Origin: Candidatus Aminicenantota bacterium
Lineage (GTDB): Bacteria; Acidobacteriota; Aminicenantia; Aminicenantales; UBA4085
Direction: 5' to 3'
Length of the DNA: 64,000 nt
NCBI GenBank assembly: GCA_003141555.1
Contig: PLMN01000029.1
Location: 213,922-277,921, forward strand
Shown here: piece after piece, positions 1-64,000 of the stretch
How positions within the stretch are numbered: the first letter of the stretch is position 1
Layout: each line of letters begins with the position of its first letter
The notes under the pieces: model-generated
Told to the model about the DNA's origin: nothing
Database searches by the model: none
Seen by the model: the letters and a program-made list of their open reading frames with translations, nothing else
Translations under genes and position numbers: made by a program

Positions 1-101
1 ACGGACTTCAGCTCGCCCAAGGCCCGTTCGGTGTCCACACCGTGTTCGGCATAAATCTCCCGGGCGCAACGGTAGCGGTCCTCGATGCGGGCGTCGTTCA
101 T
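1..101 (-). CDS. rhaA: L-rhamnose isomerase, N-terminal fragment (cut by window edge)
   Basis: Only the first 33 or so codons are present; the gene runs off the left edge. The visible peptide begins MNDARIEDRYRCAREIYAEH and continues GVDTERALGEL, which resembles the start of L-rhamnose isomerase (the GVDTE..L element is typical of the family). The ATG at 101 has a strong GGAGGA ribosome-binding site just upstream. RhaA converts L-rhamnose to L-rhamnulose in the cytoplasm. The next gene upstream on the same strand is rhamnulokinase, which supports the call and suggests a rhaB-rhaA operon with a 57-nt gap. The fragment alone is too short for certainty. Confidence 0.6.
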   Translation of the reverse strand, partial: MNDARIEDRYRCAREIYAEHGVDTERALGELKS

Positions 102-158
102 GATTTCCTCCTCCGGCTGAAGCGGATGTTTGCTGACGGGGGCCATCTTAGTACAATC

Positions 159-1640
159 TCACGGGTGCGGCAATATTTCCCGGAAGCGGTCGTAGGCCGC
201 CTCCCAGGCGGGCGCCTCGCCGGGCTCGTAAACGGTCGGATCGGCCGTCTCGGCGACGAGGGACCGGATGGCGTCCGGAGAACGGAGCCGGCCGAGGGCC
301 AGCGCCTGGCCCAGGACGTTGCCGAGCGCCGTGGCTTCGACCGGCCCGGCCACGGCCGGAATGCGCGTGGCGGAGGCGGTAAACCGGCAGAGCGTCGTGT
401 TACGGCTTCCGCCGCCGATCACGTGGATCCTCTCGATAGGCTCCGGGGAAACGCGCCGCAGGTCGTCGAGGACGTGGCGGTAGGCGAGGGCAAGGCTCTC
501 CAAGGCGCAGCGCAGGATGGCGGCCGGCGTCGCCGGCACTTCCTGCCCGGTCCTGCGGCAGAATTCCCGGATGGCCGCGGGCATGTCCGGAGGATTGAGG
601 AAATCGGGGGCATTGGGATCGATAAACGACCGAAAGGCCGGCGCGCCTTCGGCGAGCTCCCTCATCTCGTCATAGCTCAGAGAGCGGTCCGCGCTCCAGG
701 CTTTGCGGCATTGCTGGACCAGCCACAGCCCGGTCACGTTCTTGAGGAACCGGATGCGGCCGCCCATCCCGCCTTCATTGGTGAAATTCAGGCGCCGGGT
801 CTCCGCCGTAATCAGGGGAGCGGCCGTTTCGATGCCCATCAGGGACCAGGTTCCCGAGCTGATGTAAGCCCAATTCCGACCGCTTGCCGGAACTGCGGCC
901 ACGGCCGAGGCCGTATCATGGCTGGCCGTCGCGACGACGGGGATGTCCGGCAGACTCGTCTCCGCGGCGAGCCCCGGCAGGAGGCGGCCGATGATCGTCC
1001 CGGGCGGGACCGGGTCATGGAGAATGGCCGGACGGATGCCCAGGGCGGCGATAAGCTCGGGGCTCCAGCCGCCGCGACGGGGGTCGATGAGCTGGGACGT
1101 CGAAGCGATCGTCGCTTCGGTGATCTTCCGGCCGGAAAGAAAATAGGACAGGAGATCGGGCATGAACAACAGGTCGGAGGCCTGGTCGAGGAGCTCGGGG
1201 TTTTCACGGGCCAGAGCGTGGAGCTGGAAAAGGGAGTTGAAGGGCAGGAACTGGATGCCCGTGAGCTCGTAGACTTTTTCCCGCGGGAATTTTTCAAGGA
1301 ACTCGTCCATCGCCCGGACGTTGCGGAGGTCCCGGTAGGCGAACGGCAGGCCGAGGAGCGAACCGTCCCGGCCGAGCAGGCCGAAGTCCACCCCCCATGT
1401 ATCGACGGCCACGCTGTCGATCCCGCCGGGGCAGACGGCCGCGGCTCGCTTCAATCCCTCGACGATCTCCGCGTAGAGGGCATACGGGTTCCAATGGAGG
1501 CGACCGAACAGGGAGATCATCGCGTTGGGAAAACGATGGACTTCCCGAAGGACGACCCGGCCGCCGTCGAGAGTTCCCAAGATCGCCCGTCCGCTTTCCG
1601 CGCCCAGGTCGAATGCCACGTAGCTGCGACGCTCGTTCAT
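159..1640 (-). CDS. rhaB: Rhamnulokinase
   Basis: A 493-aa FGGY-family sugar kinase. It opens with the ATP-binding element YVAFDLGAESGRAILG, contains the RhaB-typical GRLHWNPYALYAEI and VDTWGVDFGLL stretches, and near the C-terminus has VIGGGSRNTTLCRFTA followed by GPVEATALGN, the FGGY carbohydrate-kinase signature. Length matches RhaB (about 490). It phosphorylates L-rhamnulose in the cytoplasm. The ATG at 1640 is preferred over 1646 because the AAGAAGG ribosome-binding site sits six bases before it. It is transcribed towards the rhaA fragment and divergently from the exonuclease-like gene at 1756. Confidence 0.92.
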   Translation of the reverse strand: MNERRSYVAFDLGAESGRAILGTLDGGRVVLREVHRFPNAMISLFGRLHWNPYALYAEIVEGLKRAAAVCPGGIDSVAVDTWGVDFGLLGRDGSLLGLPFAYRDLRNVRAMDEFLEKFPREKVYELTGIQFLPFNSLFQLHALARENPELLDQASDLLFMPDLLSYFLSGRKITEATIASTSQLIDPRRGGWSPELIAALGIRPAILHDPVPPGTIIGRLLPGLAAETSLPDIPVVATASHDTASAVAAVPASGRNWAYISSGTWSLMGIETAAPLITAETRRLNFTNEGGMGGRIRFLKNVTGLWLVQQCRKAWSADRSLSYDEMRELAEGAPAFRSFIDPNAPDFLNPPDMPAAIREFCRRTGQEVPATPAAILRCALESLALAYRHVLDDLRRVSPEPIERIHVIGGGSRNTTLCRFTASATRIPAVAGPVEATALGNVLGQALALGRLRSPDAIRSLVAETADPTVYEPGEAPAWEAAYDRFREILPHP

Positions 1641-1755
1641 GATCATCCTTCTTTTTTATTCGTTTTGACGGCTCTTGGCAAGGAGGATTTTCAAGCCGCC
1701 CGCCGTTGAGGTCCCGCCCGGCTTCGTGTATCATGGAGTCATCCGGTTGAAGGCC

Positions 1756-3069
1756 ATGGGCATCAAGGACGAACTCGATTTCCTCAAGAAGAGCAAGGGC
1801 GCGCGCGTCCGTCCGCGGTCCGCATCCGTGGAGCAGGCCTGGTCCCGCCTCTCGGGCAATGACGGGCTCTCGGTCAAGGAGAAGCTCGAGAAGCTCATCA
1901 CCCTCACCGGGGCCAAGACAACGGTCAAGCCTCCTGCCCCGGCCGTCGAGATCGATCGCGGCCGCGGCGAGCCCCTCCTTTTTCTCGAGCATCCGTATCC
2001 TCTCCGGACGAAATACGGCCGGCATCGGCTCGAGGAGGCCCTCGCCGTCAAAGGCGAAGTGCTCTTTCGACTGAGCCACGACGTCGACTTCGAGGAGCTC
2101 GACCTGTCCACGGCGCTCTTCCTCGATCTTGAAACGACGGGCCTCTCGGGCGGCACGGGGACCGTGCCCTTCCTCGTCGGGATGGGCTATTTCCGCGACG
2201 GCCGCTTCAACATCGGCCAATTCTTCCTGGGCGAGCTCGGCGAGGAGGAGCGGATGATCCGCGACCTCGGCCGCTTCTTCAAAGACATGGATTTCCGGTC
2301 GGTGGTGACCTACAACGGCAAGGCCTTCGACCTGCCCCTCCTCGAAACGCGGTTCATCATGTTCCGGGAGCCGCTCGGCTTGTCCCGGCTGCCGCATCTC
2401 GACCTGCTTTACCCCGCCCGGCGGCTGTGGAAGCACAAGCACGACAGCTGCCGGCTTTTCCACCTCGCCCAACAGATCGTCCAGGCCGACCGGGACGAGG
2501 ACATTCCCTCGGCCGAGATCCCGTTCCGGTATTTCGACTATCTTCGCAACGGCGATTTCTCGCTGATCGATCCCATCCTCTACCACAATCAGGAGGACAT
2601 CCTGTCGCTCCTCGGGCTCGTGATATCGGCCGCGGTCCTGTTCGTCGAGGACGGCGAGATCGACGCCCTGGACATGTTCGGGGTGGGCAAGGTCTACGAG
2701 AGCCACGGCGACATGGAGAGGTCGACGGCGTTCTACGAACGGGCGCTGGCCGGGGACCTGCCGGACGAGGTCGCCGCCGCCGTCAAGCACAGGCTGTCCA
2801 CCCATTTCAAGAAGAGCGAGGATTGGGACAAGGCCCTCAGCCTGTGGCGCGACCTCTCGGCCCGGGGCGATCCGGCCTATTACCGCGACATGGCGATCTA
2901 CTTCGAGCACAAGGCCAAGGACTACGTCCAGGCCAGGAGGATCGCCGAGGAAGGGCTCGCCGTCGCGATCGACCTCGGGGCGAAGCTCCGCGAGGACTTC
3001 GCCCGCCGGCTCGACCGGTTGAACGCCAAGATCGCGAGGAGCGGGAACGCGAAGCGGCGGGTCCCATGA
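1756..3069 (+). CDS. YprB-type ribonuclease H-like exonuclease domain protein
   Basis: A 437-aa protein starting MGIKDELDFLKKSK. The middle holds a DEDD-type nuclease fold: FLDLETTGLSGGTGT (first Asp and Glu), VTYNGKAFDLPLLETR (second Asp) and YHNQEDILSLLGL (last Asp region), as in the RNase_H_2/YprB family. The C-terminal part is helical and TPR-like (a GKVYESHGDMERSTAFYERA repeat-like element). Substrate is unknown in the family; a nucleic-acid role is inferred. The start is uncertain: an in-frame TTG at 1675 would add 27 residues. The stop overlaps the Fur-family start by 4 nt (ATGA), so the genes are translationally coupled. Confidence 0.8.
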   Translation: MGIKDELDFLKKSKGARVRPRSASVEQAWSRLSGNDGLSVKEKLEKLITLTGAKTTVKPPAPAVEIDRGRGEPLLFLEHPYPLRTKYGRHRLEEALAVKGEVLFRLSHDVDFEELDLSTALFLDLETTGLSGGTGTVPFLVGMGYFRDGRFNIGQFFLGELGEEERMIRDLGRFFKDMDFRSVVTYNGKAFDLPLLETRFIMFREPLGLSRLPHLDLLYPARRLWKHKHDSCRLFHLAQQIVQADRDEDIPSAEIPFRYFDYLRNGDFSLIDPILYHNQEDILSLLGLVISAAVLFVEDGEIDALDMFGVGKVYESHGDMERSTAFYERALAGDLPDEVAAAVKHRLSTHFKKSEDWDKALSLWRDLSARGDPAYYRDMAIYFEHKAKDYVQARRIAEEGLAVAIDLGAKLREDFARRLDRLNAKIARSGNAKRRVP

Positions 3070-3509
3070 CGGCCGAGCTGGGCGATTTCCGCGAGGTTCT
3101 CCACGCCCGGAAGCTCAAGGCGACCCGGGCCCGGCGCCTGGTGTTCCAGGAGATCGTCTCCTCCTCGGACATCCATCCCAACGCCTCGGAAATCCACCAG
3201 CGCCTCACCGGGCGGGGCGAGCGAGTCTCGCTCGCCTCGGTCTACCGGACGCTGGGCCTGCTGGTCAAGAGCGGGCTCGTCAGCCAGGTCGATCTTGGCG
3301 AAGACCACAGCCATTACGAATCCGAGGGGGCCAAGGCCGGCCACGGCCATCTGATCTGCCTGTCGTGCGGCGCGGTCAAGGAGTTTTCCGACGCGCACAT
3401 CCATCGGCTGATCGGCCGCATCGGGGATGGGCGCGGATTCGAGCTCGACAGGTTCTCGATCCAGGCGTTCGGCTATTGCGAGCGGTGTCGGACCAAGAGG
3501 TCCCGATGA
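3066..3509 (+). CDS. Fur-family metal-dependent transcriptional regulator
   Basis: A 147-aa protein of Fur/PerR size. It has an N-terminal winged helix (KATRARRLVFQEIVSSSDIH, then SLASVYRTLGLLVKSGLV as recognition region), the metal-site segment DHSHYE, and two CxxC pairs for structural zinc (CLSCGAVKEF and CERCRTKR). The family represses genes in response to Fe, Zn, Mn or peroxide; which signal applies here cannot be read from the sequence. It overlaps both neighbours by 4 nt, so it is cotranscribed with the upstream exonuclease-like gene and the downstream alcohol dehydrogenase. Confidence 0.9.
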   Translation: MTAELGDFREVLHARKLKATRARRLVFQEIVSSSDIHPNASEIHQRLTGRGERVSLASVYRTLGLLVKSGLVSQVDLGEDHSHYESEGAKAGHGHLICLSCGAVKEFSDAHIHRLIGRIGDGRGFELDRFSIQAFGYCERCRTKRSR

Positions 3510-4504
3510 GAGCCATGGTCCTCAGGTCCTTCGCCCCGATCGAGCAGCGGCCGCTCGGTTTGAGGGACATTCCCGCCCCGGCGCCCGGGCGAGGCGAGCT
3601 GTTGCTGCGCGTCCGTGTCTGCGGCGTCTGCCATACCGATCTCCACACCGTCGAAGGAGAACTCGCGGGCGTTACTCTGCCCGTCGTCCCCGGACATCAG
3701 GTCGTGGGCATCATCGAGGGCAGGGGAGAGGGGGCGGAGCGCTTCGAGATCGGGGAGCGGGCCGGCGCCGCTTGGCTTTTTTCCGCCTGCGGCGTTTGCC
3801 CGTTCTGCCGCAGCGGTCGCGAGAACCTTTGCGAGAGCGGCCGGTTCACAGGCTTTCACGCCGGGGGCGGCTATGCGGAGTTCATGATCGTGCCTGAGGC
3901 GTTCGCCTACAAGATCCCGAGCAAATTCGCGGACGAGGCCGCGGCCCCGCTTCTCTGCGGAGGGATCATCGGCTATCGGGCCTTGCGGCTATCCGGGATC
4001 GAGCGGGGAGGCATCCTCGGGCTCTACGGATTCGGCGCGTCGGCCCACGTGGCGATCCAGATCGCGATCCATTGGGGCTGCCGGGTATTTGTCTTTACCC
4101 GATCCTTAAAACACCGGGAGCTGGCCTTATTACTCGGCGCGGCCTGGGCGGGCTCTGCCGAGGAGGCGCCGCCGGTCAAGACGAATGCCGCGGTCATCTT
4201 CGCTCCCGCGGGCGCGTTGGTCCCGACGGCCTTAGCCAATAGCGAGAAGGGAGGGACCGTCGTCTTGGCCGGCATTCACCTGACCTCAATTCCGGCGATG
4301 GACTATCAGAAGCATTTATACCACGAGCGCATCCTGCGGAGCGTGGCCAACGCAACGCGGCGCGACGGGGAAGAGCTCCTGAGCCTGGCCGCGAAAATCC
4401 CTATCGCCACAACCACATCTGTTTTTCCTCTGGAAGAGGCCAACGATGTCCTCCGCGCCCTCAAGGAGGGTCGGATCAACGGCGCCGCAGTGCTCCGGGT
4501 TTGA
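3506..4504 (+). CDS. Zinc-dependent alcohol dehydrogenase (MDR superfamily)
   Basis: A 332-aa medium-chain dehydrogenase. The N-terminal catalytic domain shows the catalytic-zinc cysteine and His (CGVCHTDLHTVEG, then GHQVVG) and a four-Cys structural zinc lobe (CGVCPFCRSGRENLC). The nucleotide-binding domain contains GLYGFGASAHVAIQIA. The arrangement matches single-subunit bacterial NAD(P)-dependent alcohol dehydrogenases of the AdhA type, interconverting alcohols and aldehydes; substrate is not predictable. It is the last gene of the overlapping 1756-4504 unit and its ATGA start overlaps the Fur-family stop. Confidence 0.88.
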   Translation: MRAMVLRSFAPIEQRPLGLRDIPAPAPGRGELLLRVRVCGVCHTDLHTVEGELAGVTLPVVPGHQVVGIIEGRGEGAERFEIGERAGAAWLFSACGVCPFCRSGRENLCESGRFTGFHAGGGYAEFMIVPEAFAYKIPSKFADEAAAPLLCGGIIGYRALRLSGIERGGILGLYGFGASAHVAIQIAIHWGCRVFVFTRSLKHRELALLLGAAWAGSAEEAPPVKTNAAVIFAPAGALVPTALANSEKGGTVVLAGIHLTSIPAMDYQKHLYHERILRSVANATRRDGEELLSLAAKIPIATTTSVFPLEEANDVLRALKEGRINGAAVLRV

Positions 4505-4588
4505 TGAACTTCGACGCGGCGGCAAAAAGAATTTTGGCTCCCCTCTTAAAAAACGAACCGAATTCTGGCATAATAGCCGCACCTTCGC

Positions 4589-4662
4589 GCGCGAGTAGCT
4601 CAGTTGGATAGAGCGCCTGACTACGAATCAGAAGGCCGCAGGTTCAAGTCCTGCCTCGCGCG
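4589..4662 (+). tRNA. tRNA-Arg (anticodon ACG)
   Basis: A full cloverleaf can be drawn: acceptor GCGCGAG paired with CTCGCGC, D arm GCTC-loop-GAGC, anticodon arm with loop CTACGAA (anticodon ACG), and T arm GCAGG-TTCAAGT-CCTGC. Position 73 is G and no CCA is encoded. The outermost anticodon-stem pair is a C-A mismatch. The 3' half, from just before the anticodon to beyond the gene end, is repeated exactly at 13928-13973, so this gene is the integration target of the island that follows. Confidence 0.95.
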
Positions 4663-4665
4663 CTC
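4620..4665 (+). repeat. attL-like copy of 46-bp direct repeat in tRNA-Arg 3' half
   Basis: This 46-bp stretch runs from the anticodon stem of the tRNA gene to three bases past its 3' end and is identical to 13928-13973. Sequence diverges immediately on both sides of the two copies. Overlap with the anticodon-loop-to-3'-end part of a tRNA is the classic signature of tyrosine-recombinase attachment sites. The insertion left the tRNA gene intact on this side. Confidence 0.88.
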
Positions 4666-4800
4666 CTAGATCCCCTCTGATTCACCTGGAAAATCTTTGA
4701 GTTACGCGGACCGCGCCGCATCGCTCTGCATTCGCGTTTTAAGCCGGATTAAGCCGAACCGAGCCTTTCTGTATTGTCCAAGTAATGTCCACACGGCTTG

Positions 4801-4884
4801 GCTAGCGGTCTATCTAAGCGGACGCACGGGACTTAAACTCCCTCGCTCAGTAAGGGGTGTATGGGTTCGAATCCCGCCCCCGTT
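4801..4884 (+). pseudogene. Degenerate tRNA-Leu(UAA)-like remnant; rest of 4663-5011 is non-coding
   Basis: From about 4821 the sequence reads like the 3' two thirds of a tRNA-Leu: GACGCAC, the anticodon loop CTTAAAC (anticodon TAA) flanked by GGGA/TCCC, a long variable arm, and a T loop GGGTTCGAATCCC followed by GCCCCCG. The 5' part has no matching acceptor strand, the D loop is enlarged and lacks the usual GG pair, and the T stem has a mismatch. I read it as a broken tRNA just inside the left island boundary. The rest of 4663-5011 holds no convincing gene. Confidence 0.5.
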
Positions 4885-5011
4885 ATATACGTTCTCTCAT
4901 TTTTCCGATTTGATCTTCCCTCCCTTTTTTGATAAACAAGGAGAATCTGTTTTTGATTTTAAAAAAAAAGGGAATCAACGGCCAATGCCGCAGCGTCGAG
5001 GGGGGAGGCAG

Positions 5012-6202
5012 ATGGACAGTCAGAAAAGGGATTGGTATCGATTTCCCTGGTCCCTGGTGGATACTCCCGGAGCCTGGATCGAAGTCACGGACAGCTGTGA
5101 TCTCGCGTGCCCGGGCTGCTTCCGGCAGCGCATCGAAGGGCATCGCCCCTTGGACGTGATCAAAGACGAGATCATCTTGAGCCAGAAGGCGACGAATTGC
5201 GAGCGCATCGCGATTGCCGGAGGCGAACCCCTCCTTTACCCCCATCTCCTCGAGGTCGTGGAGTTTATTACCAAGCAAGGGATGAAAGCCGTCCTGATGA
5301 CCAACGGCGAAAGCCTGACTTGGGAACGGGCCGTCGAGCTGAAAAAGGCCGGACTCGTCCAATTTTACTTTCACGTCGACAGCGGGCAGCAGAGACCAGG
5401 CTGGGAAGGGAAGAATGAAATCGAAATGAATGAGCTGCGCCAGCGCTTTGCCGACTTGACGTCGGAGTTGAAGGGCGTCCAGTGCGGGTACAACATCACC
5501 GTTACCCGCCAAAACCTCGGCTTGATTCCCAACGTCGTGGATTGGGGTCTGGCGAATATCGATCAGGTCCAAAGTCTCAGCCTGATCGCCTTCCGCGGGC
5601 TCCTCGTTTCCGGCGGGGCCGCCTATCAAGCGGGAGGGGCCAGCGTCGACGTCAGGTCCCTTCGCTGTGCCACGGAAACGAGCGGGGCGGTGGACATCAC
5701 GTCGGACGAAATGCTGGACCTCGTCCGGCGGTCCCGGCCGGACTTCCAGCCTTGCGCTTTTCTCAATGGAACCGAGGATCCCGCGACGAACAAGTTCATC
5801 GTCGTCGTAGCCATCGGCCGCCGGGACGACGTTTTCGGCGTTTTCGGCCCCCGGGCCATCGAGCTTGTCCAGGTTCTTCAGCACTTTTTCACCGGCCGAT
5901 ACACGTCCCTCGTCCGGACGCCTCGGCTCAGCCGAAGTGTCTTCACTTTAGGCCTTTGGGACCGCGGTGTTCGGAGCGCCTTCCGGCGGTTTTTGAAGCG
6001 TTCGATCCGATTGCCGCTCGGACTTGTCCGGGGCGTCCATCTCCAGTGCGTTAACCTGGTTCAGCCGACGGAATTCATCGGCGAAAAAAAGAACTTCTGC
6101 GACGGATGCATCAACCTAATTCCCTGGAAAGGGAAGATGGTCCACTCCTGTTGCCTGGATGAATACCGAATCTTTGGAGGCGAGCTTCGCCCGGAAGCGT
6201 GA
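5012..6202 (+). CDS. Radical SAM protein A with C-terminal Cys cluster (island)
   Basis: A 396-aa radical SAM enzyme. Residues 29-36 read CDLACPGC, the CxxxCxxC [4Fe-4S] motif, and IAGGEPLLYPHL is the SAM-binding GGEP element. Near the C-terminus is a second cysteine group, NFCDGCINLIPWKGK followed by HSCCLDEY, suggesting an auxiliary iron-sulfur cluster. The protein is clearly paralogous to the product of 9077-10348: the same PWS.../PWT... lead-in, the VVDWGLANIDQVQ segment and the CDGC...SC tail recur there. The ATG at 5012 follows GGGGGAGG; longer upstream reading is through pseudo-tRNA sequence. The reaction is unknown. It heads a tight operon with two SDR-type genes. Confidence 0.85.
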   Translation: MDSQKRDWYRFPWSLVDTPGAWIEVTDSCDLACPGCFRQRIEGHRPLDVIKDEIILSQKATNCERIAIAGGEPLLYPHLLEVVEFITKQGMKAVLMTNGESLTWERAVELKKAGLVQFYFHVDSGQQRPGWEGKNEIEMNELRQRFADLTSELKGVQCGYNITVTRQNLGLIPNVVDWGLANIDQVQSLSLIAFRGLLVSGGAAYQAGGASVDVRSLRCATETSGAVDITSDEMLDLVRRSRPDFQPCAFLNGTEDPATNKFIVVVAIGRRDDVFGVFGPRAIELVQVLQHFFTGRYTSLVRTPRLSRSVFTLGLWDRGVRSAFRRFLKRSIRLPLGLVRGVHLQCVNLVQPTEFIGEKKNFCDGCINLIPWKGKMVHSCCLDEYRIFGGELRPEA

Positions 6203-6211
6203 AGGGGGCCG

Positions 6212-7036
6212 ATGATGAACTCTTTTCGGGATACGGTGGTCGTCGTAACCGGAGCCGGGAGCGGCATCGGGAGGGCTACGTCGTTGACCTTCGCCCGCCT
6301 TGGAGCCCGAGTCCTCCTCGCCGACGTGAATGAAGAGCGGCTGGAGAGGGTCCGCGGGGAGATCGATCAGGAAGGCGGCGTGGCCCAGATTTTCAAAATC
6401 GATGTTTCGGATCGTGACCAGGTGGCATCCTTCGCCCAGGCCGTCCTCGCCGAATTCGGAAGGGTCGATGTCGTCGTCAACAACGCCGGTATCCTGCTCC
6501 TCGGAGAGATGAGGCTGTTCTCTCTTGATGAGTTTCACCGGACGATGGGAGTCAATTTCTGGGGAGTGATTCACATGATCCAGGGATTCCTGCCCGCGAT
6601 GATCGAACGACGGCGGGGCCATTTCGTGAATGTGTCCTCGGTCAACGGGCTGGCGCCCCTGCCTTTCGTCGGTCCCTACAGCGTCTCCAAATCGGCCGTC
6701 CTGGCAATTTCCGAAACGCTCCGACTCGAAGTCGCGCGGTTCGGCGTCGGCGTGACGACGATCTGTCCGGGGTTGACGAAAACGCGAATCCGCGAGGACG
6801 CGGTCCTTCGAGCCGACTCCGAGACGACCCGGAGATTCCTGAATTCCTGCATGGATCGGATGAAGAGGGGCGGAGTGGACGCCTTTGCCGTCGCCCGGCG
6901 AATCCCGCCCGCGATCATCAAAAACCGGGCGGTCGTCCTGATCTCGGCCGAGACAAGACTCCTCTACGGTCTTTATAGACTTTGGCCGAAGCTCTTCAGA
7001 CTTGCCGCGGCGGCGGTGCTGAAGAGGAAAATCTGA
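6212..7036 (+). CDS. Short-chain dehydrogenase/reductase (island)
   Basis: A 274-aa classical SDR. It has the Rossmann motif TGAGSGIGRATSL near the N-terminus, NNAGIL, the catalytic Ser in VNVSSVNGLAPLPFVG and the YSVSKSA (YxxxK) catalytic pair. A hydrophobic C-terminal stretch (LLYGLYRLWPKLFRLAAAA) may associate with the membrane. NAD(P)H-linked alcohol/ketone oxidoreduction is expected; substrate unknown. It starts 9 nt after radical SAM A and its stop overlaps the next start by one base, so the three genes form one transcript. Confidence 0.88.
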   Translation: MMNSFRDTVVVVTGAGSGIGRATSLTFARLGARVLLADVNEERLERVRGEIDQEGGVAQIFKIDVSDRDQVASFAQAVLAEFGRVDVVVNNAGILLLGEMRLFSLDEFHRTMGVNFWGVIHMIQGFLPAMIERRRGHFVNVSSVNGLAPLPFVGPYSVSKSAVLAISETLRLEVARFGVGVTTICPGLTKTRIREDAVLRADSETTRRFLNSCMDRMKRGGVDAFAVARRIPPAIIKNRAVVLISAETRLLYGLYRLWPKLFRLAAAAVLKRKI

Positions 7037-8004
7037 TGCGAGTCTTCCTTACCGGAGGCAGCGGCTTTATCGGAGGGGCATTGCTTCGAAGGCTCACGGG
7101 GGAAGGACAGAAGGTCGAAGTCCTGACCCGGTCCGACCGGGCCCGCCGGGCGGTCCTTGATGCGGGTGGCTTGCCGGTCCAGGGAGATATTGTCCAACCG
7201 GGAGACTGGCAGGCCGCGGCGGCGGCCGCTGACATCGTCGTCCATGCTGCGGGACGGGTGGGCGACTGGGGTTCTCGTCGCGGATTTTTTCGGGCGAACG
7301 TGGATGGAACGCGGAACGTTCTCAAGGCGCTGAGGGGGTGGAGAGGCCATTTCGTCCATTTCAGCTCGATCGCGGTTCACGGCTTTCGGCGCGGATTTTA
7401 TGACGAAAATTCTCCCGTCCGCGCGAGCCGGAATCCGTACGCCGCGTCCAAAGCAGTCGCCGAGAAGCTGGTCGAGAAAGCCGTCGGCAGCGGCTTGAAC
7501 GCTTCGATCGTCCGGATCGCCGGCGTCTATGGTCCCGGCGATCCTCATTTCATCACCCGGCTGCTTGCTCTCGCCCGTACCGGGTGCGTCTATTTCATCG
7601 GGAGAGGGGACCAGCCTACCAACCTGATCTTCATCGACGACGTCATCGATGGGCTCAGGCGGATAATCGACTGGAAAGGCGGACCCGGGCAGAGGTTCAT
7701 TCTGAGCGATCCGGACGCTCCCGGCGTCCGGGACGCCCTTCGTGAGGCGATATCCGTCCTGGGACTCAAAACGCAGATTCGTCGAATCCCGATGGGAATC
7801 GCCTATCCCGTGGCGTTCGGACAGGAGGTTCTCGGATGTTTGACCCTTAAATCCCCTTTGATCACAAGATATGTCGTTAAAGCGATGGCTCGCTCCTGCT
7901 TTTTCTCGATCGAGGCTACGGAGCAAAAGCTAGGCTGGCGGCCGCGCACGGCTTTCTTGGAGGGGGTCGTGAAGACGATGGCGTGGTATGCTCAGAATTC
8001 GTAA
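7036..8004 (+). CDS. NAD-dependent epimerase/dehydratase family protein (island)
   Basis: A 322-aa extended SDR. The N-terminus MRVFLTGGSGFIGGALLRRL is the NAD-binding TGxxGFxG motif; HFSSIAVHG and NPYAASKAVAEKLV carry the catalytic Ser and YxxxK, and the middle and C-terminus match 3-beta-HSD/sugar-epimerase-like members. It is translationally coupled to the preceding SDR (TGATG). Its stop overlaps that of the convergent sulfotransferase gene by 13 nt. Role in the island pathway is unknown; oxidation or reduction of a ring or sugar hydroxyl is a guess. Confidence 0.88.
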   Translation: MRVFLTGGSGFIGGALLRRLTGEGQKVEVLTRSDRARRAVLDAGGLPVQGDIVQPGDWQAAAAAADIVVHAAGRVGDWGSRRGFFRANVDGTRNVLKALRGWRGHFVHFSSIAVHGFRRGFYDENSPVRASRNPYAASKAVAEKLVEKAVGSGLNASIVRIAGVYGPGDPHFITRLLALARTGCVYFIGRGDQPTNLIFIDDVIDGLRRIIDWKGGPGQRFILSDPDAPGVRDALREAISVLGLKTQIRRIPMGIAYPVAFGQEVLGCLTLKSPLITRYVVKAMARSCFFSIEATEQKLGWRPRTAFLEGVVKTMAWYAQNS

Positions 8005-9080
8005 TGCCAGGATTCGAAGCTCCGGCTCCAAGCCGCGCGGATCTTGCTTTTTTCTTCAGCCGTCAGGTCCGGATAGACGTTCTTCCGGTATCCTGAGAGG
8101 TTCTTCACGTAGTCCTCAATTCGAGGCTTGACCGAAGGGAAACCCGGAAGCTCCAGCTTTGTGTAGAGGGCTTCCATCTCGGAGATTGGCGATTTCTCGA
8201 GATCCTCGAAACGGAGGGAATGGAAACGGTTTGGGGCGAGGAGCGCGAGATCCTCGAAATAGGCATCGTACATCGCGCTGTAGTGTCGAAAGATGCGCTC
8301 ATCCAGGCCCTCCAGCCGCGGTTCCTGGAGCCAGGAGAAATTCTTGAAGAGGTAAATCAAGAAGGACCGATAGGATTGGAACACGCGATATGGGTGGCGG
8401 GCGATATGAACGAAGCGCGCGTCGGGATAGATCTCCAAGAGGGTTCGGATCCGGGCCGTATGGGGTGGGGATTTGAGAGCGAGACGGCGGCCGTATTTGT
8501 ACGTCAATTTGTTGAGAAATCGAACGTAAATCGTCTTCCATCTCGCCGCTTCCGGTCCCGGCCGGCCTCGGAAATAACGGAAATTCGAGGTTTCGTGTAT
8601 CTGCCGAGGAAGGAGCAAGCTCAAATAAGTGGACGGCGCGCCCAAGGCGCAAAGGGCCAGCTCTTCTTCCTGGGGGCTGTCGAATTCCAGCCGGACGTTG
8701 TCGAACCCGCGGATTCTCCCAAGGCGGGAGGCCAAGAGGCGGGCCAGCACGCGCTCGCCGAGAAGGAGCCAGTGAGGGAAAAAAACTTGGGGCAATGTCG
8801 GGGCGGCGAATTCGGGATCCAGCATTAAAAGGTTGTGAAGATGGGTTGTCCCGCTCCTCTGATGCCCCAAGACGAAGAGGGGATGGGCGTTAATCTCCAC
8901 GTCCTCAATGATTTGTCCATAGCAGAGATCTTCCAGACCGCCCCACGCGGAATTGACGAGACTCAGGACCGTGATCGCCCCCGCCCGGGGAAGACAGGAC
9001 GGCGAGAGGCGAAGCTGGCAGGAGGAGAGCAACTTGATCCAGTCCCAAAACCGAATTCCGAAAATATAGGAAAACCTCAT
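7992..9080 (-). CDS. Sulfotransferase family protein (island)
   Basis: A 362-aa PAPS-dependent sulfotransferase. The 5'-phosphosulfate loop is FVLGHQRSGTTHLHNLL at about residues 69-85, and the 3'-phosphate-binding region is HIARHPYRVFQSYRSFL. This places it in the Sulfotransfer_3-like group, which sulfates small molecules, lipids or glycans. The start MRFSYIFGIRFW at 9080 overlaps the stop of radical SAM B by 4 nt (ATGA). A longer in-frame reading to 9218 lies inside that gene and is rejected. It is the last gene of the minus-strand island operon, so its substrate is likely made by the neighbouring radical SAM enzymes. Confidence 0.85.
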   Translation of the reverse strand: MRFSYIFGIRFWDWIKLLSSCQLRLSPSCLPRAGAITVLSLVNSAWGGLEDLCYGQIIEDVEINAHPLFVLGHQRSGTTHLHNLLMLDPEFAAPTLPQVFFPHWLLLGERVLARLLASRLGRIRGFDNVRLEFDSPQEEELALCALGAPSTYLSLLLPRQIHETSNFRYFRGRPGPEAARWKTIYVRFLNKLTYKYGRRLALKSPPHTARIRTLLEIYPDARFVHIARHPYRVFQSYRSFLIYLFKNFSWLQEPRLEGLDERIFRHYSAMYDAYFEDLALLAPNRFHSLRFEDLEKSPISEMEALYTKLELPGFPSVKPRIEDYVKNLSGYRKNVYPDLTAEEKSKIRAAWSRSFESWHYEF

Positions 9081-10348
9081 AGGATATCGCGATCCTGCGG
9101 CTCCTCCTTTCCAGGTTCCGGCTTGGGCAAGGCCACAAGAGGCGCGGCGTATCGGAGGTAGCTTTCCAGGATGCAGGATGAGATCAGCCGGCCTTCCCAA
9201 TATGTCTTGTTCGGGCATCCGTCACAAAGGTCCAGTTCTCCGGACGGCAGAATATCCATCGGCTGCAAAACGATGATGTTCTGGGCGTAGACGGGGCTGA
9301 ACAAGCGGGCGGGGTTCCGGAACGCGGATGCGAGGAATCTCCGAAAGGCGCGGCGCACCTCCGGATCGAAGGCCCCAAACAAGAAGAGGGCTTTGGCCTT
9401 TCGGCTGAACCGCGGCTTGGGCATGGATAAATAACGTCCCCGAATGAGATGGTGGGCCGTCTGAATCAGCTCGAAGGATTTTGGGCCGATGTTGCCGAAC
9501 GATCGGGCGCGGGTTCCGAGCCGGACGCCGATGGCCCATTTGACGGACGTCGCGAGGCTGGTCCCACCGATATAGCCGGCGAACGAGAAATCCGGGATGG
9601 CCTTCCGGACCTGATCATAAAGCTCTTCGGCCGAGATTCTCCGATACGGTTCGGCGGCAGGGGAGGCTCTGTCCCGAAGGGCGAGGTGATGGGCCCCGGC
9701 GTAAAAGTCGAAGGGGCCTTCCGGCGACATCGCTCGGACCGCGATCAAAGTATAGGCCTGGACGCGATCGATATTCTTGAGACCCCACGCGACGATGTCC
9801 GGGACGAAGCCGACCGAATCCGGAAAGATGGTGATGTTGAAGGCGGCGGTGAGTCCCCCTTCGGCATGGACCATATCGACGAGCTCCTGGCGAAGCCCAT
9901 TGAGCTCGCGTTCGTTCTTGCCCGTCCAGCCCGGCCGCTGCTGATGGCTGTCGACATGAAAGATGAATCCGAACAAGCCGGCCTTTTTGAGCTCTCGGAG
10001 GAGCCCGGCGTCGAGAGCGACGGCATTGGTGACGAGAAGCGGCTTGGGCCCGTAGGACTTCACCAAACGGACGATGTCCAGAATCCGGCGGTGGGTCAGC
10101 GGTTCTCCGCCGGCGATCATCATCAAGTCGCACTTCCGGAGGGCGATGAGCTGTTTGAGCTCCGCCTCGATCTGGCTCAGCGGTTTTTCGCTGTTCGGGT
10201 CGTTGGTGGCATAACAGGCTTCGCAACTGATGTTGCATTGGCGCGTCGGCTCAAACCAACTCATGCTGTTGTCGGCGGTCGTCCAGGGAATCCGGTACAG
10301 CGACCGGATGTCGATCCGGGGGACATTATCGTTGCGAAGGGCGATCAC
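9077..10348 (-). CDS. Radical SAM protein B, paralogue of A (island)
   Basis: A 423-aa radical SAM protein with CNISCEAC at residues 38-45 (CxxxCxxC) and MIAGGEPLTHRRIL as the GGEP motif. The C-terminus contains LDLCDGCPNKTYWEGR and then SCILESYLRY, the same CDGC...SC arrangement as in protein A. Other shared blocks include HVDSHQQRPGW (HVDSGQQRPGW in A), VAWGLKNIDRVQ and RRAFRRFL. The two probably arose by duplication and act on related substrates. It lies 6 nt after the lipoprotein gene and overlaps the sulfotransferase start by 4 nt. No precursor peptide is seen nearby. Confidence 0.85.
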   Translation of the reverse strand: MIALRNDNVPRIDIRSLYRIPWTTADNSMSWFEPTRQCNISCEACYATNDPNSEKPLSQIEAELKQLIALRKCDLMMIAGGEPLTHRRILDIVRLVKSYGPKPLLVTNAVALDAGLLRELKKAGLFGFIFHVDSHQQRPGWTGKNERELNGLRQELVDMVHAEGGLTAAFNITIFPDSVGFVPDIVAWGLKNIDRVQAYTLIAVRAMSPEGPFDFYAGAHHLALRDRASPAAEPYRRISAEELYDQVRKAIPDFSFAGYIGGTSLATSVKWAIGVRLGTRARSFGNIGPKSFELIQTAHHLIRGRYLSMPKPRFSRKAKALFLFGAFDPEVRRAFRRFLASAFRNPARLFSPVYAQNIIVLQPMDILPSGELDLCDGCPNKTYWEGRLISSCILESYLRYAAPLVALPKPEPGKEEPQDRDIL

Positions 10349-10354
10349 GTTAGA

Positions 10355-12064
10355 TTAATTCAATTTCCGCAGCGCTTGGTAGGTCTCGGCCCGCCATTTC
10401 AAGAACTCACGGAATGAATATTGGACCACGAATCCGGGCTCCAGGGCAAAGCGGAGGAGAGTGTCGTTTTGCGGCGGACCTTCGGCCCGGAGATGTATGT
10501 CGTAATACCCATTCGCCTTCAGGATGACCGACCGCTCCATGCCGGGGGCGTGCGCCGGCGCCCGGAACGTGAGTTCGGCCCGATCGCCTTTCAGGGGCAT
10601 GGCGAAATAGCGGCCGTCGGCGCTCGTCAAGGCCGGTCGGATATCATGTCCCGCATCATCAACGGCTCGGGTCGCTTCGAGCTCATGGACCTGGACGGGA
10701 AGATCGGCATCGTAATCCACGGCCAGCGAATTGATCATCCAAAACTCCGCCGGGGGGCAAAGCTTGATTTTCAGGACGTCGCCCGGGACATCGGCCAGAT
10801 CGAGCAGATAGACTCGATCTTTAGAGACGAACGGCCCCCCTCCGACGATCAGGCCCTTGGTCACCCAGCCGGCCGGAGTATCGACCTGGAGGCGCAGGCG
10901 ATAGAGCTCTTCCCGTTCGTTGAACGAATCGCGCCACGCCTGAGCGGGTCCCGGGACGCGCAGCGCCTCGTAGCGTTTTTCGACATTCGTCCCGTAGAGC
11001 TCGAGAAACCGCTTGATCATCTGAGACGCCCAGAGGGTGCTGCACCCATTGAACACGAGCTTGGCCGTCCGGGCCCCGGCCGGCTTGGAGAATTCGAATA
11101 GAAGCTCGTCCCGGAGGTCCTCCTTCCGGTCCGGATTCTTCTCTTCGGCTTTCGTGATCCAAAAGCTTCCGTCCGTTCGGCCGACGAGGGGCAGGATGTC
11201 GCGCCCGCGCCCGTCCGCCGCCTTGACGGGGGGACAGGGGTGGGTCAGCGTGTGGACGCGGCCCTGCTCGTCCGCGACGGCGCCGACGCCGGCCGGGTGG
11301 TCCACAACCAGGAGCTTGAGCTCGTCGGTGTATTCAGTTTCATCGCCTTCGTTGGCGATCATGATCTTGTACTCGCCCCCGACCTCTTTGAGGTAGGGAA
11401 GCCCGCACCATTCCGTCCGCTTGACCCCCTCGGCGATGGCCCCGCCGTAAGGTTCGGCGTCGAAGATATATTCGGCTCCATCATAGGAATAGATGAAGGG
11501 ACAAGAATGTTGCGATGTGGTTGGAGGAGGTGGAGGAGGCTGGTAGGTCAGTGCGGCGATTAAGACGCCTACGGCGATTGCGGCCCCGAGGACCATGACG
11601 CTGGTCATCACGGGATCGAGCCTTTCGATGCGGATGATTTCAACGTCGGAAAAGGGAACGACAAGGTCGTAAGCTTTGCCCTCAATGGTCCATTGTGTAT
11701 CGCTCTCCTTCGAGGATCGGACATCATACGCCTTCCCGTCTCTCGTAAGGATGAAATGAACATTCCCATCCGCGTCCCGGTCGGTGCTCTTGACTTCCTC
11801 CTTGGGAATCACCAGGTCGAAGTAATAAGGAGTCGGCCTTTCCTTCGAAGCCAGAAGGAAGTCGCCGGTAAACCGGATATCCGAAGGATGGGGGAAGCGG
11901 ACTTCCAGGCCGGACGTCAAAACGACGCCGTAGATGGTGGGCTGACCGGCCCTTAATTTGCGAACGTCTTCCGGGCTCTTTGAAAGCCCCGTTTCGTGGA
12001 AACATGACCAGGTGAAAACAAGGAACGCTGCGAGGGTGATGATCGCCACGGTTCTTCTAAACAC
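10355..12064 (-). CDS. Large lipoprotein-like protein with Pro-rich hinge (island)
   Basis: A 569-aa exported protein of unknown function. The N-terminal hydrophobic stretch TVAIITLAAFLVFTWSC ends in a plausible lipobox Cys. A first domain of about 110 residues resembles an RNA-chaperone-like or beta-barrel repeat (alternating short strands). A second hydrophobic stretch (MVLGAAIAVGVLIAALTY) is followed by a run of seven prolines. The larger C-terminal domain begins CPFIYSYDGAEYIFDAEPYG, a pattern I associate with uncharacterised bacterial secreted proteins. It sits between radical SAM C and B in one operon, so it may hold or display the pathway product at the envelope; that is inference. Confidence 0.7.
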   Translation of the reverse strand: MFRRTVAIITLAAFLVFTWSCFHETGLSKSPEDVRKLRAGQPTIYGVVLTSGLEVRFPHPSDIRFTGDFLLASKERPTPYYFDLVIPKEEVKSTDRDADGNVHFILTRDGKAYDVRSSKESDTQWTIEGKAYDLVVPFSDVEIIRIERLDPVMTSVMVLGAAIAVGVLIAALTYQPPPPPPTTSQHSCPFIYSYDGAEYIFDAEPYGGAIAEGVKRTEWCGLPYLKEVGGEYKIMIANEGDETEYTDELKLLVVDHPAGVGAVADEQGRVHTLTHPCPPVKAADGRGRDILPLVGRTDGSFWITKAEEKNPDRKEDLRDELLFEFSKPAGARTAKLVFNGCSTLWASQMIKRFLELYGTNVEKRYEALRVPGPAQAWRDSFNEREELYRLRLQVDTPAGWVTKGLIVGGGPFVSKDRVYLLDLADVPGDVLKIKLCPPAEFWMINSLAVDYDADLPVQVHELEATRAVDDAGHDIRPALTSADGRYFAMPLKGDRAELTFRAPAHAPGMERSVILKANGYYDIHLRAEGPPQNDTLLRFALEPGFVVQYSFREFLKWRAETYQALRKLN

Positions 12065-12078
12065 GCTGAGCCTCCTTT

Positions 12079-13452
12079 TTATCCCGCGGGATAATCAAAC
12101 TTTCGCGAGGACTCGGGAGAAACGCCGGCGATGAGGTCCCGCCATTCGCTTTGGATTTCGCGATAGGGGATCGGAAGGGGAAATCCCCGCCGCATTCCAT
12201 CGCGGAGGATTCCGGACATACGGAGGGATGGGCATTCGTGCCGGCTTGGCCCGGGAACGGCATTTCTCATAGCTTGAAGGATGGACGTGAAGGAATCCTC
12301 CAGGATCGATCCGAATGAGACCGGGACGAAGACGCAGGGCAAAACCCGCCCGCGGCTGTCGACGGCCAGATGAGAGAGCCCTCCCATGAGGCAGCCGAAT
12401 CGGTCCGGCCGTTCGGAAAAAGACGGATAGGCGACGTAGGGAAGATGGCGGGTTTCCCGGCCCGAATTGGCCTTCTTGAAGAAACGGACGACTTCATTTC
12501 GGTCGGAGGGCAGAAAAAGATCATTTGCCTCTTTCCCGAGGAATCGCCCGCAAGGCTTCGGCTCACTCATCGAGACGACGCCGGCGCCGGCCGTCTTGGC
12601 GAACTCGAGAAATCTCCTCAACTCTCCAGCCCGGGCGGTTTCACGGCTCAAGCACATGTTGATGTAGGGAAAGATACCGGCTTCGCGAAAGCATCGAATC
12701 GCCTGGATGCTGCGGGCGAATGAACCTGGCGTTCCTCGAATACGGTCTTGTCCTTCCGGGTCCGCGACGTCGAGAGCGATCCCGGCCGCCGCCAGGCCGG
12801 CGTCCTTCAAGTCCTTCGCGATTTTCGGCGTGACTCCGAAACCCGAGGTGTGGACGTGAAAATCCGAAAGCCCCTTGTCGCCGGATTCCAGAAGCTCGAG
12901 TAGGCCGTCCTGCCGAAGCATTGGCTCGCCTCCCGACAGAACGATGACGCTTGTGCCCCACGCTTGAAGCTCGCGAATCGTCTCTTTCCAGCAGGGGATG
13001 GGCACTTCCTCGTCGACGCCCAAATTCAGGCCTTCATAACAATGCCGACAGGCATAGGGGCAACGGCGGGTGATCGCCAAGACCGCGGAATCAATATGCT
13101 TTTTCGCCGATGTCCCAGCGGCCTCTAGGTTCAATCCGCCTCCCGCGACCATTCGATCATAGGCCGCGGAGGGCCAACGTGGAACGCGAAGGACGGGGCC
13201 GTAGTAGTGGCGCCCGAACCTTACATGTTTCGGGATGGCGAGCTTCTTCCCTTTGGCTAAAGAGCGCAGCGCAGCCGGATGGAACAAGGGATAGCGGCGC
13301 CTCCAAACGAAATAGCGACCAAGCGACAGGACGAACTTCATTTTGAAAGGGATGAGAGTCCATCCGGACAGAACGCGCAACTGAGGTGTCTTTAGATAGG
13401 TTCCCATTGAACTGGGCTTCGGCCGACTGTATCTTCCCCCCACTAGCGTCAT
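12079..13452 (-). CDS. Radical SAM protein C, SPASM-like (island)
   Basis: A 457-aa radical SAM enzyme, distinct from A and B. CPYACRHC at residues 131-138 is the CxxxCxxC cluster motif and VLSGGEPMLRQDGLLELL is the SAM-binding element. The C-terminal half has Cys residues in CLMGGLSHLAVDSRGRVLPC and a HECP element, similar to SPASM or twitch auxiliary-cluster regions. The 120-residue N-terminal extension is basic and unusual. The start at 13452 follows AGAGAGG. It is the first gene of the minus-strand operon (C, lipoprotein, B, sulfotransferase), preceded by a near-consensus promoter and overlapping hairpins. Confidence 0.83.
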   Translation of the reverse strand: MTLVGGRYSRPKPSSMGTYLKTPQLRVLSGWTLIPFKMKFVLSLGRYFVWRRRYPLFHPAALRSLAKGKKLAIPKHVRFGRHYYGPVLRVPRWPSAAYDRMVAGGGLNLEAAGTSAKKHIDSAVLAITRRCPYACRHCYEGLNLGVDEEVPIPCWKETIRELQAWGTSVIVLSGGEPMLRQDGLLELLESGDKGLSDFHVHTSGFGVTPKIAKDLKDAGLAAAGIALDVADPEGQDRIRGTPGSFARSIQAIRCFREAGIFPYINMCLSRETARAGELRRFLEFAKTAGAGVVSMSEPKPCGRFLGKEANDLFLPSDRNEVVRFFKKANSGRETRHLPYVAYPSFSERPDRFGCLMGGLSHLAVDSRGRVLPCVFVPVSFGSILEDSFTSILQAMRNAVPGPSRHECPSLRMSGILRDGMRRGFPLPIPYREIQSEWRDLIAGVSPESSRKFDYPAG

Positions 13453-13473
13453 TTTGACCTCTCTACATTTTAG

Positions 13474-13502
13474 GGCCTTATGAAAAGGCCTCAAGCGAGG
13501 CC
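13474..13502 (-). promoter_or_regulatory. Two mutually exclusive hairpins in leader of radical SAM C
   Basis: Read on the minus strand the leader contains GGCCTC-gctt-GAGGCC followed by TTTT (13502 down to 13483), like a short intrinsic terminator. The last GGCC of that hairpin can instead pair as GGCCTT-ttcat-AAGGCC (13490 down to 13474). The two structures share bases, so only one can form. They lie between the promoter and the ribosome-binding site, the layout expected of an attenuator or RNA switch. The U tract has only four bases, which weakens the terminator reading. Confidence 0.45.
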
Positions 13503-13520
13503 AAGTTGTAGAATAAATTA

Positions 13521-13549
13521 TAAATATAGGATCGCAGAGGAATTGTCAA
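13521..13549 (-). promoter_or_regulatory. Sigma-70-type promoter for the radical SAM C operon
   Basis: On the minus strand a perfect TTGACA (13549-13544) is followed, after 17 bases, by TATTTA (13526-13521), with TATAAT overlapping further downstream (13522-13517). It lies about 70 bases upstream of the start codon at 13452, in an AT-rich patch unlike the GC-rich surroundings. Confidence 0.6.
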
Positions 13550-13550
13550 T

Positions 13551-13927
13551 AGTTCAGGATCAGCCCGAGGTGAAAGCGGCCTGATCTGAACCCCGGATCT
13601 TGGATTATTCCAAATGTAGCTTCTTGAAAGGCGCAATATGAAAAGTATCGGCGTTGCGATAGACTCCTGGCCGCCCGCTTTCAAAATATGCATGTCCGTC
13701 TTGGGTTCTCACTTCGATGAACGGCGCGCACAGTGGCCAGCACTTCGGGCTTAATCTCCTGGATGGAATGGCACGACCAACAGAAGACTAGAAAACTCTC
13801 CAACGTCATGATGGCAATGATTCGGTCTCTCAAGTTTTGCTCCCCTTCACCTCCATTATCCGGAATCCCATCGCCGAAGTTGTTAAGAATATGTCAAGAA
13901 TATGCAAAGATTAGCTGAATTTCTTCT
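13551..13927. other. Right edge of island: no clear gene; possible 42-codon remnant
   Basis: No plus-strand gene is convincing here. On the minus strand a short open frame (13809 to 13681, with protein-like in-frame sequence extending upstream to about 13890) encodes MTLESFLVFCWSCHSIQEIK and a little more. It contains one CxxCH, the haem c signature, but is too short to call a cytochrome. I see no integrase fragment. This AT-richer stretch may be the decayed mobility end of the island. Confidence 0.3.
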
Positions 13928-13973
13928 ACTACGAATCAGAAGGCCGCAGGTTCAAGTCCTGCCTCGCGCGCTC
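13928..13973 (+). repeat. attR-like copy of the 46-bp tRNA-Arg repeat
   Basis: An exact copy of 4620-4665, starting at the anticodon stem of tRNA-Arg and ending just past its 3' end. There is no 5' tRNA half before it, so it is not a functional tRNA gene. It marks the right boundary of the 9.35-kb island. The 14 bases after it are AT-rich (TTTTTAATTAAATC). Confidence 0.9.
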
Positions 13974-14203
13974 TTTTTAATTAAATCACCCGTTGGAATT
14001 ATTTGATAGCCGTATTGTGCCCAACCTCCCCCATATTCGAAATATCCCGCAAAATAGGAATTGTGCTGTTTTACGCGTCAATTTCCAGGCGGGAAAAGGC
14101 CCGATTCGTGTCACGCGAGGATTTCATCGGCTGATAACCTGAAATTCAGCCTTGCTCCATCGAGGGAATCAAATCCCCTGCATTCTTGGAACAAGGCAAG
14201 ATT

Positions 14204-14220
14204 CTGGCATGAATACTGCA
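14204..14220 (+). promoter_or_regulatory. Sigma-54 (-24/-12) promoter-like site
   Basis: CTGGCATGAATACTGCA matches the -24 GG and -12 GC elements of sigma-54 promoters (TGGCAC-N5-TTGC) with correct spacing. It lies about 90 bases before the small membrane protein gene at 14311. The 13974-14203 stretch before it contains no gene that I can support. An NtrC-type activator is encoded 3 kb downstream. Confidence 0.6.
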
Positions 14221-14310
14221 TCTAGACTGGTTGCTTCTTCCCGTTCGTCGAGTAAACCGAAAATGGCCGGGAGTTGGGCGGTGAGAGGCAATAGAAAAAA
14301 GGAGGTCTCC

Positions 14311-14457
14311 ATGCTTGAGACAATTTTGATCATCCTGGTCGTTCTTTGGGCTTTGGGATTTTTCGCGTTTCACGTCGGCGGCTTGATCCACGTTCTCATC
14401 GTCATCGCCTTGATCGTTCTGGTTATAAGGCTGTTGCGGGGCAGGCGAGTTCTTTAG
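14311..14457 (+). CDS. lmo0937-family small membrane protein
   Basis: A 48-aa protein, MLETILIILVVLWALGFFAF and so on, with two hydrophobic segments, a central HVGGLIHVLIVIA turn and a basic end RLLRGRRVL. Size and the G.I.H...VIA pattern fit the lmo0937 (DUF5670) family, small inner-membrane proteins often seen in stress-induced operons. The start is fixed by a perfect AAAGGAGG eight bases upstream. It is first in a plus-strand series reaching 17098, beneath a sigma-54-like site. Confidence 0.8.
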   Translation: MLETILIILVVLWALGFFAFHVGGLIHVLIVIALIVLVIRLLRGRRVL

Positions 14458-14472
14458 CGGGAAAACGCCAAA

Positions 14473-15513
14473 ATGGTTTGTTCAAAAGTCCGGGCCTCGA
14501 GAAGGATAGGGGCAATCCTTGCCGTTTTGGGGCTGATGACCCCCGGTCTCTTTTCCGCTCAGGTATTCAAATATTCGAAAACCAAGCCGGATAAGGGATA
14601 TTTGATCCAGACGGTCCCTTTCGAAAAATGGCTGGCAAGAAATTATTGCGGCCCGGCTTGCCTGGCGATGGTCCTCAACTCCTGGGATGAAACGCGATCC
14701 TTTGTCCAGAGGAAAATCGCGGATGAGATCTATGATTCCCAAAACCAGGCGACCTATAACTCCGAGCTGGTTTTGTATCCGCGAACGAAAGGGTTCGAGA
14801 GTTACTCTTTCCAGGGAAACCTCCGGATTTTGAAGGAAGTGGTGGGGAAGGGCATCCCGGTGATCGTTTTAACCAAGGCCATCAAACAGATCGCCAAAGG
14901 TCACTACCGCGTGGTCATCGGATTTGACGATGAGGAGGACCTGATCATCTTCCACGATCCCTATTTCGGAGCCCGGAACGCCATGACGTCCAAGGATTTC
15001 ATGAAGGTTTGGGAGCTGGGAACGGGGCGGAACCAGTCCCGGTGGATGATGGCCGTGATCCCCGATCAAAGCCCTTTCCCTTTTCCCGATCTACAAAACG
15101 ACCCTCTGACCTCCATCAATCTGGCCACGGCTTATTACCGAAGGTCGGATTTCGCGAAATCGAAGGAGCAGTGGGAAAAAGCCAGGGAATCCCTCAGCAA
15201 AGATCCCTATCCCTTATATAGCCTGGCCATGGTCAGCTTTAGAGAAGGCCAGGCCGAGGAAGCCGAGGCTTATGCCCTTGAAGCCCTCAACCTGGACGCA
15301 AAAAGCGCATACGCTCTCGACGTGCTGGGCCTGGCTTACGCCAGTCAGGGAAACATGGACCAGGCTTTTCGGACTCTCGGCCAAGCTCTCCGGCTTGCCC
15401 CCGGGGAGGAGTTTATCCGAAAGCATTATCTGCAGGTCAGAGCGCTCTACATCGAAAGAGCGAAACTCGAAAATATTCAAAAAAAGGAGAATCGAAATGA
15501 AAAGACAGATTAA
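14473..15513 (+). CDS. C39-like cysteine peptidase with TPR tail
   Basis: A 346-aa protein with a signal-like N-terminus (ILAVLGLMTPGLFSA). The peptidase C39-like domain contains NYCGPACLAMVL (catalytic Cys at the first or second Cys position), HYRVVIGFDDE (catalytic His) and FHDPYFG (Asp). The C-terminal third is two or three TPR units (AYALEALNLDAKSAYALDVL, then GNMDQAFRTLGQALRLAP). Layout resembles the PA2778-type periplasmic cysteine peptidases found beside small PA2779-type proteins. It starts 15 nt after the small membrane gene and overlaps the next gene by 17 nt. Target unknown. Confidence 0.78.
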   Translation: MVCSKVRASRRIGAILAVLGLMTPGLFSAQVFKYSKTKPDKGYLIQTVPFEKWLARNYCGPACLAMVLNSWDETRSFVQRKIADEIYDSQNQATYNSELVLYPRTKGFESYSFQGNLRILKEVVGKGIPVIVLTKAIKQIAKGHYRVVIGFDDEEDLIIFHDPYFGARNAMTSKDFMKVWELGTGRNQSRWMMAVIPDQSPFPFPDLQNDPLTSINLATAYYRRSDFAKSKEQWEKARESLSKDPYPLYSLAMVSFREGQAEEAEAYALEALNLDAKSAYALDVLGLAYASQGNMDQAFRTLGQALRLAPGEEFIRKHYLQVRALYIERAKLENIQKKENRNEKTD

Positions 15514-15736
15514 AGTCATCAGCGTCCTGTTGATGATCGTATGGCTCTCATCATTTGCCGCGGCCGTTCAGAAACCGGCGGTCCAGCAAGCGGGGACGAC
15601 GAATCAGCTCGTCATCGGCGCCCAAGACGTGATCACGGCTTCCGATGCCGGCGGCGGCTATCTTTCCACGAGAGATCTTCTCATCATCATCCTCGTCGTT
15701 CTCGGGCTTGCCGCCCTGGGCGTCCTCGCCCTTTAG
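15497..15736 (+). CDS. Small signal-peptide and C-terminal TM protein, coupled to C39 gene
   Basis: A 79-aa protein: a signal peptide (QIKVISVLLMIVWLSSFAAA), about 30 polar residues, then STRDLLIIILVVLGLAALGV as a C-terminal membrane anchor. The start ATG follows AAAAAGGAGAATCGAA, and the gene overlaps the end of the C39/TPR gene by 17 nt, so translation is probably coupled. PA2778-type peptidases are commonly followed by a small anchored protein (PA2779), and this could be the counterpart, though it is shorter. It might be the substrate of the peptidase; that is a guess. Confidence 0.72.
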   Translation: MKRQIKVISVLLMIVWLSSFAAAVQKPAVQQAGTTNQLVIGAQDVITASDAGGGYLSTRDLLIIILVVLGLAALGVLAL

Positions 15737-15859
15737 CTTTTATGAGTCCGACACAAAAAGCCCGGCTCGTCACGGCGGGCCTTGCGCTGGTTCTCGTGGT
15801 CCGCGAGAAGATATAGAGGAGTCACCGCGGAGACTGTTTGGACCGGATAGCAGAGAGGG

Positions 15860-16831
15860 ATGAAAAAGCAAAAATCTAGGGCCGCGGCCTTTCTCCTGCT
15901 CTTCATCCTCCCGCTTTCGTTGTTTGCCCAGGGGGTTGCGTCCGGGGAGGCGAAGAACAACCCGGCGCCCCCTTTCTCGCTCTCGGATCGATCTGGCCCG
16001 GCCGCGCCGGCGATTTTCGGCCTGGCGGAATCCCAGGAGATTTCTCCGCCGACTCCGCCGGCGCCGGAGCATTTCACTTTCAAGTCTATCACCGGCGACT
16101 TCCTGAAGGACGCCGGCGAGATCTGGACCTATCCTCTCCATATCCGAACCCGGGATATCCTGCCGATCGCTGGCGTCGCGGTTCTGACCGGCATCCTGAT
16201 CGGGAACGACGAGTCGATTCGCCGGAATATGTTGAATTATCGGATGAGCCACGCTTGGGTCAAGGCCGTCAGCCCGGTCCTCACCGAGATGGGAAATTTC
16301 GGGGCTATGGGAACAGCCGCCGCATTCCTCTTCTACGGCCTAATCGCCAAGGACGACAAGTCGGTCGAAACAGCGGTCCTCGCTACGAGCGCCATGCTGC
16401 AGAGCGCGATTTTGATCACGTTTCTCAAGGGGATGTTCGGGCGGCAGCGCCCGTACTGGGACAACGGGGTTGACCGCTGGTCCGGGCCGGTCGGATTTTT
16501 CTCGAGATTAGAAGCGGGGCAAACCGGAAGATATGATTCCTTCCCCGGGGGGCACTCGATCACCGCATTCAGCCTGGCCTCGGTCGTGGCCATGCAATAT
16601 CAAGAGAGCGTCTGGGTCCCCATCCTGGCCTATACGACGGCCACGGGCGTGGCGCTGTCGCGGGTGACCGAGGGCAAGCACTGGCTCTCGGACTGTTTGG
16701 TGGGCAGCGTCCTCGGATATGCCGTCGGCCGCATGGTCGTTCTAAACCACCGCAGCCGTTATCATATCATACCTACAGCCGGGGTCGTCAACGGCTCCTT
16801 GTCCTTTGCCCTCACCGTTTCCACTCGTTAG
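15860..16831 (+). CDS. PAP2-family phosphatase with signal peptide
   Basis: A 323-aa protein. A signal peptide (AAAFLLLFILPLSLFAQG) precedes a linker and a PAP2 domain with the three phosphatase motifs: KGMFGRQRP, YDSFPGGHSITAFSLA and RVTEGKHWLSDCLVG. PAP2 enzymes dephosphorylate lipid phosphates such as undecaprenyl pyrophosphate or phosphatidic acid. The N-terminal extension and export make an envelope role likely. It lies 123 nt after the previous gene in the same orientation. Confidence 0.85.
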   Translation: MKKQKSRAAAFLLLFILPLSLFAQGVASGEAKNNPAPPFSLSDRSGPAAPAIFGLAESQEISPPTPPAPEHFTFKSITGDFLKDAGEIWTYPLHIRTRDILPIAGVAVLTGILIGNDESIRRNMLNYRMSHAWVKAVSPVLTEMGNFGAMGTAAAFLFYGLIAKDDKSVETAVLATSAMLQSAILITFLKGMFGRQRPYWDNGVDRWSGPVGFFSRLEAGQTGRYDSFPGGHSITAFSLASVVAMQYQESVWVPILAYTTATGVALSRVTEGKHWLSDCLVGSVLGYAVGRMVVLNHRSRYHIIPTAGVVNGSLSFALTVSTR

Positions 16832-16885
16832 CGCCGCGGGCACGCGAAGCCCTGGCGGATTTTGAATTCGAGGAGGTATGATTCC

Positions 16886-17098
16886 ATGAAACTCGTGGGT
16901 ATTATTCTCATCGTTCTGGGAGTCCTGGCCCTGGCCTATCAGGGAATACGCTATACGACTCAGGAGAAGGTGATTGATATCGGACCCCTTAAGGTCACGG
17001 CCGCGGAGAGGCATACCATCCCGCTGCCTCCGATCCTGGGTGGAGTCGCGATCGCCGCGGGAATCGCCTTGATCCTCGTGGAGCGCAAAAAGACATAG
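16886..17098 (+). CDS. Two-TM small membrane protein (DUF3185-like)
   Basis: A 70-aa protein with hydrophobic termini (LVGIILIVLGVLALAY and ILGGVAIAAGIALILVE) around a short extracytoplasmic loop containing GPLKVTAAERHTIPLPP. It resembles the DUF3185-type small membrane proteins that occur in envelope-stress operons. The start at 16886 is set by AGGAGG nine bases upstream; an earlier in-frame ATG at 16862 lacks a site. Function unknown. Confidence 0.75.
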   Translation: MKLVGIILIVLGVLALAYQGIRYTTQEKVIDIGPLKVTAAERHTIPLPPILGGVAIAAGIALILVERKKT

Positions 17099-17177
17099 GG
17101 AGATCTTTTCCGAGAACGACCATTTCACGGCCGACCTAACAAGAACCGGGCCCCTTCGCCTGGCGGCAATTGACTAA

Positions 17178-17220
17178 TCCCTGTTTTTATCCTAAACTTC
17201 TTATCGACGAGAAACAGGGA
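17178..17220 (+). promoter_or_regulatory. Leader inverted repeat covering the ribosome-binding site
   Basis: TCCCTGTTT (17178-17186) and AAACAGGGA (17212-17220) are perfect 9-bp inverted arms with a 25-base loop. The right arm ends six bases before the ATG of the response regulator and includes the only Shine-Dalgarno-like bases (AGGGA). It could be an operator or a translational hairpin. Confidence 0.45.
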
Positions 17221-17226
17221 CATCTT

Positions 17227-18645
17227 ATGGCGAATATCCTCATCATCGATGACGATAAGCTCATTTGCGATTGGATCGCAAACGTCGTTACCCGATTAGG
17301 CCATCAGCCCGTTTTGGCCCACCTCCTCCGGGACGGACTCTCGAAAGTCCAATCCGAGCCGTTCGACATCGTTTTTCTGGACGTCCGGATGCCCGACGGA
17401 AACGGCTTGGAAAGCATGCCGAAGATCAAAGCCTCCCGGACTTCGCCGGAAATCATCATGATCACCGGGCGGGGCGATCCCGACGAAGCCGAGCTGGCCA
17501 TCCAATCCGGCGCCTGGGATTATTTGGAAAAGCCGGCCACCTTCGAAACCCTCAAGCTCCCCATCATCCGGGCCCTGGAATATCGAGCGGAAAGAAAATC
17601 GGGATTGCCGCCGGTCATTTTGCTCCGAAGCGGCATCATCGGAGATTCGCCGAAGATGGCGTCCTCCTTGGAACTCCTGGCCGAGGCCGCCGGCAGCAAC
17701 GTCAACGTCCTCATCACCGGTGAAACCGGAACGGGAAAAGAGCTTTTTGCCAAAGCGATCCATTACAACAGCTCCCGGGCGAAAAGGAATTTCGTGGTCG
17801 TGGATTGCACGGCCCTTCCCGAGACGCTGGTGGAAAGCGTTCTTTTCGGGCACGAACGGGGAGCGTTCACCGGGGCCGATCGGAGTCAGGAGGGCTTGGT
17901 CAAGCAAGCCGATGGGGGGACGCTTTTCTTGGATGAGATCGGGGAGTTGCCGTTCTTGATCCAAAAACGGTTCCTCCGGGTCATTCAAGAGCACCGCTTC
18001 CGTCCCGTCGGAGGACGCCAGGAAATCGAGAGCGATTTCCGGCTCGTGGCTGCGACGAACCGGGACCTGGAAAGCATGGTCCGGCAGGGACGATTCCGGG
18101 AAGACCTGTTATTCCGGCTCCGGACCATCATCATCGGATTGCCCGCGTTGAGAGGGATTCCTGAAGACATCAAAAAATTGACGCTCTTTTATATGAACGA
18201 CTTGTGCGAGCGGTTTGGGATCGCCCCCAAAGGGGCTTCTCCGGAATTCTGGGATATCGTGACCGAGTATAAGTGGCCCGGCAACGTGCGGGAACTGATC
18301 CAGGCCATGGAGAAAGCCCTGCTTTCGGCCAAGGACGAGCCCATCCTGTTCCCCAAACATCTCCCGACATATATTCGGATCCATGTGGCCCGGGATTTTT
18401 TCCCCAAGAAACCGGTAATTCCGGGCGTGCCGGAGATCCGCTCGGGCGCTCCCAAAGCCCCGCCCCAATTGAAGGCGATCCGGAAAGCCGCGGTTTCCGA
18501 GGCCGAGCAGAAATATCTCAAGGACCTGATCTCGTTCGCGGGTGGCGACAATAACAAAGCTTGCCGGATTTCCGGCTTATCCCGCTCGAGGTTCTATACG
18601 CTTCTCAGGAAGTACCGCCCCCCTAATGATCGTTGGCCGGGATGA
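17227..18645 (+). CDS. NtrC-family sigma-54-dependent response regulator
   Basis: A 472-aa three-domain activator. Residues 1-120 are a receiver (acidic pocket D8-D10, phospho-acceptor D52 in VFLDVRMPDG, Lys in LEKPATF). The AAA+ domain has Walker A GETGTGKE, the sigma-54 contact loop GAFTGA in GHERGAFTGADRS, Walker B TLFLDEIGE and an arginine-finger region. The C-terminus has a Fis-type HTH (NNKACRISGLSRSRFYTLLR). No histidine kinase is nearby. Five sigma-54-like promoters lie within 12 kb on either side, making those genes its likely regulon. Confidence 0.95.
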   Translation: MANILIIDDDKLICDWIANVVTRLGHQPVLAHLLRDGLSKVQSEPFDIVFLDVRMPDGNGLESMPKIKASRTSPEIIMITGRGDPDEAELAIQSGAWDYLEKPATFETLKLPIIRALEYRAERKSGLPPVILLRSGIIGDSPKMASSLELLAEAAGSNVNVLITGETGTGKELFAKAIHYNSSRAKRNFVVVDCTALPETLVESVLFGHERGAFTGADRSQEGLVKQADGGTLFLDEIGELPFLIQKRFLRVIQEHRFRPVGGRQEIESDFRLVAATNRDLESMVRQGRFREDLLFRLRTIIIGLPALRGIPEDIKKLTLFYMNDLCERFGIAPKGASPEFWDIVTEYKWPGNVRELIQAMEKALLSAKDEPILFPKHLPTYIRIHVARDFFPKKPVIPGVPEIRSGAPKAPPQLKAIRKAAVSEAEQKYLKDLISFAGGDNNKACRISGLSRSRFYTLLRKYRPPNDRWPG

Positions 18646-18791
18646 AGCCGGTCATGGCTTCGCAAAAAGAAAGAATCCTCATTTATTGGAATAAGTGCAA
18701 CTTCTGAGGACAAAAAGCCTTCGATCCGGGGGGGAAACGGCTCATCCGCATTTCTCCTCCCTGTAAAAGACTACCATCTTGTTTTCTATGG

Positions 18792-18807
18792 TTGGCATGT
18801 TTCTTGA
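18792..18807 (+). promoter_or_regulatory. Sigma-54 promoter-like site
   Basis: TTGGCATGTTTCTTGA has the -24 TGGCA and -12 TTG elements at correct spacing; the usual C at -12 is A. The same 16 bases occur at 28848-28863 and, inverted, at 28647-28662. It lies 65 bases before the ATG at 18872. Confidence 0.55.
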
Positions 18808-18871
18808 ATATCATTTGTTTATCAAAAAGAGGAATGGCGATGATTCGTCCTCAAAAGAAGCTGTGAGTCCG

Positions 18872-19342
18872 ATGCAACTGCTTTTATATTCAAATGGCAA
18901 TGAACCCAATCAAAAAAGGCTGGAAGCCGCCGTTCAGATGGTGATCCCCGAAAGTCAAATCGAGAGCTTCAAGAGTCTGGCGGACTTCGGTGAACGGCTC
19001 CGGCTGCCCGTCGAACCGGATTCCATCGCCGTTCTCTCGGCTTCGAACCTGGAAGAGCTACAGCGGATGCAATTGCTCCGCGCGCTGCTCACGGAGATTT
19101 ATGTCGTTCTTGTCATTCCGGACCGGGAGGAGGGCACCATCCGACTCGCCCATCTCCTGCTGCCGCGGTTCCTGAGCCAACAACAAGATACGTTCATCGA
19201 TCTCGGCAAGGTCCTGGCCAAAATTTACGGAACGTCTCACTGGTCCCGAATTCCTTCCCGCGCCCGGTCATTCGCCGAACCCGCGGACGAACCGGTTGTC
19301 GACTGGGGGAAGCTCCGTTCCACCCTCCCTCGATCATTGTGA
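18872..19342 (+). CDS. Hypothetical protein, receiver-like fold possible
   Basis: A 156-aa soluble protein starting MQLLLYSNGNEPNQKRLEAA. Alternating strands and helices (SIAVLSASNLEELQRM, IYVVLVIPDREEGTIRLA) with DREE recall a degenerate receiver or Rossmann fold, but no phospho-acceptor is identifiable. Longer in-frame starts (18788) lie on top of the sigma-54-like site, so 18872 is preferred although its ribosome-binding site is weak. Position just after the NtrC-type regulator and its own sigma-54 site suggests a regulon member. Function unknown. Confidence 0.6.
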   Translation: MQLLLYSNGNEPNQKRLEAAVQMVIPESQIESFKSLADFGERLRLPVEPDSIAVLSASNLEELQRMQLLRALLTEIYVVLVIPDREEGTIRLAHLLLPRFLSQQQDTFIDLGKVLAKIYGTSHWSRIPSRARSFAEPADEPVVDWGKLRSTLPRSL

Positions 19343-21124
19343 ATAGATAAGCACGCTGTAGGGGCCCAGCGACAGCTTGGCCTGGAACGGAAAACCGTCA
19401 TAGGCACCTGGTTCGGTCGCCGTATCGGCGCTCGGATAGCCTTGGAAAGCGTCGCTATAGCCGCGCCAATCGCTGTTGAATCGGAGCTTCCATGCCCCCG
19501 CGGCCGGAAAACCGATGATGTAGTCCGCCTGCGGCTCGTAAGAAAAGTTGGCGACGACGACGACGTCGTCCGACGGACCGCCCTTGTCCCAGCGGTGGAA
19601 GGCGATGACCTTGTGCACATCGTGCAGGTGATAGACCTGGGTGAACTGCCCGCAGAGGCCGCGGGTGAAGCCGTCGCGATTGAGCCGCAGCCGGATGAGA
19701 TCGCGATACAGCCGGACGATGCCGTGGAACTCGTCGCGCTGATCCCAGTCGAGAGGGATCGTGTCGCGGAACCAGGCGCCTTCGAGAAATTCCTGACCTT
19801 GGAAGAGCATGGGGATGCCGGGGGCCGTAAAGACCATGGCGGCGGCCAGCGTCGAACGCTTCTGGGCATACCATCCCTTGGGGTCCTTGGGGTCGATCTC
19901 CTGGGGAACGCGCGCCCGGCCGTTGGCCACCTCGTCGTGCGATTCGCTGTAAATGACCCGTTCGAAAGCGTCGTCATTGTAGCGATAGCTGATCGCGTCG
20001 CGGATGGCGGCGATCGAGCGGCGCTCATCCTGGGGCGTGATCACGGCCTGGCGGATCGGATAGACGAAGTTGGAATCCCACTGCGAGCCGAACCCGGCGC
20101 CCCCGGCCCCGACGTCCTTGGTGAGCCACTTGTTGTTCTGCAAGTCCTCGGCGATCGTGATGCGGCCGGGGTACGTCCGGGCGACCAGGGTGTTGAGAGC
20201 CTGGAGCAGACTCCAGCCGTCGGGCAGGTCGTCGCCGGCGGGGCCGCGGGAGGCGCGGACATAAATCGTGCCGTCGAAGCGGAGGCCGTCCACATGATAT
20301 TCCCCTAGCCACATGGCGGCGTTATCGAGAATATATTGACGGACCTCGCCCCGCCCGTAATCGGGCCGGGTGTTTCCCCACGGGGTCGTGGCCCGGGGGT
20401 CGTTGTAGAAGTAAATCCCCCCATAATCGTTTTCGGTCCAGCCGTCGAACCGCCAGAGATCGAGGTCGCTCGGGCCGAAGTGGTTGTAAACGACGTCAAG
20501 GATTACGGCCAGGCCTTGCTCGTGGGCATTCTTGACGAACCGCTTGAACCCCAAGGGCCCGCCGTAGTCGGTTTCGACCGAGAAGATATGGGAGGGATTG
20601 TAACCCCAGGACCGTTCTCCGGCGAACTGGGCGATCGGCATGATTTGGACCGCATTGATGCCGAGTTTCTTCAAATGCCCCAAACGGGCCGATACGGAGG
20701 AGAATTTTCCGGGCCGGATCTCGTTCTCGTCATTGAACGTGCCGACGTGCAGTTCGTAGATGACGAGTTCGTTCCAGGGCGCGAGAGAAAAATCGTCCCC
20801 CTCCCAGTCGAAGCTCGGGTCGTGGACGATGGCGTTGCCGACCGAATTGGTCACCGCGCGGGCGTACGGGTCGATGCGCATGAGCGGGCCTTGGGCCGTT
20901 GCCAGGAGGAACTTGTATTGATCGCCGACGCGGGCTTCGGCCACGGCGGCATACCAAGAGCCGTGCTCCTCGGCTTGCATGGGGTGCTTATCGCCGTCCC
21001 ATCCGTTGAACGATCCGACGACGGAGACTCTCTGGGCATGGGGCGCCCACACGCGGAACGCGACTCCGCCGGCATAGGGGATCGCGCCCAAGCCCGGGAT
21101 CTTTGCGTCTGGGCTCATGGTCAT
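19334..21124 (-). CDS. GH13 1,4-alpha-glucan branching enzyme-like protein
   Basis: A 596-aa alpha-amylase-superfamily enzyme. An N-terminal CBM48-like domain (FRVWAPHAQRVSVVGSFNGW) leads into the barrel with the conserved regions DVVYNHFG, GLRFDGTIYVR (nucleophile Asp), ITIAEDLQN (acid/base Glu) and SESHDEV (HDE, typical of branching enzymes rather than amylases). It would introduce alpha-1,6 branches into glycogen in the cytoplasm, though trehalose-type activities in the same superfamily cannot be excluded. The ATG at 21124 follows AGGTGGAG. It ends across from the convergent hypothetical gene (9-nt overlap) and follows the RNB gene by 12 nt. Confidence 0.85.
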   Translation of the reverse strand: MTMSPDAKIPGLGAIPYAGGVAFRVWAPHAQRVSVVGSFNGWDGDKHPMQAEEHGSWYAAVAEARVGDQYKFLLATAQGPLMRIDPYARAVTNSVGNAIVHDPSFDWEGDDFSLAPWNELVIYELHVGTFNDENEIRPGKFSSVSARLGHLKKLGINAVQIMPIAQFAGERSWGYNPSHIFSVETDYGGPLGFKRFVKNAHEQGLAVILDVVYNHFGPSDLDLWRFDGWTENDYGGIYFYNDPRATTPWGNTRPDYGRGEVRQYILDNAAMWLGEYHVDGLRFDGTIYVRASRGPAGDDLPDGWSLLQALNTLVARTYPGRITIAEDLQNNKWLTKDVGAGGAGFGSQWDSNFVYPIRQAVITPQDERRSIAAIRDAISYRYNDDAFERVIYSESHDEVANGRARVPQEIDPKDPKGWYAQKRSTLAAAMVFTAPGIPMLFQGQEFLEGAWFRDTIPLDWDQRDEFHGIVRLYRDLIRLRLNRDGFTRGLCGQFTQVYHLHDVHKVIAFHRWDKGGPSDDVVVVANFSYEPQADYIIGFPAAGAWKLRFNSDWRGYSDAFQGYPSADTATEPGAYDGFPFQAKLSLGPYSVLIYSQ

Positions 21125-21136
21125 GTTCTCCACCTT

Positions 21137-22678
21137 TCAGCGCTTCGGGGTTGACCGGTTCCCAGCCGCCGGGGAGCTCGGGGATAACCGTTTTGACGGA
21201 CCCACCCGCTTGAAATCGATGAAGCCCCGCTCGACGTCGACCGAGATCAGTTGCACACGGAGCCGGTCGCCGATATCCAGGCCGGCGGAGCCTTGAACCA
21301 GCTTGCCTTCCACCGGCAAGGGGAGGAGCCGGACCCAGGTGCCTTTCTCAGATGCCCCCGTGACAAGGGCATCGAACTGTTCATTGATTCTCGATTCCAA
21401 AAGAAGGGCTTCCGCGGATTTGTCGACCTGCCGCTCGACTTTGTCGGCGGCATCCTCTTCTTCGGTGCAATGGCTCGCCAGGGCATCCAATTCATCCTTG
21501 CGATAGGGCCATGAACCGCCCGCCAGGGCGGCCTTCAGCAGGCGTTGGGTGATCAGATCGGGGTAGCGCCGATTCGGGGCGGTGGAATGGCCATAGTCCT
21601 TGACCGCGAGGCCAAAGTGCCCCGGGGCCGTGTCGCCTGGAAGCTCGGCCATGTATTCGCCCGCTCCGAGAAGCTTGATGACCGCCAGGGAGAGATCGGG
21701 GAAACGCAGCGGATCAGAGGCTTTCTCCTTCTGGAGAAATGCGTCCAGGGCTTTTGGGTCCGGATGAGCGGGCAGGCTGAATTTGCGGTCCCCGGCGAGC
21801 TCGACGATCCTGTCCCAGCGTTTGGGCTCACGAACGACACGGCGGAGGGAGGGGAATTTCCGCGAGGTCAGATAGCGGGCGGTGATGCCGTTGGCCGCGA
21901 TCATGAAATCCTCGATCAGGTCCGTAGCCCGGTTCCTGGCTTCGACCTTGAAATCGCGAAGCTCATCGCCTTCAAAGATCGGTTTCGCCTTGATGGTTTC
22001 CAAGCTTAGCGCGCCTTGGACGTGGCGGAGGCTCCTCAGATTCTGGGCGGCCCTGTCCTGCGCGCGCAGATTCGCGTCGAGCGCCGGGACCGCCGCGGCG
22101 GCGTCCGGCATCGGTCCTTTCCCCTCCAGCCAGGCGCCCACACTGCTGTAGGCGAGCTTCGCCCGATTGCGGACCCGGGCTCGATAGATCCCGGAGTCGA
22201 GCACGGACCCGTCCGGGCCGGCCACCATGTCCACGACGACGGAGAGGCGATCAGCATTAAAGTTCAGGGACGTCAGATCGGTGGACAGCTTTTCGGGAAG
22301 CATGGGGAAGATCAAGGCCGCGGTATAAACGGACGTCGTATTGTGGCGGGCTTGATCGTCCAGGGCGGATCCTTTTTTGACGATCGCGTCCACGTCGGCG
22401 ACGGCCACGAGGATCCGGACCTTGTCTCCGGGCAGAACCTCGGCGACGGTCAGCTGATCCAGATCGCGGGAGTCGTCGTTGTCGATGGACGCCCAGAGAA
22501 GGCCGGTGAGGTCGCGAACTGTCTCGCCTTTTGCCTCGGCGGGGGCGTGGATCCCCCCAAGTTGGGCAAGCGCTTCGGGAGAGAAATCGGGGAGCAATTC
22601 CCGGTCCGTCATCGCCCGGCGGGCGATGTCCTGTAAAATAGCCCGGTGCTGTTTCTCGTTCCGGCCGGTCGGGTTCAT
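21137..22678 (-). CDS. RNB-domain ribonuclease (RNase II/R family)
   Basis: A 513-aa exoribonuclease. The RNB catalytic core shows SIDNDDSRDLDQL (metal-binding Asp cluster), VAVADVDAIVKKGSALD, and AVKDYGHSTAPNRRYPDLITQR. The C-terminus (GTWVRLLPLPVEGKLV, DIGDRLRVQLISVD) is S1-like. The cold-shock domains of full RNase R/II are missing, as in the short bacterial RNB proteins. It degrades RNA 3' to 5'. The ATG at 22678 follows AAGGAG; earlier in-frame starts lie upstream of that site. It starts 4 nt after the 183-aa membrane protein gene ends. Confidence 0.85.
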   Translation of the reverse strand: MNPTGRNEKQHRAILQDIARRAMTDRELLPDFSPEALAQLGGIHAPAEAKGETVRDLTGLLWASIDNDDSRDLDQLTVAEVLPGDKVRILVAVADVDAIVKKGSALDDQARHNTTSVYTAALIFPMLPEKLSTDLTSLNFNADRLSVVVDMVAGPDGSVLDSGIYRARVRNRAKLAYSSVGAWLEGKGPMPDAAAAVPALDANLRAQDRAAQNLRSLRHVQGALSLETIKAKPIFEGDELRDFKVEARNRATDLIEDFMIAANGITARYLTSRKFPSLRRVVREPKRWDRIVELAGDRKFSLPAHPDPKALDAFLQKEKASDPLRFPDLSLAVIKLLGAGEYMAELPGDTAPGHFGLAVKDYGHSTAPNRRYPDLITQRLLKAALAGGSWPYRKDELDALASHCTEEEDAADKVERQVDKSAEALLLESRINEQFDALVTGASEKGTWVRLLPLPVEGKLVQGSAGLDIGDRLRVQLISVDVERGFIDFKRVGPSKRLSPSSPAAGNRSTPKR

Positions 22679-22682
22679 GATA

Positions 22683-23234
22683 TCAATTCTCCTTGCCTTT
22701 CTTTTCGACATAGAGTCTCAAGTCGGTGAAGAAGCTGCAATCTTCATTCAATTGAACGGTCCCGATTTCACGCTTCAAGAAATGGACATTGAAGGCCATT
22801 AAGACCTCGTCACCCGTACCCCGGTTCCAGACCAGCGCAAAGTCAAATCCATGGAGATCATATTTGTTCATGGTCCCCATGTTGTGCACGTTCCTGAATT
22901 TGAGCTGATGCTTCTCGAAGCTCGACGCGCAGAAAACTCGGACGTCCTTCAATGCATCGGCCTGTCTCTCTTTCTGGCTTCTATTTCCGGCCAAGGCGCT
23001 GAAGAGCTTTTCGAACAAGGTCATTGTGATTTCGCTCTTGATGACAGGTCGCGCATATTCCACCATCTGAAGGATCACCGCTTCCTGGGCTTTTTTATTC
23101 CCTTCCATATAGCTTGCGGCGATATCGAATCTTTTCCAAAACAGGAGCAGGCCGATAGCCGTAGCGCCCACGATGAGGCCGACGACGACTTTTCTCCAAA
23201 CTCTCTTTCGGACGCGTGTCCCGGTTGTGGCCAT
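22683..23234 (-). CDS. Hypothetical single-TM protein
   Basis: A 183-aa protein with a basic N-terminus and one membrane segment (VVVGLIVGATAIGLLLFW), followed by a soluble domain with no family that I recognise (contains VRVFCASSFEKHQLKFRNVH and DLHGFDFALVWNRGTGDEV). The N-in orientation suggests the domain is periplasmic. It is the first gene of a likely operon with the RNB nuclease and branching enzyme. A start at 23249 is possible; 23234 is chosen for the typical MATTGTR opening. Confidence 0.65.
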   Translation of the reverse strand: MATTGTRVRKRVWRKVVVGLIVGATAIGLLLFWKRFDIAASYMEGNKKAQEAVILQMVEYARPVIKSEITMTLFEKLFSALAGNRSQKERQADALKDVRVFCASSFEKHQLKFRNVHNMGTMNKYDLHGFDFALVWNRGTGDEVLMAFNVHFLKREIGTVQLNEDCSFFTDLRLYVEKKGKEN

Positions 23235-23665
23235 TTTGGATTCTCCCAATTGAGCGTTCCGGCTATATTTCTTTTGCCTCTCCTCGTCCCGGCGCCGCCC
23301 TCGACAGACAGCATAATGAACTTAGAAGACGCCATTCCCATCAATGCGGTTTTCGTGCCAAAAATTTCAAGGATTCTCGGCCGGTTGAGAATGGCTGATT
23401 TATGATCAAATCCGGCCCGGCTATCTGAATGGAGCCGCCTTCCTTCGGGGCAATTCAGCCAAGATATCCCCAGAAGTTTTCCCCGCAGACTTGGAGGATT
23501 GTCCTGTTCAACAGCACATTTCCCATAAAACGGCATATTTCTCGCCCGGGTATCCCAAGGCAGTTGATAGGCCCGTTCCTTTCTTTTTCATTTATTTGCC
23601 GTGGCTATCAAGGCTTTGAAAGCCGCCGGCATACGTGAATATGGACTGAATATTACGAAAATGAA
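23235..23665. other. Intergenic stretch without a supported gene
   Basis: Short open frames occur on both strands but none has a ribosome-binding site with protein-like sequence. The stretch lies between a minus-strand gene and the sigma-54-like promoter of the DUF6600 gene, so activator-binding sites for the latter may be here. I could not identify a repeated enhancer motif by eye. Confidence 0.5.
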
Positions 23666-23682
23666 TTGGCACACAGTTTGCA
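23666..23682 (+). promoter_or_regulatory. Near-consensus sigma-54 promoter
   Basis: TTGGCACACAGTTTGCA matches TGGCAC-N5-TTGCA exactly, the best sigma-54 site in the window. It is 28 bases before the ATG of the DUF6600 gene, the right distance for a short leader with an AAAAGGAG ribosome-binding site. Confidence 0.75.
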
Positions 23683-23710
23683 TGGATTATTTCATAAAAG
23701 GAGAACGATT

Positions 23711-24919
23711 ATGAAAAAAGGCCTCTGGCTCATCCCCGCGCTTCTCGTGATGACGGCGATTTGCGCGGTCTATTGTTCCGCAGCCGAATTCGGCGATCCC
23801 TCGCGGGCGGGGGGGGCGCTCGACCGCAGCGTTCAAGGGGATCGTCCCGCTCCTCAGGATTATGGTCGAAATGCGGATACCTCTTACTTTTATGATCAAT
23901 TGAGCCCTTATGGAAACTGGGTCGAGCTCAATCCCTATGGCTACGTCTGGACCCCCAAGCAAATGGGTTACCGCTGGCGGCCCTATAGCGACGGGCATTG
24001 GGTCTGGACCGATGACGGCTGGACCTGGATTGCGAACGAGGAATGGGGCGATATTCCCTTCCATTATGGCCGCTGGGGCTGGGACAACGACCTCGGCTGG
24101 TTTTGGGTTCCCGGCACGGTCTGGGGCCCCGCTTGGGTGAGTTGGAGAACAAGCGATCAATACATGGGCTGGGCGCCTCTTCCCCCCGGCTTCGAGTTCA
24201 ACGTCGGAATGAATTTCAATTCGCTTTCGGTCAATATTCCCCTCAATTTCTGGGTCTTCATCCAGGGCCCGCATTTTCAGGACCTGGACCTCAATCCTTA
24301 TGTCCTTCCGTTTGAACGCAACCAGACGATCGTCAACTTCACGTCCATGCACAACAACATGTACACCCGCAACAATAGGATCGTTAACGAGGGAATGGGG
24401 CTTGACGAGGTCCGTCGAATCACGGGGAGAGCCGTCCCCACCTTCGCGCTGCAGAATGCTCCGCAGGCGGGCCGGATGAAGATCGTGGGCCAGCAGGTCC
24501 AGGTCTTCCGGCCGGCGATTCTGCCGAACGTATCCGCAAAGCCGAAAGCTTTTCTCGGCACGACCCAGGCCAGGCAAGTGCTGGCTCCGGCCAAGATCTT
24601 CGACCCCAGGGGAAAACAGAATCTCGCCGCGGAAGCCGCGGCCGTCGAGAAGCGGCAGATCCAGGAAAAGACGCTCTTGGCTACGACCCAGGCCCAAGAA
24701 ATCAAAACCTTGCAGTTGAAGCGCGACCAGGAGGCCAAGCAGGTCAGCGACGTCGCCGCCAAAGCCAAGGTCACCAAAGATTACGAGGCCAGGATCTCGA
24801 ATTTGCAAAAGAGCCATGTCGTCGAGACGCAGCAACTGGCGGATCGGCACAAGATTGATACCGAGCAGGTCAAGAGGGTCACCCAGGCTCCTCCGGACAA
24901 AAAGAAAAAGATCGATTAG
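23711..24919 (+). CDS. DUF6600-type secreted protein with coiled-coil tail
   Basis: A 402-aa exported protein. A signal peptide (LWLIPALLVMTAICAVYCSA) precedes a Trp/Tyr/Gly-rich domain: YFYDQLSPYGNWVELNPYGY, then repeats such as WTDDGWTWIANEEWGD and YGRWGWDNDLGWFWVPG, the DUF6600 (YXWV-like) pattern. The last 130 residues are charged and helical (EKRQIQEKTLLATTQAQEIK), probably a coiled coil. Such proteins are found in the periplasm or outer membrane; molecular function is unknown. The sigma-54 promoter 28 bases upstream ties it to the NtrC-type regulator. Confidence 0.8.
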   Translation: MKKGLWLIPALLVMTAICAVYCSAAEFGDPSRAGGALDRSVQGDRPAPQDYGRNADTSYFYDQLSPYGNWVELNPYGYVWTPKQMGYRWRPYSDGHWVWTDDGWTWIANEEWGDIPFHYGRWGWDNDLGWFWVPGTVWGPAWVSWRTSDQYMGWAPLPPGFEFNVGMNFNSLSVNIPLNFWVFIQGPHFQDLDLNPYVLPFERNQTIVNFTSMHNNMYTRNNRIVNEGMGLDEVRRITGRAVPTFALQNAPQAGRMKIVGQQVQVFRPAILPNVSAKPKAFLGTTQARQVLAPAKIFDPRGKQNLAAEAAAVEKRQIQEKTLLATTQAQEIKTLQLKRDQEAKQVSDVAAKAKVTKDYEARISNLQKSHVVETQQLADRHKIDTEQVKRVTQAPPDKKKKID

Positions 24920-24962
24920 GAGTAAGCCGGAACGGGTCGAGGGTTATTCAATATGATTTCAG

Positions 24963-24995
24963 GTCGGCCCCGGGAAGCATTTCCCCGGGGCCGAC
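24963..24995 (+). terminator. Strong hairpin after the DUF6600 gene
   Basis: GTCGGCCCCGGG and CCCCGGGGCCGAC form a 12-bp GC-rich stem with a short loop and one bulge. There is no T tract on the plus strand, so it may act as a partial terminator or mRNA stabiliser between the DUF6600 and DUF3943 genes. Confidence 0.5.
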
Positions 24996-25020
24996 GATGA
25001 AGAAAAAAACCGCATAAAAA

Positions 25021-26625
25021 ATGAAGAGGGTTGTGACGGAGCAAAAAAAGCAAGGTCATCGCGAGTTGAAATGGAAAATTGCTCTGATGGCCTGGGTTTG
25101 CACCGCGGCCTTCCTCAGCGGCGGATCACCCGCTTACGGGCGTCCTTCATCCGAGAGCGACGGTCCTCCCCACCCGATCTTGCTTCAGCCCGCGCCATCT
25201 TATGCCGTGAATTTTTGTTTGTCTTCTTTTGGAAGAAACAACGCCGGGACAAACGAAATCGGCTCCGGGCCCCTGACGTTTTCCTCTCAGCAACAGGCGT
25301 TTGTCGAGCCGCGCGTCCGGCTGCGGGATGACGACCCGGAGTATACCAAGAAATCTTCGGTGTGGTCGGCGGCTTTCAGGGTCGTCGCGGCGAATGTCTT
25401 GATATGGGCGGTCGATCGCTTCGTTCTTAATTATGATTATTCGCATATAGGACCGTCGACCTGGAAACATAACCTGCAAACCGGCTGGGAATGGGATACG
25501 GACAGGTTAGGCATGAATTTCTTATTTCATCCTTTTACCGGGGGGTGGTATTTCAATGCGGCCCGGGCGAACGGATACAGCTTCCTCGAATCCGTGCCTT
25601 TTGCGTTCATGGGCAGTTTTTTATGGGAGAATTTCGGGGAAACGACGCTACCGTCATACAACGATCTGATCAACACGACTCTGAGCGGTGCATTGTTCGG
25701 AGAAATCTTTTTTAGATTGAGCTCGAACCTCCTGGATGATCGGACGACCGGGACGGAAAGGTTTTTCCGGGAATTTGGGGCGTTCATTCTTAATCCCGGA
25801 AGAGGTCTCAACAGGCTTTTCACGGGAAAGATGGACCGCGTCACTTCGAAAGAAATTTATCAGAAAGAACCGCTCAATGTTACGTTGTATGTCGGGACGC
25901 ATTGGTTCAATCAAGGGGCCGCGTTCGGGACGGGCAGCGGCAGCGGAATTTTCAACATTCATCTGGATTACGGCGATCCGTTCGAAGTGCGCGATCGAAA
26001 GCCCTTTGATTTTTTCAAGCTCCGGATCGATCTCAATTATGGGAAAAACGTGGCAGCGAATTATGTGAATAATGTCACCGGCTATGGCCTCTTGTTCGGC
26101 AAGACCATTCACTCGGGAAATTGGGATATTCTGTTCGGGGCCTTTCAACATTATAATATTTGGGACAACAAGGTCTTCGAAGTCAGCGCCCTGGGCTTTG
26201 GCGGAGGACTTGTCGCCAGGTGGCAGTTCTCCAAGACTTCCAATTTTCAAACCGCGGTCCATCTCGGGGTCATCCCCCTCGGCGCGACCAATTCGCCTAA
26301 TGTCGATATCGTGGATGCCGGGATTCACGGCCGAAACTATGATTATGACAACGGAGTCGAAGCCAAGTTCGAGGGCACGCTCAATCTCGGGGGTAGGGTC
26401 CAATTGACGGTCATCGACTATCTATACGGGCTTCATGTGATGGTCGGACCGGGCGGAACCAAGCTCATCAACATCTTCAAGCCCCGAATTGCCTTCAGAT
26501 TATTCGGCGGCCTCAGGCTCGGATTTGAATATTTGTATTTCCACAAGGACGACTATATTATAAATTATCCGGATGTTCATGCGGGCAACAGCGAGCAGAA
26601 GCTTTATCTAATGCTGTATTTCTAA
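25021..26625 (+). CDS. DUF3943-domain outer-membrane-type protein
   Basis: A 534-aa exported protein. After a signal sequence (ALMAWVCTAAFLSGGSPAYG) and a low-complexity linker comes the DUF3943 domain: FLFHPFTGGWYFNAARANGY, SVPFAFMGSFLWENFGE and NTTLSGALFGEIFFRLSS. The C-terminal 250 residues alternate aromatic strands and end FEYLYFHKDDYI...LYLMLYF, typical of an outer-membrane beta-barrel with a terminal Phe. Function is not known for the family. It follows the DUF6600 gene, separated by a hairpin, and may share its induction. Its ribosome-binding site is weak. Confidence 0.78.
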   Translation: MKRVVTEQKKQGHRELKWKIALMAWVCTAAFLSGGSPAYGRPSSESDGPPHPILLQPAPSYAVNFCLSSFGRNNAGTNEIGSGPLTFSSQQQAFVEPRVRLRDDDPEYTKKSSVWSAAFRVVAANVLIWAVDRFVLNYDYSHIGPSTWKHNLQTGWEWDTDRLGMNFLFHPFTGGWYFNAARANGYSFLESVPFAFMGSFLWENFGETTLPSYNDLINTTLSGALFGEIFFRLSSNLLDDRTTGTERFFREFGAFILNPGRGLNRLFTGKMDRVTSKEIYQKEPLNVTLYVGTHWFNQGAAFGTGSGSGIFNIHLDYGDPFEVRDRKPFDFFKLRIDLNYGKNVAANYVNNVTGYGLLFGKTIHSGNWDILFGAFQHYNIWDNKVFEVSALGFGGGLVARWQFSKTSNFQTAVHLGVIPLGATNSPNVDIVDAGIHGRNYDYDNGVEAKFEGTLNLGGRVQLTVIDYLYGLHVMVGPGGTKLINIFKPRIAFRLFGGLRLGFEYLYFHKDDYIINYPDVHAGNSEQKLYLMLYF

Positions 26626-26684
26626 ATTCGCGCCTTGTTCTATCCAGAAAAGGCCGCGCGATCGGCGAAGGAGGTTTGAATAAT

Positions 26685-26990
26685 ATGAATATCATCTTCC
26701 CGCAAGAAGCGGCGAATGTGAAACATCTGAACGGAATCCTTCACAACATCCTCACGTTCCTTTATTTTCTTCCCCATCAGATCGGTTTGGGGATCATCAA
26801 GATGCTTCAACAGATATTTCCCCGGATCGCATTTCCCGATACTCTCATTGATCCCTTGGGATTCATGATCCTGTTGACGCTCTTCATGGTCCTTGCCCGG
26901 GCCGCCAAGAGAGTCGCCTGGATTATCGTTTGGCTGGGCTGGATTCTGCTGTTCATCAGGATCCTCATGATCATTTTCAATCTTGGATAA
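26685..26990 (+). CDS. Small hydrophobic membrane protein
   Basis: A 101-aa protein with two or three membrane segments (TLIDPLGFMILLTLFMVLA and RVAWIIVWLGWILLFIRILM). The start ATG at 26685 has AAGGAGG ten bases upstream. No family recognised. It lies 59 nt after the DUF3943 gene and before a strong terminator, so it closes this plus-strand unit. Confidence 0.65.
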   Translation: MNIIFPQEAANVKHLNGILHNILTFLYFLPHQIGLGIIKMLQQIFPRIAFPDTLIDPLGFMILLTLFMVLARAAKRVAWIIVWLGWILLFIRILMIIFNLG

Positions 26991-27025
26991 GCCGTCCAAG
27001 GGCACCTGCGGGGCTCAATCTCTGG

Positions 27026-27075
27026 CCTGCTTCCCGGATCCCGCACAGGGATAAGGGGGGCAGGTCGCTTTTTTT
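27026..27075 (+). terminator. Rho-independent terminator
   Basis: A long stem: CCTGCTTCCC pairs with GGGGGGCAGG, with an inner ATCCC/GGGAT stem, followed by TCGC and seven T. It ends the plus-strand unit 25021-26990 and separates it from the convergent LysE-type gene. Confidence 0.8.
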
Positions 27076-27119
27076 GATGCGGATGCCAAAGACAAAGGTT
27101 GAATGCTGATCATTGTTTT

Positions 27120-27890
27120 TTAAATCAGAGAAAAGACGGATACAGCGGCCTTGACGAATAAAAAAGCGCCGAGCATCAACAATACTGCGCCCGCGATGAT
27201 ATCGAGTTTGTTAACAGTCGTCTCATTAATTCGCTTTTTATTGCCCGTTATGAGCATCAAAAGGGTGTAATACCAGGCCAGCGTTCCCCCAAACACTCCT
27301 ATTGAAAATAAGAGTCCGCCGAGAAAAGAGGAATTTAAAAATTTGTATCCTTTTAAATATCCAACAATCGCAATCCAGACGGCAGGCAGAGTCAGCGAAG
27401 TGATGCACAACAACACTCCCATGAAAAATGATCCAATGATATTGGACTTCTTGATTTCCGGAATTTTGAGATGCTTTGCCGCATTTTCCGTTTTTTCTCT
27501 CAGTTTCTCTGCCTTGGCATGGGCAGAATCGAACTTGGCGGATTCCGCGGCTTCCAGGTTATTATACGTAATCTTTAGTTTCATGATTTTCAGACCGTAA
27601 ATAATGACGAAGATGCAGCCGGCAAACGTCAGCCCGATTTCTATCAAATGGCCATTTTTAGCATAAAAACCCGCCACCCCTGAAGGAAAAATGGAAATAA
27701 TCAGAGCGATTCCGCTGAACGCTAGAAGACAATAGAAGAAATCCATGAATGCGGAGCCAAAGGCGATCGCTCGACCTTCCTTGATCTCATTTTTGAATCC
27801 CTTTGAAATCAGGGCGAAGGCAACAGGTCCCATCGGAGGTATTGAAATAATGAACCCGGTCGCGATTCCTGCTATGAGATTAATGATCAT
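27120..27890 (-). CDS. LysE-family transporter
   Basis: A 256-aa inner-membrane protein with about six hydrophobic segments. The N-terminus (GIATGFIISIPPMGPVAFAL) carries the LysE/RhtB-family PxGP-like signature, here PPMGPV, and FGSAFMDFFYCLLAFSG follows. A charged cytoplasmic loop (residues about 115-150) separates the two halves. The family exports amino acids or related small solutes. Codon use is more AT-rich than in most of the window (many ATT, AAA, TTT codons), which may indicate recent acquisition. It is 44 nt downstream of the START-like gene on the same strand. Confidence 0.82.
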   Translation of the reverse strand: MIINLIAGIATGFIISIPPMGPVAFALISKGFKNEIKEGRAIAFGSAFMDFFYCLLAFSGIALIISIFPSGVAGFYAKNGHLIEIGLTFAGCIFVIIYGLKIMKLKITYNNLEAAESAKFDSAHAKAEKLREKTENAAKHLKIPEIKKSNIIGSFFMGVLLCITSLTLPAVWIAIVGYLKGYKFLNSSFLGGLLFSIGVFGGTLAWYYTLLMLITGNKKRINETTVNKLDIIAGAVLLMLGAFLFVKAAVSVFSLI

Positions 27891-27934
27891 AATATTTTAT
27901 AATCCTCGTCAGCCGTTACCGTGGCCGGCGGCTT

Positions 27935-28618
27935 CTATCGCCCGGGTCGATAGAGGTTCCGGATCCTCTCCCGGAGCTTGACGATCCCATCCGGGAACTT
28001 GCTTTTGGCTAATCCCTGGAAGAAATTGGTCAGCCCCAACGGGACGGGGCCCGGATCCGTGTAGACATGATAGACGGCCAGATTGCCATCGCCTTCGAAC
28101 TTCCGAACGGACCAAAAGCCTGACGTATCCGCGACCGTCTGGCTCGGCTCGAGCTCCGGCCAGGGGAGCTTCTCCCAGCTGAGAACGAACCCGGTGTCTT
28201 CCCGTGCCGAAGTGTACCGTAAGCGATACTGCTTCCTGAAGCCGAGCGGCAGATAAAGCGTGGTCTCGACGATCGAGCTCGCGCCTGCCACTGCGCGGAT
28301 CTTGAGGGCCCCGACGTTGGGCATATACTCGGGATAGGATCCGAAATCCGTGAGGACGGCGAACGCCTCGTCGAGCGACCCTGGGAGGATGCCGATCGCC
28401 TCGAAAGTCCGCCCTATACGGCCGGGGCTGGGCAGATCCCTGAGGACGATGTTTCCCCCCAGAATAAGTGTGCGTTCCTCGGTGGACAGGGCGATTTCCC
28501 GACCGGAATCGGGGCGGGCCGGGCGGGAGGACGGCGCCGCCCTGAGAGAAAAATCGGGAGATAGCATATAAGCCAAGAGAAACGTACAAAATATCTCCGA
28601 TCTTCTCGATCTATGCAT
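27935..28618 (-). CDS. Exported START/SRPBCC-like lipid-binding protein
   Basis: A 227-aa protein. The N-terminus MHRSRRSEIFCTFLLAYMLS is a signal sequence. The rest fits the polyketide-cyclase/START helix-grip fold: GSLDEAFAVLTDFGSYPEYM at the start of the fold, then VETTLYLPLGFRKQYRLRY and a final long helix (FPDGIVKLRERIRNLY). Such domains bind hydrophobic ligands. Start 28618 is preferred over 28702 because a sigma-54-like site on this strand (28647-28662) ends 29 bases before it and the signal sequence begins there. Confidence 0.75.
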   Translation of the reverse strand: MHRSRRSEIFCTFLLAYMLSPDFSLRAAPSSRPARPDSGREIALSTEERTLILGGNIVLRDLPSPGRIGRTFEAIGILPGSLDEAFAVLTDFGSYPEYMPNVGALKIRAVAGASSIVETTLYLPLGFRKQYRLRYTSAREDTGFVLSWEKLPWPELEPSQTVADTSGFWSVRKFEGDGNLAVYHVYTDPGPVPLGLTNFFQGLAKSKFPDGIVKLRERIRNLYRPGR

Positions 28619-28646
28619 GGCGGTCCTGGAACGCCTATTATCAATA

Positions 28647-28662
28647 TCAAGAAACATGCCAA
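28647..28662 (-). promoter_or_regulatory. Sigma-54 promoter-like site for the START-like gene
   Basis: On the minus strand the sequence TTGGCATGTTTCTTGA occurs, identical to 18792-18807 and 28848-28863. It ends 29 bases before the start codon at 28618. With the next site it forms a divergent pair inside a 298-bp intergenic region. Confidence 0.6.
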
Positions 28663-28847
28663 GCCTTGCGATATCGGGCGCTTTTTCTCCCCTGGAGGGC
28701 ATATGGCAACATTTTTTTATCTGGGGATATATTCTCTTTTCTAGGACTTCGTACTGTCCTGCGATACAAAGCCTTGTTTTCGATGAGTCGGCGAGTTGTC
28801 CAGACCCTTTCGCGGCCTGGAAACGGACCTTATTCCGGTTCGGAGGC

Positions 28848-28863
28848 TTGGCATGTTTCTTGA
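28848..28863 (+). promoter_or_regulatory. Sigma-54 promoter-like site for small membrane/BON genes
   Basis: TTGGCATGTTTCTTGA (followed by ATA, as at 18792) with -24 GG and -12 TG spacing of sigma-54 promoters. It lies 53 bases before the ATG at 28917. The rest of 28663-28847 has no gene that I can support and may hold activator sites shared with the divergent promoter. Confidence 0.6.
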
Positions 28864-28916
28864 ATAGGCTATTGAGGAATCGGTGGAGTTATTTGTTTCT
28901 TTAAAGGAGAAAAATA

Positions 28917-29081
28917 ATGTCAAAGCTGAAAGTATCCAAAAGTCTGGGAATGATCTTGTTAGGCATCTGGCTCATCCTGTACGGCCTGATCCCGGTGCTG
29001 AAATTGAGCGTGACTGGTCTCCCCATGATCATGCAAGTCCTGGCGATCGCCGCCGGCGTCTTGATCGTGCTCGGTCTTTAA
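28917..29081 (+). CDS. 54-aa two-TM small membrane protein
   Basis: A short gene with a clear AAAGGAG ribosome-binding site eight bases upstream. The product begins MSKLKVSKSLGMILLGIWLI, turns at LKLSVTGLPM and ends VLAIAAGVLIVLGL, so two membrane helices with a short loop. It is similar in style to the other small membrane proteins of this region (14311, 16886). It is 24 nt upstream of the BON gene and beneath a sigma-54-like site. Function unknown. Confidence 0.75.
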   Translation: MSKLKVSKSLGMILLGIWLILYGLIPVLKLSVTGLPMIMQVLAIAAGVLIVLGL

Positions 29082-29105
29082 ACTCGCCCAAAAGGAGACT
29101 TTCGA

Positions 29106-29861
29106 ATGAAACTCAGATACCGGCTCATGCTGATGGCGGGGGCGGTGGGCTTGCTGTTCACCGGCTCCCTGTTCTCCCAAGATACGGACAGGCGGATCGA
29201 ATCGTCCGCCAGAAAATCATACGTTTTCATTACCTATCTCAAGGGCGATGAAATTCAGGTCCGCTCCCGGGACGGCGTCGTCACCTTGACGGGGACTGTC
29301 TCCGAAGACAGCCATTTATCGTTGGCCGCAGATACGATCGCCGATCTGCCTGGAGTCAAAAACGTGGATAACCAGCTCACGGTCAAGCCCGGAATCCCGG
29401 AAAGAAATTCGGATGCCTGGATCCGGATGAAGATCAAGACCATGCTCCTTCTGCACGGCAATCTGGACGGCGCCAATATTCAGATCGACGTGAGAGATGG
29501 TCAAGTGACTCTGCATGGCGAGGCCGGCAGCCTCCCCGAAAAAGAGCTGACGGCCGAATATGTCAAAGATATCGACGGGGTCAAAGATGTCGATAATATG
29601 ATGACCGTGGCGAAAGTCCCTCATGAAGCTCACAAAAGCGTCGGAGAATTCATCGACGACGCGTCTATTTTTTCGCAGATCAAATTGGCCTTGCTCTTCC
29701 ATCGCGGAACGAACGTTTTTAGAACCGACATTGCCGTCGATAAAGGGATCGTCACGGTAACCGGCAAGGCCAGGAACGCCGCTGAAATCGAATTGGTTAC
29801 CAAGCGCATTGAAGATATCCATGGCGTCCGGGCGATCCATAACCGGATGATTCTCGAGTAA
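29106..29861 (+). CDS. Exported protein with three BON domains
   Basis: A 251-aa protein. A signal peptide (LMLMAGAVGLLFTGSLFS) is followed by three BON repeats: about residues 33-98 (GVVTLTGTVSEDSHLSLA, GVKNVDNQL), 105-170 (GQVTLHGEAGSLPEKELT, GVKDVDNMM) and 185-251 (GIVTVTGKARNAAEIELV, GVRAIHNRM). BON domains bind membranes or phospholipids in the periplasm, as in OsmY. AAAGGAG precedes the ATG. It is cotranscribed with the 54-aa gene, very probably from the sigma-54-like promoter. Confidence 0.88.
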   Translation: MKLRYRLMLMAGAVGLLFTGSLFSQDTDRRIESSARKSYVFITYLKGDEIQVRSRDGVVTLTGTVSEDSHLSLAADTIADLPGVKNVDNQLTVKPGIPERNSDAWIRMKIKTMLLLHGNLDGANIQIDVRDGQVTLHGEAGSLPEKELTAEYVKDIDGVKDVDNMMTVAKVPHEAHKSVGEFIDDASIFSQIKLALLFHRGTNVFRTDIAVDKGIVTVTGKARNAAEIELVTKRIEDIHGVRAIHNRMILE

Positions 29862-29936
29862 GGGTCCTTATTCCGCCCGAAAAGCGGATTCCCGCGGGAC
29901 TGCTCTCCGATTTCCCGGACGCAGCAAGCGGAGGAG

Positions 29937-30935
29937 ATGATGAAGAGACATGCTTTGCAGCATTCCTGGGCGCTGGCTCTCGCCGTGCTCTTCCTCCTCA
30001 TGGCCGTTCTCAACAGTTGCGCCCACTTCAGGCGGGGGGCGACGATTTTCTACCTCAACGTCAATGCCCTGTTCTCCGCCAAGCAAATCGAAATAGAAAT
30101 CATCGACTCCTTTATCGAGACGTACAAAGATCGGGTCGGCATTACGGCGACCTTCACCATAGACAAGGCGAGGCTTCATCCCCTTGCCCGCTTCCTCGAT
30201 GGGGATTTCCACCTCTCGGGCCGAGCCCCCGAGATCGCTCTTCCCGTCGTGGCCGAGATTGCGAATGGCGCTTCGGCCCAGAAGGCGATCGACCTCGTCC
30301 ATGGCGCCGAAGGCACGGGCCGGCCATTGAAGATCTCCGGCGTGTGGAGGATCTGGCCGGAGCACGGAGCCGGCGCCAAAGAAGAGCAGGGGGAGCCGCT
30401 CGAGGCCATGGAATCCGATAACCCCAGCCATATCTTCGAGATCCATCCTGTCACCAGGATCGGCAATGTCGGGGTTCTCGATACCTTTAGGCCCATCGAG
30501 GGATTTCTGGGCGGGGACGCTCAGGCCTGTTTCGAAATCTTTCAAAAAGCCGAATGCAAGATTATGGTCAAACCGAAGACTGTATCTATCGTCACCCAGA
30601 CGGGACTCCGCAATGATGTGGAGTTCCTCATGGAGATAATAGATGGCCGACAAATCGTGGCGCCCGGGGGCAGGTTTGTGATCGCCTCGGCGCGGGACTT
30701 GAAGGGGAACCTGCTCGTGGAAAGGCTTCGGATCGTCTTCGCGATGGGCACGCCTCCAGAGAGGGCGGTCAGACTCCTCAAACGAGGAGATCGCCTGCAT
30801 GTTTTCGGACTGCCGAGGGTGGATTTCGCGGAGGTTTGGCGGCGGGTGAAGAGCTCACCGACCAACCCGGCCCTCCTCGTCAAGTCCTTGCCGTACGAAA
30901 TCATCATCCAGGGCGTCTATAAGGATCCAAAATAG
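29937..30935 (+). CDS. Hypothetical lipoprotein-like protein
   Basis: A 332-aa exported protein. The N-terminal segment ALALAVLFLLMAVLNSC ends in a lipobox-like LNSC. The mature part is soluble with two halves: an N-terminal region (DSFIETYKDRVGITATFTID) and a C-terminal beta-rich region (RQIVAPGGRFVIASARDLKG, GDRLHVFGLPRVDFAEVW). I recognise no family. An ATG three bases further (29940) is an alternative start. It follows the BON gene by 75 nt and may be in the same unit. Confidence 0.65.
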   Translation: MMKRHALQHSWALALAVLFLLMAVLNSCAHFRRGATIFYLNVNALFSAKQIEIEIIDSFIETYKDRVGITATFTIDKARLHPLARFLDGDFHLSGRAPEIALPVVAEIANGASAQKAIDLVHGAEGTGRPLKISGVWRIWPEHGAGAKEEQGEPLEAMESDNPSHIFEIHPVTRIGNVGVLDTFRPIEGFLGGDAQACFEIFQKAECKIMVKPKTVSIVTQTGLRNDVEFLMEIIDGRQIVAPGGRFVIASARDLKGNLLVERLRIVFAMGTPPERAVRLLKRGDRLHVFGLPRVDFAEVWRRVKSSPTNPALLVKSLPYEIIIQGVYKDPK

Positions 30936-30984
30936 GCCGACGGGCGCCAGGCGCTGATATCGCCGGACCCGGATCTTCAGCGGC

Positions 30985-31932
30985 TCACGCCTTCCTGCGG
31001 CGCGCGGCCGCGTTCCAAGCCCTCGGAAACGCCGGGGCGACGATCACGGCCAGAAGCCCGATCAGAATTCCAGCCACGGAGTCCGAGAGATAATGGTAGC
31101 GGAGGAAGAACGTGGAGATGTAAATGGAGATGACGACCGGCGCCAGGACATAGAAGACCGTCCGGACATAGCGATAGGTCATGAGCCACATGACCGTCGC
31201 GACGGCACAGTGGGGGCTGGGGAAGTTGCTTCCGATCTCGTGGATATGGGTCCGGATGTGTTCGCCCCAGGCCGTGAAGAAACCGCCCTTGAGGGGAACC
31301 GAATAGGCGCCGGCGATATGGTTCAAGGGGCCGGCGATGGGGAAGAGCATGAAACCGATGCAGCAGGCGAGATTGGCCAGGGCCAGGGTCAGCCAGTAGT
31401 CCTCGAGAGGCCGTTCGCCCCGGGTGAAATAGATCAGGGCGCCGAGGGCGGGATATAAGAAGACGTAGATCACGTAGGCAAACATCAGCCATTCCGTGAG
31501 AGGCGGCGAGATGAACCTTTGGAGCCAGACCGTGGGCTGGACTCCGAAAATGGCCTTCTCCCAGCCAAGAAGGGGTTCGTCCTGCCAGCTATGGACCCAT
31601 ATGAGCTGGAGGCGCTGGCAAATCATGAAAAGCTCGTAGAATACGATCTGGACCGCGCCCGCCCGGACCAGGAAGTACAGGATACGGTTCTTCATCAGGG
31701 GGAGAAGGTAGATGGAACCGACGTAGACGGCGGCCCAGAGTCCCGTCCGGGCGAGCAAACCCCACGGCGCGGGGATCCGGCCATGAAAAACGGAGATCAG
31801 GATCGCGAACAGGAGGAGGGATCCCAACACAACCGCGTCGGTGGCCTGGAGGCCGGCCTTGAGAAAAGAGATGCGCGCGCCGTAAAGACCCGAAATGCGG
31901 AGGCTTTTCGCGGCCGATGTCGTTTCCGTCAT
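30985..31932 (-). CDS. PAP2-superfamily integral membrane protein
   Basis: A 315-aa polytopic membrane protein with about six or seven TM segments. The PAP2 motifs are GSNFPSPHCAVATV and FLRYHYLSDSVAG, with a His/Asp pair as in lipid-phosphate phosphatases and inositol-phosphorylceramide synthase-like transferases; the upstream FMLFPIAGPLNH fits the latter. It may remove or transfer a phosphate headgroup on a lipid. Its start overlaps the phosphopantetheinyl transferase stop by 4 nt, so it is the last gene of the megasynthase operon and may act on the pathway product. A broken homologue lies at 41785-41940. Confidence 0.82.
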   Translation of the reverse strand: MTETTSAAKSLRISGLYGARISFLKAGLQATDAVVLGSLLLFAILISVFHGRIPAPWGLLARTGLWAAVYVGSIYLLPLMKNRILYFLVRAGAVQIVFYELFMICQRLQLIWVHSWQDEPLLGWEKAIFGVQPTVWLQRFISPPLTEWLMFAYVIYVFLYPALGALIYFTRGERPLEDYWLTLALANLACCIGFMLFPIAGPLNHIAGAYSVPLKGGFFTAWGEHIRTHIHEIGSNFPSPHCAVATVMWLMTYRYVRTVFYVLAPVVISIYISTFFLRYHYLSDSVAGILIGLLAVIVAPAFPRAWNAAARRRKA

Positions 31933-32711
31933 GTCATCTCCCCGCCGTGCTCAAGGCGCCGGGCGACGGCGTTCCGACGCTGCCGATTCAACAGGGCGAT
32001 GGACAGCCACATCTCCTCTTGAAAATGCGAACGCACCCATAGGCATCGGTCCTTCATGAGGGGAAACCGGACGAGAACTTTTCCCGAAAAGCCCACCGTG
32101 AAGAAATGTCCGCCGTCCTCTTCGGCAACCGATGGATCGACGCAGATTTGACGCGGATCCACAAGATGAAATGCGCATCCCACGGCCTTGACGGCAGCTT
32201 CCTTGATAGACCAGAGCAGGGCGGATGCTTTTTTCGAATTTCCGCTCGTCAACATCAACGCATGGCGAAGCTCTTGGTCATGAAATGCCCGGTGAAAAGG
32301 ATAATCGTCCGGGAATTCATCCGTCCCGGCCGCGTCGATCCCGATCTCCGACGTATCTCCGCTGAGAGCGGCCCAGATCTTCCCTCCGCCCTCGCTGAAA
32401 GAAATGGCCGGCCCCTCGCATTCTCCCAGCCGGAGATGCGGCCGGCCGAGCGGGTCATGGAGGATTTGCAGCGGCAAATCCGCGGGACCGGAGAAACGAC
32501 CCTCTGTCCAGGGAGAGCCTTCCATCCTTGCAAGAGACTCCCTCAAAAGTGAAACCAAATGAATCTGATCTGCCGTCCGGCTTGTTCCGTCACCGGCGAT
32601 GGTTTCCGGGCCGGAAGGCGAGCACGCATATAAAACGCTTCCCCTTTGCCGAGGAAACGTTACGGACTTGACGGTTATTTCCCGGCCATCCACGATCACA
32701 TCAGCTGTCAC
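31929..32711 (-). CDS. 4'-phosphopantetheinyl transferase superfamily protein
   Basis: A 260-aa PPTase. The metal/CoA motifs are SEIGIDAAGTDEF (first Asp motif) and LLWSIKEAAVKAVG (WxxKEAxxK), as in Sfp/HetI-type enzymes. The first motif has lost the usual VD.E form in part, but Asp is retained. It would transfer phosphopantetheine to Ser1668 of the neighbouring megasynthase ACP. The start codon is GTG at 32711, 17 nt after the megasynthase stop. Confidence 0.83.
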   Translation of the reverse strand: MTADVIVDGREITVKSVTFPRQRGSVLYACSPSGPETIAGDGTSRTADQIHLVSLLRESLARMEGSPWTEGRFSGPADLPLQILHDPLGRPHLRLGECEGPAISFSEGGGKIWAALSGDTSEIGIDAAGTDEFPDDYPFHRAFHDQELRHALMLTSGNSKKASALLWSIKEAAVKAVGCAFHLVDPRQICVDPSVAEEDGGHFFTVGFSGKVLVRFPLMKDRCLWVRSHFQEEMWLSIALLNRQRRNAVARRLEHGGEMT

Positions 32712-32728
32712 TTTTTCTGAACGGCGTT

Positions 32729-35700
32729 TTACTCCGCAACTTTCCGCAGGCGCAGGCCCAGGACCTGGATGATGGGGCGGCCTTGATCATCAAGCCCTCT
32801 CGCGTCCCAGACGAAGCCGTTCTCATCTTCCAGCCGCATTCGAGCTTCCAGGGTGATCTGTTCTCCCTCTCGGCACGTGCGCAAAAATCTCATCTCCCCG
32901 ACCCCTACGGGAATCATGGCCTGTCGCTGCGCTGGGGCCACGGCCATTCCGGAGAGGCCGACCACCTGCATAAGCGCCTCGAAAAGATACGGTGAGTATT
33001 GGTATTGCCCGTTTTGCAGATGGGCGAAATCCTTTCTCTGCCGGTAGGTGGTTCGGCCCCGTACCACCCCCGGACCTGAGCCGTCCAGAGAGTCTATCAC
33101 CCGGTACCTCTCTCCGAAGCCGGAGCCGTCCGCGTACAATTGAAGGACCTGATGATGATCCATGGGGCGCGCCTGCAATTCGTCCGGCCGGATCGGAAAA
33201 TCAGAGAACGCTTCCCCTAAATTGCCCTGGCCGCCGTCGAGGATGACCTGGCCCAGGTCGCAGAGTGCAAATCGGTCCGTCAATCTTCCTGTGGGGGACA
33301 TCTCCTGGGCTGAAAGAGAAACTTCGCAATTCGCCTCTCCGGGCAAAGCATCGACTCGCCGGCAGGATATCCTGCACGGCCGCAAAATCCCCGGGGGACA
33401 GAGGATCATATCCATGAATCGCATCTGCCGAACCCCTCGCACCTGAAGATAAGGATACAGAATTCTTGCGGCTTCCATGGATGTCTCCAGAACCATCGCC
33501 GCTGAAACCAGAGGATGCTTGATGAACTTAAAAGGCTTGTGGTCCGCTATCCAAAGGTCCTTTTCCAGAGAAAACGACCGCACGGCCTCAAGTTGCCCCT
33601 GACGCAAATCCAGGCTTGTGATTTGCTCTATCATGGGGAAATCCTCGCAGCTCGAAGCCACGGTCCCTCCCCCCAGCATCCCACCGGGCAAAGGATCGAC
33701 GGTCTCATTGATCCGGACTGCCGTCACGGCCGGCAGTCTCTTCATAAACATCACCCAATCGTCGTCGTCCGACGCCCCAAAAAGCTCTCTGCAGAAAAGT
33801 CCGGCAAGCTCATCGACGTTGATATAGCCCACACCTTTGCGCTGCAACATTTCGCGGACATCCGGATCCTCGGCCATACCGGCCCCCTCGATGGGGGGAA
33901 GCATCAAAGCCTTGAACCGTATGGCCGCATTTTGGGGGAGCAGGTATCGGATGAACGCGGACATCATTCGGTTGGCCGCGGCGTAGTTGGTCTGGCCGGG
34001 ATTGCCCTGGATGGCGGCTACCGAGGCCAGGCCCACGAAAAACTTCAAGCCCGCCTTCTCGGCCGCCGAAAATAGATTCCCGGCGCCGAGGAGCTTGACG
34101 TCCGCGACCAGGGAGAGGTCATCCGGAGTCATTTGGTCAAGAAAACCATCCCTGAGGACGCCGGCGCCGTGAATGATCCCGTCGATCCGTCCATAACGCT
34201 TTGCCACCGCGCCCAGAACGGCCTCAACCGCCTTGCCATCGGTGACATCGCAGACGGCGTATGAGGCCTCGATTCCCAAGGAGCGCAAATCCGCCAGCGT
34301 CTGAGCCGTCTCCGCGGCTCTCCGGCCGGGAGTGTTCGGCTCGGAAGGCCGCGGCTTCGATGCCGCTTTTGCGGAATTGATCTCCGGTTCCATCGGCGTC
34401 CTTCCCAGAAAAACGATACGCGGCTTAAAGGGCGCAAGGCCGCGAGCCAGATGAGCGCCGATACCGGATGCCCCTCCGGACATCACGATAACGTCTCCGG
34501 GATGAAGCTGTCGACTTGGAAAATTCCCGAAGATCGATGGAACGACATGCCCCTCCGAGGTGAAAACCTTTCCATCGCTGTAAATCATCTCCACTTCGGG
34601 ATATCCTCTGTCCAAAGCGCCGCCGAAAGCAGCCCGAAGATCGGCAGCCCCGTCGATTTCGAGGGTGCGAAACTGAACGGACGAATATTCCTGCGATGCG
34701 CTCAGGAACAATCCGAGCAGTCCCTCCGCCGGCAGCCGACCGAGAGTTTTGGCATCATCTCTGCAATGAACGAGCATGACGAACTTCTTGGCCGGTGACA
34801 GGAGAAATGCCTTCAGGGGTAAAAATAGCCCCCTTAAAAGCCGCGAAACATCCTCGATCCCTTTCAGCTTTCCCGACCAGCCTTTAGGCAAGGTGATCAC
34901 CATCCCGGCCGGGGCCGCCGAGCTCGATATTCTCTGGGATGCCTGACGAGACCCTTCATCCGTCAAAAGATCAAAATCTTCTTGTCCCGTGCCTTTCGCC
35001 CGCATAAATAGGATGGGAATCGTATCCACCCCGTAATTCTGCCGGAATAGGACTCGTGCGTTTTTGGCGATCTCGTCGTCCTTGTCGGGTGAGAGAAAAA
35101 GGACCGGCTCGCCTTGGCTCAATTTTATCGGAGTCGAGGCCGATCGCTCCAGGAGGACGCGCCTGAAAACGAGCCGTTTTAAGCTCGCTTCATTCCGTGA
35201 GGGCTTCAGGGCTTCCTCCGGCCCCGAGCCGGGGTCGGCCGCTTGGGCGGCCGGCGGGGCGCCGATCCCTTCGTTCCCGGCGACGATCCCGGAGATTTTC
35301 CGGGCGATGTCCCTCACCGTGCGGACGGGGATGAAATCCTCCAGCTCGATCGTAATTCCGAAAAGGCGCTCCGCGGCGTCCATGATGATCGGGAGACGGC
35401 TGGAGCGGATGGATAGGTCTTTTCGGAGATCCATATCGGGCAGGATTTCATCCCGATTAAAGCCCGTCGCATCCATGATGATGTGAATGAGCGCCTCGAG
35501 ACGATCCTGCTCCTCCGGAGTCCCGGCGCCGGAGCGGGGGGCTTGTCCATCCGGCATCGTGCCGCCCGATGCGGGGGTCGTTCGGGATGCAGGAAGGGAA
35601 ACGCCCCTTGGTTCTCCGCGAACCTCCAGATGCCCCTGCACGAAGAGCTGGGCCAGGGCGGCCGTGAACGTGCGGCTTTCTTCAGGGGGAAGGCAGGTCT

Positions 35701-38700
35701 GGATGCAAGTCGAATCAGGGAGCGTGTCGGTGATGAGATTGCTCAAGATGTCGCCGGGGCCCACCTCGACGAAGAGCCGTATTCCATAGTCGTCCCAAAG
35801 CGTCTGAACGTTGCTTCTCCATTGGACCGGAGACTCCAGGTGGGACATGAGGATTCGTCTGATCTCACCGGAATCCGTTGGATACGGCGCCATGGTCGTA
35901 TTGGAAATGACGGGAATCTTGGGAGGATGAAAGGGGATGGAGGCCACATAGGCTTCGAGCTCGCCATGGATGATCCGCATGATCGGAGAGTGGAAGGCCA
36001 TGCTCACCCGCAAGAGGGTGGAGCGGTATTCCATCTCTTTCAGTTTTTTGCAAAACTCCTTGACCGCCTCGGTGGCGCCGCTCAGGATGACCTGGCCCGG
36101 CGAATTGATATTGCCGATGTGGACGTTTTCCTGTCCCTTCAACAATTTTTTCAGCAGGTCCAGAGGGGTATCCACGGCCGCCATGACGCCCGGATCCTTA
36201 TTCACGGCGGCGGCTTTGTCCATGCAGAGGGCTCTCTTGTTCACGATGCGGAATCCGTCCTCCATGGAGAATACGCCCGCCAGGCACAGCGCCGTCAGCT
36301 CGCCCAGACTATGGCCGGCCATAGCCGCAGGGTGGATGCCGAGCGAAACAAGATATTGAGCCATGGCGAGTTCCATGGTGAAGAGCGCCGGCTGCTGCCA
36401 GCGCGTCTTGAGGAGGTTATCCTCCTGATCATGGAACAACAAGCCAAGAAGGTCATAATCCGCGACCGCGGCCACCCGGTCCATCCATTTCTTGATGACG
36501 GGAAAGGACTCATAGAGACTCCGCCCCATCCCCATATAATGGGTTCCCTGTCCGGAAAAGACAAAAGCCATCGGCGGCGCCGGCAAATTCTCGGGCCTGA
36601 TGAAAATCCCCCGCTGGGCAAGCCGCCTCAAGATCTTGGGTGCGGCGATGCCGGATTCCATGAGGGAAGCCGACGTCTCCATGGCCCTGATCGCCTCTTC
36701 TTCGGAAGGCGCCGTGACGGCCGTCCGGCAGGGAACGCCGCCGACCCGGGTCCGGAAGAACGAGACTCCCGGGAGAGCCGCAAGGCCGCCTTCCGTTTTC
36801 GCCTCGTTTCCATGGGCGATGAAGACCTGGTCCTCTCCGTCCAGGGCCTGTTCCAGCTGGACGATATAGTTGGACCCTCCAAACCCGAAGGCATTGACCT
36901 GAAACCTTCTCGGCCGGCCGTTCCTGCGCTTCCAATCCTGCGGCTCCCGGGTGACAAAAAGCCCGGACCCGTCCAGACCCATCTCCGGGTCGGGATGCTC
37001 ATAATTGAGCGTCGGGGGGAAAATCCCGGCCTTCATGGCCGTGACGCCGCGGACGAGGCCTGAGATGCCCGAGGAGCCGAGGGTGTGTCCGATCTGGGAT
37101 TTGAACGCGGCCAGGGCCGTGGGATGGGAGGGCTTGAAGAATGCCTTCAGGGCGCGAACCTCCTCGACATCTCCCTGCCGAGTGCTTGTGGCATGACATT
37201 CCACCATGTCCACGGCGTCGGGTCCATAGGGGATCCCGCGGAACGAGCCGGCGATGGCGGCTTCCTGGGTAACGCTCGAGGATTCCACCATGCCCAGATG
37301 ATTGTTGCTCGCTCCCATGTTGGTGATGACGGCCTGGACCGGCACGCCCCTTCGGCGCGCCAGACGCTCACGCTCGATCACGATCATCCCCCCGCCTTCG
37401 CCGAGGACCAATCCGTCTCTTTGAGCGTCGAAAGGACGCGAGCACTCGTGAGGGGGCCGGTCCCGTCCGGAAAGTCCGTACAGGGCTCCTAAGGCGGAGA
37501 ATTCTATGAAATGGATGTGGGTGAGCTTCTCTTCTCCTCCTCCGACGATGGCGGCATCGAGGATCCCGGTCCGGATCATTTGGATGGCGCTGTGGAGGGC
37601 GACGAGCGAGGTCGCGCAAGCCGCGGAGACGGAAAAGCTGGGGCCCATGAATCCGTACCGGTTGCAGACGAAGCCGGCCGCGGAGCAGTTGAGCCTGCCC
37701 AGAAGAGAGGTGTCGTCCGGGGCCATCGATCCGGATTTGATCTCGCTTTCGAAGGCTTGCTCCTGCTCCCGCGTCACGGGAATCGTTTTTCGGATGGCGG
37801 CCAGGATCTGGTGAATATTTTCCCTGATGATCAGCGGTGTCAGAGGGGCCGACGTCTCTCCCGAGTTCTGGGAGATGAGGACTCCGATCCGCTCTCGGGG
37901 GATGCCCGACTCCAGGATCCCGGACTCCCGGATGGCCTTTTCGGCCAGCCACATGGTGATCTTGGTGGATTCGGTCATCGTTCGAAAATCGTGGGGTGGA
38001 ATCCCGAGCTCGCTGCGGGAGGCCTGAAAATCGATGAAGGCCGCGACATTGCAATAGCTCTTGTCCATGATGTGGGGCCGGGGATCATAGAAACGCTCCT
38101 GATCCCACCACGAAGAGGGGACGCGAATGACCCCGCTCTTCATGGCCAGGCTCGCGCTCCAGATCTCCTCCGGACTCTTCCCCAGGGCATTGATGGCGCT
38201 CATCCCGGTGATGGCGATCCTTTCATGATCGCTTTCGCACCCGTCCGGCCGGCCGAATCTGAGGGTCGAATTCGTCGTCGGCCGCGCGACGTCCGAGGTG
38301 TCTCCTTCGCGGGCCTCGGGAAACGGCCGGTACAGGGGAAGCGGCCCCTCGGCCAACTCGCGATGAAAGGACTCCAACGTCCGGACGCTGCGGAAGAGTC
38401 CGGCACTGGCCCCGCTCATGAATTGCCCGCGTTCCAAACGAGTCCGCTCCGGCAGAAGCCGCCCCTCCTGATCCAGGCCCCGGGCCGCTATGAAAAGACT
38501 CCCGGCCGTCATCTCCTCCATTTTCGTCCGGAACGCGGTTTCGTCCTGGTGACCCGCCGCGAATTGTCTTTCCATCGAGAGCACGGCGGCCGTCCTCGGC
38601 GTTTTCAAGGACCGGACCCGAAGCCCCGTGCTTTGACCGGTAACGATCGTTCCCCCCGGAGGCGATTCCAGGACCATCCGTTGATAGAGGGCCGTCATCG

Positions 38701-40405
38701 CGCCCGTTTCGACGATCTCCCGAGTGGCCAGATAGGCGGTGCCCATCTGGATGGCGTCGGCGCCGAGCATGGCGGCCATGAATGCGGTTTCCCGGTCGAA
38801 GATTCCTCCGGCAAGAATGACGCGGCAGTTTTGGAACAGGGCAGGATTCTGCCGTTTGAGGCCCAATACGCTTTGGGCGAGAGTCAGCATGCTCAGCTGT
38901 CCCACGTGGCCGCCAGCCTCATACCCCTCGCAGACGACATATCGCACGCCCGCTTTCAGGGCCAGCTTCAGCAGGGCCTCATCCGGGGCGATATACACGA
39001 CCCCGATGCCGCATTCCAGCAATTCCCGGATGGGGGAGATATCTCCCCCGGCGATCCAGACAAAACGGGGCTTCGTCTTCTTGATCCAGCCCATTTGAGC
39101 TTCCCGGGCGGGGTTTTCCGCCAAAGATATGATATTCACGGCATAGGGACGATTTCCCATCACCTCCGGCAGGCGACCCAGTCTCCGATCGAGCGCCTCC
39201 GCATTCATCAGGCCGAGGGCGATCGTCGGCAATCCCCCGGCATCGGCGATTCTCGCGGCAAACTCCGGGAGATCGGTAATGGAGGACATGGCGCCTTGGA
39301 TAAATGGATATTTCGTCCCCAGCTCCTTGGCTGAAGGGCTGTCTTTGTAGCTATCCTTTTTTGCCTCAGCCGAGCGGCAGGCGTTTCGAATCTCCTCGAT
39401 GAATCCGGCCACGGCCTTTTCAGTCTCGGTCCCGAATCGCTCGGCAAACGACGCGGCAAAAGCGGCCTCCACACCCAGGGGGATGACCTCGTCCTTGGAG
39501 AAATGGCTCTCCAGAGGCTGTCGGAACCTGCCCTTCACGCGGTCGGCGAAGCGACGGCGGCTTTCCTCCGTGATCTCGCCGTCGGCCAGCGATTCCTCAA
39601 ACGCCTTGATCTCCCGGAAGGCCAACGAGTTTCCTTTATTGAAAAGCCGGCAAGGAACCTGAACGTCCAAGCCCGCCAGGGACGTCGAATCCGCGCGAAT
39701 TGCGGCGAGCCGCCGGCGTTGGGGGGGATCCAGGGCCACGAGATCCGTCAGCCAGTGGATGCTTTCGAATACGAGACCCGCGGCTCCCGTGGATAAAAAT
39801 GCCGCGGCCGCCTCAGGCGTCCAGACACCGCCCCAGATGAAGATCTCCGGAGACGTCGCGGCCTCGGGCCGCATGTCCTTGGCTGCCGCGTAGAGAATCC
39901 AGGTCGTTTCCCCGCTCACGAATCCGGAAGCTTCGCATCCCTTCAGGACGACGCGCCCGATTCCCGAAGGATCCTTCAAAATCGTCGCGAGAATATCCAG
40001 GTCTCCGATGATGGGAAAACAACGGACGTTTTCCGACACATTCCTCATTCTCTGGAGAAAGCCGGACGGATCCTCCCAAAATTCCCGGGGGTGGCATTCA
40101 ACCCATAGGTTCAGGGCTCCGCTTTCCCTCAGCCAAGGCTCCAAGGCGGGATCCCTGAACGCAACGGCCGAGATCTTGATATCCTTGACGCGGCACGTCG
40201 GGGCCGCCTGTCGAAAGAAAGACTCCAGGGCCGGCGTCTCCATCATGGAAAAATCGAAAATTGCCCGGCTCCCCGTCCGCTGAGCCATTTGGGTAACTCT
40301 GGGAGTGACGTCCTCAGGCCGCCAGACAAATCCCAGGATAGGACCCCGAGAATCAGGCGGCACGTCCCGATCTTCCTTTCGACTCTGGATGTTCACGTGT
40401 TTCAT
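32729..40405 (-). CDS. Type I polyketide/fatty-acid megasynthase (NMO-NMO-KS-AT-ACP-KR-DH)
   Basis: A 2558-aa multidomain synthase. Residues about 10-260 form a first nitronate-monooxygenase-like TIM barrel (GVWTPEAAAAFLSTGAAGLV), perhaps degenerate. About 370-600 is a second, fuller one (EGYEAGGHVGQLSM; AGGIFDRETAFMAAMLGADA), the type of flavin enoyl reductase found in PfaD. KS about 730-1180 has Cys930 (SAACATSLVA), His1071 (VECHATST) and His1107 (IGHTLGSSG). AT has Ser1366 (GHSLGEL). One ACP has Ser1668. KR about 1970-2150 has SGGASGIG and a QTNYAAAN Tyr. The last 280 residues are DH/hot-dog-like (IADHKPFKFIKHPLVSA). It starts directly after the preceding stop (TAAATG). Product unknown. 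Confidence 0.9.
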   Translation of the reverse strand: MKHVNIQSRKEDRDVPPDSRGPILGFVWRPEDVTPRVTQMAQRTGSRAIFDFSMMETPALESFFRQAAPTCRVKDIKISAVAFRDPALEPWLRESGALNLWVECHPREFWEDPSGFLQRMRNVSENVRCFPIIGDLDILATILKDPSGIGRVVLKGCEASGFVSGETTWILYAAAKDMRPEAATSPEIFIWGGVWTPEAAAAFLSTGAAGLVFESIHWLTDLVALDPPQRRRLAAIRADSTSLAGLDVQVPCRLFNKGNSLAFREIKAFEESLADGEITEESRRRFADRVKGRFRQPLESHFSKDEVIPLGVEAAFAASFAERFGTETEKAVAGFIEEIRNACRSAEAKKDSYKDSPSAKELGTKYPFIQGAMSSITDLPEFAARIADAGGLPTIALGLMNAEALDRRLGRLPEVMGNRPYAVNIISLAENPAREAQMGWIKKTKPRFVWIAGGDISPIRELLECGIGVVYIAPDEALLKLALKAGVRYVVCEGYEAGGHVGQLSMLTLAQSVLGLKRQNPALFQNCRVILAGGIFDRETAFMAAMLGADAIQMGTAYLATREIVETGAMTALYQRMVLESPPGGTIVTGQSTGLRVRSLKTPRTAAVLSMERQFAAGHQDETAFRTKMEEMTAGSLFIAARGLDQEGRLLPERTRLERGQFMSGASAGLFRSVRTLESFHRELAEGPLPLYRPFPEAREGDTSDVARPTTNSTLRFGRPDGCESDHERIAITGMSAINALGKSPEEIWSASLAMKSGVIRVPSSWWDQERFYDPRPHIMDKSYCNVAAFIDFQASRSELGIPPHDFRTMTESTKITMWLAEKAIRESGILESGIPRERIGVLISQNSGETSAPLTPLIIRENIHQILAAIRKTIPVTREQEQAFESEIKSGSMAPDDTSLLGRLNCSAAGFVCNRYGFMGPSFSVSAACATSLVALHSAIQMIRTGILDAAIVGGGEEKLTHIHFIEFSALGALYGLSGRDRPPHECSRPFDAQRDGLVLGEGGGMIVIERERLARRRGVPVQAVITNMGASNNHLGMVESSSVTQEAAIAGSFRGIPYGPDAVDMVECHATSTRQGDVEEVRALKAFFKPSHPTALAAFKSQIGHTLGSSGISGLVRGVTAMKAGIFPPTLNYEHPDPEMGLDGSGLFVTREPQDWKRRNGRPRRFQVNAFGFGGSNYIVQLEQALDGEDQVFIAHGNEAKTEGGLAALPGVSFFRTRVGGVPCRTAVTAPSEEEAIRAMETSASLMESGIAAPKILRRLAQRGIFIRPENLPAPPMAFVFSGQGTHYMGMGRSLYESFPVIKKWMDRVAAVADYDLLGLLFHDQEDNLLKTRWQQPALFTMELAMAQYLVSLGIHPAAMAGHSLGELTALCLAGVFSMEDGFRIVNKRALCMDKAAAVNKDPGVMAAVDTPLDLLKKLLKGQENVHIGNINSPGQVILSGATEAVKEFCKKLKEMEYRSTLLRVSMAFHSPIMRIIHGELEAYVASIPFHPPKIPVISNTTMAPYPTDSGEIRRILMSHLESPVQWRSNVQTLWDDYGIRLFVEVGPGDILSNLITDTLPDSTCIQTCLPPEESRTFTAALAQLFVQGHLEVRGEPRGVSLPASRTTPASGGTMPDGQAPRSGAGTPEEQDRLEALIHIIMDATGFNRDEILPDMDLRKDLSIRSSRLPIIMDAAERLFGITIELEDFIPVRTVRDIARKISGIVAGNEGIGAPPAAQAADPGSGPEEALKPSRNEASLKRLVFRRVLLERSASTPIKLSQGEPVLFLSPDKDDEIAKNARVLFRQNYGVDTIPILFMRAKGTGQEDFDLLTDEGSRQASQRISSSAAPAGMVITLPKGWSGKLKGIEDVSRLLRGLFLPLKAFLLSPAKKFVMLVHCRDDAKTLGRLPAEGLLGLFLSASQEYSSVQFRTLEIDGAADLRAAFGGALDRGYPEVEMIYSDGKVFTSEGHVVPSIFGNFPSRQLHPGDVIVMSGGASGIGAHLARGLAPFKPRIVFLGRTPMEPEINSAKAASKPRPSEPNTPGRRAAETAQTLADLRSLGIEASYAVCDVTDGKAVEAVLGAVAKRYGRIDGIIHGAGVLRDGFLDQMTPDDLSLVADVKLLGAGNLFSAAEKAGLKFFVGLASVAAIQGNPGQTNYAAANRMMSAFIRYLLPQNAAIRFKALMLPPIEGAGMAEDPDVREMLQRKGVGYINVDELAGLFCRELFGASDDDDWVMFMKRLPAVTAVRINETVDPLPGGMLGGGTVASSCEDFPMIEQITSLDLRQGQLEAVRSFSLEKDLWIADHKPFKFIKHPLVSAAMVLETSMEAARILYPYLQVRGVRQMRFMDMILCPPGILRPCRISCRRVDALPGEANCEVSLSAQEMSPTGRLTDRFALCDLGQVILDGGQGNLGEAFSDFPIRPDELQARPMDHHQVLQLYADGSGFGERYRVIDSLDGSGPGVVRGRTTYRQRKDFAHLQNGQYQYSPYLFEALMQVVGLSGMAVAPAQRQAMIPVGVGEMRFLRTCREGEQITLEARMRLEDENGFVWDARGLDDQGRPIIQVLGLRLRKVAE

Positions 40406-41527
40406 TTATAAAGACTTTTCGAAGATGCGGTATTTCTTATTTAACTTTCCGCCGGCTTCCTCGATCAAGGTGTTGATCGCCTCGTTGTCCTCCAGCGTCC
40501 AGCCCAGCTCCATATAGCGATATTTCTTTTTCCCCCTGACGACCTCATAAATGTGGTGGAAGGCCAAGAGGGGAATGCCCATCTGCCGGTACTTTTCCTT
40601 GATCCCGAACATGATCAAGCGCAACCCGTCGATTTTCCGCTGGTACCGGAGCGCCTTCAGCACGCCCATCACGCCGATCCGGCCGTTGAGACGCTTGAGG
40701 AGAAAATTCATGTCGGGGAAGATCACGCATACCGCGGCGGGCTCGTTCTCATAATAGATGAAGAAGGCCAGATCCGTATCCATGAACTGCATGACGTTCT
40801 TTTGGATGTCCCGCATCTCGGGACCGCTCAGCGGGACAAAACCCCAGTTCCCCGACCAGCTGTCATTGTAAATGTCCCTGATCAGGTCAAACTCGGCGCT
40901 CAAAGCCTTAGGATTGATGCGTCTGATGTGGATGCTCTTTTTTTGGGCGATGCGTCCGGCCAGGCTATCCATCCATTCGGGAAGCCGGTATTCGCCTTCT
41001 ATCAAAAAGGCAAGCAGGTCCTTCGCTTTGGCATAGCCGCACGATTCGATCAACTTCAAGTAGTAAGGCGGTTGGTAAGGCATCTCAACCACGGGCGAAT
41101 AATCAAATCCTTCAATGAGCAATCCGATCTCGTAATTCGTGGACGGGCCGAGCGGGCCTCTTATGAAGGTCATCCCCTTTTGGCGGACCCACGCCTCCGC
41201 GGAAGAGAAGAGGGCCGCCGCGGCCTCTTGATCATCAGCGCATTCAAAAAATCCCCAAATGCCCATCTTTTCGCCATGGAACTGGTTATAAGCACGGTCG
41301 ATGACGCCCGCGATCCTTCCCACGGTCTCCGAACCGCGTCGGGCCAGAAAGAGGACGCGCTCGGCAGACTCCCAGACCGGATGCTTGGCAGGGTCCAACA
41401 ACCGGCGGACATCCTTTTTAAGAGGAGGCACCCATTTGGGGTACGGAGCATATATCTTCCATGGAAGATCGATGAAGTCCTTCAACTCCGATTTGCTTTC
41501 GACGGTAACGATGTCGATACCAGCCAT
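40406..41527 (-). CDS. YghO/GNAT-like acyltransferase
   Basis: A 373-aa cytoplasmic protein resembling the uncharacterised YghO family of the GNAT fold. Recognisable pieces are an N-terminal IYAPYPKWVPPLKKDVRRLL, GPLGPSTNYEIGLLIEGF in the middle, and a C-terminal GNAT-like half (GIKEKYRQMGIPLLAFHHIY, ELGWTLEDNEAINTLIEE). GNAT enzymes transfer acyl groups from CoA or ACP to amines. As the first gene of the operon, abutting the megasynthase start with no gap, it may release or conjugate the synthase product. That role is inferred. Confidence 0.75.
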   Translation of the reverse strand: MAGIDIVTVESKSELKDFIDLPWKIYAPYPKWVPPLKKDVRRLLDPAKHPVWESAERVLFLARRGSETVGRIAGVIDRAYNQFHGEKMGIWGFFECADDQEAAAALFSSAEAWVRQKGMTFIRGPLGPSTNYEIGLLIEGFDYSPVVEMPYQPPYYLKLIESCGYAKAKDLLAFLIEGEYRLPEWMDSLAGRIAQKKSIHIRRINPKALSAEFDLIRDIYNDSWSGNWGFVPLSGPEMRDIQKNVMQFMDTDLAFFIYYENEPAAVCVIFPDMNFLLKRLNGRIGVMGVLKALRYQRKIDGLRLIMFGIKEKYRQMGIPLLAFHHIYEVVRGKKKYRYMELGWTLEDNEAINTLIEEAGGKLNKKYRIFEKSL

Positions 41528-41578
41528 GATTTATATCCTTGGAGAGGCGATCACGAATATAAATAGTTTATAGGATTT

Positions 41579-41594
41579 TATCGGCCGACCGATA
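41579..41594. promoter_or_regulatory. Inverted repeat upstream of megasynthase operon
   Basis: TATCGG-ccga-CCGATA is a 6-bp-arm palindrome 52 bases upstream of the GNAT-like start codon at 41527, next to AT-rich -10-like sequence (TATAAACTATTTATAT on the minus strand). It could be an operator for an unlinked repressor. Confidence 0.3.
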
Positions 41595-41784
41595 GAGAGT
41601 TCACCTCCCCAGGACCGCGGCAACGTCACTTGTCGCAGACGCATGACTCTCCTCCTTTAAGAAAGCCGATGACCATTGGTCAGCCGCTGTTCACAAGTTG
41701 GCAATATCTGAAAAATCTTACACCTCCTCGACTATATTTTCAATACGGAATCCTTTGGTCTGGTGCCCGAAATATCGAAAGAAG

Positions 41785-41940
41785 ATCTTCGGGTTTATTT
41801 CCACGCTCTACCTGAGGTATCATTGCCTCATGGACAGCTTCGTCGGCATCTTGACGGCGGTGCTCATTAACGGCGTTTCGCCGGCGCTTGATAGGGCCTG
41901 GAACGGGGCGGTCGGGCGCGGGAGCGAGGTCAAGGGATGA
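41785..41940 (+). pseudogene. C-terminal remnant of a PAP2 gene
   Basis: The frame reads KIFGFISTLYLRYHCLMDSF then VGILTAVLINGVSPALDRAW, matching the C-terminal end of the intact PAP2 protein at 30985-31932 (STFFLRYHYLSDSVAGILIG, APAFPRAWNAAARR). The Asp and second His of motif three are kept but the rest of the gene is gone. It ends in TGA overlapping the ATG of the next gene. The remaining 41528-41784 has no supported gene. Its place opposite the intact copy, flanking the megasynthase operon, suggests duplication or replacement. Confidence 0.65.
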
Positions 41941-42935
41941 GGCTTTTCGTCACCGGGGCCAACGGCTTCGTAGGATCGAACTTCTGCCGCTATTTCCGGG
42001 AGCTGGGCTGGGACGTCCATGGGCTCGTCCGGACGACGTCCGATCTCCATTTCCTCGCCGGCCTCGGCGTCCACCTCGTGTTCGGCGACCTCCGGTACGC
42101 CGGCTCGTTCGCCATTCCCGACGGCGTGGACTATGTCATTCACGCCGCCGCGAGCACGTCCGACACGGCCGACGACGAAACCTGCAGGAGCAATATCCTG
42201 ATTCCAGCGGTCAACCTGGCGGCGAAGGTCGAGGCCATGGCCCCGCCGCCGAAGCGCCTGGTCGCGATCTCGACCGCTCTGGCCTTGGGATTCGGGGCCC
42301 CGGACATCTCGGAAGAGAGGCCCGGAAAGCCGGCGGACTTCATGCCCTATGCGCGCTATAAGATCGCCTCGGAAAAGCTTTTCCTCGCCCGCTGGAAGGA
42401 GGCGCGCCTCCCGGTCGTCATCCTGCGGCCGGGAGACGTCTTCGGCCCCAACGACCGGGTATCGAGCGCCCTGATGCTTAGGGCCTGCGAACGCGGTACG
42501 CCCCTCATCGTCGGGCAAGGCCGGCACCGGTTCGGCTACTGCTATAGCGGGAATCTTTGCCAGGCCGCTCACCGGGCTCTCATAACGGAGGGCATCGAGG
42601 GCCAAGCCTTCACCGTGACCAACGGCATGCTGCCCACCTGGAGGGAATTTTTCGAAGGCCTTCAAAAGTGGATGCGGCGGAAGCAGCGGATCTACGTTCC
42701 CGCATGGACGGCGTTCGCCATCGCGGGCGTGATGTCGGGCCTGAAAAAGGTACGCCGCCGCTACGAACCGATGCTCACCTATTATCGGATCAAGCGTGTC
42801 GTCACCGAGACGACCTACGACATATCCCGGACGATCGCGGACCTCGACTACCGTCCCGACGACGACCTGGATCGCCAGACCCGGGAGATCGTGGACTGGT
42901 ATCTCCGGGAGAAGAAAGATGGGCTTATTGCCTAG
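41937..42935 (+). CDS. NAD-dependent epimerase/dehydratase family protein
   Basis: A 332-aa extended SDR. MRLFVTGANGFVGSNFCRYF is the NAD-binding TGxxGFxG motif. The usual catalytic Tyr/Lys pair sits in MPYARYKIASEKLF (YxxxK), preceded by AISTALALGFG as the Ser/Thr site, and RPGDVFGPND follows. It resembles 3-beta-HSD-like and sugar-epimerase proteins, also related to the island gene at 7036. Its ATG overlaps the PAP2 remnant stop, and it overlaps the downstream CPBP gene by 17 nt. Substrate unknown. Confidence 0.87.
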   Translation: MRLFVTGANGFVGSNFCRYFRELGWDVHGLVRTTSDLHFLAGLGVHLVFGDLRYAGSFAIPDGVDYVIHAAASTSDTADDETCRSNILIPAVNLAAKVEAMAPPPKRLVAISTALALGFGAPDISEERPGKPADFMPYARYKIASEKLFLARWKEARLPVVILRPGDVFGPNDRVSSALMLRACERGTPLIVGQGRHRFGYCYSGNLCQAAHRALITEGIEGQAFTVTNGMLPTWREFFEGLQKWMRRKQRIYVPAWTAFAIAGVMSGLKKVRRRYEPMLTYYRIKRVVTETTYDISRTIADLDYRPDDDLDRQTREIVDWYLREKKDGLIA

Positions 42936-43614
42936 CGGCGTCGACGTCCGCGGCGTCCTCTACGTCTATCTCGCCTTCGCTTTCGTCCCGATGATGACGG
43001 TCTTCCACCATCGGACCCTGCGGGCGAAGCATGGCGATTTTCGGGGAGCGATCCTGTATTTCGCGGCGTTTTTCGTCCTGTTCCTGGCCGTGCCGTTCGC
43101 GATTATTTTCGCTTGCGCCTCGCGCCCCGGGGATGTTCTCGGGTCCGTCGGCGTGGCGGCGGGCCATGCCGGGACTGGCCTCCTTCTGATGGCGATCGGC
43201 GTCCCGCTCGCGCTGACCGCCGGCTTCATCGGCTCCCGGGACCCGGCTCTACGCGAGCAATATCCGTTTTCCAAGGAAGCTTGTTCGAAGACGCGGCGGT
43301 TCGTCATCTACGAGGGCGCCTATCTCGTCCTCTATTACGTCCCGTGGGAATTCCTGTTCCGAGGGATCCTGTTCCTTCCCCTGGTTCCGCTCGTCGGCCT
43401 CGTCCCGGCCCTGGCCGTCCAGACGATCGTCTCTACTCTCTATCACTTCGGCCATCCGGCGAGCGAGATCTTCTCCGCCGCTATGGCCGGCTTCGTTTTC
43501 GGGCTGATCGCCTACGCCACGGGATCGATTTTCTACACGGCGGCCATCCACGCCATGGTCGGCATCGCCACCGACACGTTCATCTGCCTCCGGCGCCGGC
43601 GGGCCGGAGCCTAG
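42919..43614 (+). CDS. CPBP-family intramembrane metalloprotease-like protein
   Basis: A 231-aa polytopic protein with several TM segments (LYFAAFFVLFLAVPFAIIFA and others). The CPBP/Abi signature appears as YYVPWEFLFRGILF (Glu and Arg of ExxxR), STLYHFGHPASE (His) and AIHAMVGIATD (second His). The canonical motif 1 has EE; here the first is Trp-Glu, so activity is uncertain. Such proteins process prenylated proteins or mediate self-immunity in bacteria. The start at 42919 overlaps the epimerase gene by 17 nt, indicating coupling. Confidence 0.78.
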   Translation: MGLLPSGVDVRGVLYVYLAFAFVPMMTVFHHRTLRAKHGDFRGAILYFAAFFVLFLAVPFAIIFACASRPGDVLGSVGVAAGHAGTGLLLMAIGVPLALTAGFIGSRDPALREQYPFSKEACSKTRRFVIYEGAYLVLYYVPWEFLFRGILFLPLVPLVGLVPALAVQTIVSTLYHFGHPASEIFSAAMAGFVFGLIAYATGSIFYTAAIHAMVGIATDTFICLRRRRAGA

Positions 43615-43662
43615 CGCGGCAAAGATCCTCGTGACAGGCGCGACGGGCTTCACGGCGTCCGG

Positions 43663-44232
43663 CTATCCGAAAAGTTCTTCGGCCAGCTCCTCCCGACCCG
43701 CCCTCGTCGTGGAAGAGTAGGGGATGATTTTGTGCGTCCCCACCCGGTCCCGGATTTCCCGCATCCGCACCGCATACCGCGAGGGCTTGACCTTGTCCGC
43801 CTTGTTGGCGACGATCACGACCGGCTTCCGCGTCGCCTCCAAGCCTTCGAGCATCTCCAGGTCGCTCTCGGTGGGCCCGACCTCCGCGTCGATGATGAAG
43901 ACGACTTTCTTCGGATGATACGGCGATTGGAACAAATACCAGTCGATGAGGCCGTGGAGCCTCCGCTTCGTTTCCAACGAGTGCTTGGAATGCCCGTATC
44001 CCGGTAAATCCAGCGCGTAGGTATGGCCTTCGACCAGGAAGACGTTGATTTGCTGGGTCCGGCCGGGAAACGAGCTGGCCCGGGCCAGCCCTTTCTGGCC
44101 GGTCAGCGAGTTGATGACGCTGGATTTACCGACGTTCGAGCGGCCGATGAAGGCGATCTGGGGCGTCCCGTCATCGAGCAGCGGATCGGGTCCGACGAGG
44201 CCCTTGACGAACAGCGCGGCCAGCTTCTTCAT
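43663..44232 (-). CDS. engB: Ribosome biogenesis GTP-binding protein EngB (YsxC/YihA)
   Basis: A 189-aa small GTPase. G1 is GRSNVGKSSVINSL, G3 is DLPGYGHSK and G4 is NKADKVK; the PGRTQQINVF segment is the switch I region typical of EngB. It assists 50S ribosomal subunit assembly. Length fits the family (about 195). It is convergent with the CPBP gene and divergent from the beta-propeller gene at 44378. Confidence 0.95.
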   Translation of the reverse strand: MKKLAALFVKGLVGPDPLLDDGTPQIAFIGRSNVGKSSVINSLTGQKGLARASSFPGRTQQINVFLVEGHTYALDLPGYGHSKHSLETKRRLHGLIDWYLFQSPYHPKKVVFIIDAEVGPTESDLEMLEGLEATRKPVVIVANKADKVKPSRYAVRMREIRDRVGTHKIIPYSSTTRAGREELAEELFG

Positions 44233-44377
44233 GGATCCATCATATCAGATTTCGCCCCCCCCGGGCGATTGGCTTTCCGGGGCAGAACGCATCCTCGCCG
44301 ATCAGACAGGGAGAGCCGGTTCAGGGAAACGGGAAGAACGCCACCCGTCCGGGCGTCTAAATGGAAAGGAGAAGCTT

Positions 44378-45418
44378 ATGCAGAAAAAGTGGAATATCGT
44401 TCTCGCGGCGCTCTTGGCTCTCGGCATCGCCGGTCTCGGGCTGGCCTTGCCCCAGGGAGGCGGCTATCACCTCCTGAAGAAGCTGGCGATCGGCGGCCAA
44501 GGCGGCTGGGATTATCTGGCCCTGGAGACCGGCTCGCGCCTGCTCTATGTCTCGCACGGCAACGCCTTTGAGATCGTCAACGTCGACACCGGCGCCAAGC
44601 TCGCCCCGATCACCAACCTCCAGGGCGTCCACGGCGTGGCCTTTGCCCCAACCCTGGGCCGTGGCTACATTTCGAACGGCCGCGGCAACAACGTCACGGT
44701 CTTCGACCTCAAAACCCAGAAAGTCATCGAAGAGGTCTCGGTCACGCCCGCCCAGAATCCCGATGCGATCATGTATGACGCCTTTTCCGGCCGCGTATTC
44801 ACCTTCAACGGCCGGTCCCAAAACGCCACGGCCATCGATGCCGCGACGGACAAGGTCGCGGGCACGGTCGACCTCGGCGGCAAGCCCGAGTTCGCCTGCC
44901 CCGACGGCAAGGGCATGGTCTACGTCAATGTCGAGGACAAGAGCGAAATCGTGGGCTTCGAGTCCAAGACCCTCACGGTCAAGAAGCGCTGGTCGATCGC
45001 CCCGGGCGAAGGGCCGAGCGGGTTGGCTATCGATCTCAAGAACAAGCGCCTCTTCAGCGTCTGCGACAAGGTCATGGTCGTCTCCGACTTCGAGAACGGC
45101 AAGGTCGTGACCACGGTCCCGATCGGCGACGGGCCGGACGCCGTCCGCTATGACCCCGGCACCGGCCTGGTGTTTTCTTCCAACGGCAGCGACGGGACGA
45201 TGACCGTGGTGAAGCAGGAATCGGCCGACAAGTACGGCGTCCTCGAGACCGTTCCCACGGCCCGCGGCGGCCGGACGATGGAGCTCGATCCCAAGACGCA
45301 CAACGTCTTCATCGTCTGCGCCGAATACGGCCCGGCCCCGGCCCCGACGAAGGAGCAGCCGAAACCGCGGCCGACCGTGGTTCCCGACTCCTTCCAGGTG
45401 CTGGTCCTCGGCAAATAA
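44378..45418 (+). CDS. Exported YVTN/YncE-like beta-propeller protein
   Basis: A 346-aa protein with a signal peptide (WNIVLAALLALGIAGLGLAL) and about seven propeller blades, each with a pattern such as GRGYISNGRGNNVTVFDLKT or GRVFTFNGRSQNATAIDAAT. Such proteins bind ligands or nucleic acids in the periplasm; a specific activity is not evident. AAAGGAG precedes the ATG. A strong terminator follows. Confidence 0.85.
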   Translation: MQKKWNIVLAALLALGIAGLGLALPQGGGYHLLKKLAIGGQGGWDYLALETGSRLLYVSHGNAFEIVNVDTGAKLAPITNLQGVHGVAFAPTLGRGYISNGRGNNVTVFDLKTQKVIEEVSVTPAQNPDAIMYDAFSGRVFTFNGRSQNATAIDAATDKVAGTVDLGGKPEFACPDGKGMVYVNVEDKSEIVGFESKTLTVKKRWSIAPGEGPSGLAIDLKNKRLFSVCDKVMVVSDFENGKVVTTVPIGDGPDAVRYDPGTGLVFSSNGSDGTMTVVKQESADKYGVLETVPTARGGRTMELDPKTHNVFIVCAEYGPAPAPTKEQPKPRPTVVPDSFQVLVLGK

Positions 45419-45428
45419 TCAACTCTTC

Positions 45429-45469
45429 GGCCGGAGGGATGGAGGGATCCGTCCTTCCGGCCTTTTTCG
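45429..45469 (+). terminator. Rho-independent terminator
   Basis: GGCCGGAGGGA pairs with TCCTTCCGGCC (one wobble) across a 12-base loop, followed by TTTTTCGTTT. It ends the beta-propeller gene and lies just before the convergent Dus-Maf gene end. Confidence 0.85.
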
Positions 45470-45488
45470 TTTCAGGGGAAAAACGCCG

Positions 45489-47162
45489 TCAGCCCTTCGG
45501 CGCCTCCGGATTCAGCCGCTCGAACTCCAGGAGGAGGTCCCGGACCCGGGCGACGGGCAGTCCCACCACGTTGTCGAAATCTCCCTCGATTTTCGCCACC
45601 AGAGCGTCGCCGGATTCCTGGACGGCATAGGCGCCCGCCTTGTCGAGGCAGTCCACCGCATCCAGGTAGCCCTCGATCGCCTCGGGCGTCAGCTCCTTGA
45701 ACGTGACCCAGGTGGTCTCGTGCCCGTGGAGGAGCCGGCGGCCGGTCCGGCGATAGAGGGTGAAGCCGGTGACAACGCGATGGCGCCGTCCCGAGAGCTT
45801 GGCCAGCATTTCACCCGCTTCGGCCCGGTTCGCGGGCTTGCCGAAGATCTCGTTCTCGAGGCAGACGAGCGTGTCGGCGGCGATGATCAAGGCCTTCGGG
45901 TACCGTTCCCCGACCGCCTCGGCCTTTGCGACCGCCGCCCGGACGGCATAGCCCGCCGGGTTGCGCTCGCGGAGGGGCTCCTCGTCGATGCCGCTCGGCA
46001 CGACGAGGAAGTCGTCCACGATCCGCTTGAGCAGCTCGCGGCGCCGGGGGGAAGCCGAGGCGAGGATGATGCCGGGCGCGCCGTCGGCCGGGTCAATGCC
46101 GTCCGGTTCTACCGGAACCGTGACCGCCGGGCCGGGAGCGCCGTAATGCTCGACCATCACCGACCGCCAGTCCGTCTCGCTCTTGATCCCGACGAAGGCC
46201 ATGCGGACCTTGGCCGGGTGGGGATGGACCCGGGCGTAATGGATCCCGAAGGTGCGCATGCGCTTCTCGGCCCGCCGCTGTCCGTAGAGCGCCCGGGCCA
46301 GCTCGAAATGCCGCTCCAAGAGCTCGCGCTGCTCCTCGAGGCTCGGGAGAAAAGGCGGGCGGCCCGCGGCAAGGTCTCTCGCCTGGCGGAAGATCCAGGG
46401 GTTGCCGATTGCCCCTCGCGCCGCCAGGACGCCGTCGAGCCCGGTCTCCTCCAGCATTCGCAAAGCGTCGGCGGCGCTCGTGACGTCGCCCGAGCCAAGG
46501 ACGGTCTTCTCCGGGAAAGCGCTCTTTACCCTCTTGAGGAAGCTCCAATCCGCGCGGCCTTTGTATTTCTGGTCCACGCTCCGGGCGTGGACGGCGATCG
46601 CCGCAACACCGGCTTCGAAAGCGCCCCGGGCGATCTCCCAGAAGGCCTCGTTCTCGACGTCGGACGCGAGGAAGGCCCGCCGGAGCTTCAGGGTCACCGG
46701 CCGATCGGGGACCGCGTCCAGGACCGCCCGGACGGTGTCCAAGGCGACCCGCGGGTTGCTCATCATGTAGCCCCCGCGCTTCTTGGAAACCACCTTTCTG
46801 ACGGGGCAGGCAAAGTTCAAGTCGATGACGTCGAAGCCCATGTCACGCAGGACGACGGCCGCCTGGGCCATGACCTTCGGCTCGATGCCCATGATCTGCC
46901 CGGCCAGGGGATGATCCGCGGCGTCCATCCGGACGAGCTTTCTCCGCAGCTTCCCGTCGAGGAGAAGCAGGCGGTCGAGCATAGCCTCGGTGGTACAGTA
47001 CGGCGCGCCGGCCGACCGGCAGATCAGGCGGTAGCTGAGATCGCTGAACCCGGCCAGGGCGGCCAGGCCGACCGGAAAATCGAGGACGAGAGGACCGATC
47101 CGCAGGGGTTTGACGAGCGGGACCGAACCGCCCGGCGGGGGATTCGACGATGCCGCGGCCAT
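45489..47162 (-). CDS. Fusion of tRNA-dihydrouridine synthase and Maf nucleotide pyrophosphatase
   Basis: A 557-aa two-domain protein. Residues 1-350 are a Dus flavoenzyme: ALAGFSDLSYRLICR, DLNFACPVRKVVSKKRGG with catalytic Cys119, and GSGDVTSAADALRMLEET plus GVLAARGAIGNPWIF at the FMN site. From about residue 360 a Maf domain begins: GIILASASPRRRELLKRI, then IIAADTLVCLENEIFGKP and VVTGFTLYRR. Dus reduces uridines in tRNA; Maf hydrolyses noncanonical or pyrimidine nucleoside triphosphates to monophosphates. The reading frame is open throughout, so this is a true fusion. It lies 14 nt after the 909-aa gene on the same strand. Confidence 0.9.
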   Translation of the reverse strand: MAAASSNPPPGGSVPLVKPLRIGPLVLDFPVGLAALAGFSDLSYRLICRSAGAPYCTTEAMLDRLLLLDGKLRRKLVRMDAADHPLAGQIMGIEPKVMAQAAVVLRDMGFDVIDLNFACPVRKVVSKKRGGYMMSNPRVALDTVRAVLDAVPDRPVTLKLRRAFLASDVENEAFWEIARGAFEAGVAAIAVHARSVDQKYKGRADWSFLKRVKSAFPEKTVLGSGDVTSAADALRMLEETGLDGVLAARGAIGNPWIFRQARDLAAGRPPFLPSLEEQRELLERHFELARALYGQRRAEKRMRTFGIHYARVHPHPAKVRMAFVGIKSETDWRSVMVEHYGAPGPAVTVPVEPDGIDPADGAPGIILASASPRRRELLKRIVDDFLVVPSGIDEEPLRERNPAGYAVRAAVAKAEAVGERYPKALIIAADTLVCLENEIFGKPANRAEAGEMLAKLSGRRHRVVTGFTLYRRTGRRLLHGHETTWVTFKELTPEAIEGYLDAVDCLDKAGAYAVQESGDALVAKIEGDFDNVVGLPVARVRDLLLEFERLNPEAPKG

Positions 47163-47176
47163 GGCGCTCCCGCTTC

Positions 47177-49906
47177 CTAGCGCGTCGTGATCAGGTTTCT
47201 GCCGCGCATCTCCTCGAGCGCCTTCTTCCAGTCGCCGGCCGCGCCCCAGAGGTAATAGGAGAAATAGCGCACGGTCTTCTGGTAGATCGGCACCCAGGGC
47301 TGGAATTCAACATAGTAATGGTTGGATTCGCCGTTGGAGGGATGGTTCATCCACATGTGGAGGAACTCGGGCTCGCTCACGGGGAACGCCCCGACGAAGG
47401 CGATGTCTTCCTTGGTGTCGTAGCCCGCATTCCAGCCTTCCTTCAGGCTGAGGACGCGGCCGTAATATTCCTCGGGGCGCATCCGGAATTCCCGGACTCC
47501 CTCGGTCGTCGGGACGAAAAACGCGTCCTCCGGGCCGTGGGATTTTCCGAGCTCAAGGATGGGCTGCGGGCCGATCATCTTGAGCTCGGGATTCCGGAAC
47601 GTGAGGGCGAAACGAACTTCGAGGAGGGGCGAATCCCCATAGAGAGTGAAGATCTTTTCGATGAGATTGCCGTAGAAATCCGCGTGCATCCTGACCTGGA
47701 CGTACGACCCGGTCCGCTTGACGACTTCGGCGTCGTAGACCTTGTGGGTCTCGATGCTGGCTTGGCCGAGGAAATCCTCGAATCCGCCGTAGGGGTAAAA
47801 GCCCCGCTCGCGGAACGGCCTCCGGTCGGACGCTTCCTTGGCCGGCCAGAGCTTGAAGAGGACATTATCGTTCCGGTCCTTGACGAAATATTCGATGACC
47901 CGGGCCCCGATGGCTAGGAGGGTCACCCGGACCTTGGAATTTTCGAGGCGGTATTCCGGGATCCCGTCCTTGTTGAGATCGACGTCGGTCACCGTCGCTA
48001 CTCCCACGCCTGCGGCCGCCCCGACCCCGAGCTGGCTCCAGTTCTCCACGCCCAGGGCCTTGACCCGGACGCGATATGAACCGGCGGCGAGCGGGAGCTT
48101 GAAGTCGAGAGCGCTGTATTCGGACGGCGAGATCAGGCTTTCGCGAACCTCGGTCTGGACCGGTTTTCCGGTCTCGGCTCCCGCGGGGAACACAGCGACC
48201 TCGATCGGGACCTTGGGCATCTCGGAAAAGTTGTAGATCGAAACCGGGTAGACGACTTCGGGCGCCTGTCCATAGAGAAGCTGATGAACCGAAATCGCCC
48301 GCGGGAGGTCGGCGACGGCCAGCGTCCGCTTGGTTCCGTCCTTCCATTCGAACCGGACCTGGATGGGATTTGCCCGGCCGCAGGCCGCCGGACCGGTCTT
48401 GATCTTGACGGCCTTGAAGAACGGGGTCCCCGGTTCGAGCGTGATTTTCGCCCGGGATTCGCCCACGACGGCCAGCTCGGGCGCGGTCTCGATGACGAGC
48501 GTTCCCGCGAGCGGGGCCGGTCCGAGGTTGGCGATCCGGATTTCGAGGCTGTTGCGGGAGGCCATTTCGGCCCCGATCTGGACCTGGTCGCCGAACCGGC
48601 GTTCGAGAAGGGCCCGGTCGAGAAGCAGCATCTGGAGGGCGTTGCGCAGCGGCGCCGGGCCGAGCATCTTCCCCTGGGGAAGGACGCCCACCGCCCGGCG
48701 GCCGAGGATCGCCCGGTACATCGCCTCGCGCGTCCAGCGCGTCCCTTTCTCGGCGAAGAGGACCATACATGGGGCCGCGTCCTCGCGGACCATGCCCGTA
48801 GGGAGGATGAAGGGCGCGTTTTCGGCGTCGATCTGCTTTTTGTTGCCCTCGACGGCGATGACCCCGTCATACTTGAACGCGTCGCAGTCGGCCGAGAACA
48901 CCGGCCGGAACGCCCAGCCGCCACGGTCCTTTATGAACTTGATCCAGTCCTTCTCGAGCGGCGTGTCCTGGATCTTGAAACCGTCCCAGTTCGACAATCC
49001 GAAGCCGAGCGTCTCGAAACTTCGTGACGCCTTGGCCGAGCCCACGTCCGCGACGACGGGCAGCCCGGCTTTGGACAGCCATTCGGGCAGTTGCTTTTGC
49101 ATGAGGTAATCCATGTAGCCGTCGAAGGTGAACCAGTCGTTGCCCTGGGCCAGGCCCTTGGCGATGACCTCGAGGGGATGGCCGGGAAAACACGTCACGC
49201 TGTGGAGCAGCGTCCCCGTGGCGAACCAGCCCCGGTGAAAATCATATTGACGGACGGCCGCCTCGGCGCCTTTGACCAGGTCCTTGAACCGGATGAAATC
49301 GCGGGGTTCGTCGGATAGGACGGCGAACAGGCGGCGGGCGCCGCTCGTCAGGAAAAAGGCGTGGACCGGATGAAATCCGGCCGCGTTGAATTGGTGGCTT
49401 TTCAAGGCGGCAAGCCCCGGGGTTCCGAGCCCCAAAGCGGCCGCGAGGCCGCGCCCCGCGTCCGAGGAGGCGCCGGCGTAGACGATCAGGTTCCCGGCCG
49501 TGGCGGCCAGCTTCGCGTTCAGAGCGTCGAGGCTGGGGACGTTGAGCTCCTGGCGGGGCGAGGACATTAGCTCGTCGAGGAAGCCTTCCTCCATCCACAG
49601 CCCCGGGATGCCCAGCTCCTCGGCGACGTCGACCTTGTTCTGGAGGATCGTCCCGGCGACATCCGGGAGGCTCATCTGGAACAGGTTGCCGTACTGGTAG
49701 CCGTTCCAGGCCAGGCTGTGCCAGTAATTCGTATAGCCGTGGAACTGGCCCGGCGTGACGATGGGGGAAGGGCCGAGGCCGGGCGGCGCCGCGTATTTGA
49801 AATCGTCGAGCCGGGTCGGGGCCTGCGGGTCCGCGTGCAGAAACAGGGCGGCCGGGGCGAACATGAAACAGAAAATTAAGGCGGGGGCGATCCTGGTGCG
49901 GCTCAT
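47177..49906 (-). CDS. Large secreted protein of unknown family
   Basis: A 909-aa protein with a signal peptide (LIFCFMFAPAALFLHA). The first 400 residues look like a TIM-barrel glycosidase (GYTNYWHSLAWNGYQYGN, GLWMEEGFLDELM, NDWFTFDGYMDYLMQKQLPE). The next region is Ig-like beta sandwiches. After about residue 640 a mutarotase-like beta-supersandwich follows (GVATVTDVDLNKDGIPEYRL, YPYGGFEDFLGQ, MWMNHPSNGESNHYYVEFQ). I do not recognise the family; a polysaccharide-degrading or binding role is likely from architecture. GGAAAGGAG precedes the ATG. Confidence 0.7.
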   Translation of the reverse strand: MSRTRIAPALIFCFMFAPAALFLHADPQAPTRLDDFKYAAPPGLGPSPIVTPGQFHGYTNYWHSLAWNGYQYGNLFQMSLPDVAGTILQNKVDVAEELGIPGLWMEEGFLDELMSSPRQELNVPSLDALNAKLAATAGNLIVYAGASSDAGRGLAAALGLGTPGLAALKSHQFNAAGFHPVHAFFLTSGARRLFAVLSDEPRDFIRFKDLVKGAEAAVRQYDFHRGWFATGTLLHSVTCFPGHPLEVIAKGLAQGNDWFTFDGYMDYLMQKQLPEWLSKAGLPVVADVGSAKASRSFETLGFGLSNWDGFKIQDTPLEKDWIKFIKDRGGWAFRPVFSADCDAFKYDGVIAVEGNKKQIDAENAPFILPTGMVREDAAPCMVLFAEKGTRWTREAMYRAILGRRAVGVLPQGKMLGPAPLRNALQMLLLDRALLERRFGDQVQIGAEMASRNSLEIRIANLGPAPLAGTLVIETAPELAVVGESRAKITLEPGTPFFKAVKIKTGPAACGRANPIQVRFEWKDGTKRTLAVADLPRAISVHQLLYGQAPEVVYPVSIYNFSEMPKVPIEVAVFPAGAETGKPVQTEVRESLISPSEYSALDFKLPLAAGSYRVRVKALGVENWSQLGVGAAAGVGVATVTDVDLNKDGIPEYRLENSKVRVTLLAIGARVIEYFVKDRNDNVLFKLWPAKEASDRRPFRERGFYPYGGFEDFLGQASIETHKVYDAEVVKRTGSYVQVRMHADFYGNLIEKIFTLYGDSPLLEVRFALTFRNPELKMIGPQPILELGKSHGPEDAFFVPTTEGVREFRMRPEEYYGRVLSLKEGWNAGYDTKEDIAFVGAFPVSEPEFLHMWMNHPSNGESNHYYVEFQPWVPIYQKTVRYFSYYLWGAAGDWKKALEEMRGRNLITTR

Positions 49907-49980
49907 GGCGACTCTCCTTTCCGGTCCGGGTTTCCTTTTGTATTATACCGATATCGGAAGCCGCCGCCAGTCCGCTCGGC

Positions 49981-50009
49981 TTGACACCCGCCCCAAGTCC
50001 ATGTAATTT
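49981..50009 (+). promoter_or_regulatory. Sigma-70-type promoter for gatE-gatD
   Basis: TTGACA (49981-49986), a 17-base spacer and TAATTT (50004-50009) lie 34 bases before the GatE start. Confidence 0.6.
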
Positions 50010-50042
50010 GGCTATTTCCGGAACCGTTCGGGAAAGAATTCC

Positions 50043-51974
50043 ATGATTGATTTCCTCTTCAAGCCGTTCGGCGATATGATGCCCGAGGATTATGCCCGCG
50101 TCGGGTTCAAGTCCGGCCTCGAGATCCATCAGCAGCTTCTGACCGCGAAGAAGCTTTTCTGCCGCTGCCCGGCCGGCCGCTACAGCCAGAAATACGATGC
50201 CGAGATCCTCCGCCACATGCGCCCGACCCTGTCCGAGCTCGGCGAATACGACGGCACGGCCCTCATGGAGTTCAAGACCAAGAAGGAGATCATCTACCGG
50301 ATCAACCGGGAGACGGTCTGCACCTACGAGATGGACGATACCCCTCCGTTCATGATCAACGAGGAGGCGCTCGACATCGCCCTCGGGATCGGCCTGCTCT
50401 ACGAGTGCATCATGGTCGACGAGCTGCACATCGCCCGCAAGCAATACCTGGACGGCAGCATCCCGACCGGCTTCCAGCGGACGACGATCGTCGGGGTGGA
50501 CGGCCATGTCCCGTACAAGGACCGGTCGATTCACATCATCCAGCTCGGCCTGGAGGAGGATGCCTGCCGCGAAGTGAGCGACATCGGCCACCGCCGGATC
50601 TATCGTACCGATCGGCTGGGGATGCCCCTCATCGAGACCGTCACCGCCCCGGACATGAAGACGCCCCATGAAGTGGCTGACGTCGCCCAGCTCCTGCGGC
50701 GCATCGTCCGGAGCACGGGCGGCGTGCGGACGGGCCTCGGCGCCGCCCGCGAGGACGTGAACGTCAGCGTCACGGGCGGCACGCGCGTCGAGATCAAAGG
50801 CGTCCCCCGTATTCCCCGCATCCCGCGCCTGACTTACAACGAGGCCATGCGGCAGTGGAACCTCCTCCGCCTCCGGGACGAGCTCGCCCGCCGAGGCGTC
50901 ACGACGGCCGCGTTTTCGTCCTGTTTGGAGGACGTCACCAAGCACTTGAAGAAGACCCGCTACCAGCCCCTCGAATCGGCCCTGTCCCAGGGGATGACGG
51001 CCTTTGGTGTCCGCTTGAAGGGATTCCGCGATCTGCTCCGCTGGCAGACCCAGACCGATACCTTCTTCAACCAGGAGATCTCGGACCGCGTTCGGGTCAT
51101 CGCCTGCCTGACCACGCTGCCCAACATCGTCCATTCCGACAGCCCGGGCGAGTCCCTGGCGAGCTCGGAGTGGGGCAATATCAAGAAGGCCCTTGCCGCC
51201 CGGGACGAGGACACGGTGGTCATCGTCTGGGGGCCGGAAGCCGACGCGCGTCTCGGAGTGCAGGAGATCATCTCCCGTGCTCGCGAAGCGACGATCGGCA
51301 TCCCGTCGGAGACGCGCCAGGCCCTCCGGGACGGGACCAACGGGTTCGAGCGCATCTTGCCCGGGCCCGACCGGATGTATCCCGATACCGACCTCCCGCC
51401 GAAGCGCATCCCCGCCGAACGCCTGGCCGCGATCCAGGCGAAGCTCCCTCCGCGCATCCCGTCGCTCGAGCGCTGGTACGCCGAGCTCGGCGTTCCGGTC
51501 GATCTCATCCCCGCCCTGTCGGGCTCGAAATTTGCGGAGCTTTTCGAGACCGCGGTTAAAGACTGGAAGCTCTCGCCCCGGCTGGCGGCCCTCGTCCTGG
51601 CCCAATATCCGAAAAGGCTGAAGCGAAAAGGCCTGCCCTGGCGCGATTTGGATGCGACCGCCCTTTCCTCTGCGCTCCAAGCCGTCCGCGACGGAGCGCT
51701 GCGGAGGGAAGGACTTCTTCCGCTCCTCGAGCGCGTCCTCGGCGAGCATACGACCGCGGCCGCGCTCCTCGCCGCCGGCGCGCCCGCCGGAGATCCGGCC
51801 CGGGAGCTGGACGAGATCGCGGCCGGACTGGCCGGCCGGAAATTTTCCACGACGGCCGGGGCTGCCCGGCGGGCCATGGGCTTGTACATGGCGAAATGGC
51901 GGGGATTCGTCGACGGCGCCGCCGCGGCGAAGAGCTTCGAGGCGCGGCTCGGGCACAGGCCAGGCCATGACTGA
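50043..51974 (+). CDS. gatE: Glu-tRNA(Gln) amidotransferase subunit E (archaeal-type)
   Basis: A 643-aa GatB/GatE-family kinase-transamidase subunit. The cradle begins VGFKSGLEIHQQLLTAKKLF and has CRCPAGRYSQKYDAEILRHM, then the metal and ATP region HIARKQYLDGSIPTGFQRTT. GatE rather than GatB is shown by the inserted AspRS-type GAD domain (about residues 290-410, ending near GFERILPGPDRMYPDTDLPP) and total length over 600. The tail has the YqeY-like helical domain. It activates Glu on Glu-tRNA(Gln) to make Gln-tRNA(Gln). gatD overlaps its end by 8 nt. Confidence 0.93.
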   Translation: MIDFLFKPFGDMMPEDYARVGFKSGLEIHQQLLTAKKLFCRCPAGRYSQKYDAEILRHMRPTLSELGEYDGTALMEFKTKKEIIYRINRETVCTYEMDDTPPFMINEEALDIALGIGLLYECIMVDELHIARKQYLDGSIPTGFQRTTIVGVDGHVPYKDRSIHIIQLGLEEDACREVSDIGHRRIYRTDRLGMPLIETVTAPDMKTPHEVADVAQLLRRIVRSTGGVRTGLGAAREDVNVSVTGGTRVEIKGVPRIPRIPRLTYNEAMRQWNLLRLRDELARRGVTTAAFSSCLEDVTKHLKKTRYQPLESALSQGMTAFGVRLKGFRDLLRWQTQTDTFFNQEISDRVRVIACLTTLPNIVHSDSPGESLASSEWGNIKKALAARDEDTVVIVWGPEADARLGVQEIISRAREATIGIPSETRQALRDGTNGFERILPGPDRMYPDTDLPPKRIPAERLAAIQAKLPPRIPSLERWYAELGVPVDLIPALSGSKFAELFETAVKDWKLSPRLAALVLAQYPKRLKRKGLPWRDLDATALSSALQAVRDGALRREGLLPLLERVLGEHTTAAALLAAGAPAGDPARELDEIAAGLAGRKFSTTAGAARRAMGLYMAKWRGFVDGAAAAKSFEARLGHRPGHD

Positions 51975-53355
51975 GACGAGCCTCTACAAAGGCTACAACG
52001 GGCGGGCCCTCCAGGTCCTTGAGCATTTCCAGGCGGCCGTCTGGAGCGACCTCAAGATCACCACGACGAAGGGCGAATACACGGGCATCATCCTGCCCCG
52101 GTCGGAGACGGCCGATTCTCTCCACATCGTCCTCAAGCTGCGATCGGGCTACAACATCGGCATCCTGGCCGACGCCGTGACGGCCGTCGACATCACGGGC
52201 CGCAAGGAAGCCCATTACAAGATCCCCGAGAAGGAGTTCCCCTACGACCCGGTGAAGCCGCGCGTCAAGCTCCTCGGCACGGGTGGCACGATCGCTAGCC
52301 GCCTCGACTACCGGACGGGGGCGGTCATCCCGGCGTTTTCCCCGGGCGAGCTCTATGGCTCGGTGCCCGAGCTGGCCGACATCTGCAATCTTGAAACCGA
52401 GAAGCTCTTCGGCGTGTTCAGCGAGAACATGGGCCCCGAGCAATATATCGGGACGGCCCAGGCCATCGCCCGCGAAATCGCCAAGGGCGTCCAGGGGATC
52501 GTCATTGGCCACGGCACCGACACCATGCACCACACGGCCGCGATCCTGTCGTTCATGGTCCAGGACTCGCCCGTGCCCATCGTCATGGTCGGCTCCCAGC
52601 GTTCGAGCGACCGGCCGTCCTCGGACGCCGCGCTCAACCTCATGCACAGCGTCAAGACCGCGGCCGAGAGCGACATCGCCGAGGTCATGGTCTGCATGTT
52701 CGGGCCGACGTCGGACCTCTACGGCCTGCTTCACCGCGGAACGCGCGTCCGGAAGATGCACTCGAGCTACCGGTCGACGTTCCGGACGATCGGCGACATC
52801 CCCATCGCTATGGTCAGCCGGGAGAAGATCACCCCGCTCCGGCAGGACTACAAGCGGCGCCGGGCCGACCGGAACGTCAAGATCAACACCGCCTTCGAGG
52901 AGAAGGTCAGCATCGTCTATTACTACCCCAACATGAAGCCGGACATCATCGATTCCTTGATCGACAACGGCTATCGGGGCATCGTCATCGCCGGAACCGG
53001 CCTCGGCCACGTCAATAAGCCGCTCTATCCCGCGCTCAAGCGGGCCCAGGACAAGAAGATCGCGGTCTACATGACCGTCCAGACGCTCTGGGGCTACGTT
53101 CAGATGTATGTCTACGACACCGGCCGGGACATGATGGAGCTGGGGGTCATTCCCGCGGCGAACATGCTTCCCGAAGTGGCCTACGTCAAGCTTGCCTGGG
53201 CGCTCGGCCAGACGACCGACGTCGAGGAGGTCAAGCGGATCATGCTGACGCCCATCGCCGGCGAGATCACGGAGCGCGAGCCGTCGAACGGCTACCTCAT
53301 CTTCCAGGGCGGAATCCCGGAAGTCGAAGAGTTCATCTCAAAGTACCGGAAATAA
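51967..53355 (+). CDS. gatD: Glu-tRNA(Gln) amidotransferase subunit D (archaeal-type)
   Basis: A 462-aa asparaginase-like subunit. The N-terminal 80 residues form a small barrel (SDLKITTTKGEYTGIILPRS) specific to GatD. The L-asparaginase fold follows with the catalytic Thr108 (GTGGTIASRLDY), Thr184-Asp185 (GHGTDTMHHT) and Lys230 (NLMHSVK). It releases ammonia from Gln or Asn for GatE. The ATG lies 8 nt inside gatE. Archaea usually have gatD first; the order here is reversed. No gatA, gatB or gatC lies in the window. Confidence 0.93.
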   Translation: MTETSLYKGYNGRALQVLEHFQAAVWSDLKITTTKGEYTGIILPRSETADSLHIVLKLRSGYNIGILADAVTAVDITGRKEAHYKIPEKEFPYDPVKPRVKLLGTGGTIASRLDYRTGAVIPAFSPGELYGSVPELADICNLETEKLFGVFSENMGPEQYIGTAQAIAREIAKGVQGIVIGHGTDTMHHTAAILSFMVQDSPVPIVMVGSQRSSDRPSSDAALNLMHSVKTAAESDIAEVMVCMFGPTSDLYGLLHRGTRVRKMHSSYRSTFRTIGDIPIAMVSREKITPLRQDYKRRRADRNVKINTAFEEKVSIVYYYPNMKPDIIDSLIDNGYRGIVIAGTGLGHVNKPLYPALKRAQDKKIAVYMTVQTLWGYVQMYVYDTGRDMMELGVIPAANMLPEVAYVKLAWALGQTTDVEEVKRIMLTPIAGEITEREPSNGYLIFQGGIPEVEEFISKYRK

Positions 53356-53366
53356 GCCGCCGCCCT

Positions 53367-53395
53367 CGCGCCCGGGCCGACTCCGGTCGGGCGCG
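53367..53395 (+). terminator. Hairpin after gatD
   Basis: CGCGCCCG and CGGGCGCG are perfect 8-bp arms 11 bases after the gatD stop. There is no clear T tract, so termination is only likely. Confidence 0.45.
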
Positions 53396-53409
53396 GACGA
53401 TCAAAGTCG

Positions 53410-53438
53410 TTGATCTTTCGCCAAAAACCTTCTACAAT
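53410..53438 (+). promoter_or_regulatory. Sigma-70-type promoter for the PH/zinc-ribbon gene
   Basis: TTGATC (53410-53415), a 17-base spacer and TACAAT (53433-53438), 52 bases before the start codon at 53491. Confidence 0.55.
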
Positions 53439-53490
53439 TTTGTCATTCCGAACCGCTTCTGAAAACGGCTTTCGCGGAAAGGGAGGAGCC

Positions 53491-54111
53491 ATGAGAACGA
53501 AACTGAGGGAAGGGGAGCGGCTGATTTTCCAAACCCGCGCCCATTGGATCACGGTCCTGAAACCGGCCATCGTCTTTGCCCTGGCCTTGCTTCTGCTTGT
53601 CCTGTCGTTCGTTCTTCTGAAAAAGGAAGCCGCGATCGCCCCCGTCGCGCACCTGGTCTGCGCCGCCCTGGCGGTTGTGGCCGCGGGCTATTTCGGCTAC
53701 TTCGAATGGTTCCGACGGACCGATCTCTGGGCGGTGACCAACCTTCGGGTCGTCGATGAGATGGGGATCCTCAAGCGCTATTCGAAGGAAAGCCCGTTCG
53801 ACAAGATCAACAACCTGTCCTACGACCAGTCGTTGCTTGGCCGGATCCTGGGCTACGGCGATGTCGAGATCCAGACGGCGGCCGAGGACGGGGCGACGAT
53901 CTACCATCAGGTGGCCAAGCCGAAGCAGCTGAAGGAGACGATCGCCCATTACCGCGATGAATTCCCGAAGGAGATGGAAGCCCTCCACGCCAAACCGGCG
54001 CCTCCGGCGGCGCCCGAAGAAGCGACCCGCGTCTGCCCGTTCTGCGCCGAGACGATCAAGGCCGAGGCCAAGGTCTGCCGCTATTGCGGCCGCGACCTGC
54101 CGCCTCTCTGA
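53491..54111 (+). CDS. Membrane-anchored bacterial PH domain protein with C-terminal zinc ribbon
   Basis: A 206-aa protein. Two TM helices (PAIVFALALLLLVLSFVLL, HLVCAALAVVAAGYFGYF) precede a YdbS-like PH domain (DLWAVTNLRVVDEMGILKRY, then SYDQSLLGRILGYGDVEIQT). The tail holds a zinc ribbon: CPFCAETIKAEAKVCRYCGR (two CxxC pairs). YdbS-type proteins affect membrane properties or export of toxic peptides in some species; the role here is unknown. GGGAGGAG precedes the ATG. Confidence 0.85.
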   Translation: MRTKLREGERLIFQTRAHWITVLKPAIVFALALLLLVLSFVLLKKEAAIAPVAHLVCAALAVVAAGYFGYFEWFRRTDLWAVTNLRVVDEMGILKRYSKESPFDKINNLSYDQSLLGRILGYGDVEIQTAAEDGATIYHQVAKPKQLKETIAHYRDEFPKEMEALHAKPAPPAAPEEATRVCPFCAETIKAEAKVCRYCGRDLPPL

Positions 54112-54235
54112 CGCGGCTGTCCGGACAAGAGGAGGCGAGAGCCGCGCCGGGGATTGATGAGTCCCATCGCCCACAGCGGGATGGCCCTGCTCGGCTGGCA
54201 GCTGGCTGGGCGAAACGCCTCCTAAGAGTTGGCTC

Positions 54236-56197
54236 ATGAGAAGAACTGCCGTTCGTTGCCTGCTCGTCGCCTCCGTTCTGGCCGGGTCCGTATTGGAAGG
54301 GGGGCTCGCCAAGGCGATCGTCAGCTACGACCTCAAGGCCAGGCTTCGTCCCGAAATTCGGACCGTCGAAGGGAGCGAAACGCTGACCTGGCTCAACGAT
54401 TCCGGCGGGCCCGTCCCGGAGCTGCGCTTCCACCTCTATCTCAATGCCTTCAGGAACAACCGGTCGACGTTCATGGTCGAGCGCGGGGCTCTGGCCTCGA
54501 AGTCGGTGCGGCCCGCCGAAGACTGGGGGAGCATCGAAGTGAAGAGCCTGCGCGTTCCCGGCGGAAAGGATCTCGCCTCGACGCTGGAATTCATCCATCC
54601 GGACGACGGGAATACGGACGACCGAACCGTGGCCCGGGTCCTGCTGCCGACGCCCGTCCCGCCCGGGGGGCGAGTGACGCTCGAGATCGAATTCGTCTCC
54701 CGGCTGCCCAAAGTGATCGCCCGGTCGGGCTACGTCGGGGAGTTTTACCTGGTCGGGCAGTGGTTCCCGAAGATCGGCGTCTTCCAGAACGGGGCCTGGA
54801 ATTGCCATCAATATCACGGCAATTCGGAATTTTACGCGGACTACGGCCTTTTCAAGGCGGAGCTCACCGTCCCGGCCCAATATGTCGTGGGGGCCACGGG
54901 AAAGCGCGTCGCGGAGCGGGCCAACGCCGACGGGACCAAAACTTACACCCACTACCAGGACGACATCCACGATTTCGCCTGGACGGCCTGCCCCGACTTC
55001 CGAGAATTCCACGAGTTTTTCGTCCTCGAGGATCCCAAGGTCGAAACCGAGATGATCTTCCTCGTCCACCGGGCCCATCTCGGAATCAAGGACCGCTATG
55101 TCCGGTCGCTCCGGCAGGGGATCGAATTCTACAGCCGCAATTACGGCGCCTATCCTTATCCGACGATCACCTTGGTGGATCCCGCGCCGGGCGCCGTAAG
55201 CGCGGGCGGGATGGAATATCCCACCTTTTTCACGGCCGACTCGACGAGCTATATGCCGGCCGGGGTGCGGATGCCCGAAATGGTCACGATCCACGAATTC
55301 GGGCACAACTACTGGTACGGGATGGTCGGGTCGAACGAGTTCGAGGAAGCCTGGCTCGACGAGGGGATCAACACCTATTCCGAGATCAAGGCCATGGACC
55401 GCTATTACGGCGCCGATCGGTCGATGATCGATTGGGGCGGGCTGCGGATCGGGGAGATCGCTTACCAAAGGCTTTCGGTCATCGGCTCCGGGCGGTTCGA
55501 TCCGATCCTGAAATCCTCGTGGGGCTTCATCGGGCCGTCGAGCTATTCCCTGAACGTCTATGCCAAGGCCGGGCTGATGCTCCTCACCCTGGAAAAGATG
55601 CTGGGCGAGCCGGTGATGGCCAAGGTCATGAGAACCTATTTCGAGACCTGGAAGTTCCGCCATCCCACGTCCAGAGACTTCATCCGGGTCGCGCAGGACG
55701 TGAGCGGTCGGGATCTCGGCTGGTTCTTCGGCCAGGCGCTGGAGAGTCCCGACAAGCTGGATTACGGGATCAGCGACCTCCGGACGTACGAAATCGCTCC
55801 GCCCGACGGGTTGTTCGAGGGGGGCAAGCCGCTATCGGGCGGGGAAGCGAGGCCGGGCGCCGATCCCAAGCCGCCCCGGGCCCCGGGGCTCTTCCGGTCC
55901 GAGGTCACGGTCGCTCGCTACGGGGAAATGATCTTCCCCCAGGAGATCCTGGTCACATTCGAAAACGGGGACAAGGTCCGGGAATTCTGGGACGGGCGGG
56001 ATCGCTGGAAGCGCTTCGTCTACGATCAGGGGTCCCGGGTCCGGTCGGCTGAAATCGATCCGGAGGGCCGGATGATGCTCGACGTCAACTCCCTGAACAA
56101 CTCCCGGGTGATCGATGCCGGCGGTCCGGCGGCGATGAAATTCGGGGCCGGGCTCCTGAAGTGGTTCCAGGGGCTCCTGTCGTTCATCGCCCCGTGA
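54236..56197 (+). CDS. M1-family zinc metallopeptidase, exported
   Basis: A 653-aa gluzincin aminopeptidase-like enzyme. A signal peptide (CLLVASVLAGSVLEGGLA) precedes the beta-saddle domain. The active site is HEFGHNYWYGMV (His353, Glu354, His357) with the third zinc ligand Glu376 in AWLDEG, 18 residues further; GGMEYPT is the exopeptidase motif (GxMEN-like). The C-terminal domain is helical. It would trim peptides in the periplasm. It starts 124 nt after the PH-domain gene and is followed closely by the membrane protein at 56211. Confidence 0.9.
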   Translation: MRRTAVRCLLVASVLAGSVLEGGLAKAIVSYDLKARLRPEIRTVEGSETLTWLNDSGGPVPELRFHLYLNAFRNNRSTFMVERGALASKSVRPAEDWGSIEVKSLRVPGGKDLASTLEFIHPDDGNTDDRTVARVLLPTPVPPGGRVTLEIEFVSRLPKVIARSGYVGEFYLVGQWFPKIGVFQNGAWNCHQYHGNSEFYADYGLFKAELTVPAQYVVGATGKRVAERANADGTKTYTHYQDDIHDFAWTACPDFREFHEFFVLEDPKVETEMIFLVHRAHLGIKDRYVRSLRQGIEFYSRNYGAYPYPTITLVDPAPGAVSAGGMEYPTFFTADSTSYMPAGVRMPEMVTIHEFGHNYWYGMVGSNEFEEAWLDEGINTYSEIKAMDRYYGADRSMIDWGGLRIGEIAYQRLSVIGSGRFDPILKSSWGFIGPSSYSLNVYAKAGLMLLTLEKMLGEPVMAKVMRTYFETWKFRHPTSRDFIRVAQDVSGRDLGWFFGQALESPDKLDYGISDLRTYEIAPPDGLFEGGKPLSGGEARPGADPKPPRAPGLFRSEVTVARYGEMIFPQEILVTFENGDKVREFWDGRDRWKRFVYDQGSRVRSAEIDPEGRMMLDVNSLNNSRVIDAGGPAAMKFGAGLLKWFQGLLSFIAP

Positions 56198-56210
56198 AGA
56201 GGATGCGAAC

Positions 56211-57293
56211 ATGACGATCCTCGCCCTCGCGGTCAAAGGTCTCCGGGACGCGGTGTCCCGGCCGAAAATGGTTTTCGTCCTCTGGCTGGGCAATCTCCTG
56301 GCTGCGGTTCCGCTCTATCTCCTGTTCACGGGCGCGTTCAATGCCAGCCTGGGGGCGAGCGGGCTCGCCCGCGGCCTGGCGGCGAAAACCGACATGAACG
56401 TCCTCCTCGAAATCCTGACGACGTCGGGACCGGCGATCCGGGATCTCGTCCGGGCCGCCCTGGGCCTGACCCTCGTCTATGAATTCGCCTGGATTTTTTT
56501 CGCGGGCGGGATTCTTCAGACGCTTCTCGGAGACGCGGCGGCGCCTTTCGCCTCCGAGTTCTTTTCGGGAGGCGGGCGTTTCTACGGTCGCTTTTTCCGC
56601 CTCACCCTTTTCTCGTTCCTGCTTTGGCTCCCGGCTGGGGCCCTGTTCATCGTCTTCGACGGGATCCTGTCCGCCGTCCAGTCCGATCCGAACCGCGAAC
56701 AGCTGGGGTTTTTTCTGGTATTGGCCCGATACGCCTTTGCGTTCGCCCTGCTTCATCTGATCAGGATGATTTTGGACTATGCCCGGATCCGGGTCGCCGT
56801 CCGGGATTCCCGGGACGTGTTCGCCGAGCTCGGGCGGGCGGTCCGGTTCGTGCTCGGCCGGCTGGGGCGGACGCTTGCCTTGTATTATCTCCTGGGCTTG
56901 GCGGGCCTGGCCATCCTCGTCCTCTTCTGGATCCTTGATTCGGCGCTGCCCAAGACCACCCCGGCCGCGATCCTAGCCGCCCTTGTCCTGACCCAGGTTT
57001 TCATCGCCGCCCGGAGCGGGCTGCGGATTGCCTCTCAATCGGCCCAGGCGGCTTTCTATCTCCAGGAAATCAAAACGGGTGGGGGAAAGGCTTACCGGCT
57101 CGCCGCCCCGGCCTCAGCGGGAGCCGCGCAGGACGCGCGCGGGAAAATGGACCAGGGATCGGAAAAGATCCAGGCCGGCGTTCAGGGTGATGCCGATCAG
57201 GCGGAACGGCAGGAGGAGAAGCCAGATCAGAGGGTAGAGGAGAAGGACCAGGAGGGCCAGAGGCCAACAAATGACAAGCAGGATCAGCCATAA
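56211..57293 (+). CDS. Polytopic membrane protein, uncharacterised
   Basis: A 360-aa protein with six or more TM segments (FVLWLGNLLAAVPLYLLFTG, LFSFLLWLPAGALFIVFDGI, LYYLLGLAGLAILVLFWIL). I recognise no family beyond a general resemblance to uncharacterised bacterial membrane proteins. The last 60 residues are strongly charged (QAERQEEKPDQRVEEKDQEG) because this part is antisense to the hydrophobic gene at 57114-57305. The tail is therefore likely a read-through extension or the gene overlap is real. It follows the peptidase by 13 nt. Confidence 0.7.
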   Translation: MTILALAVKGLRDAVSRPKMVFVLWLGNLLAAVPLYLLFTGAFNASLGASGLARGLAAKTDMNVLLEILTTSGPAIRDLVRAALGLTLVYEFAWIFFAGGILQTLLGDAAAPFASEFFSGGGRFYGRFFRLTLFSFLLWLPAGALFIVFDGILSAVQSDPNREQLGFFLVLARYAFAFALLHLIRMILDYARIRVAVRDSRDVFAELGRAVRFVLGRLGRTLALYYLLGLAGLAILVLFWILDSALPKTTPAAILAALVLTQVFIAARSGLRIASQSAQAAFYLQEIKTGGGKAYRLAAPASAGAAQDARGKMDQGSEKIQAGVQGDADQAERQEEKPDQRVEEKDQEGQRPTNDKQDQP

Positions 57294-57305
57294 AAGAAAT
57301 TTCAT
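57114..57305 (-). CDS. Small hydrophobic membrane protein, convergent overlap
   Basis: A 63-aa protein, MKFLLWLILLVICWPLALLV followed by LLYPLIWLLLLPFRLIG and a short amphipathic tail (DLFRSLVHFPARVLRGSR). A GAGGTGAT ribosome-binding site lies just upstream of the ATG at 57305. It overlaps the 3' end of the plus-strand membrane protein gene by 180 nt. The pattern (two tight hydrophobic stretches, PFRLIGI) recalls a family of small bacterial proteins that I have seen as hypothetical. Function unknown. Confidence 0.6.
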   Translation of the reverse strand: MKFLLWLILLVICWPLALLVLLLYPLIWLLLLPFRLIGITLNAGLDLFRSLVHFPARVLRGSR

Positions 57306-57377
57306 CGCCGGATCACCTCTCACCTTACTATACGTGCCCGGCGCGAAAAAGGTTCAGGCCGGCGCGGGGAGCGAGGC

Positions 57378-57872
57378 ATGATGGACCAGCGCGAGGAATT
57401 GGTCTATGAGGCCCTAACCGTCCTGGGGATTCCCTTCGTCCGCCACGAGCACCCGCCCGTCTTCACGGTCCAGGAAGCGCTCGTTTATTGGAAAGATATC
57501 GAGGGAGCCCATTGCAAAAACCTGTTCCTCCGAAATAAGAAGGGCAATCACCATTATCTGCTCATCGCCGAGTTTCTCAAGACGGTGGATCTCCGGGCCG
57601 TGGCCAAGGCGCTCGGCGATGACCGCCTGAGCTTCGCCTCGGATGAGAGGCTGGACCGCTGCCTGGGGCTCCATCCCGGCGAGGTCTCTCCCTTCGGGCT
57701 GCTCCGGGACGCGGACCGCCGGGTGACGGTGATCCTCGACGAGGGGCTGACCGGATGGGAGAAAGTGAATTTCCATCCGAACGTCAATACCGCGACCTTG
57801 ACGATCGCCTATGCCGACTTCCGGAGGTTTCTGGCCTCGCGCGGAAACCGGCTGATCGAATTGTCCTTGTGA
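57378..57872 (+). CDS. ProX/YbaK-type aminoacyl-tRNA editing domain protein
   Basis: A 164-aa trans-editing domain. It contains FVRHEHPPVFTVQEALVYW, EGAHCKNLFLRNKKGNHHY (catalytic Lys region) and FASDERLDRCLGLHPGEVSP (GxxPGEVSPFGL), typical of PrdX/ProX that deacylates Ala-tRNA(Pro). A stand-alone editing domain often compensates for a ProRS lacking its INS domain. The ATG pair at 57378 follows a GGAGCGAGG-like site. Confidence 0.88.
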   Translation: MMDQREELVYEALTVLGIPFVRHEHPPVFTVQEALVYWKDIEGAHCKNLFLRNKKGNHHYLLIAEFLKTVDLRAVAKALGDDRLSFASDERLDRCLGLHPGEVSPFGLLRDADRRVTVILDEGLTGWEKVNFHPNVNTATLTIAYADFRRFLASRGNRLIELSL

Positions 57873-57962
57873 GCTCCGGCATGCTTCCGCGCTTTTCCCT
57901 GGAATACGGCCCGGGAAATCGATAAAATAAGGGGGACCTGATTCCAGGCCGGAGGGCTCATC

Positions 57963-59120
57963 ATGCAAATGATCGATCTTCTGAGGAAGCTTATCGAACT
58001 CAAGGGGTCGGACCTTCACCTCATGGTCGGCCTCCACCCGGCCGTCCGGATCAACGGCGAGCTCATTCCCCTGACTGAATACCCGCGCTTCTCGCCCGAT
58101 GCGCTCAAGGACATGATCTACGCCATCCTTTCCGAGGACCACAAGCACAGCTTCGAAACGGACCGTGACACCAAGGGCGAGCTGGATTTCGGCTACGGCG
58201 TCTCGGGACTCGGCCGGTTCCGGATCAACGTCCACCGTCAGCGGGGGACGATTTCGGCCGCCGTTCGGGCCTTGGCCGGCACGATTCCGGTCCTGAGCGA
58301 GCTCGGCCTGCCCGATTCCGTCCGGCTCTTCACGACGGCCAAGCGGGGGCTGGTCCTGGTCACGGGACCCACGGGCAGCGGCAAGACGACGACGCTCGCC
58401 GCGATCATCGACACGATCAACGAGACCCGCCGCGACCATATCATCACCGTCGAGGACCCGATCGAATACCTCCACAACTCCAAGCAGTCCTACGTGACCC
58501 AGCGGGAGGTGGGGCCCACGGGGGATACCCTGTCGTTCAGGAATGCCCTCAAATACGCCCTCCGCCAGGACCCGGACGTCATCCTCATCGGCGAGATGCG
58601 GGACCCCGAGACCATCGGCATCGCCATCACCTCGGCCGAGACCGGCCACCTCGTCTTCGGCACCCTGCACACCTCGAGCGCGGCCCAGACGATCGATCGG
58701 ATCGTCGACGTCTTCCCGCCCGAGCAGCAGCCCCAGATCCGGACTCAGTTCGCCGGCAATCTCCTGGGCATCATCTCCCAGATCCTGCTGCCGCGGACCG
58801 ACCGGCCGGGCCGCTGCCTGGCCAGCGAGCTCTTGATCGCGAACTTCGCGGTCCGGAACAACATCCGGTCGTGCAAGACCGAGGCCATCTACCAGACCCT
58901 GCAGACCGCCTCGGCCGAGGGAATGCAGACGATGGATTATTCGCTGACCAAGCTTTGCAAGGAAGGGAAGATCGACTACGAGACCGCGCGGCCGTTCATC
59001 CACGACAAATCTGCCCTCGAGACGCTGCGGATGTACCAGAAACCTGCGTCCCGGCCGGCCCTGGGATTCTCAGGCCAGGCCCGTTCCGCGTACGGCGTCC
59101 CTCCCTGGGAGAAGAAATAA
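57963..59120 (+). CDS. pilT: Type IV pilus retraction ATPase PilT
   Basis: A 385-aa secretion-superfamily ATPase. GSDLHLMVGLHPAVRINGEL opens the PAS-like N-terminal domain; Walker A is GPTGSGKTTTLAAII, the Asp box is ITVEDPIEYLH, Walker B is DVILIGEMRDPETIG and the His box is VFGTLHTSSAAQTIDR. These order and the length identify PilT rather than PilB. It powers pilus retraction at the inner membrane. No other pilus gene is nearby. Confidence 0.95.
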   Translation: MQMIDLLRKLIELKGSDLHLMVGLHPAVRINGELIPLTEYPRFSPDALKDMIYAILSEDHKHSFETDRDTKGELDFGYGVSGLGRFRINVHRQRGTISAAVRALAGTIPVLSELGLPDSVRLFTTAKRGLVLVTGPTGSGKTTTLAAIIDTINETRRDHIITVEDPIEYLHNSKQSYVTQREVGPTGDTLSFRNALKYALRQDPDVILIGEMRDPETIGIAITSAETGHLVFGTLHTSSAAQTIDRIVDVFPPEQQPQIRTQFAGNLLGIISQILLPRTDRPGRCLASELLIANFAVRNNIRSCKTEAIYQTLQTASAEGMQTMDYSLTKLCKEGKIDYETARPFIHDKSALETLRMYQKPASRPALGFSGQARSAYGVPPWEKK

Positions 59121-59138
59121 GTCCGCTCGGAGGCTTCG

Positions 59139-61478
59139 ATGATCCTGAAACAGGTCCTGGGAGACGTCCGCGCCGTCGCGCTTGGGAAGACGCCGTCGCC
59201 TGTGGAGGTGACGGTCGGCCGCGAGGTGCTCGCTTTTTTGGGAAAAGGCCGCCGCTTCCGGCGCGTCCCGCCGGGACGCTTCGCGGCCGCGCTCTCGACC
59301 TTATACATCGGCTTGGCTGGTGAGGCCTGGACGGCCCGCCTGGCCAGGATGGGCGTCCGCTTGCCCGAAGAAGGTGAGTGGGTTTGTCTCCACCTCGGGC
59401 CGGAAGGCTCGGCGTTTTTGCTGGCTTCGCGGCCGAGCTTTCTCTATGCGGCCTGGCGTTTTCTCCTCGACCGCCTGCTCGATGAGGACGCCGCGCGGTT
59501 CCGGCCGTGGATCCGCCGGATGAGCTTCGACGTCGAAAAGTCGACCTTCGACCTTCTCCTGACCCAATACGGCCGCATCGCCCGGGGCCTCGACCGGGAG
59601 GCCTACATCCGCGAATACGCCCGGCTGGGCTTCACCCACATCGAAGTCAACGCCCTCGCGACGCCGCTGCCCTACGAGCAGGGCGTGCCCGGCGAATTCT
59701 ACTCGGATTTCTACACGTACTGCCCGGCCCTCGACCAGTTCGTCGAGAGCCGCCTGAACCGGGGGATCTATCCCCGGGAATATCTCCGGGCCAACCTCGA
59801 TCTTTTGAAGGAGAACGTCCGGCTGGCCGTGAAATACGGCCTGACCCCCGGGCTGCTGTGCTTCGAGCCCCGCTCGGTCCCCGAGACGCTGTTCCAGAAA
59901 TATCCCACGCTCAGGGGGCCGCGGGTAGACCATCCTTTTCGCAGCTTCAAGCCGAGGTACGCGCTTTCGCTCGTCCACCCCGTCGCCCGGAAGCACTATG
60001 CCGAGCTCATCACGAACCTGATGCGAGAGGCGCCGGAGCTCGAGTTCATGAGCGTCTGGTCGAACGACAGCGGCTCGGGCTTCGAGCATACGAAATCGCT
60101 GTATGTCGGCCGGAACGGGGGGGCCTACCTCGTCCGCGAGTGGAAGAACGACGAGGAGATCGCTGCGGCGGCCGCGGCCAACATCGCCGGCTTCTATCGC
60201 CTCCTCAAGGACGCCGCGACCCGGATCAATCCCGCTTTCAGGGTCATCACCCGGCTCGAATCGTTCTACGGCGAGCGGCGCCCGCTCTGGCCCCTGCTTT
60301 CGGATGGGATCGACGTCGAAGTCAACTCGCTCCTCGTCCAGGGCTGGGAGAACAACTATCCCCATCCGTCCTATCCCGACGTTCAGGTCCTGGGCTCGGG
60401 CCACCATAACACCCTCCGGGACAAGGAGCGGGCCCCCATGGCCGAGCTCGCGGACCGCGGAAGCCGGACCTTCTTCTACCACTTCTTCGCCTCGCATGGA
60501 AACCATGAGCCGCTCCTCGGCATCCCTTTTCCCTGGCTGGTCCATGACAAGCTCCGCGCCTTCGTCCGGCTGGGCGTCAAGACCCTGGCCCACATGGGCG
60601 GGCTCCATCCCCCGGACAAGGTCCCGTATCCGGTCAATCAGGACCTGTTCCGGGAATTCCAATTCGATGCCCGGCTGGACATCGAGGCGGCCCTGCTGAG
60701 AATCGCCGGCGGCTACGCGGGACGGAAGTGGGCCAAGCGCCTGGTCGGCATCTGGCGGCGGATCGACAAGGCCGTCCGCCGGACGATGCCCATGTCCCTG
60801 TATTCCGGCTTCGGCTCGGTCTGGAACCGGCTCCTCGTCCGCCCGTTCGTCCCCGACATCGATCGCATCCCGGACGAGGAGAGGGCCTATTACGAGAACG
60901 TCATGGTCAGCCCGCCCCACAATCCCAACAAGGTGGACTTGGGCAAGGACGTCCTGTTCGAGCTCATTTCGAAGGATTACGCCAGGAAGGCTTATGCCCG
61001 GATCGATGCCCGCGTCTGGAAGCCGCTCGAGGCGGCGATCGACCTCTCCGGCCGGGCGAAGGGGGCCGCGGAACGGGCGGGCGACGAAAAGGCGTATCGC
61101 GTTTTCCGGGACGTCCATCTCCGAGCGCTGGCCCTGCGGTGCCTCATTGAGAGCCAACGCAATGCGGCGGTCTGGATTTACGCCGTCCACGAATACGGCA
61201 CCGCGCGCGATGCCCGGACGCGGCGGCGTTGCCGCGCCCTGCTCGACGACATGATCGGCCGCGAAATCGCCAACGCGGAGGCCATGATCCGGTTATGGAA
61301 CGAATCGGGAATCGAATGGATGGCCGTCTCGGCCTACGGGGAGACGCCTTTCATCCACGGCGAAAACTTCCCCGACCTGCTGGCCAAGAAGATCGCCCTG
61401 ATGAAGCGCCACCGGCGCGACAAACCGTTCATCGATCCCGGCTACATGTTCCGGGTCGAGAACGATCCCTATCGCTGA
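59139..61478 (+). CDS. Glycosidase-like TIM-barrel protein of unknown family
   Basis: A 779-aa protein with no signal peptide. An N-terminal alpha/beta domain (about 1-125) is followed by a barrel (RMSFDVEKSTFDLLLTQYGR, YARLGFTHIEVNALATP, LEFMSVWSNDSGSGFEHT with acidic residues) and a helical C-terminal domain. The two-domain layout with a small alpha/beta leader before the barrel is that of GH20/GH67/GH84-type hexosaminidases and glucuronidases. Catalytic residues cannot be assigned confidently. It starts 18 nt after pilT and is followed by secreted-polysaccharide-type genes, so sugar metabolism is the best guess. Confidence 0.65.
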   Translation: MILKQVLGDVRAVALGKTPSPVEVTVGREVLAFLGKGRRFRRVPPGRFAAALSTLYIGLAGEAWTARLARMGVRLPEEGEWVCLHLGPEGSAFLLASRPSFLYAAWRFLLDRLLDEDAARFRPWIRRMSFDVEKSTFDLLLTQYGRIARGLDREAYIREYARLGFTHIEVNALATPLPYEQGVPGEFYSDFYTYCPALDQFVESRLNRGIYPREYLRANLDLLKENVRLAVKYGLTPGLLCFEPRSVPETLFQKYPTLRGPRVDHPFRSFKPRYALSLVHPVARKHYAELITNLMREAPELEFMSVWSNDSGSGFEHTKSLYVGRNGGAYLVREWKNDEEIAAAAAANIAGFYRLLKDAATRINPAFRVITRLESFYGERRPLWPLLSDGIDVEVNSLLVQGWENNYPHPSYPDVQVLGSGHHNTLRDKERAPMAELADRGSRTFFYHFFASHGNHEPLLGIPFPWLVHDKLRAFVRLGVKTLAHMGGLHPPDKVPYPVNQDLFREFQFDARLDIEAALLRIAGGYAGRKWAKRLVGIWRRIDKAVRRTMPMSLYSGFGSVWNRLLVRPFVPDIDRIPDEERAYYENVMVSPPHNPNKVDLGKDVLFELISKDYARKAYARIDARVWKPLEAAIDLSGRAKGAAERAGDEKAYRVFRDVHLRALALRCLIESQRNAAVWIYAVHEYGTARDARTRRRCRALLDDMIGREIANAEAMIRLWNESGIEWMAVSAYGETPFIHGENFPDLLAKKIALMKRHRRDKPFIDPGYMFRVENDPYR

Positions 61479-62207
61479 TCAGAACGCCGCCGTCTTCGGG
61501 CCGGCCAACCGGAGGTCGATGCTGCCGATGCCGGCGTGGATGCTCAGCTCGATGGCGGCGGACGTCTTGTCGTAGACCTCGTTCGTGTATTCGTGGCCGT
61601 TCTTCGCGAAGCCGGGGGCCCGGACCGATCCGATCCCTCCATCCACCCGGACGCGGACCCCGACCTGTGAGGGAAGGGTAATGGTCCCGCTTCCGACGCC
61701 GCCGTTGAGGATCCCGTCGAGTCCTACGGACCGATCTCCGGACAGGTCCAGCTTCACCTCGCCCGCGCCCATGTGCACGGTCAGTCGCTTGACCTGGACG
61801 CCCCGCAGATCAATGTCGGCTTTGCCCGCTCCGAAGCTCAGGTCGAGCTCCAAGGGTATTTTCTCGGTCAGCTTCAGGTCCCAGGTGTTGCGGGCATGCC
61901 CCAAGGTGAGGCCCGCCGAGCGGCGCTGTTCGATCGTGACGCGCTCGCCGTTGCCGGCCGGGTGGTGTTCGACGACGGGCTCCCAGCGGGCGATGTTGGT
62001 TTGAAACAGGCCCGCGAGGAGGTCATCGGCCCCGGCCCGGACCTTGATCTCGCCGGCCCCCATCTTGACCCTGATGTCGGCCGCCTTGATGTCGCCGAGG
62101 GGGATGGATTCGGTCTTTTCCTTCATCTCGCCGACGCGGACGCAGGCCGCGGCCGCGAGGACGGTTCCGCAGGCAAGGATGATTGCCGATCGCCGGAATC
62201 TGGTCAT
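61479..62207 (-). CDS. Toast-rack-type lipoprotein
   Basis: A 242-aa protein. A lipoprotein signal (AIILACGTVLAAAAC) precedes repeated beta units: ADIRVKMGAGEIKVRAGADD, LSFGAGKADIDLRG, VHMGAGEVKLDLSG and IHAGIGSIDLRL. The recurring GAG.x.x.L pattern matches toast_rack/DUF4097-like beta-helix proteins. Role unknown, probably envelope. AAGGAGAG precedes the ATG. It is convergent with the 779-aa gene (stops adjacent). Confidence 0.82.
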   Translation of the reverse strand: MTRFRRSAIILACGTVLAAAACVRVGEMKEKTESIPLGDIKAADIRVKMGAGEIKVRAGADDLLAGLFQTNIARWEPVVEHHPAGNGERVTIEQRRSAGLTLGHARNTWDLKLTEKIPLELDLSFGAGKADIDLRGVQVKRLTVHMGAGEVKLDLSGDRSVGLDGILNGGVGSGTITLPSQVGVRVRVDGGIGSVRAPGFAKNGHEYTNEVYDKTSAAIELSIHAGIGSIDLRLAGPKTAAF

Positions 62208-62268
62208 GGACGCTCTCCTTCTAACCTTATGATACGAAGGACCCGGCCCTAAGGTTCAGCGCCCGAGT

Positions 62269-64000
62269 CTATTTCAGGACGATCGCGTCCCGCCAATATC
62301 GGAGCTTTCCCCGTTCGGCGGTGTCGGCGGTCCCGTCGAAGGCCAGCCCGGACTGCCACAGCCGGCTCTCGATGAGGAGCCGGTCCTTGTAGCTCGCCTT
62401 CGTCAAGTTGACCACGGTGTAGACCAGCCGGGGTCCGTCGAGCGCGGCGAACAGGAAATCGCCGTTCGACTCGAAGTCGCCGAACCGGATCTTGCCGTTC
62501 TCATAGAGATAGCGCGGCCGGCGGTTGTCGCGGGCCATGTCCTGGCGAAGGTCGTTCTTGGCCGCCACGAAATAGGTCTTGCCGCCGCGTTCGATGCGGA
62601 CTCCCTGGCCCGCCCTCGGGGCGTCGACGGGCAGGAGGCGGACTTCGGCGGCGAGCTTGGCCGGATCCTCCCCCGCGGGGTGCGGAACGAGGACGGTTAC
62701 GAATCCCGCGGTCTCGCGGAGCTCGAAATGCTGGCCGGTCGTCTGGTGGATCACGAGCTCGTCCTGGTAGTGCCGCTTCTCGGCCTCGACGCCTTCGATT
62801 CTGAAGGCCGTCGAGGGGAAGACGACGAGGAGATGCCGGTCCTGGGGAAGCGCGGGACCGGCCGCGCCCCCGGCGCCGCCGATCGTGTCGTAGACCGTGT
62901 CGTACCAATGGGGACCTTGGGCGAGGACCTTGCGCGTATGCCACAGGTTGGCCAGGGTGAAATATTCCTCCTTCAGCGCCTTGAAGGCGTCGAAGACGAC
63001 GAACAGATCGGCCTCCTTGACGTAGGCGATGGTCCGGTCCCAGGCGTAGCCCCAGGACTCGTCGACGAGGCGGGTGCGGCTGTAGTCGACGTCGTCGAGG
63101 CTCAGGAAATCCACCTTCTGGGTCCGGACGCGGCGGTAGGATCCGGCATCGCGCAGGAATTCCAAAATCGATTGCCCGGGGATGGAATCTCGGACGGAGT
63201 AGCGCCATTCGTCGGCTTTCTGGCCCATCCATATCTTCTCGGGCCGGACGCAAAGCCGGTTGTGGAAATAGTCCTGGCGATAGTTGCCGTAGGGGCCGCT
63301 GGGCATGTAGTCGCGGTATCCGCCGTCGTGGAGCAGCACCGACCCGCCCGACATCAGCAGGGCGACGGCGTTTTCGTCCGCGTGTCCGTGGGTCATCTTC
63401 TCTTCTTCGACTGGGATCGTGTCGCGCAGGTAGTCGCGATAGTTGAGCCCTCCATCGCCCTCGTCGCGGTAGCCGAGGAGGAGATAGGTGGACGAGGGCT
63501 CCCATCCGCTGCGAAAGACGATTTTCTTGCCCTGGACGTCCTCCATGACCTCGCGCGAGCCGGTCCGAGGTGCGGCCGGCGCCACGGCGTCGGTTCCCCA
63601 GCGGGCGCAGTCGAGGAACATGTAGCCCAGGCCGATGTTGGTCGGCGTCTTGAAGTCGACGAACTTGCGGGCGATGGTCGCCGCGGCCCACTTCAAGGCG
63701 GGGTCGGCGTAATGGCGGGCCGCGGCCTCGAAGAAGACCAGGAAGTGGGTCCAGTTGGCCTGCCAGTGCGCGTCGCCGAAATCGGGGACGATGCCCGCCG
63801 GGCAGATCAGGTTCAGGTAGTACTGGGCATACATGTAGATCGTCGGCATCCGGAAGAGCTCGTCCATCTTGTTCAGGGCGTCGGCGTAGCCCATCATGGA
63901 ATACAGCCAGATGCCGTTGTAGATCGTGGCGTCCTCGATCTCCCATTTGCCCCAGTTGTCGTCGCCCAAGGCGCGCCGCTGCATTTCCCAGACGGGGGCG
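62269..64000 (-). CDS. Heparinase II/III-like protein, N-terminus cut by window edge
   Basis: At least 577 residues; the frame is open to the right edge, so the start is beyond it. The helical toroid part (EIEDATIYNGIWLYSMMGYA, DFGDAHWQANWTHFLVFFEA) leads to a beta-sandwich with THGHADENAVALLMSGGSVL and LLHDGGYRDY, the Hepar_II_III signature with the active-site HxH..D region. Such lyases or related enzymes degrade uronic-acid polysaccharides. It fits the rhamnose genes at the left end and the secreted proteins at 47177 and 59139, suggesting polysaccharide use. Confidence 0.82.
   Translation of the reverse strand, partial: APVWEMQRRALGDDNWGKWEIEDATIYNGIWLYSMMGYADALNKMDELFRMPTIYMYAQYYLNLICPAGIVPDFGDAHWQANWTHFLVFFEAAARHYADPALKWAAATIARKFVDFKTPTNIGLGYMFLDCARWGTDAVAPAAPRTGSREVMEDVQGKKIVFRSGWEPSSTYLLLGYRDEGDGGLNYRDYLRDTIPVEEEKMTHGHADENAVALLMSGGSVLLHDGGYRDYMPSGPYGNYRQDYFHNRLCVRPEKIWMGQKADEWRYSVRDSIPGQSILEFLRDAGSYRRVRTQKVDFLSLDDVDYSRTRLVDESWGYAWDRTIAYVKEADLFVVFDAFKALKEEYFTLANLWHTRKVLAQGPHWYDTVYDTIGGAGGAAGPALPQDRHLLVVFPSTAFRIEGVEAEKRHYQDELVIHQTTGQHFELRETAGFVTVLVPHPAGEDPAKLAAEVRLLPVDAPRAGQGVRIERGGKTYFVAAKNDLRQDMARDNRRPRYLYENGKIRFGDFESNGDFLFAALDGPRLVYTVVNLTKASYKDRLLIESRLWQSGLAFDGTADTAERGKLRYWRDAIVLK

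Follow-up and report, generated by a model that had tools for sequence, protein, structure and literature searches.

Closest described systems

PfaA-type synthases (TIGR02813; the secondary lipid synthases of Shulse and Allen) resemble the megasynthase described here in the order of their ketosynthase, acyltransferase, ACP, ketoreductase and dehydratase domains (KS-AT-ACP(n)-KR-DH), in possessing a dedicated PPTase and in their patchy horizontal spread. The present synthase differs in having a FabK-type enoyl reductase (ER) at its N-terminus together with a second barrel, in being accompanied by neither PfaB nor PfaC, in its single ACP and in forming a KS clade of its own. FabK itself, the enoyl-ACP reductase II (TIGR03151), is comparable to barrel 2 of the megasynthase in sequence, FMN-site motifs and catalytic His, whereas barrel 2 is fused into a megasynthase behind a barrel lacking this His and scores below the family cut-off. 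Two ER-type barrels per synthase are also known from the ERb/ERc heterodimer of the Schizochytrium PUFA synthase (PMC13311796), but in that pair neither has lost the catalytic His and the two are located on separate chains, while here one chain carries both and one of them is His-less. Fused pfaDA genes have been reported (PMC13291983), and an ER fused ahead of a KS is therefore not new in itself.

SgaAB was described to make PKS-derived sphinganines in Pseudomonas and Burkholderia (PMC12134224), and there, too, a type I synthase that acts iteratively goes together with an oxoamine synthase of the SPT type. Compared with SgaA by description only, the synthase reported here differs in that its constant partner is a GNAT and that its operon contains no SPT. 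No oxoamine synthase gene was found in the window (the whole stretch of DNA analysed, 64 kb in length), and so there is no SgaAB-type two-gene cluster; a Burkholderia stretch taken as a possible SgaAB reference was found to contain no PKS. The Caulobacter ceramide pathway (aasR, acpR, spt, cerR, cerS; PMC11324152) shares with loci of this family an acyl-ACP synthetase, an ACP and an oxoamine synthase (fused in some neighbours here), an SDR and an N-acyltransferase, with the difference that the N-acyltransferase proposed here is of a tandem-GNAT family and that the acyl chain would be supplied by a megasynthase. Both the ER-KS fusion and the derivation of sphingolipids from a PKS thus have precedents.

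Organization of the operon and domains of the megasynthase

Four genes were found to form a tight run on the minus strand at positions 30985-41527 of the window (Table 1), with the coordinates, strand and lengths of the original prediction proving exact. The stop codon of P0004 directly abuts the ATG of the megasynthase. Pfam matches across the operon were to KS, AT, KR, PS-DH, NMO (two stretches), ACPS and PAP2_3; together with residue checks, these agree with the original description of a 2558-aa chain with two NMO-like barrels, KS, AT, a single ACP, KR and DH, in an operon with its own PPTase and PAP2 protein.

Table 1. Features of the synthase operon and the adjacent SDR gene (positions within the window; res, residues).
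Feature	Position	Strand	Details
Extended SDR P0007	41937-42935	+	Pfam; divergent from operon
Tandem-GNAT protein P0004	40406-41527	-	373 aa; proposed acyl-ACP:amine N-acyltransferase
Megasynthase	32729-40405	-	2558 aa; barrel 1-barrel 2 (ER)-KS-AT-ACP-KR-DH
Barrel 1	39371-40348	-	res ~20-345; divergent FabK/NMO-family TIM barrel
Barrel 2	38336-39328	-	res ~360-690; FabK-type enoyl reductase
Ketosynthase (KS)	36845-38239	-	C930/H1071/H1107 invariant
Acyltransferase (AT), malonyl-type, FabD-like	35711-36574	-	GHSLGE S1366, AFHS H1472
Single ACP	35291-35518	-	pantetheine Ser1668 in DLSIRSSRLP
Ketoreductase (KR)	33806-34513	-	S2128/Y2141/N2145 invariant
Double-hotdog dehydratase (DH)	32735-33598	-	H2289 and E2476 invariant, both clades
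PPTase P0003	31929-32711	-	260 aa; PF01648 E 3e-8; presumed ACP activator
PAP2_3-type membrane protein P0002	30985-31932	-	315 aa; PF14378 E 5.5e-16

The PAP2_3-type protein possesses the motifs FPSPH and RYHYxxD and is a candidate lipid phosphatase or head-group transferase. It showed a weak match to AUR1 (E 0.009), and its relatives adjoin SPT genes in other loci. The divergent SDR P0007 is possibly a ketosphinganine-type reductase, with only 25-29% identity to the SDRs that adjoin SPT. A short ORF on the plus strand (41755-41940) combines the start of an IS200-like transposase with what is left of a PAP2 C-terminus, the latter identical to P0002 at 17 of 32 residues. The sequence LVWCPKYRKKIF in this ORF is what we take to be the transposase start, and the ORF is a rearrangement scar at the edge of the cassette. 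Elsewhere in the window (5012-13407), genes for three radical SAM proteins cluster with those for two SDRs and a sulfotransferase.

Barrel 2 was found to match the FabK of T. maritima (E 2.4e-34 with an alignment profile) and TIGR03151 (E 2.6e-40), although its 139 bits lie below the family cut-off of 453. FabK was the sole NCBIfam match, no PfaD family model being matched, and a PfaD-like identity was rejected for this barrel. The motifs GAMS, EAGGH (with H500), AGG and QMGT are nearly invariant across orthologues of both clades of the synthase, and H500 corresponds to the His proposed to be catalytic in ERs of the FabK/PfaD type (PMC13311796). Sequence match, EAGGH His and FMN motifs are thus all those of FabK. 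The earlier suggestion of a PfaD-like domain fused in front of the KS and doubled is retained as to the fusion and the doubling, which occur in both clades, and revised as to type, the reductase being FabK-like.

Barrel 1 is far more divergent, with a weak profile match to FabK 9pl0 (E 8.7e-5) and a BLASTP match to barrel 2 of E 0.05; profile-profile alignment of the two barrels covered shared alignment ends alone. Its model contains eight beta/alpha repeats at low confidence (pLDDT 56), and Foldseek matches of the poor tandem-barrel model probably reflect barrel 2. In both clades KGxEAxGFV, WVE, WGG and FESxHWxTDL are kept, the first of these reading KGCEASGFV here, which places F162 at the position of the catalytic His. 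This His is absent from all sequences of the two aligned clades, with Phe or Trp in its stead. A standard ER domain is excluded for barrel 1 on this account: conserved but without the His, it cannot use standard ER chemistry. It is predicted to be a conserved non-catalytic or altered homologue. Of the tandem NMO-like barrels originally proposed, the fold is therefore upheld for both, while only the second is a recognisable enoyl reductase. Since the two ER domains of thraustochytrid synthases form a heterodimer (PMC13311796), it is a reasonable guess that barrels 1 and 2 may pair within the chain as a pseudo-dimer.

The catalytic residues of barrel 2 and of the KS, AT, ACP, KR and DH domains are invariant in clade 1 and retained in clade 2. 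Under established motif rules, AFHS marks the AT as malonyl-type. As its second residue the DH has Glu2476 in place of the Asp found in PKS dehydratases, and Glu is likewise used by FabZ. Several orthologues contain two or more ACPs in place of the single one here. Judged by its domain content, the synthase is predicted to be of the type I fatty-acyl kind, with a full set of domains for complete reduction of the chain and with no thioesterase seen.

A KS tree of 42 sequences was constructed with PfaA-model hits, Persicobacter, Beijerinckia Type P, Methylosinus, Pfa-like sequences of Streptomyces and Rhodococcus, enediyne and modular PKS, and FabF. Among these 42, the KS domains of the synthase form one clade on a long branch (support 100/99), outside the PfaA-like (15 Pfa-type references), phenolic-lipid, enediyne, modular and FabF types. 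The phylogeny proposed with the original prediction thus placed the KS in no characterised clade that was sampled, Types R, S, T and HglE lying outside the sample. The accompanying idea of a lipid-type iterative synthase is supported, with iteration itself an expectation from sequence.

Although P0004 had no Pfam hit, its model is that of a tandem GNAT fold (pLDDT 87, pTM 0.86) and Foldseek returned tandem GNATs (E 1e-13), bearing out the GNAT-like assignment made earlier.

Distribution and gene neighbourhoods

Clade-1 orthologues of the synthase, 62-72% identical, were found at 20 loci spanning several phyla, and the domain arrangement is therefore conserved far beyond chance. The hosts are MAGs classified in Thermodesulfobacteriota/Desulfobacterota, Nitrospirota, Planctomycetota, Lentisphaerota, Verrucomicrobiota, Acidobacteriota, Myxococcota and Gammaproteobacteria. 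A second clade (approximately 47-54% identity) occurs in Desulfobacterota. Within the order of the window genome, only one of 58 relatives (G050) had the synthase, as did 3 of the 396 genomes from its phylum; in the phylum of the Syntrophaceae MAG G065 (locus L024) it was present in 15 of 395, mostly as second-clade proteins of 2630-2730 aa. High identity across phyla together with patchy presence is taken to indicate that the synthase was spread by horizontal transfer. No orthologue of its KS was found among plasmid records. Orthologous ORFs are broken in some MAGs, and in two Syntrophaceae MAGs (L024:10046-17410 and L026:121-7599) the megasynthase is split into overlapping ORFs at different points, for which natural splitting, decay and assembly error are alternatives.

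Where clade-1 loci include flanking sequence, the gene immediately upstream of the synthase almost always encodes a GNAT, and PPTase orthologues adjoin the synthase in many loci. A DrrA/DrrB-like ABC pair is a recurrent neighbour (12 loci), the DrrB-type exporter permease being absent from the window genome and from G050. Other recurrent neighbours are an SDR, a phosphoethanolamine-transferase-like protein, a FemAB-like GNAT, a B12-radical SAM protein and a 281-aa lipoprotein. The last of these (L019:7439-8284 and eight other loci) has no Pfam match and contains conserved HSW and NCTD motifs, which we presume may represent an NlpC/P60 or LRAT-like His/Cys pair.

Linkage to SPT-type genes was found repeatedly. 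A Geobacter MAG (L036) possesses an SPT, a GNAT paralogue and a PAP2 gene just upstream of the synthase on the same contig, while on one contig of G073 (L082/L090) SPT-PAP2-ACP faces EPT-ABC-ABC-C9-synthase, the SPT being accompanied by a separate ACP and a KS-like gene. In a Syntrophaceae genome (L077) the SPT is tied to the synthase by shared flanking genes, and the SDR adjoining the synthase in L034 is 61-63% identical to SDRs adjoining SPT (L109-L111). A FAAL-ACP-oxoamine synthase fusion is linked to the synthase in five loci (L017, L018, L020, L030 and L034). No SPT was found near several orthologues whose flanks are long (L019, L025, L027 and L031). Second-clade loci are mostly without GNAT and SPT and contain thioester-reductase-like SDRs and radical SAM genes; in L131, L132, L134 and L137 such an SDR is situated upstream of the synthase, which suggests a different release route there.

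Beyond the cassette, the nearest paralogues of P0004 share 35-40% identity with it and belong to SDR-SPT-GNAT operons (L074, L078 and L086), and a member of this GNAT family (E 2.8e-109) follows the SPT of Aureispira anguillae. Bacteroides and Parabacteroides SPTs have different neighbours, and in the class of G065 a P0004-family GNAT was found within 1.5 kb of SPT at only one of seven SPT loci.

The SPT of the window genome is on another contig (G000:C8:36467-37660), none being present within the window. SPT is its best family match, with 452 bits (below the cut-off of 640), and it falls in the SPT clade. In a tree of 29 oxoamine synthases, the SPTs of the window genome, G050, L036, G073 and the SDR-SPT-GNAT operons group with those of Bacteroides and Prevotella (95/91). 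The oxoamine synthase of the fusion (L017:12606-16085 and relatives) has its own long branch apart from SPT and from BioF/Kbl, and was rejected as an SPT. SPT homologues were identified in 56 of 59 relatives; their co-occurrence with the synthase in the order was discounted as evidence, SPT being nearly universal there. The megasynthase seems to have been acquired on top of a sphingolipid capacity that was already present.

Proposed function and alternatives

With a probability of about 0.5, the operon encodes a self-contained, horizontally mobile iterative synthase of a specialised chain that is probably very long and for the most part saturated, destined for a sphingolipid-type (amide-linked) membrane lipid. 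The proposal is based on the domains, invariant catalytic residues, operon and gene linkage observed, from which we infer iteration, chain length, the acceptor and release role of the GNAT and the final lipid. The new membrane lipid first suggested for this locus is hereby narrowed, as a hypothesis drawn from the neighbourhoods of relatives, to a sphingolipid type. P0003 would activate the ACP and the AT would load malonyl units, with KS, KR, DH and barrel 2 extending and reducing the ACP-bound chain, and barrel 1 acting as a non-catalytic or altered partner barrel, perhaps as a pseudo-dimer with barrel 2. As there is no thioesterase, release is proposed to occur by transfer, with P0004 taking the chain off the ACP and joining it to the amine of a sphingoid-type base derived from SPT or a related oxoamine synthase. 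The earlier notion that the GNAT may release the chain is supported as a possibility. The PAP2_3 protein would then finish and export the lipid, assisted in other hosts by the ABC exporter and the phosphoethanolamine-transferase-like protein. Weighing against this proposal are the lack of an SPT within the window and near several long-flanked orthologues, the missing DrrB-type permease in the window genome and G050, the position of the fusion oxoamine synthase outside the SPT clade, the scarcity of GNAT and SPT in second-clade loci and the broken ORFs of some orthologues.

The synthase might instead supply the sphingoid chain, with SPT or an oxoamine synthase condensing its acyl-ACP and an amino acid, as for SgaA-SgaB. 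The PKS-derived sphinganines of Pseudomonas fluorescens are a direct precedent (PMC12134224) and the synthase is physically linked to oxoamine synthases, but this role appears unlikely. The fusion oxoamine synthase has its own FAAL and ACP and is thus probably loaded from free fatty acids, the SPT of G073 has an ACP and KS-like gene separate from the synthase, and the nearly constant adjacent partner is a GNAT and not an SPT; owing to the FAAL and ACP of the fusion and the constancy of the GNAT, the N-acyl role is preferred. An acceptor other than a sphingolipid (an aminolipid, sugar or polyamine) would fit with the many amines used by GNAT folds, with further GNAT paralogues in the window genome that have other neighbours (L087 and L088) and with the second-clade loci that have thioester-reductase-like SDRs, radical SAM genes and no SPT. 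SPT linkage would then reflect general clustering of envelope-lipid genes. This is likewise considered improbable, given the repeated SPT-type linkage in different phyla and the GNAT paralogues in SDR-SPT-GNAT operons.

Least probable, and in our view quite unlikely, is the reading in which a PUFA or secondary lipid synthase of ordinary PfaA type, already described among Types A-T of Shulse and Allen, carries an ER fused in front. The shared domain order, the variable ACP number and the fused pfaDA genes (PMC13291983) are in keeping with it, and Type S of Desulfobacterium autotrophicum was outside the comparison; against it stand the separation of the KS from all 15 Pfa-type KS, an omega_3_PfaA score of 417 bits that does not reach the cut-off of 1010, the FabK-type rather than PfaD-type ER, and an operon in which no PfaB, PfaC (KS-CLF-DH2) or PfaD-type ER was found.

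Should the preferred N-acyl role be correct, it may bear on the ceramides of euxinic Black Sea waters, whose acyl chains exceed C31 (32-39 carbons) and which probably stem from anaerobic bacteria, with a tentative attribution to Desulfobacterota and Bacteroidota (PMC11334938), and on sphingolipid acyl chains of C14-C42 in Black Sea sediments (PMC12619533). No report of an enzyme making such long sphingolipid acyl chains was found in the literature. It is a tentative and rather doubtful suggestion that the synthase-GNAT pair is the source of the C30 to C42 chains of anoxic Black Sea ceramides and 1-deoxyceramides, and founds a distinct class of single-chain acyl synthases with a His-less ER-like barrel. 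The synthase and its GNAT, which has paralogues beside SPT, provide one gene pair, present in Desulfobacterota and other phyla, with which to test for long chains. If true, the GNATs would constitute a further family of bacterial ceramide N-acyltransferases, which would help to account for the frequent failure to find CerS close to SPT (PMC11334938).

Follow-up and report, generated by a model that had tools for sequence, protein, structure and literature searches.

A GatDE-type amidotransferase gene pair beside glutaminyl-tRNA synthetase in a Candidatus Aminicenantes genome

Introduction

Reviews place the amidotransferase GatDE in archaea only (PMC9499178, 2022; PMC8007984, 2021), and PMC7373986 likewise calls it archaeal. 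The archaeal enzymes of Pyrococcus abyssi (1zq1) and Methanothermobacter thermautotrophicus (2d6f) consist of two subunits, a GatE with a GAD insertion and a helical tail, and a GatD with an N-terminal domain and asparaginase domains. Bacterial GatCAB has, by family, the same chemistry, and the cradle, helical and tail domains of GatE have counterparts in GatB, although GatB with GatA/GatC is another protein pair. In Bdellovibrio, Deinococcus and Thermus, GatCAB is found beside GlnRS and AsnRS, with a presumed role in forming Asn on tRNA; as of 2014, the two routes to Gln-tRNAGln were not known from any single bacterium (PMC4206432). Here we analyse a stretch of 64,000 nucleotides (the window) from a Candidatus Aminicenantes metagenome-assembled genome (MAG) of 3.79 Mb and 97% completeness, placed by its nearest named relatives. 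A first-pass annotation of this window had reported an overlapping pair of archaeal-type GatDE genes, in the order E then D. It noted that GatDE is generally described as archaeal-specific, with bacteria using GatCAB; this agrees with the reviews, but not with the recurrence of GatDE in several bacterial phyla described below. Bacterial GatDE may already have been noticed elsewhere, since automatic annotation with the NCBIfam models would give such genes their name.

Results

The gene pair and its parts are located in the window as follows:

50043–51974, forward strand: gatE, ATG at 50043 and TGA at 51974, 643 aa, assigned to a bacterial GatE subfamily, above the cut-offs of NF003107 and TIGR00134
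50043–50087, forward strand: N-terminal extension of GatE (aa 1–15, MxDFxFKPFxEMT), kept in bacteria according to the alignment, the archaeal match beginning at aa 16
50088–50897, forward strand: GatB/GatE catalytic cradle (aa 16–285, with a second part at aa 396–460), delimited by PF02934 and domain-wise identities
50904–51299, forward strand: GAD-like insertion of GatE (aa 288–419), by structural match to the AspRS GAD region
51423–51962, forward strand: helical and tail (YqeY-like, tRNA-binding) region of GatE (aa 461–640), highly divergent among bacteria
51967–53355, forward strand: gatD, ATG at 51967 and TAA at 53355, 462 aa, assigned to a bacterial GatD subfamily, above the cut-offs of TIGR02153 and NF003217
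53278–53352, forward strand: C-terminal extension of GatD (aa 438–462, E-x2-NGYLxFQGGxPEVEEF), kept in bacteria beyond the archaeal match

Both genes are intact and overlap by 8 bases (ATGACTGA, 51967–51974). Against the NCBIfam models, GatE scored 511.6 bits with NF003107 (cut-off 456) and 441.4 bits with TIGR00134 (cut-off 319.6), while GatD, run on 51958–53352, scored 515.9 bits with TIGR02153 (cut-off 324) and 518.9 bits with NF003217 (cut-off 310). The top solved structures for GatE were 1zq1_C and 2d6f_C, both by sequence and by fold. The window proteins thus share with archaeal GatDE the two-subunit composition, the catalytic motifs of both subunits and the domain arrangement. They differ in sequence, with identities to the two archaeal references of 29–38% for GatE and 44–52% for GatD, in the added GatE N-terminal and GatD C-terminal segments of the bacterial type, and in the divergent tail. 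The asparaginase-type residues T108, Y115, T184, D185 and K263 of GatD are invariant in the bacterial alignment; the catalytic role of each is assigned from what is established for asparaginases and GatD.

Pfam recognized GatB_N, GatD_N and both asparaginase domains in gatE-gatD, but not the GAD domain that the first-pass annotation had ascribed to GatE. In the AlphaFold model of GatE (pLDDT 78), for which archaeal GatE was the best structural match overall, residues 288–419 nevertheless matched the GAD region of E. coli AspRS with a Z-score of 14.1 (aspartyl-tRNA synthetases, Z 11–14). The ascription can therefore be upheld on structural grounds, the insertion being present, though diverged beyond the reach of the Pfam model. 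In the same model, the helical and tail region was predicted as a confident helical domain; both the GAD domain and the tail fold are retained. The model of GatD was poor (pLDDT 64) and was excluded from use. The gene pair had also been credited with a bacterial-type promoter of its own; we found no sigma-70-like promoter 5′ of gatE.

A second MAG with the name Candidatus Aminicenantes (L006) encodes the closest GatE (84% identity); in it, eight genes, from a Dus-Maf gene through a YbaK gene, occur in the same order and on the same strand. Identities between the two loci were 76% for Dus-Maf, 84% for GatE and 94% for GatD. The GC3 values of gatE (87%) and gatD (91%) were equal to or slightly above those of the flanks (78–89%), and 80 bacterial loci come from independent assemblies. 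Contamination by, or misassembly with, an archaeal contig, the concern raised by the first-pass annotation, is ruled out by the synteny, the uniform GC3 and the 80 bacterial loci. Nothing was found in its favour, and we consider its probability negligible. The overlapping pair accordingly belongs to a true bacterial genome. Apart from the gatE-gatD pair itself, no shared neighbour gene that would hint at a pathway emerged when the bacterial loci were compared.

The window neighbourhood has several features of its own. On the reverse strand, positions 45489–47162 hold a 557-aa open reading frame in which a tRNA-dihydrouridine synthase (Dus, aa 33–317) is fused to a Maf domain (aa 365–546); the 76% identical protein of L006 has the same fusion. 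It is followed at 47177–49906, also on the reverse strand, by a gene for a 909-aa protein without a Pfam match, which is syntenic and 78% identical in L006. At 57378–57872 on the forward strand, 4 kb 3′ of gatD, lies a gene for a YbaK/ProX-type aminoacyl-tRNA editing domain protein, syntenic in L006. In two KSB1-like genomes (L014 and L017), about 3 kb of DNA separates gatE from gatD; elsewhere the pair is adjacent.

The genome was searched for the equipment for Gln- and Asn-tRNA synthesis. No second GatB_N-family protein was found besides the GatE of the window, and no GatA exceeded the cut-off, the best match reaching 164.6 bits against a cut-off of 481. The genome encodes a full-length GlnRS (704.6 bits, cut-off 425.8), whose gene lies directly 3′ of the single GluRS gene, on a contig other than that of gatDE. 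This sole GluRS is bacterial (gltX_bact, 427.8 bits, cut-off 290; gltX_arch, just 121.7 bits, cut-off 402). Furthermore, the genome encodes AsnRS and a bacterial AspRS, and contains three strong Asn_synthase matches of the AsnB type. The archaeal elements of tRNA-Gln are A1-U72 and A73 (PMC9499178). Such a tRNA was not found in this genome, which contains only two tRNA-Gln genes, each with U1-A72 and G73, the bacterial pattern. The host thus differs from the archaeal Gln-tRNA pathway in its GlnRS, its bacterial GluRS and its bacterial-type tRNA-Gln. Like the bacteria that combine GlnRS with GatCAB, it keeps an amidotransferase alongside GlnRS and AsnRS; it differs from them in having AsnB-type genes and in that GatDE belongs by family to the Glu-tRNAGln enzymes. 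The question posed by the first-pass annotation, namely what GatDE replaces, had a split answer: GatB, and GatA above the cut-off, are indeed absent, but GatDE fills no gap. A role as stand-in for a missing Gln route, or for GatCAB in the supply of glutamine, was rejected because GlnRS is present. Asn-tRNA is an improbable target, because AsnRS and three AsnB-type genes are present.

GatDE recurs in Acidobacteriota, Ignavibacteriota, Kapabacteria, KSB1 and Marinimicrobia. To relate its distribution to that of GlnRS and GatB, 118 Aminicenantia genomes were scored for GatE, GatB and GlnRS. GatE together with GlnRS, without GatB, was found in 48 genomes, GatB without GlnRS in 38, and GlnRS alone in 21. 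Six genomes had GatE without a found GlnRS, all of them less than 90% complete; one (8% contaminated) had GatB and GatE, one had GatB and GlnRS, and three had none of the three. When only genomes at least 90% complete were counted (by hand, from the tables), GlnRS was present in 34/34 genomes with GatE and in 0/31 with GatB. Short open reading frames (46–75 aa) matching the first 30–55 residues of GatB were seen in genomes with GlnRS but neither GatB nor GatE (G007:C139:9055-9141, G026:C73:18235-18327, G028:C28:55872-55970 and G003:C1:172541-172794); they may be gene remnants or small proteins.

In the wider phylum Acidobacteriota, GatE was found in 33/247 genomes, several of which, outside the class, carry GatB too. 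Four Acidobacteriota genomes (G185, G313, G327 and G358) each hold GatE, GatB and GlnRS together. Outside the class, GlnRS was detected in 22/22 GatE-positive genomes (one as a fragment) versus 36/58 GatE-negative ones. The Fisher p-values for the link between GatE and GlnRS, 7e-9 within the class and 4e-4 outside it, ignore shared ancestry, no species tree having been used, and are indicative only. Among 50 named GatE-positive genomes, mostly of Ignavibacteriota, plus Kapabacteria, KSB1 and Marinimicrobia, and with five apparently already in the class set, 46 had GlnRS when split genes were counted. In each of four families (f2, f6, f23 and f36), some genomes have GatE and GlnRS and others have GatB but no GlnRS, which shows that the pattern is not the outcome of a single historical event. 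Members of the window's family (f1) have just one GluRS copy, and GatB-only relatives mostly two.

In the phylogeny of both subunits, the bacterial GatDE proteins formed one clade apart from the two archaeal references (support 100/100), an archaeal sampling too thin to show nesting inside archaea, from which the partial frame of an unannotated Natrinema gatE (L139) was left out. The bacterial proteins constitute a distinct subfamily. Within the clade, GatDE of f1 and f6 grouped with Ignavibacteriota, KSB1 and others, and the other Aminicenantia branched deeper; a single Aminicenantia clade could not be formally dismissed (AU test, p 0.129). The GatDE of a MAG named Desulfobulbaceae was near-identical to that of Ignavibacteriae HGW-1 (L060 and L066), suggestive of misbinning or recent transfer. 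The GlnRS of the window's host was 71–88% identical to that of several Aminicenantia families and 60–68% to that of other phyla, whereas the first 455 residues of the window GatE were 70–81% identical to those of the same other phyla and only 49–63% to those of several Aminicenantia families. GlnRS and GatDE therefore probably did not travel together; their linked transfer is unsupported, given the separate contigs and different closest relatives (Aminicenantia versus Ignavibacteriota and allied phyla). Since the two histories differ, a functional reason for the co-occurrence becomes more likely. The first-pass alternative of ancient transfer or lineage trait can be narrowed to a trait of several phyla rather than an isolated import. 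An ancient transfer from archaea is possible; the bacterial clade lies far from both archaeal references.

The two subunits differ in conservation. Between Aminicenantia and other phyla, GatD is 61–87% identical, with 210 of its 462 positions invariant in bacteria, which indicates strong selection; GatE is 40–69% identical. Both archaeal proteins share 87 of the 154 GatE and 112 of the 210 GatD positions invariant in bacteria, and bacteria-specific invariants number 44 in GatE, many of them close to catalytic motifs, and 59 in GatD, the C-terminal extension included. Within GatE, the cradle averages 72–79% identity among bacteria and the helical and tail part only 23–34%. At 70–75% cradle identity, mean identity in the GatE tail is 28% (sd 6), as opposed to 47–57% for three GatB proteins of the same class at 72–74%, and the lone archaeal GatE pair has a tail identity of 37% at 58% cradle identity versus 17% for bacterial pairs at 55–60%; these control sets are small, and tail alignment error inflates the difference. 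With this proviso, the tRNA-binding tail of GatE would seem to diverge about twice as fast as expected. The usual end motif of the tail is absent in several families.

Discussion

We lean, if only slightly, towards the view that gatE-gatD encodes a working Glu-tRNAGln amidotransferase of a bacterial subfamily, which would work alongside GlnRS in repair or as a back-up. GatD would free ammonia from Gln or Asn, and GatE would use ATP to activate the Glu side chain on tRNA-Gln and then amidate it. With GlnRS as the main supply of Gln-tRNAGln in the same cell, GatDE would most likely correct any Glu-tRNAGln that GluRS might make through error or relaxed specificity, rather than be the sole source of Gln-tRNAGln. 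The equivalog scores, the archaeal GatDE proteins as best matches by fold and sequence, the shared invariant positions and the GatD catalytic residues all point to an amidotransferase. For a repair or back-up role speak the lack of GatCAB, the presence of GlnRS, a bacterial GluRS, AsnRS and bacterial-type tRNA-Gln, and the co-occurrence of GatE with GlnRS; the faster drift of the tRNA-binding tail would fit a non-essential role. However, GatD is much more conserved than a minor repair task should require, and the part that would read tRNA-Gln is the least conserved. As 21 class genomes have GlnRS without detectable GatDE, repair is not required wherever GlnRS occurs.

The main rival, which we consider unlikely but deserving of attention, is that the chemistry was kept while the substrate is new: another aminoacyl-tRNA, a non-translational use of Glu-tRNAGln, or a non-tRNA carrier. 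It would account for a GatE tail about twice as divergent as that of class GatB at equal cradle identity, for the lost tail end motifs and for the bacteria-specific invariant positions of both subunits, and GlnRS already covers the primary need for Gln-tRNA. Yet the model retains the GAD domain and the tail fold, the catalytic motifs match those of GatE, the gene neighbourhoods hold nothing conserved that would suggest a different pathway, and Asn-tRNA is disfavoured by the Asn equipment of the host. A reversal of roles, in which GatDE and a non-discriminating GluRS would be the principal source of Gln-tRNAGln, or one of equal rank, with GlnRS as accessory, seems improbable to us. The conservation of all catalytic parts of the enzyme and the weak U1-A72 first pair of tRNA-Gln are in its favour, but GlnRS occurs without GatDE in the 21 genomes mentioned, GatDE occurs without GlnRS in none that is at least 90% complete, and f1 has a single GluRS where GatB-only relatives mostly have two. 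Signs of transfer, namely the grouping of f1 and f6 GatDE with Ignavibacteriota and allied phyla instead of other Aminicenantia, might suggest a relic that is passed among phyla and retained although no function is selected; this is very improbable, being largely refuted by the conservation of GatD.

It is reasonably probable that bacterial GatDE represents a separate, GlnRS-dependent system, serving either dedicated repair of Glu-tRNAGln, with two routes per cell, or amidation of a new substrate; the latter would be suggested by the divergent tRNA-reading tail together with the hyper-conserved, extended GatD. Genomes of bacteria with GatDE contradict the statement that the enzyme is confined to archaea. 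If GatDE acts on Glu-tRNAGln, the 2014 statement that no bacterium was known with both routes to Gln-tRNAGln would be contradicted as well. Moreover, bacteria that have both enzymes make it possible to test the idea of a mutual exclusion of GatDE and GlnRS, which has been invoked to account for the failure of archaea to gain GlnRS.
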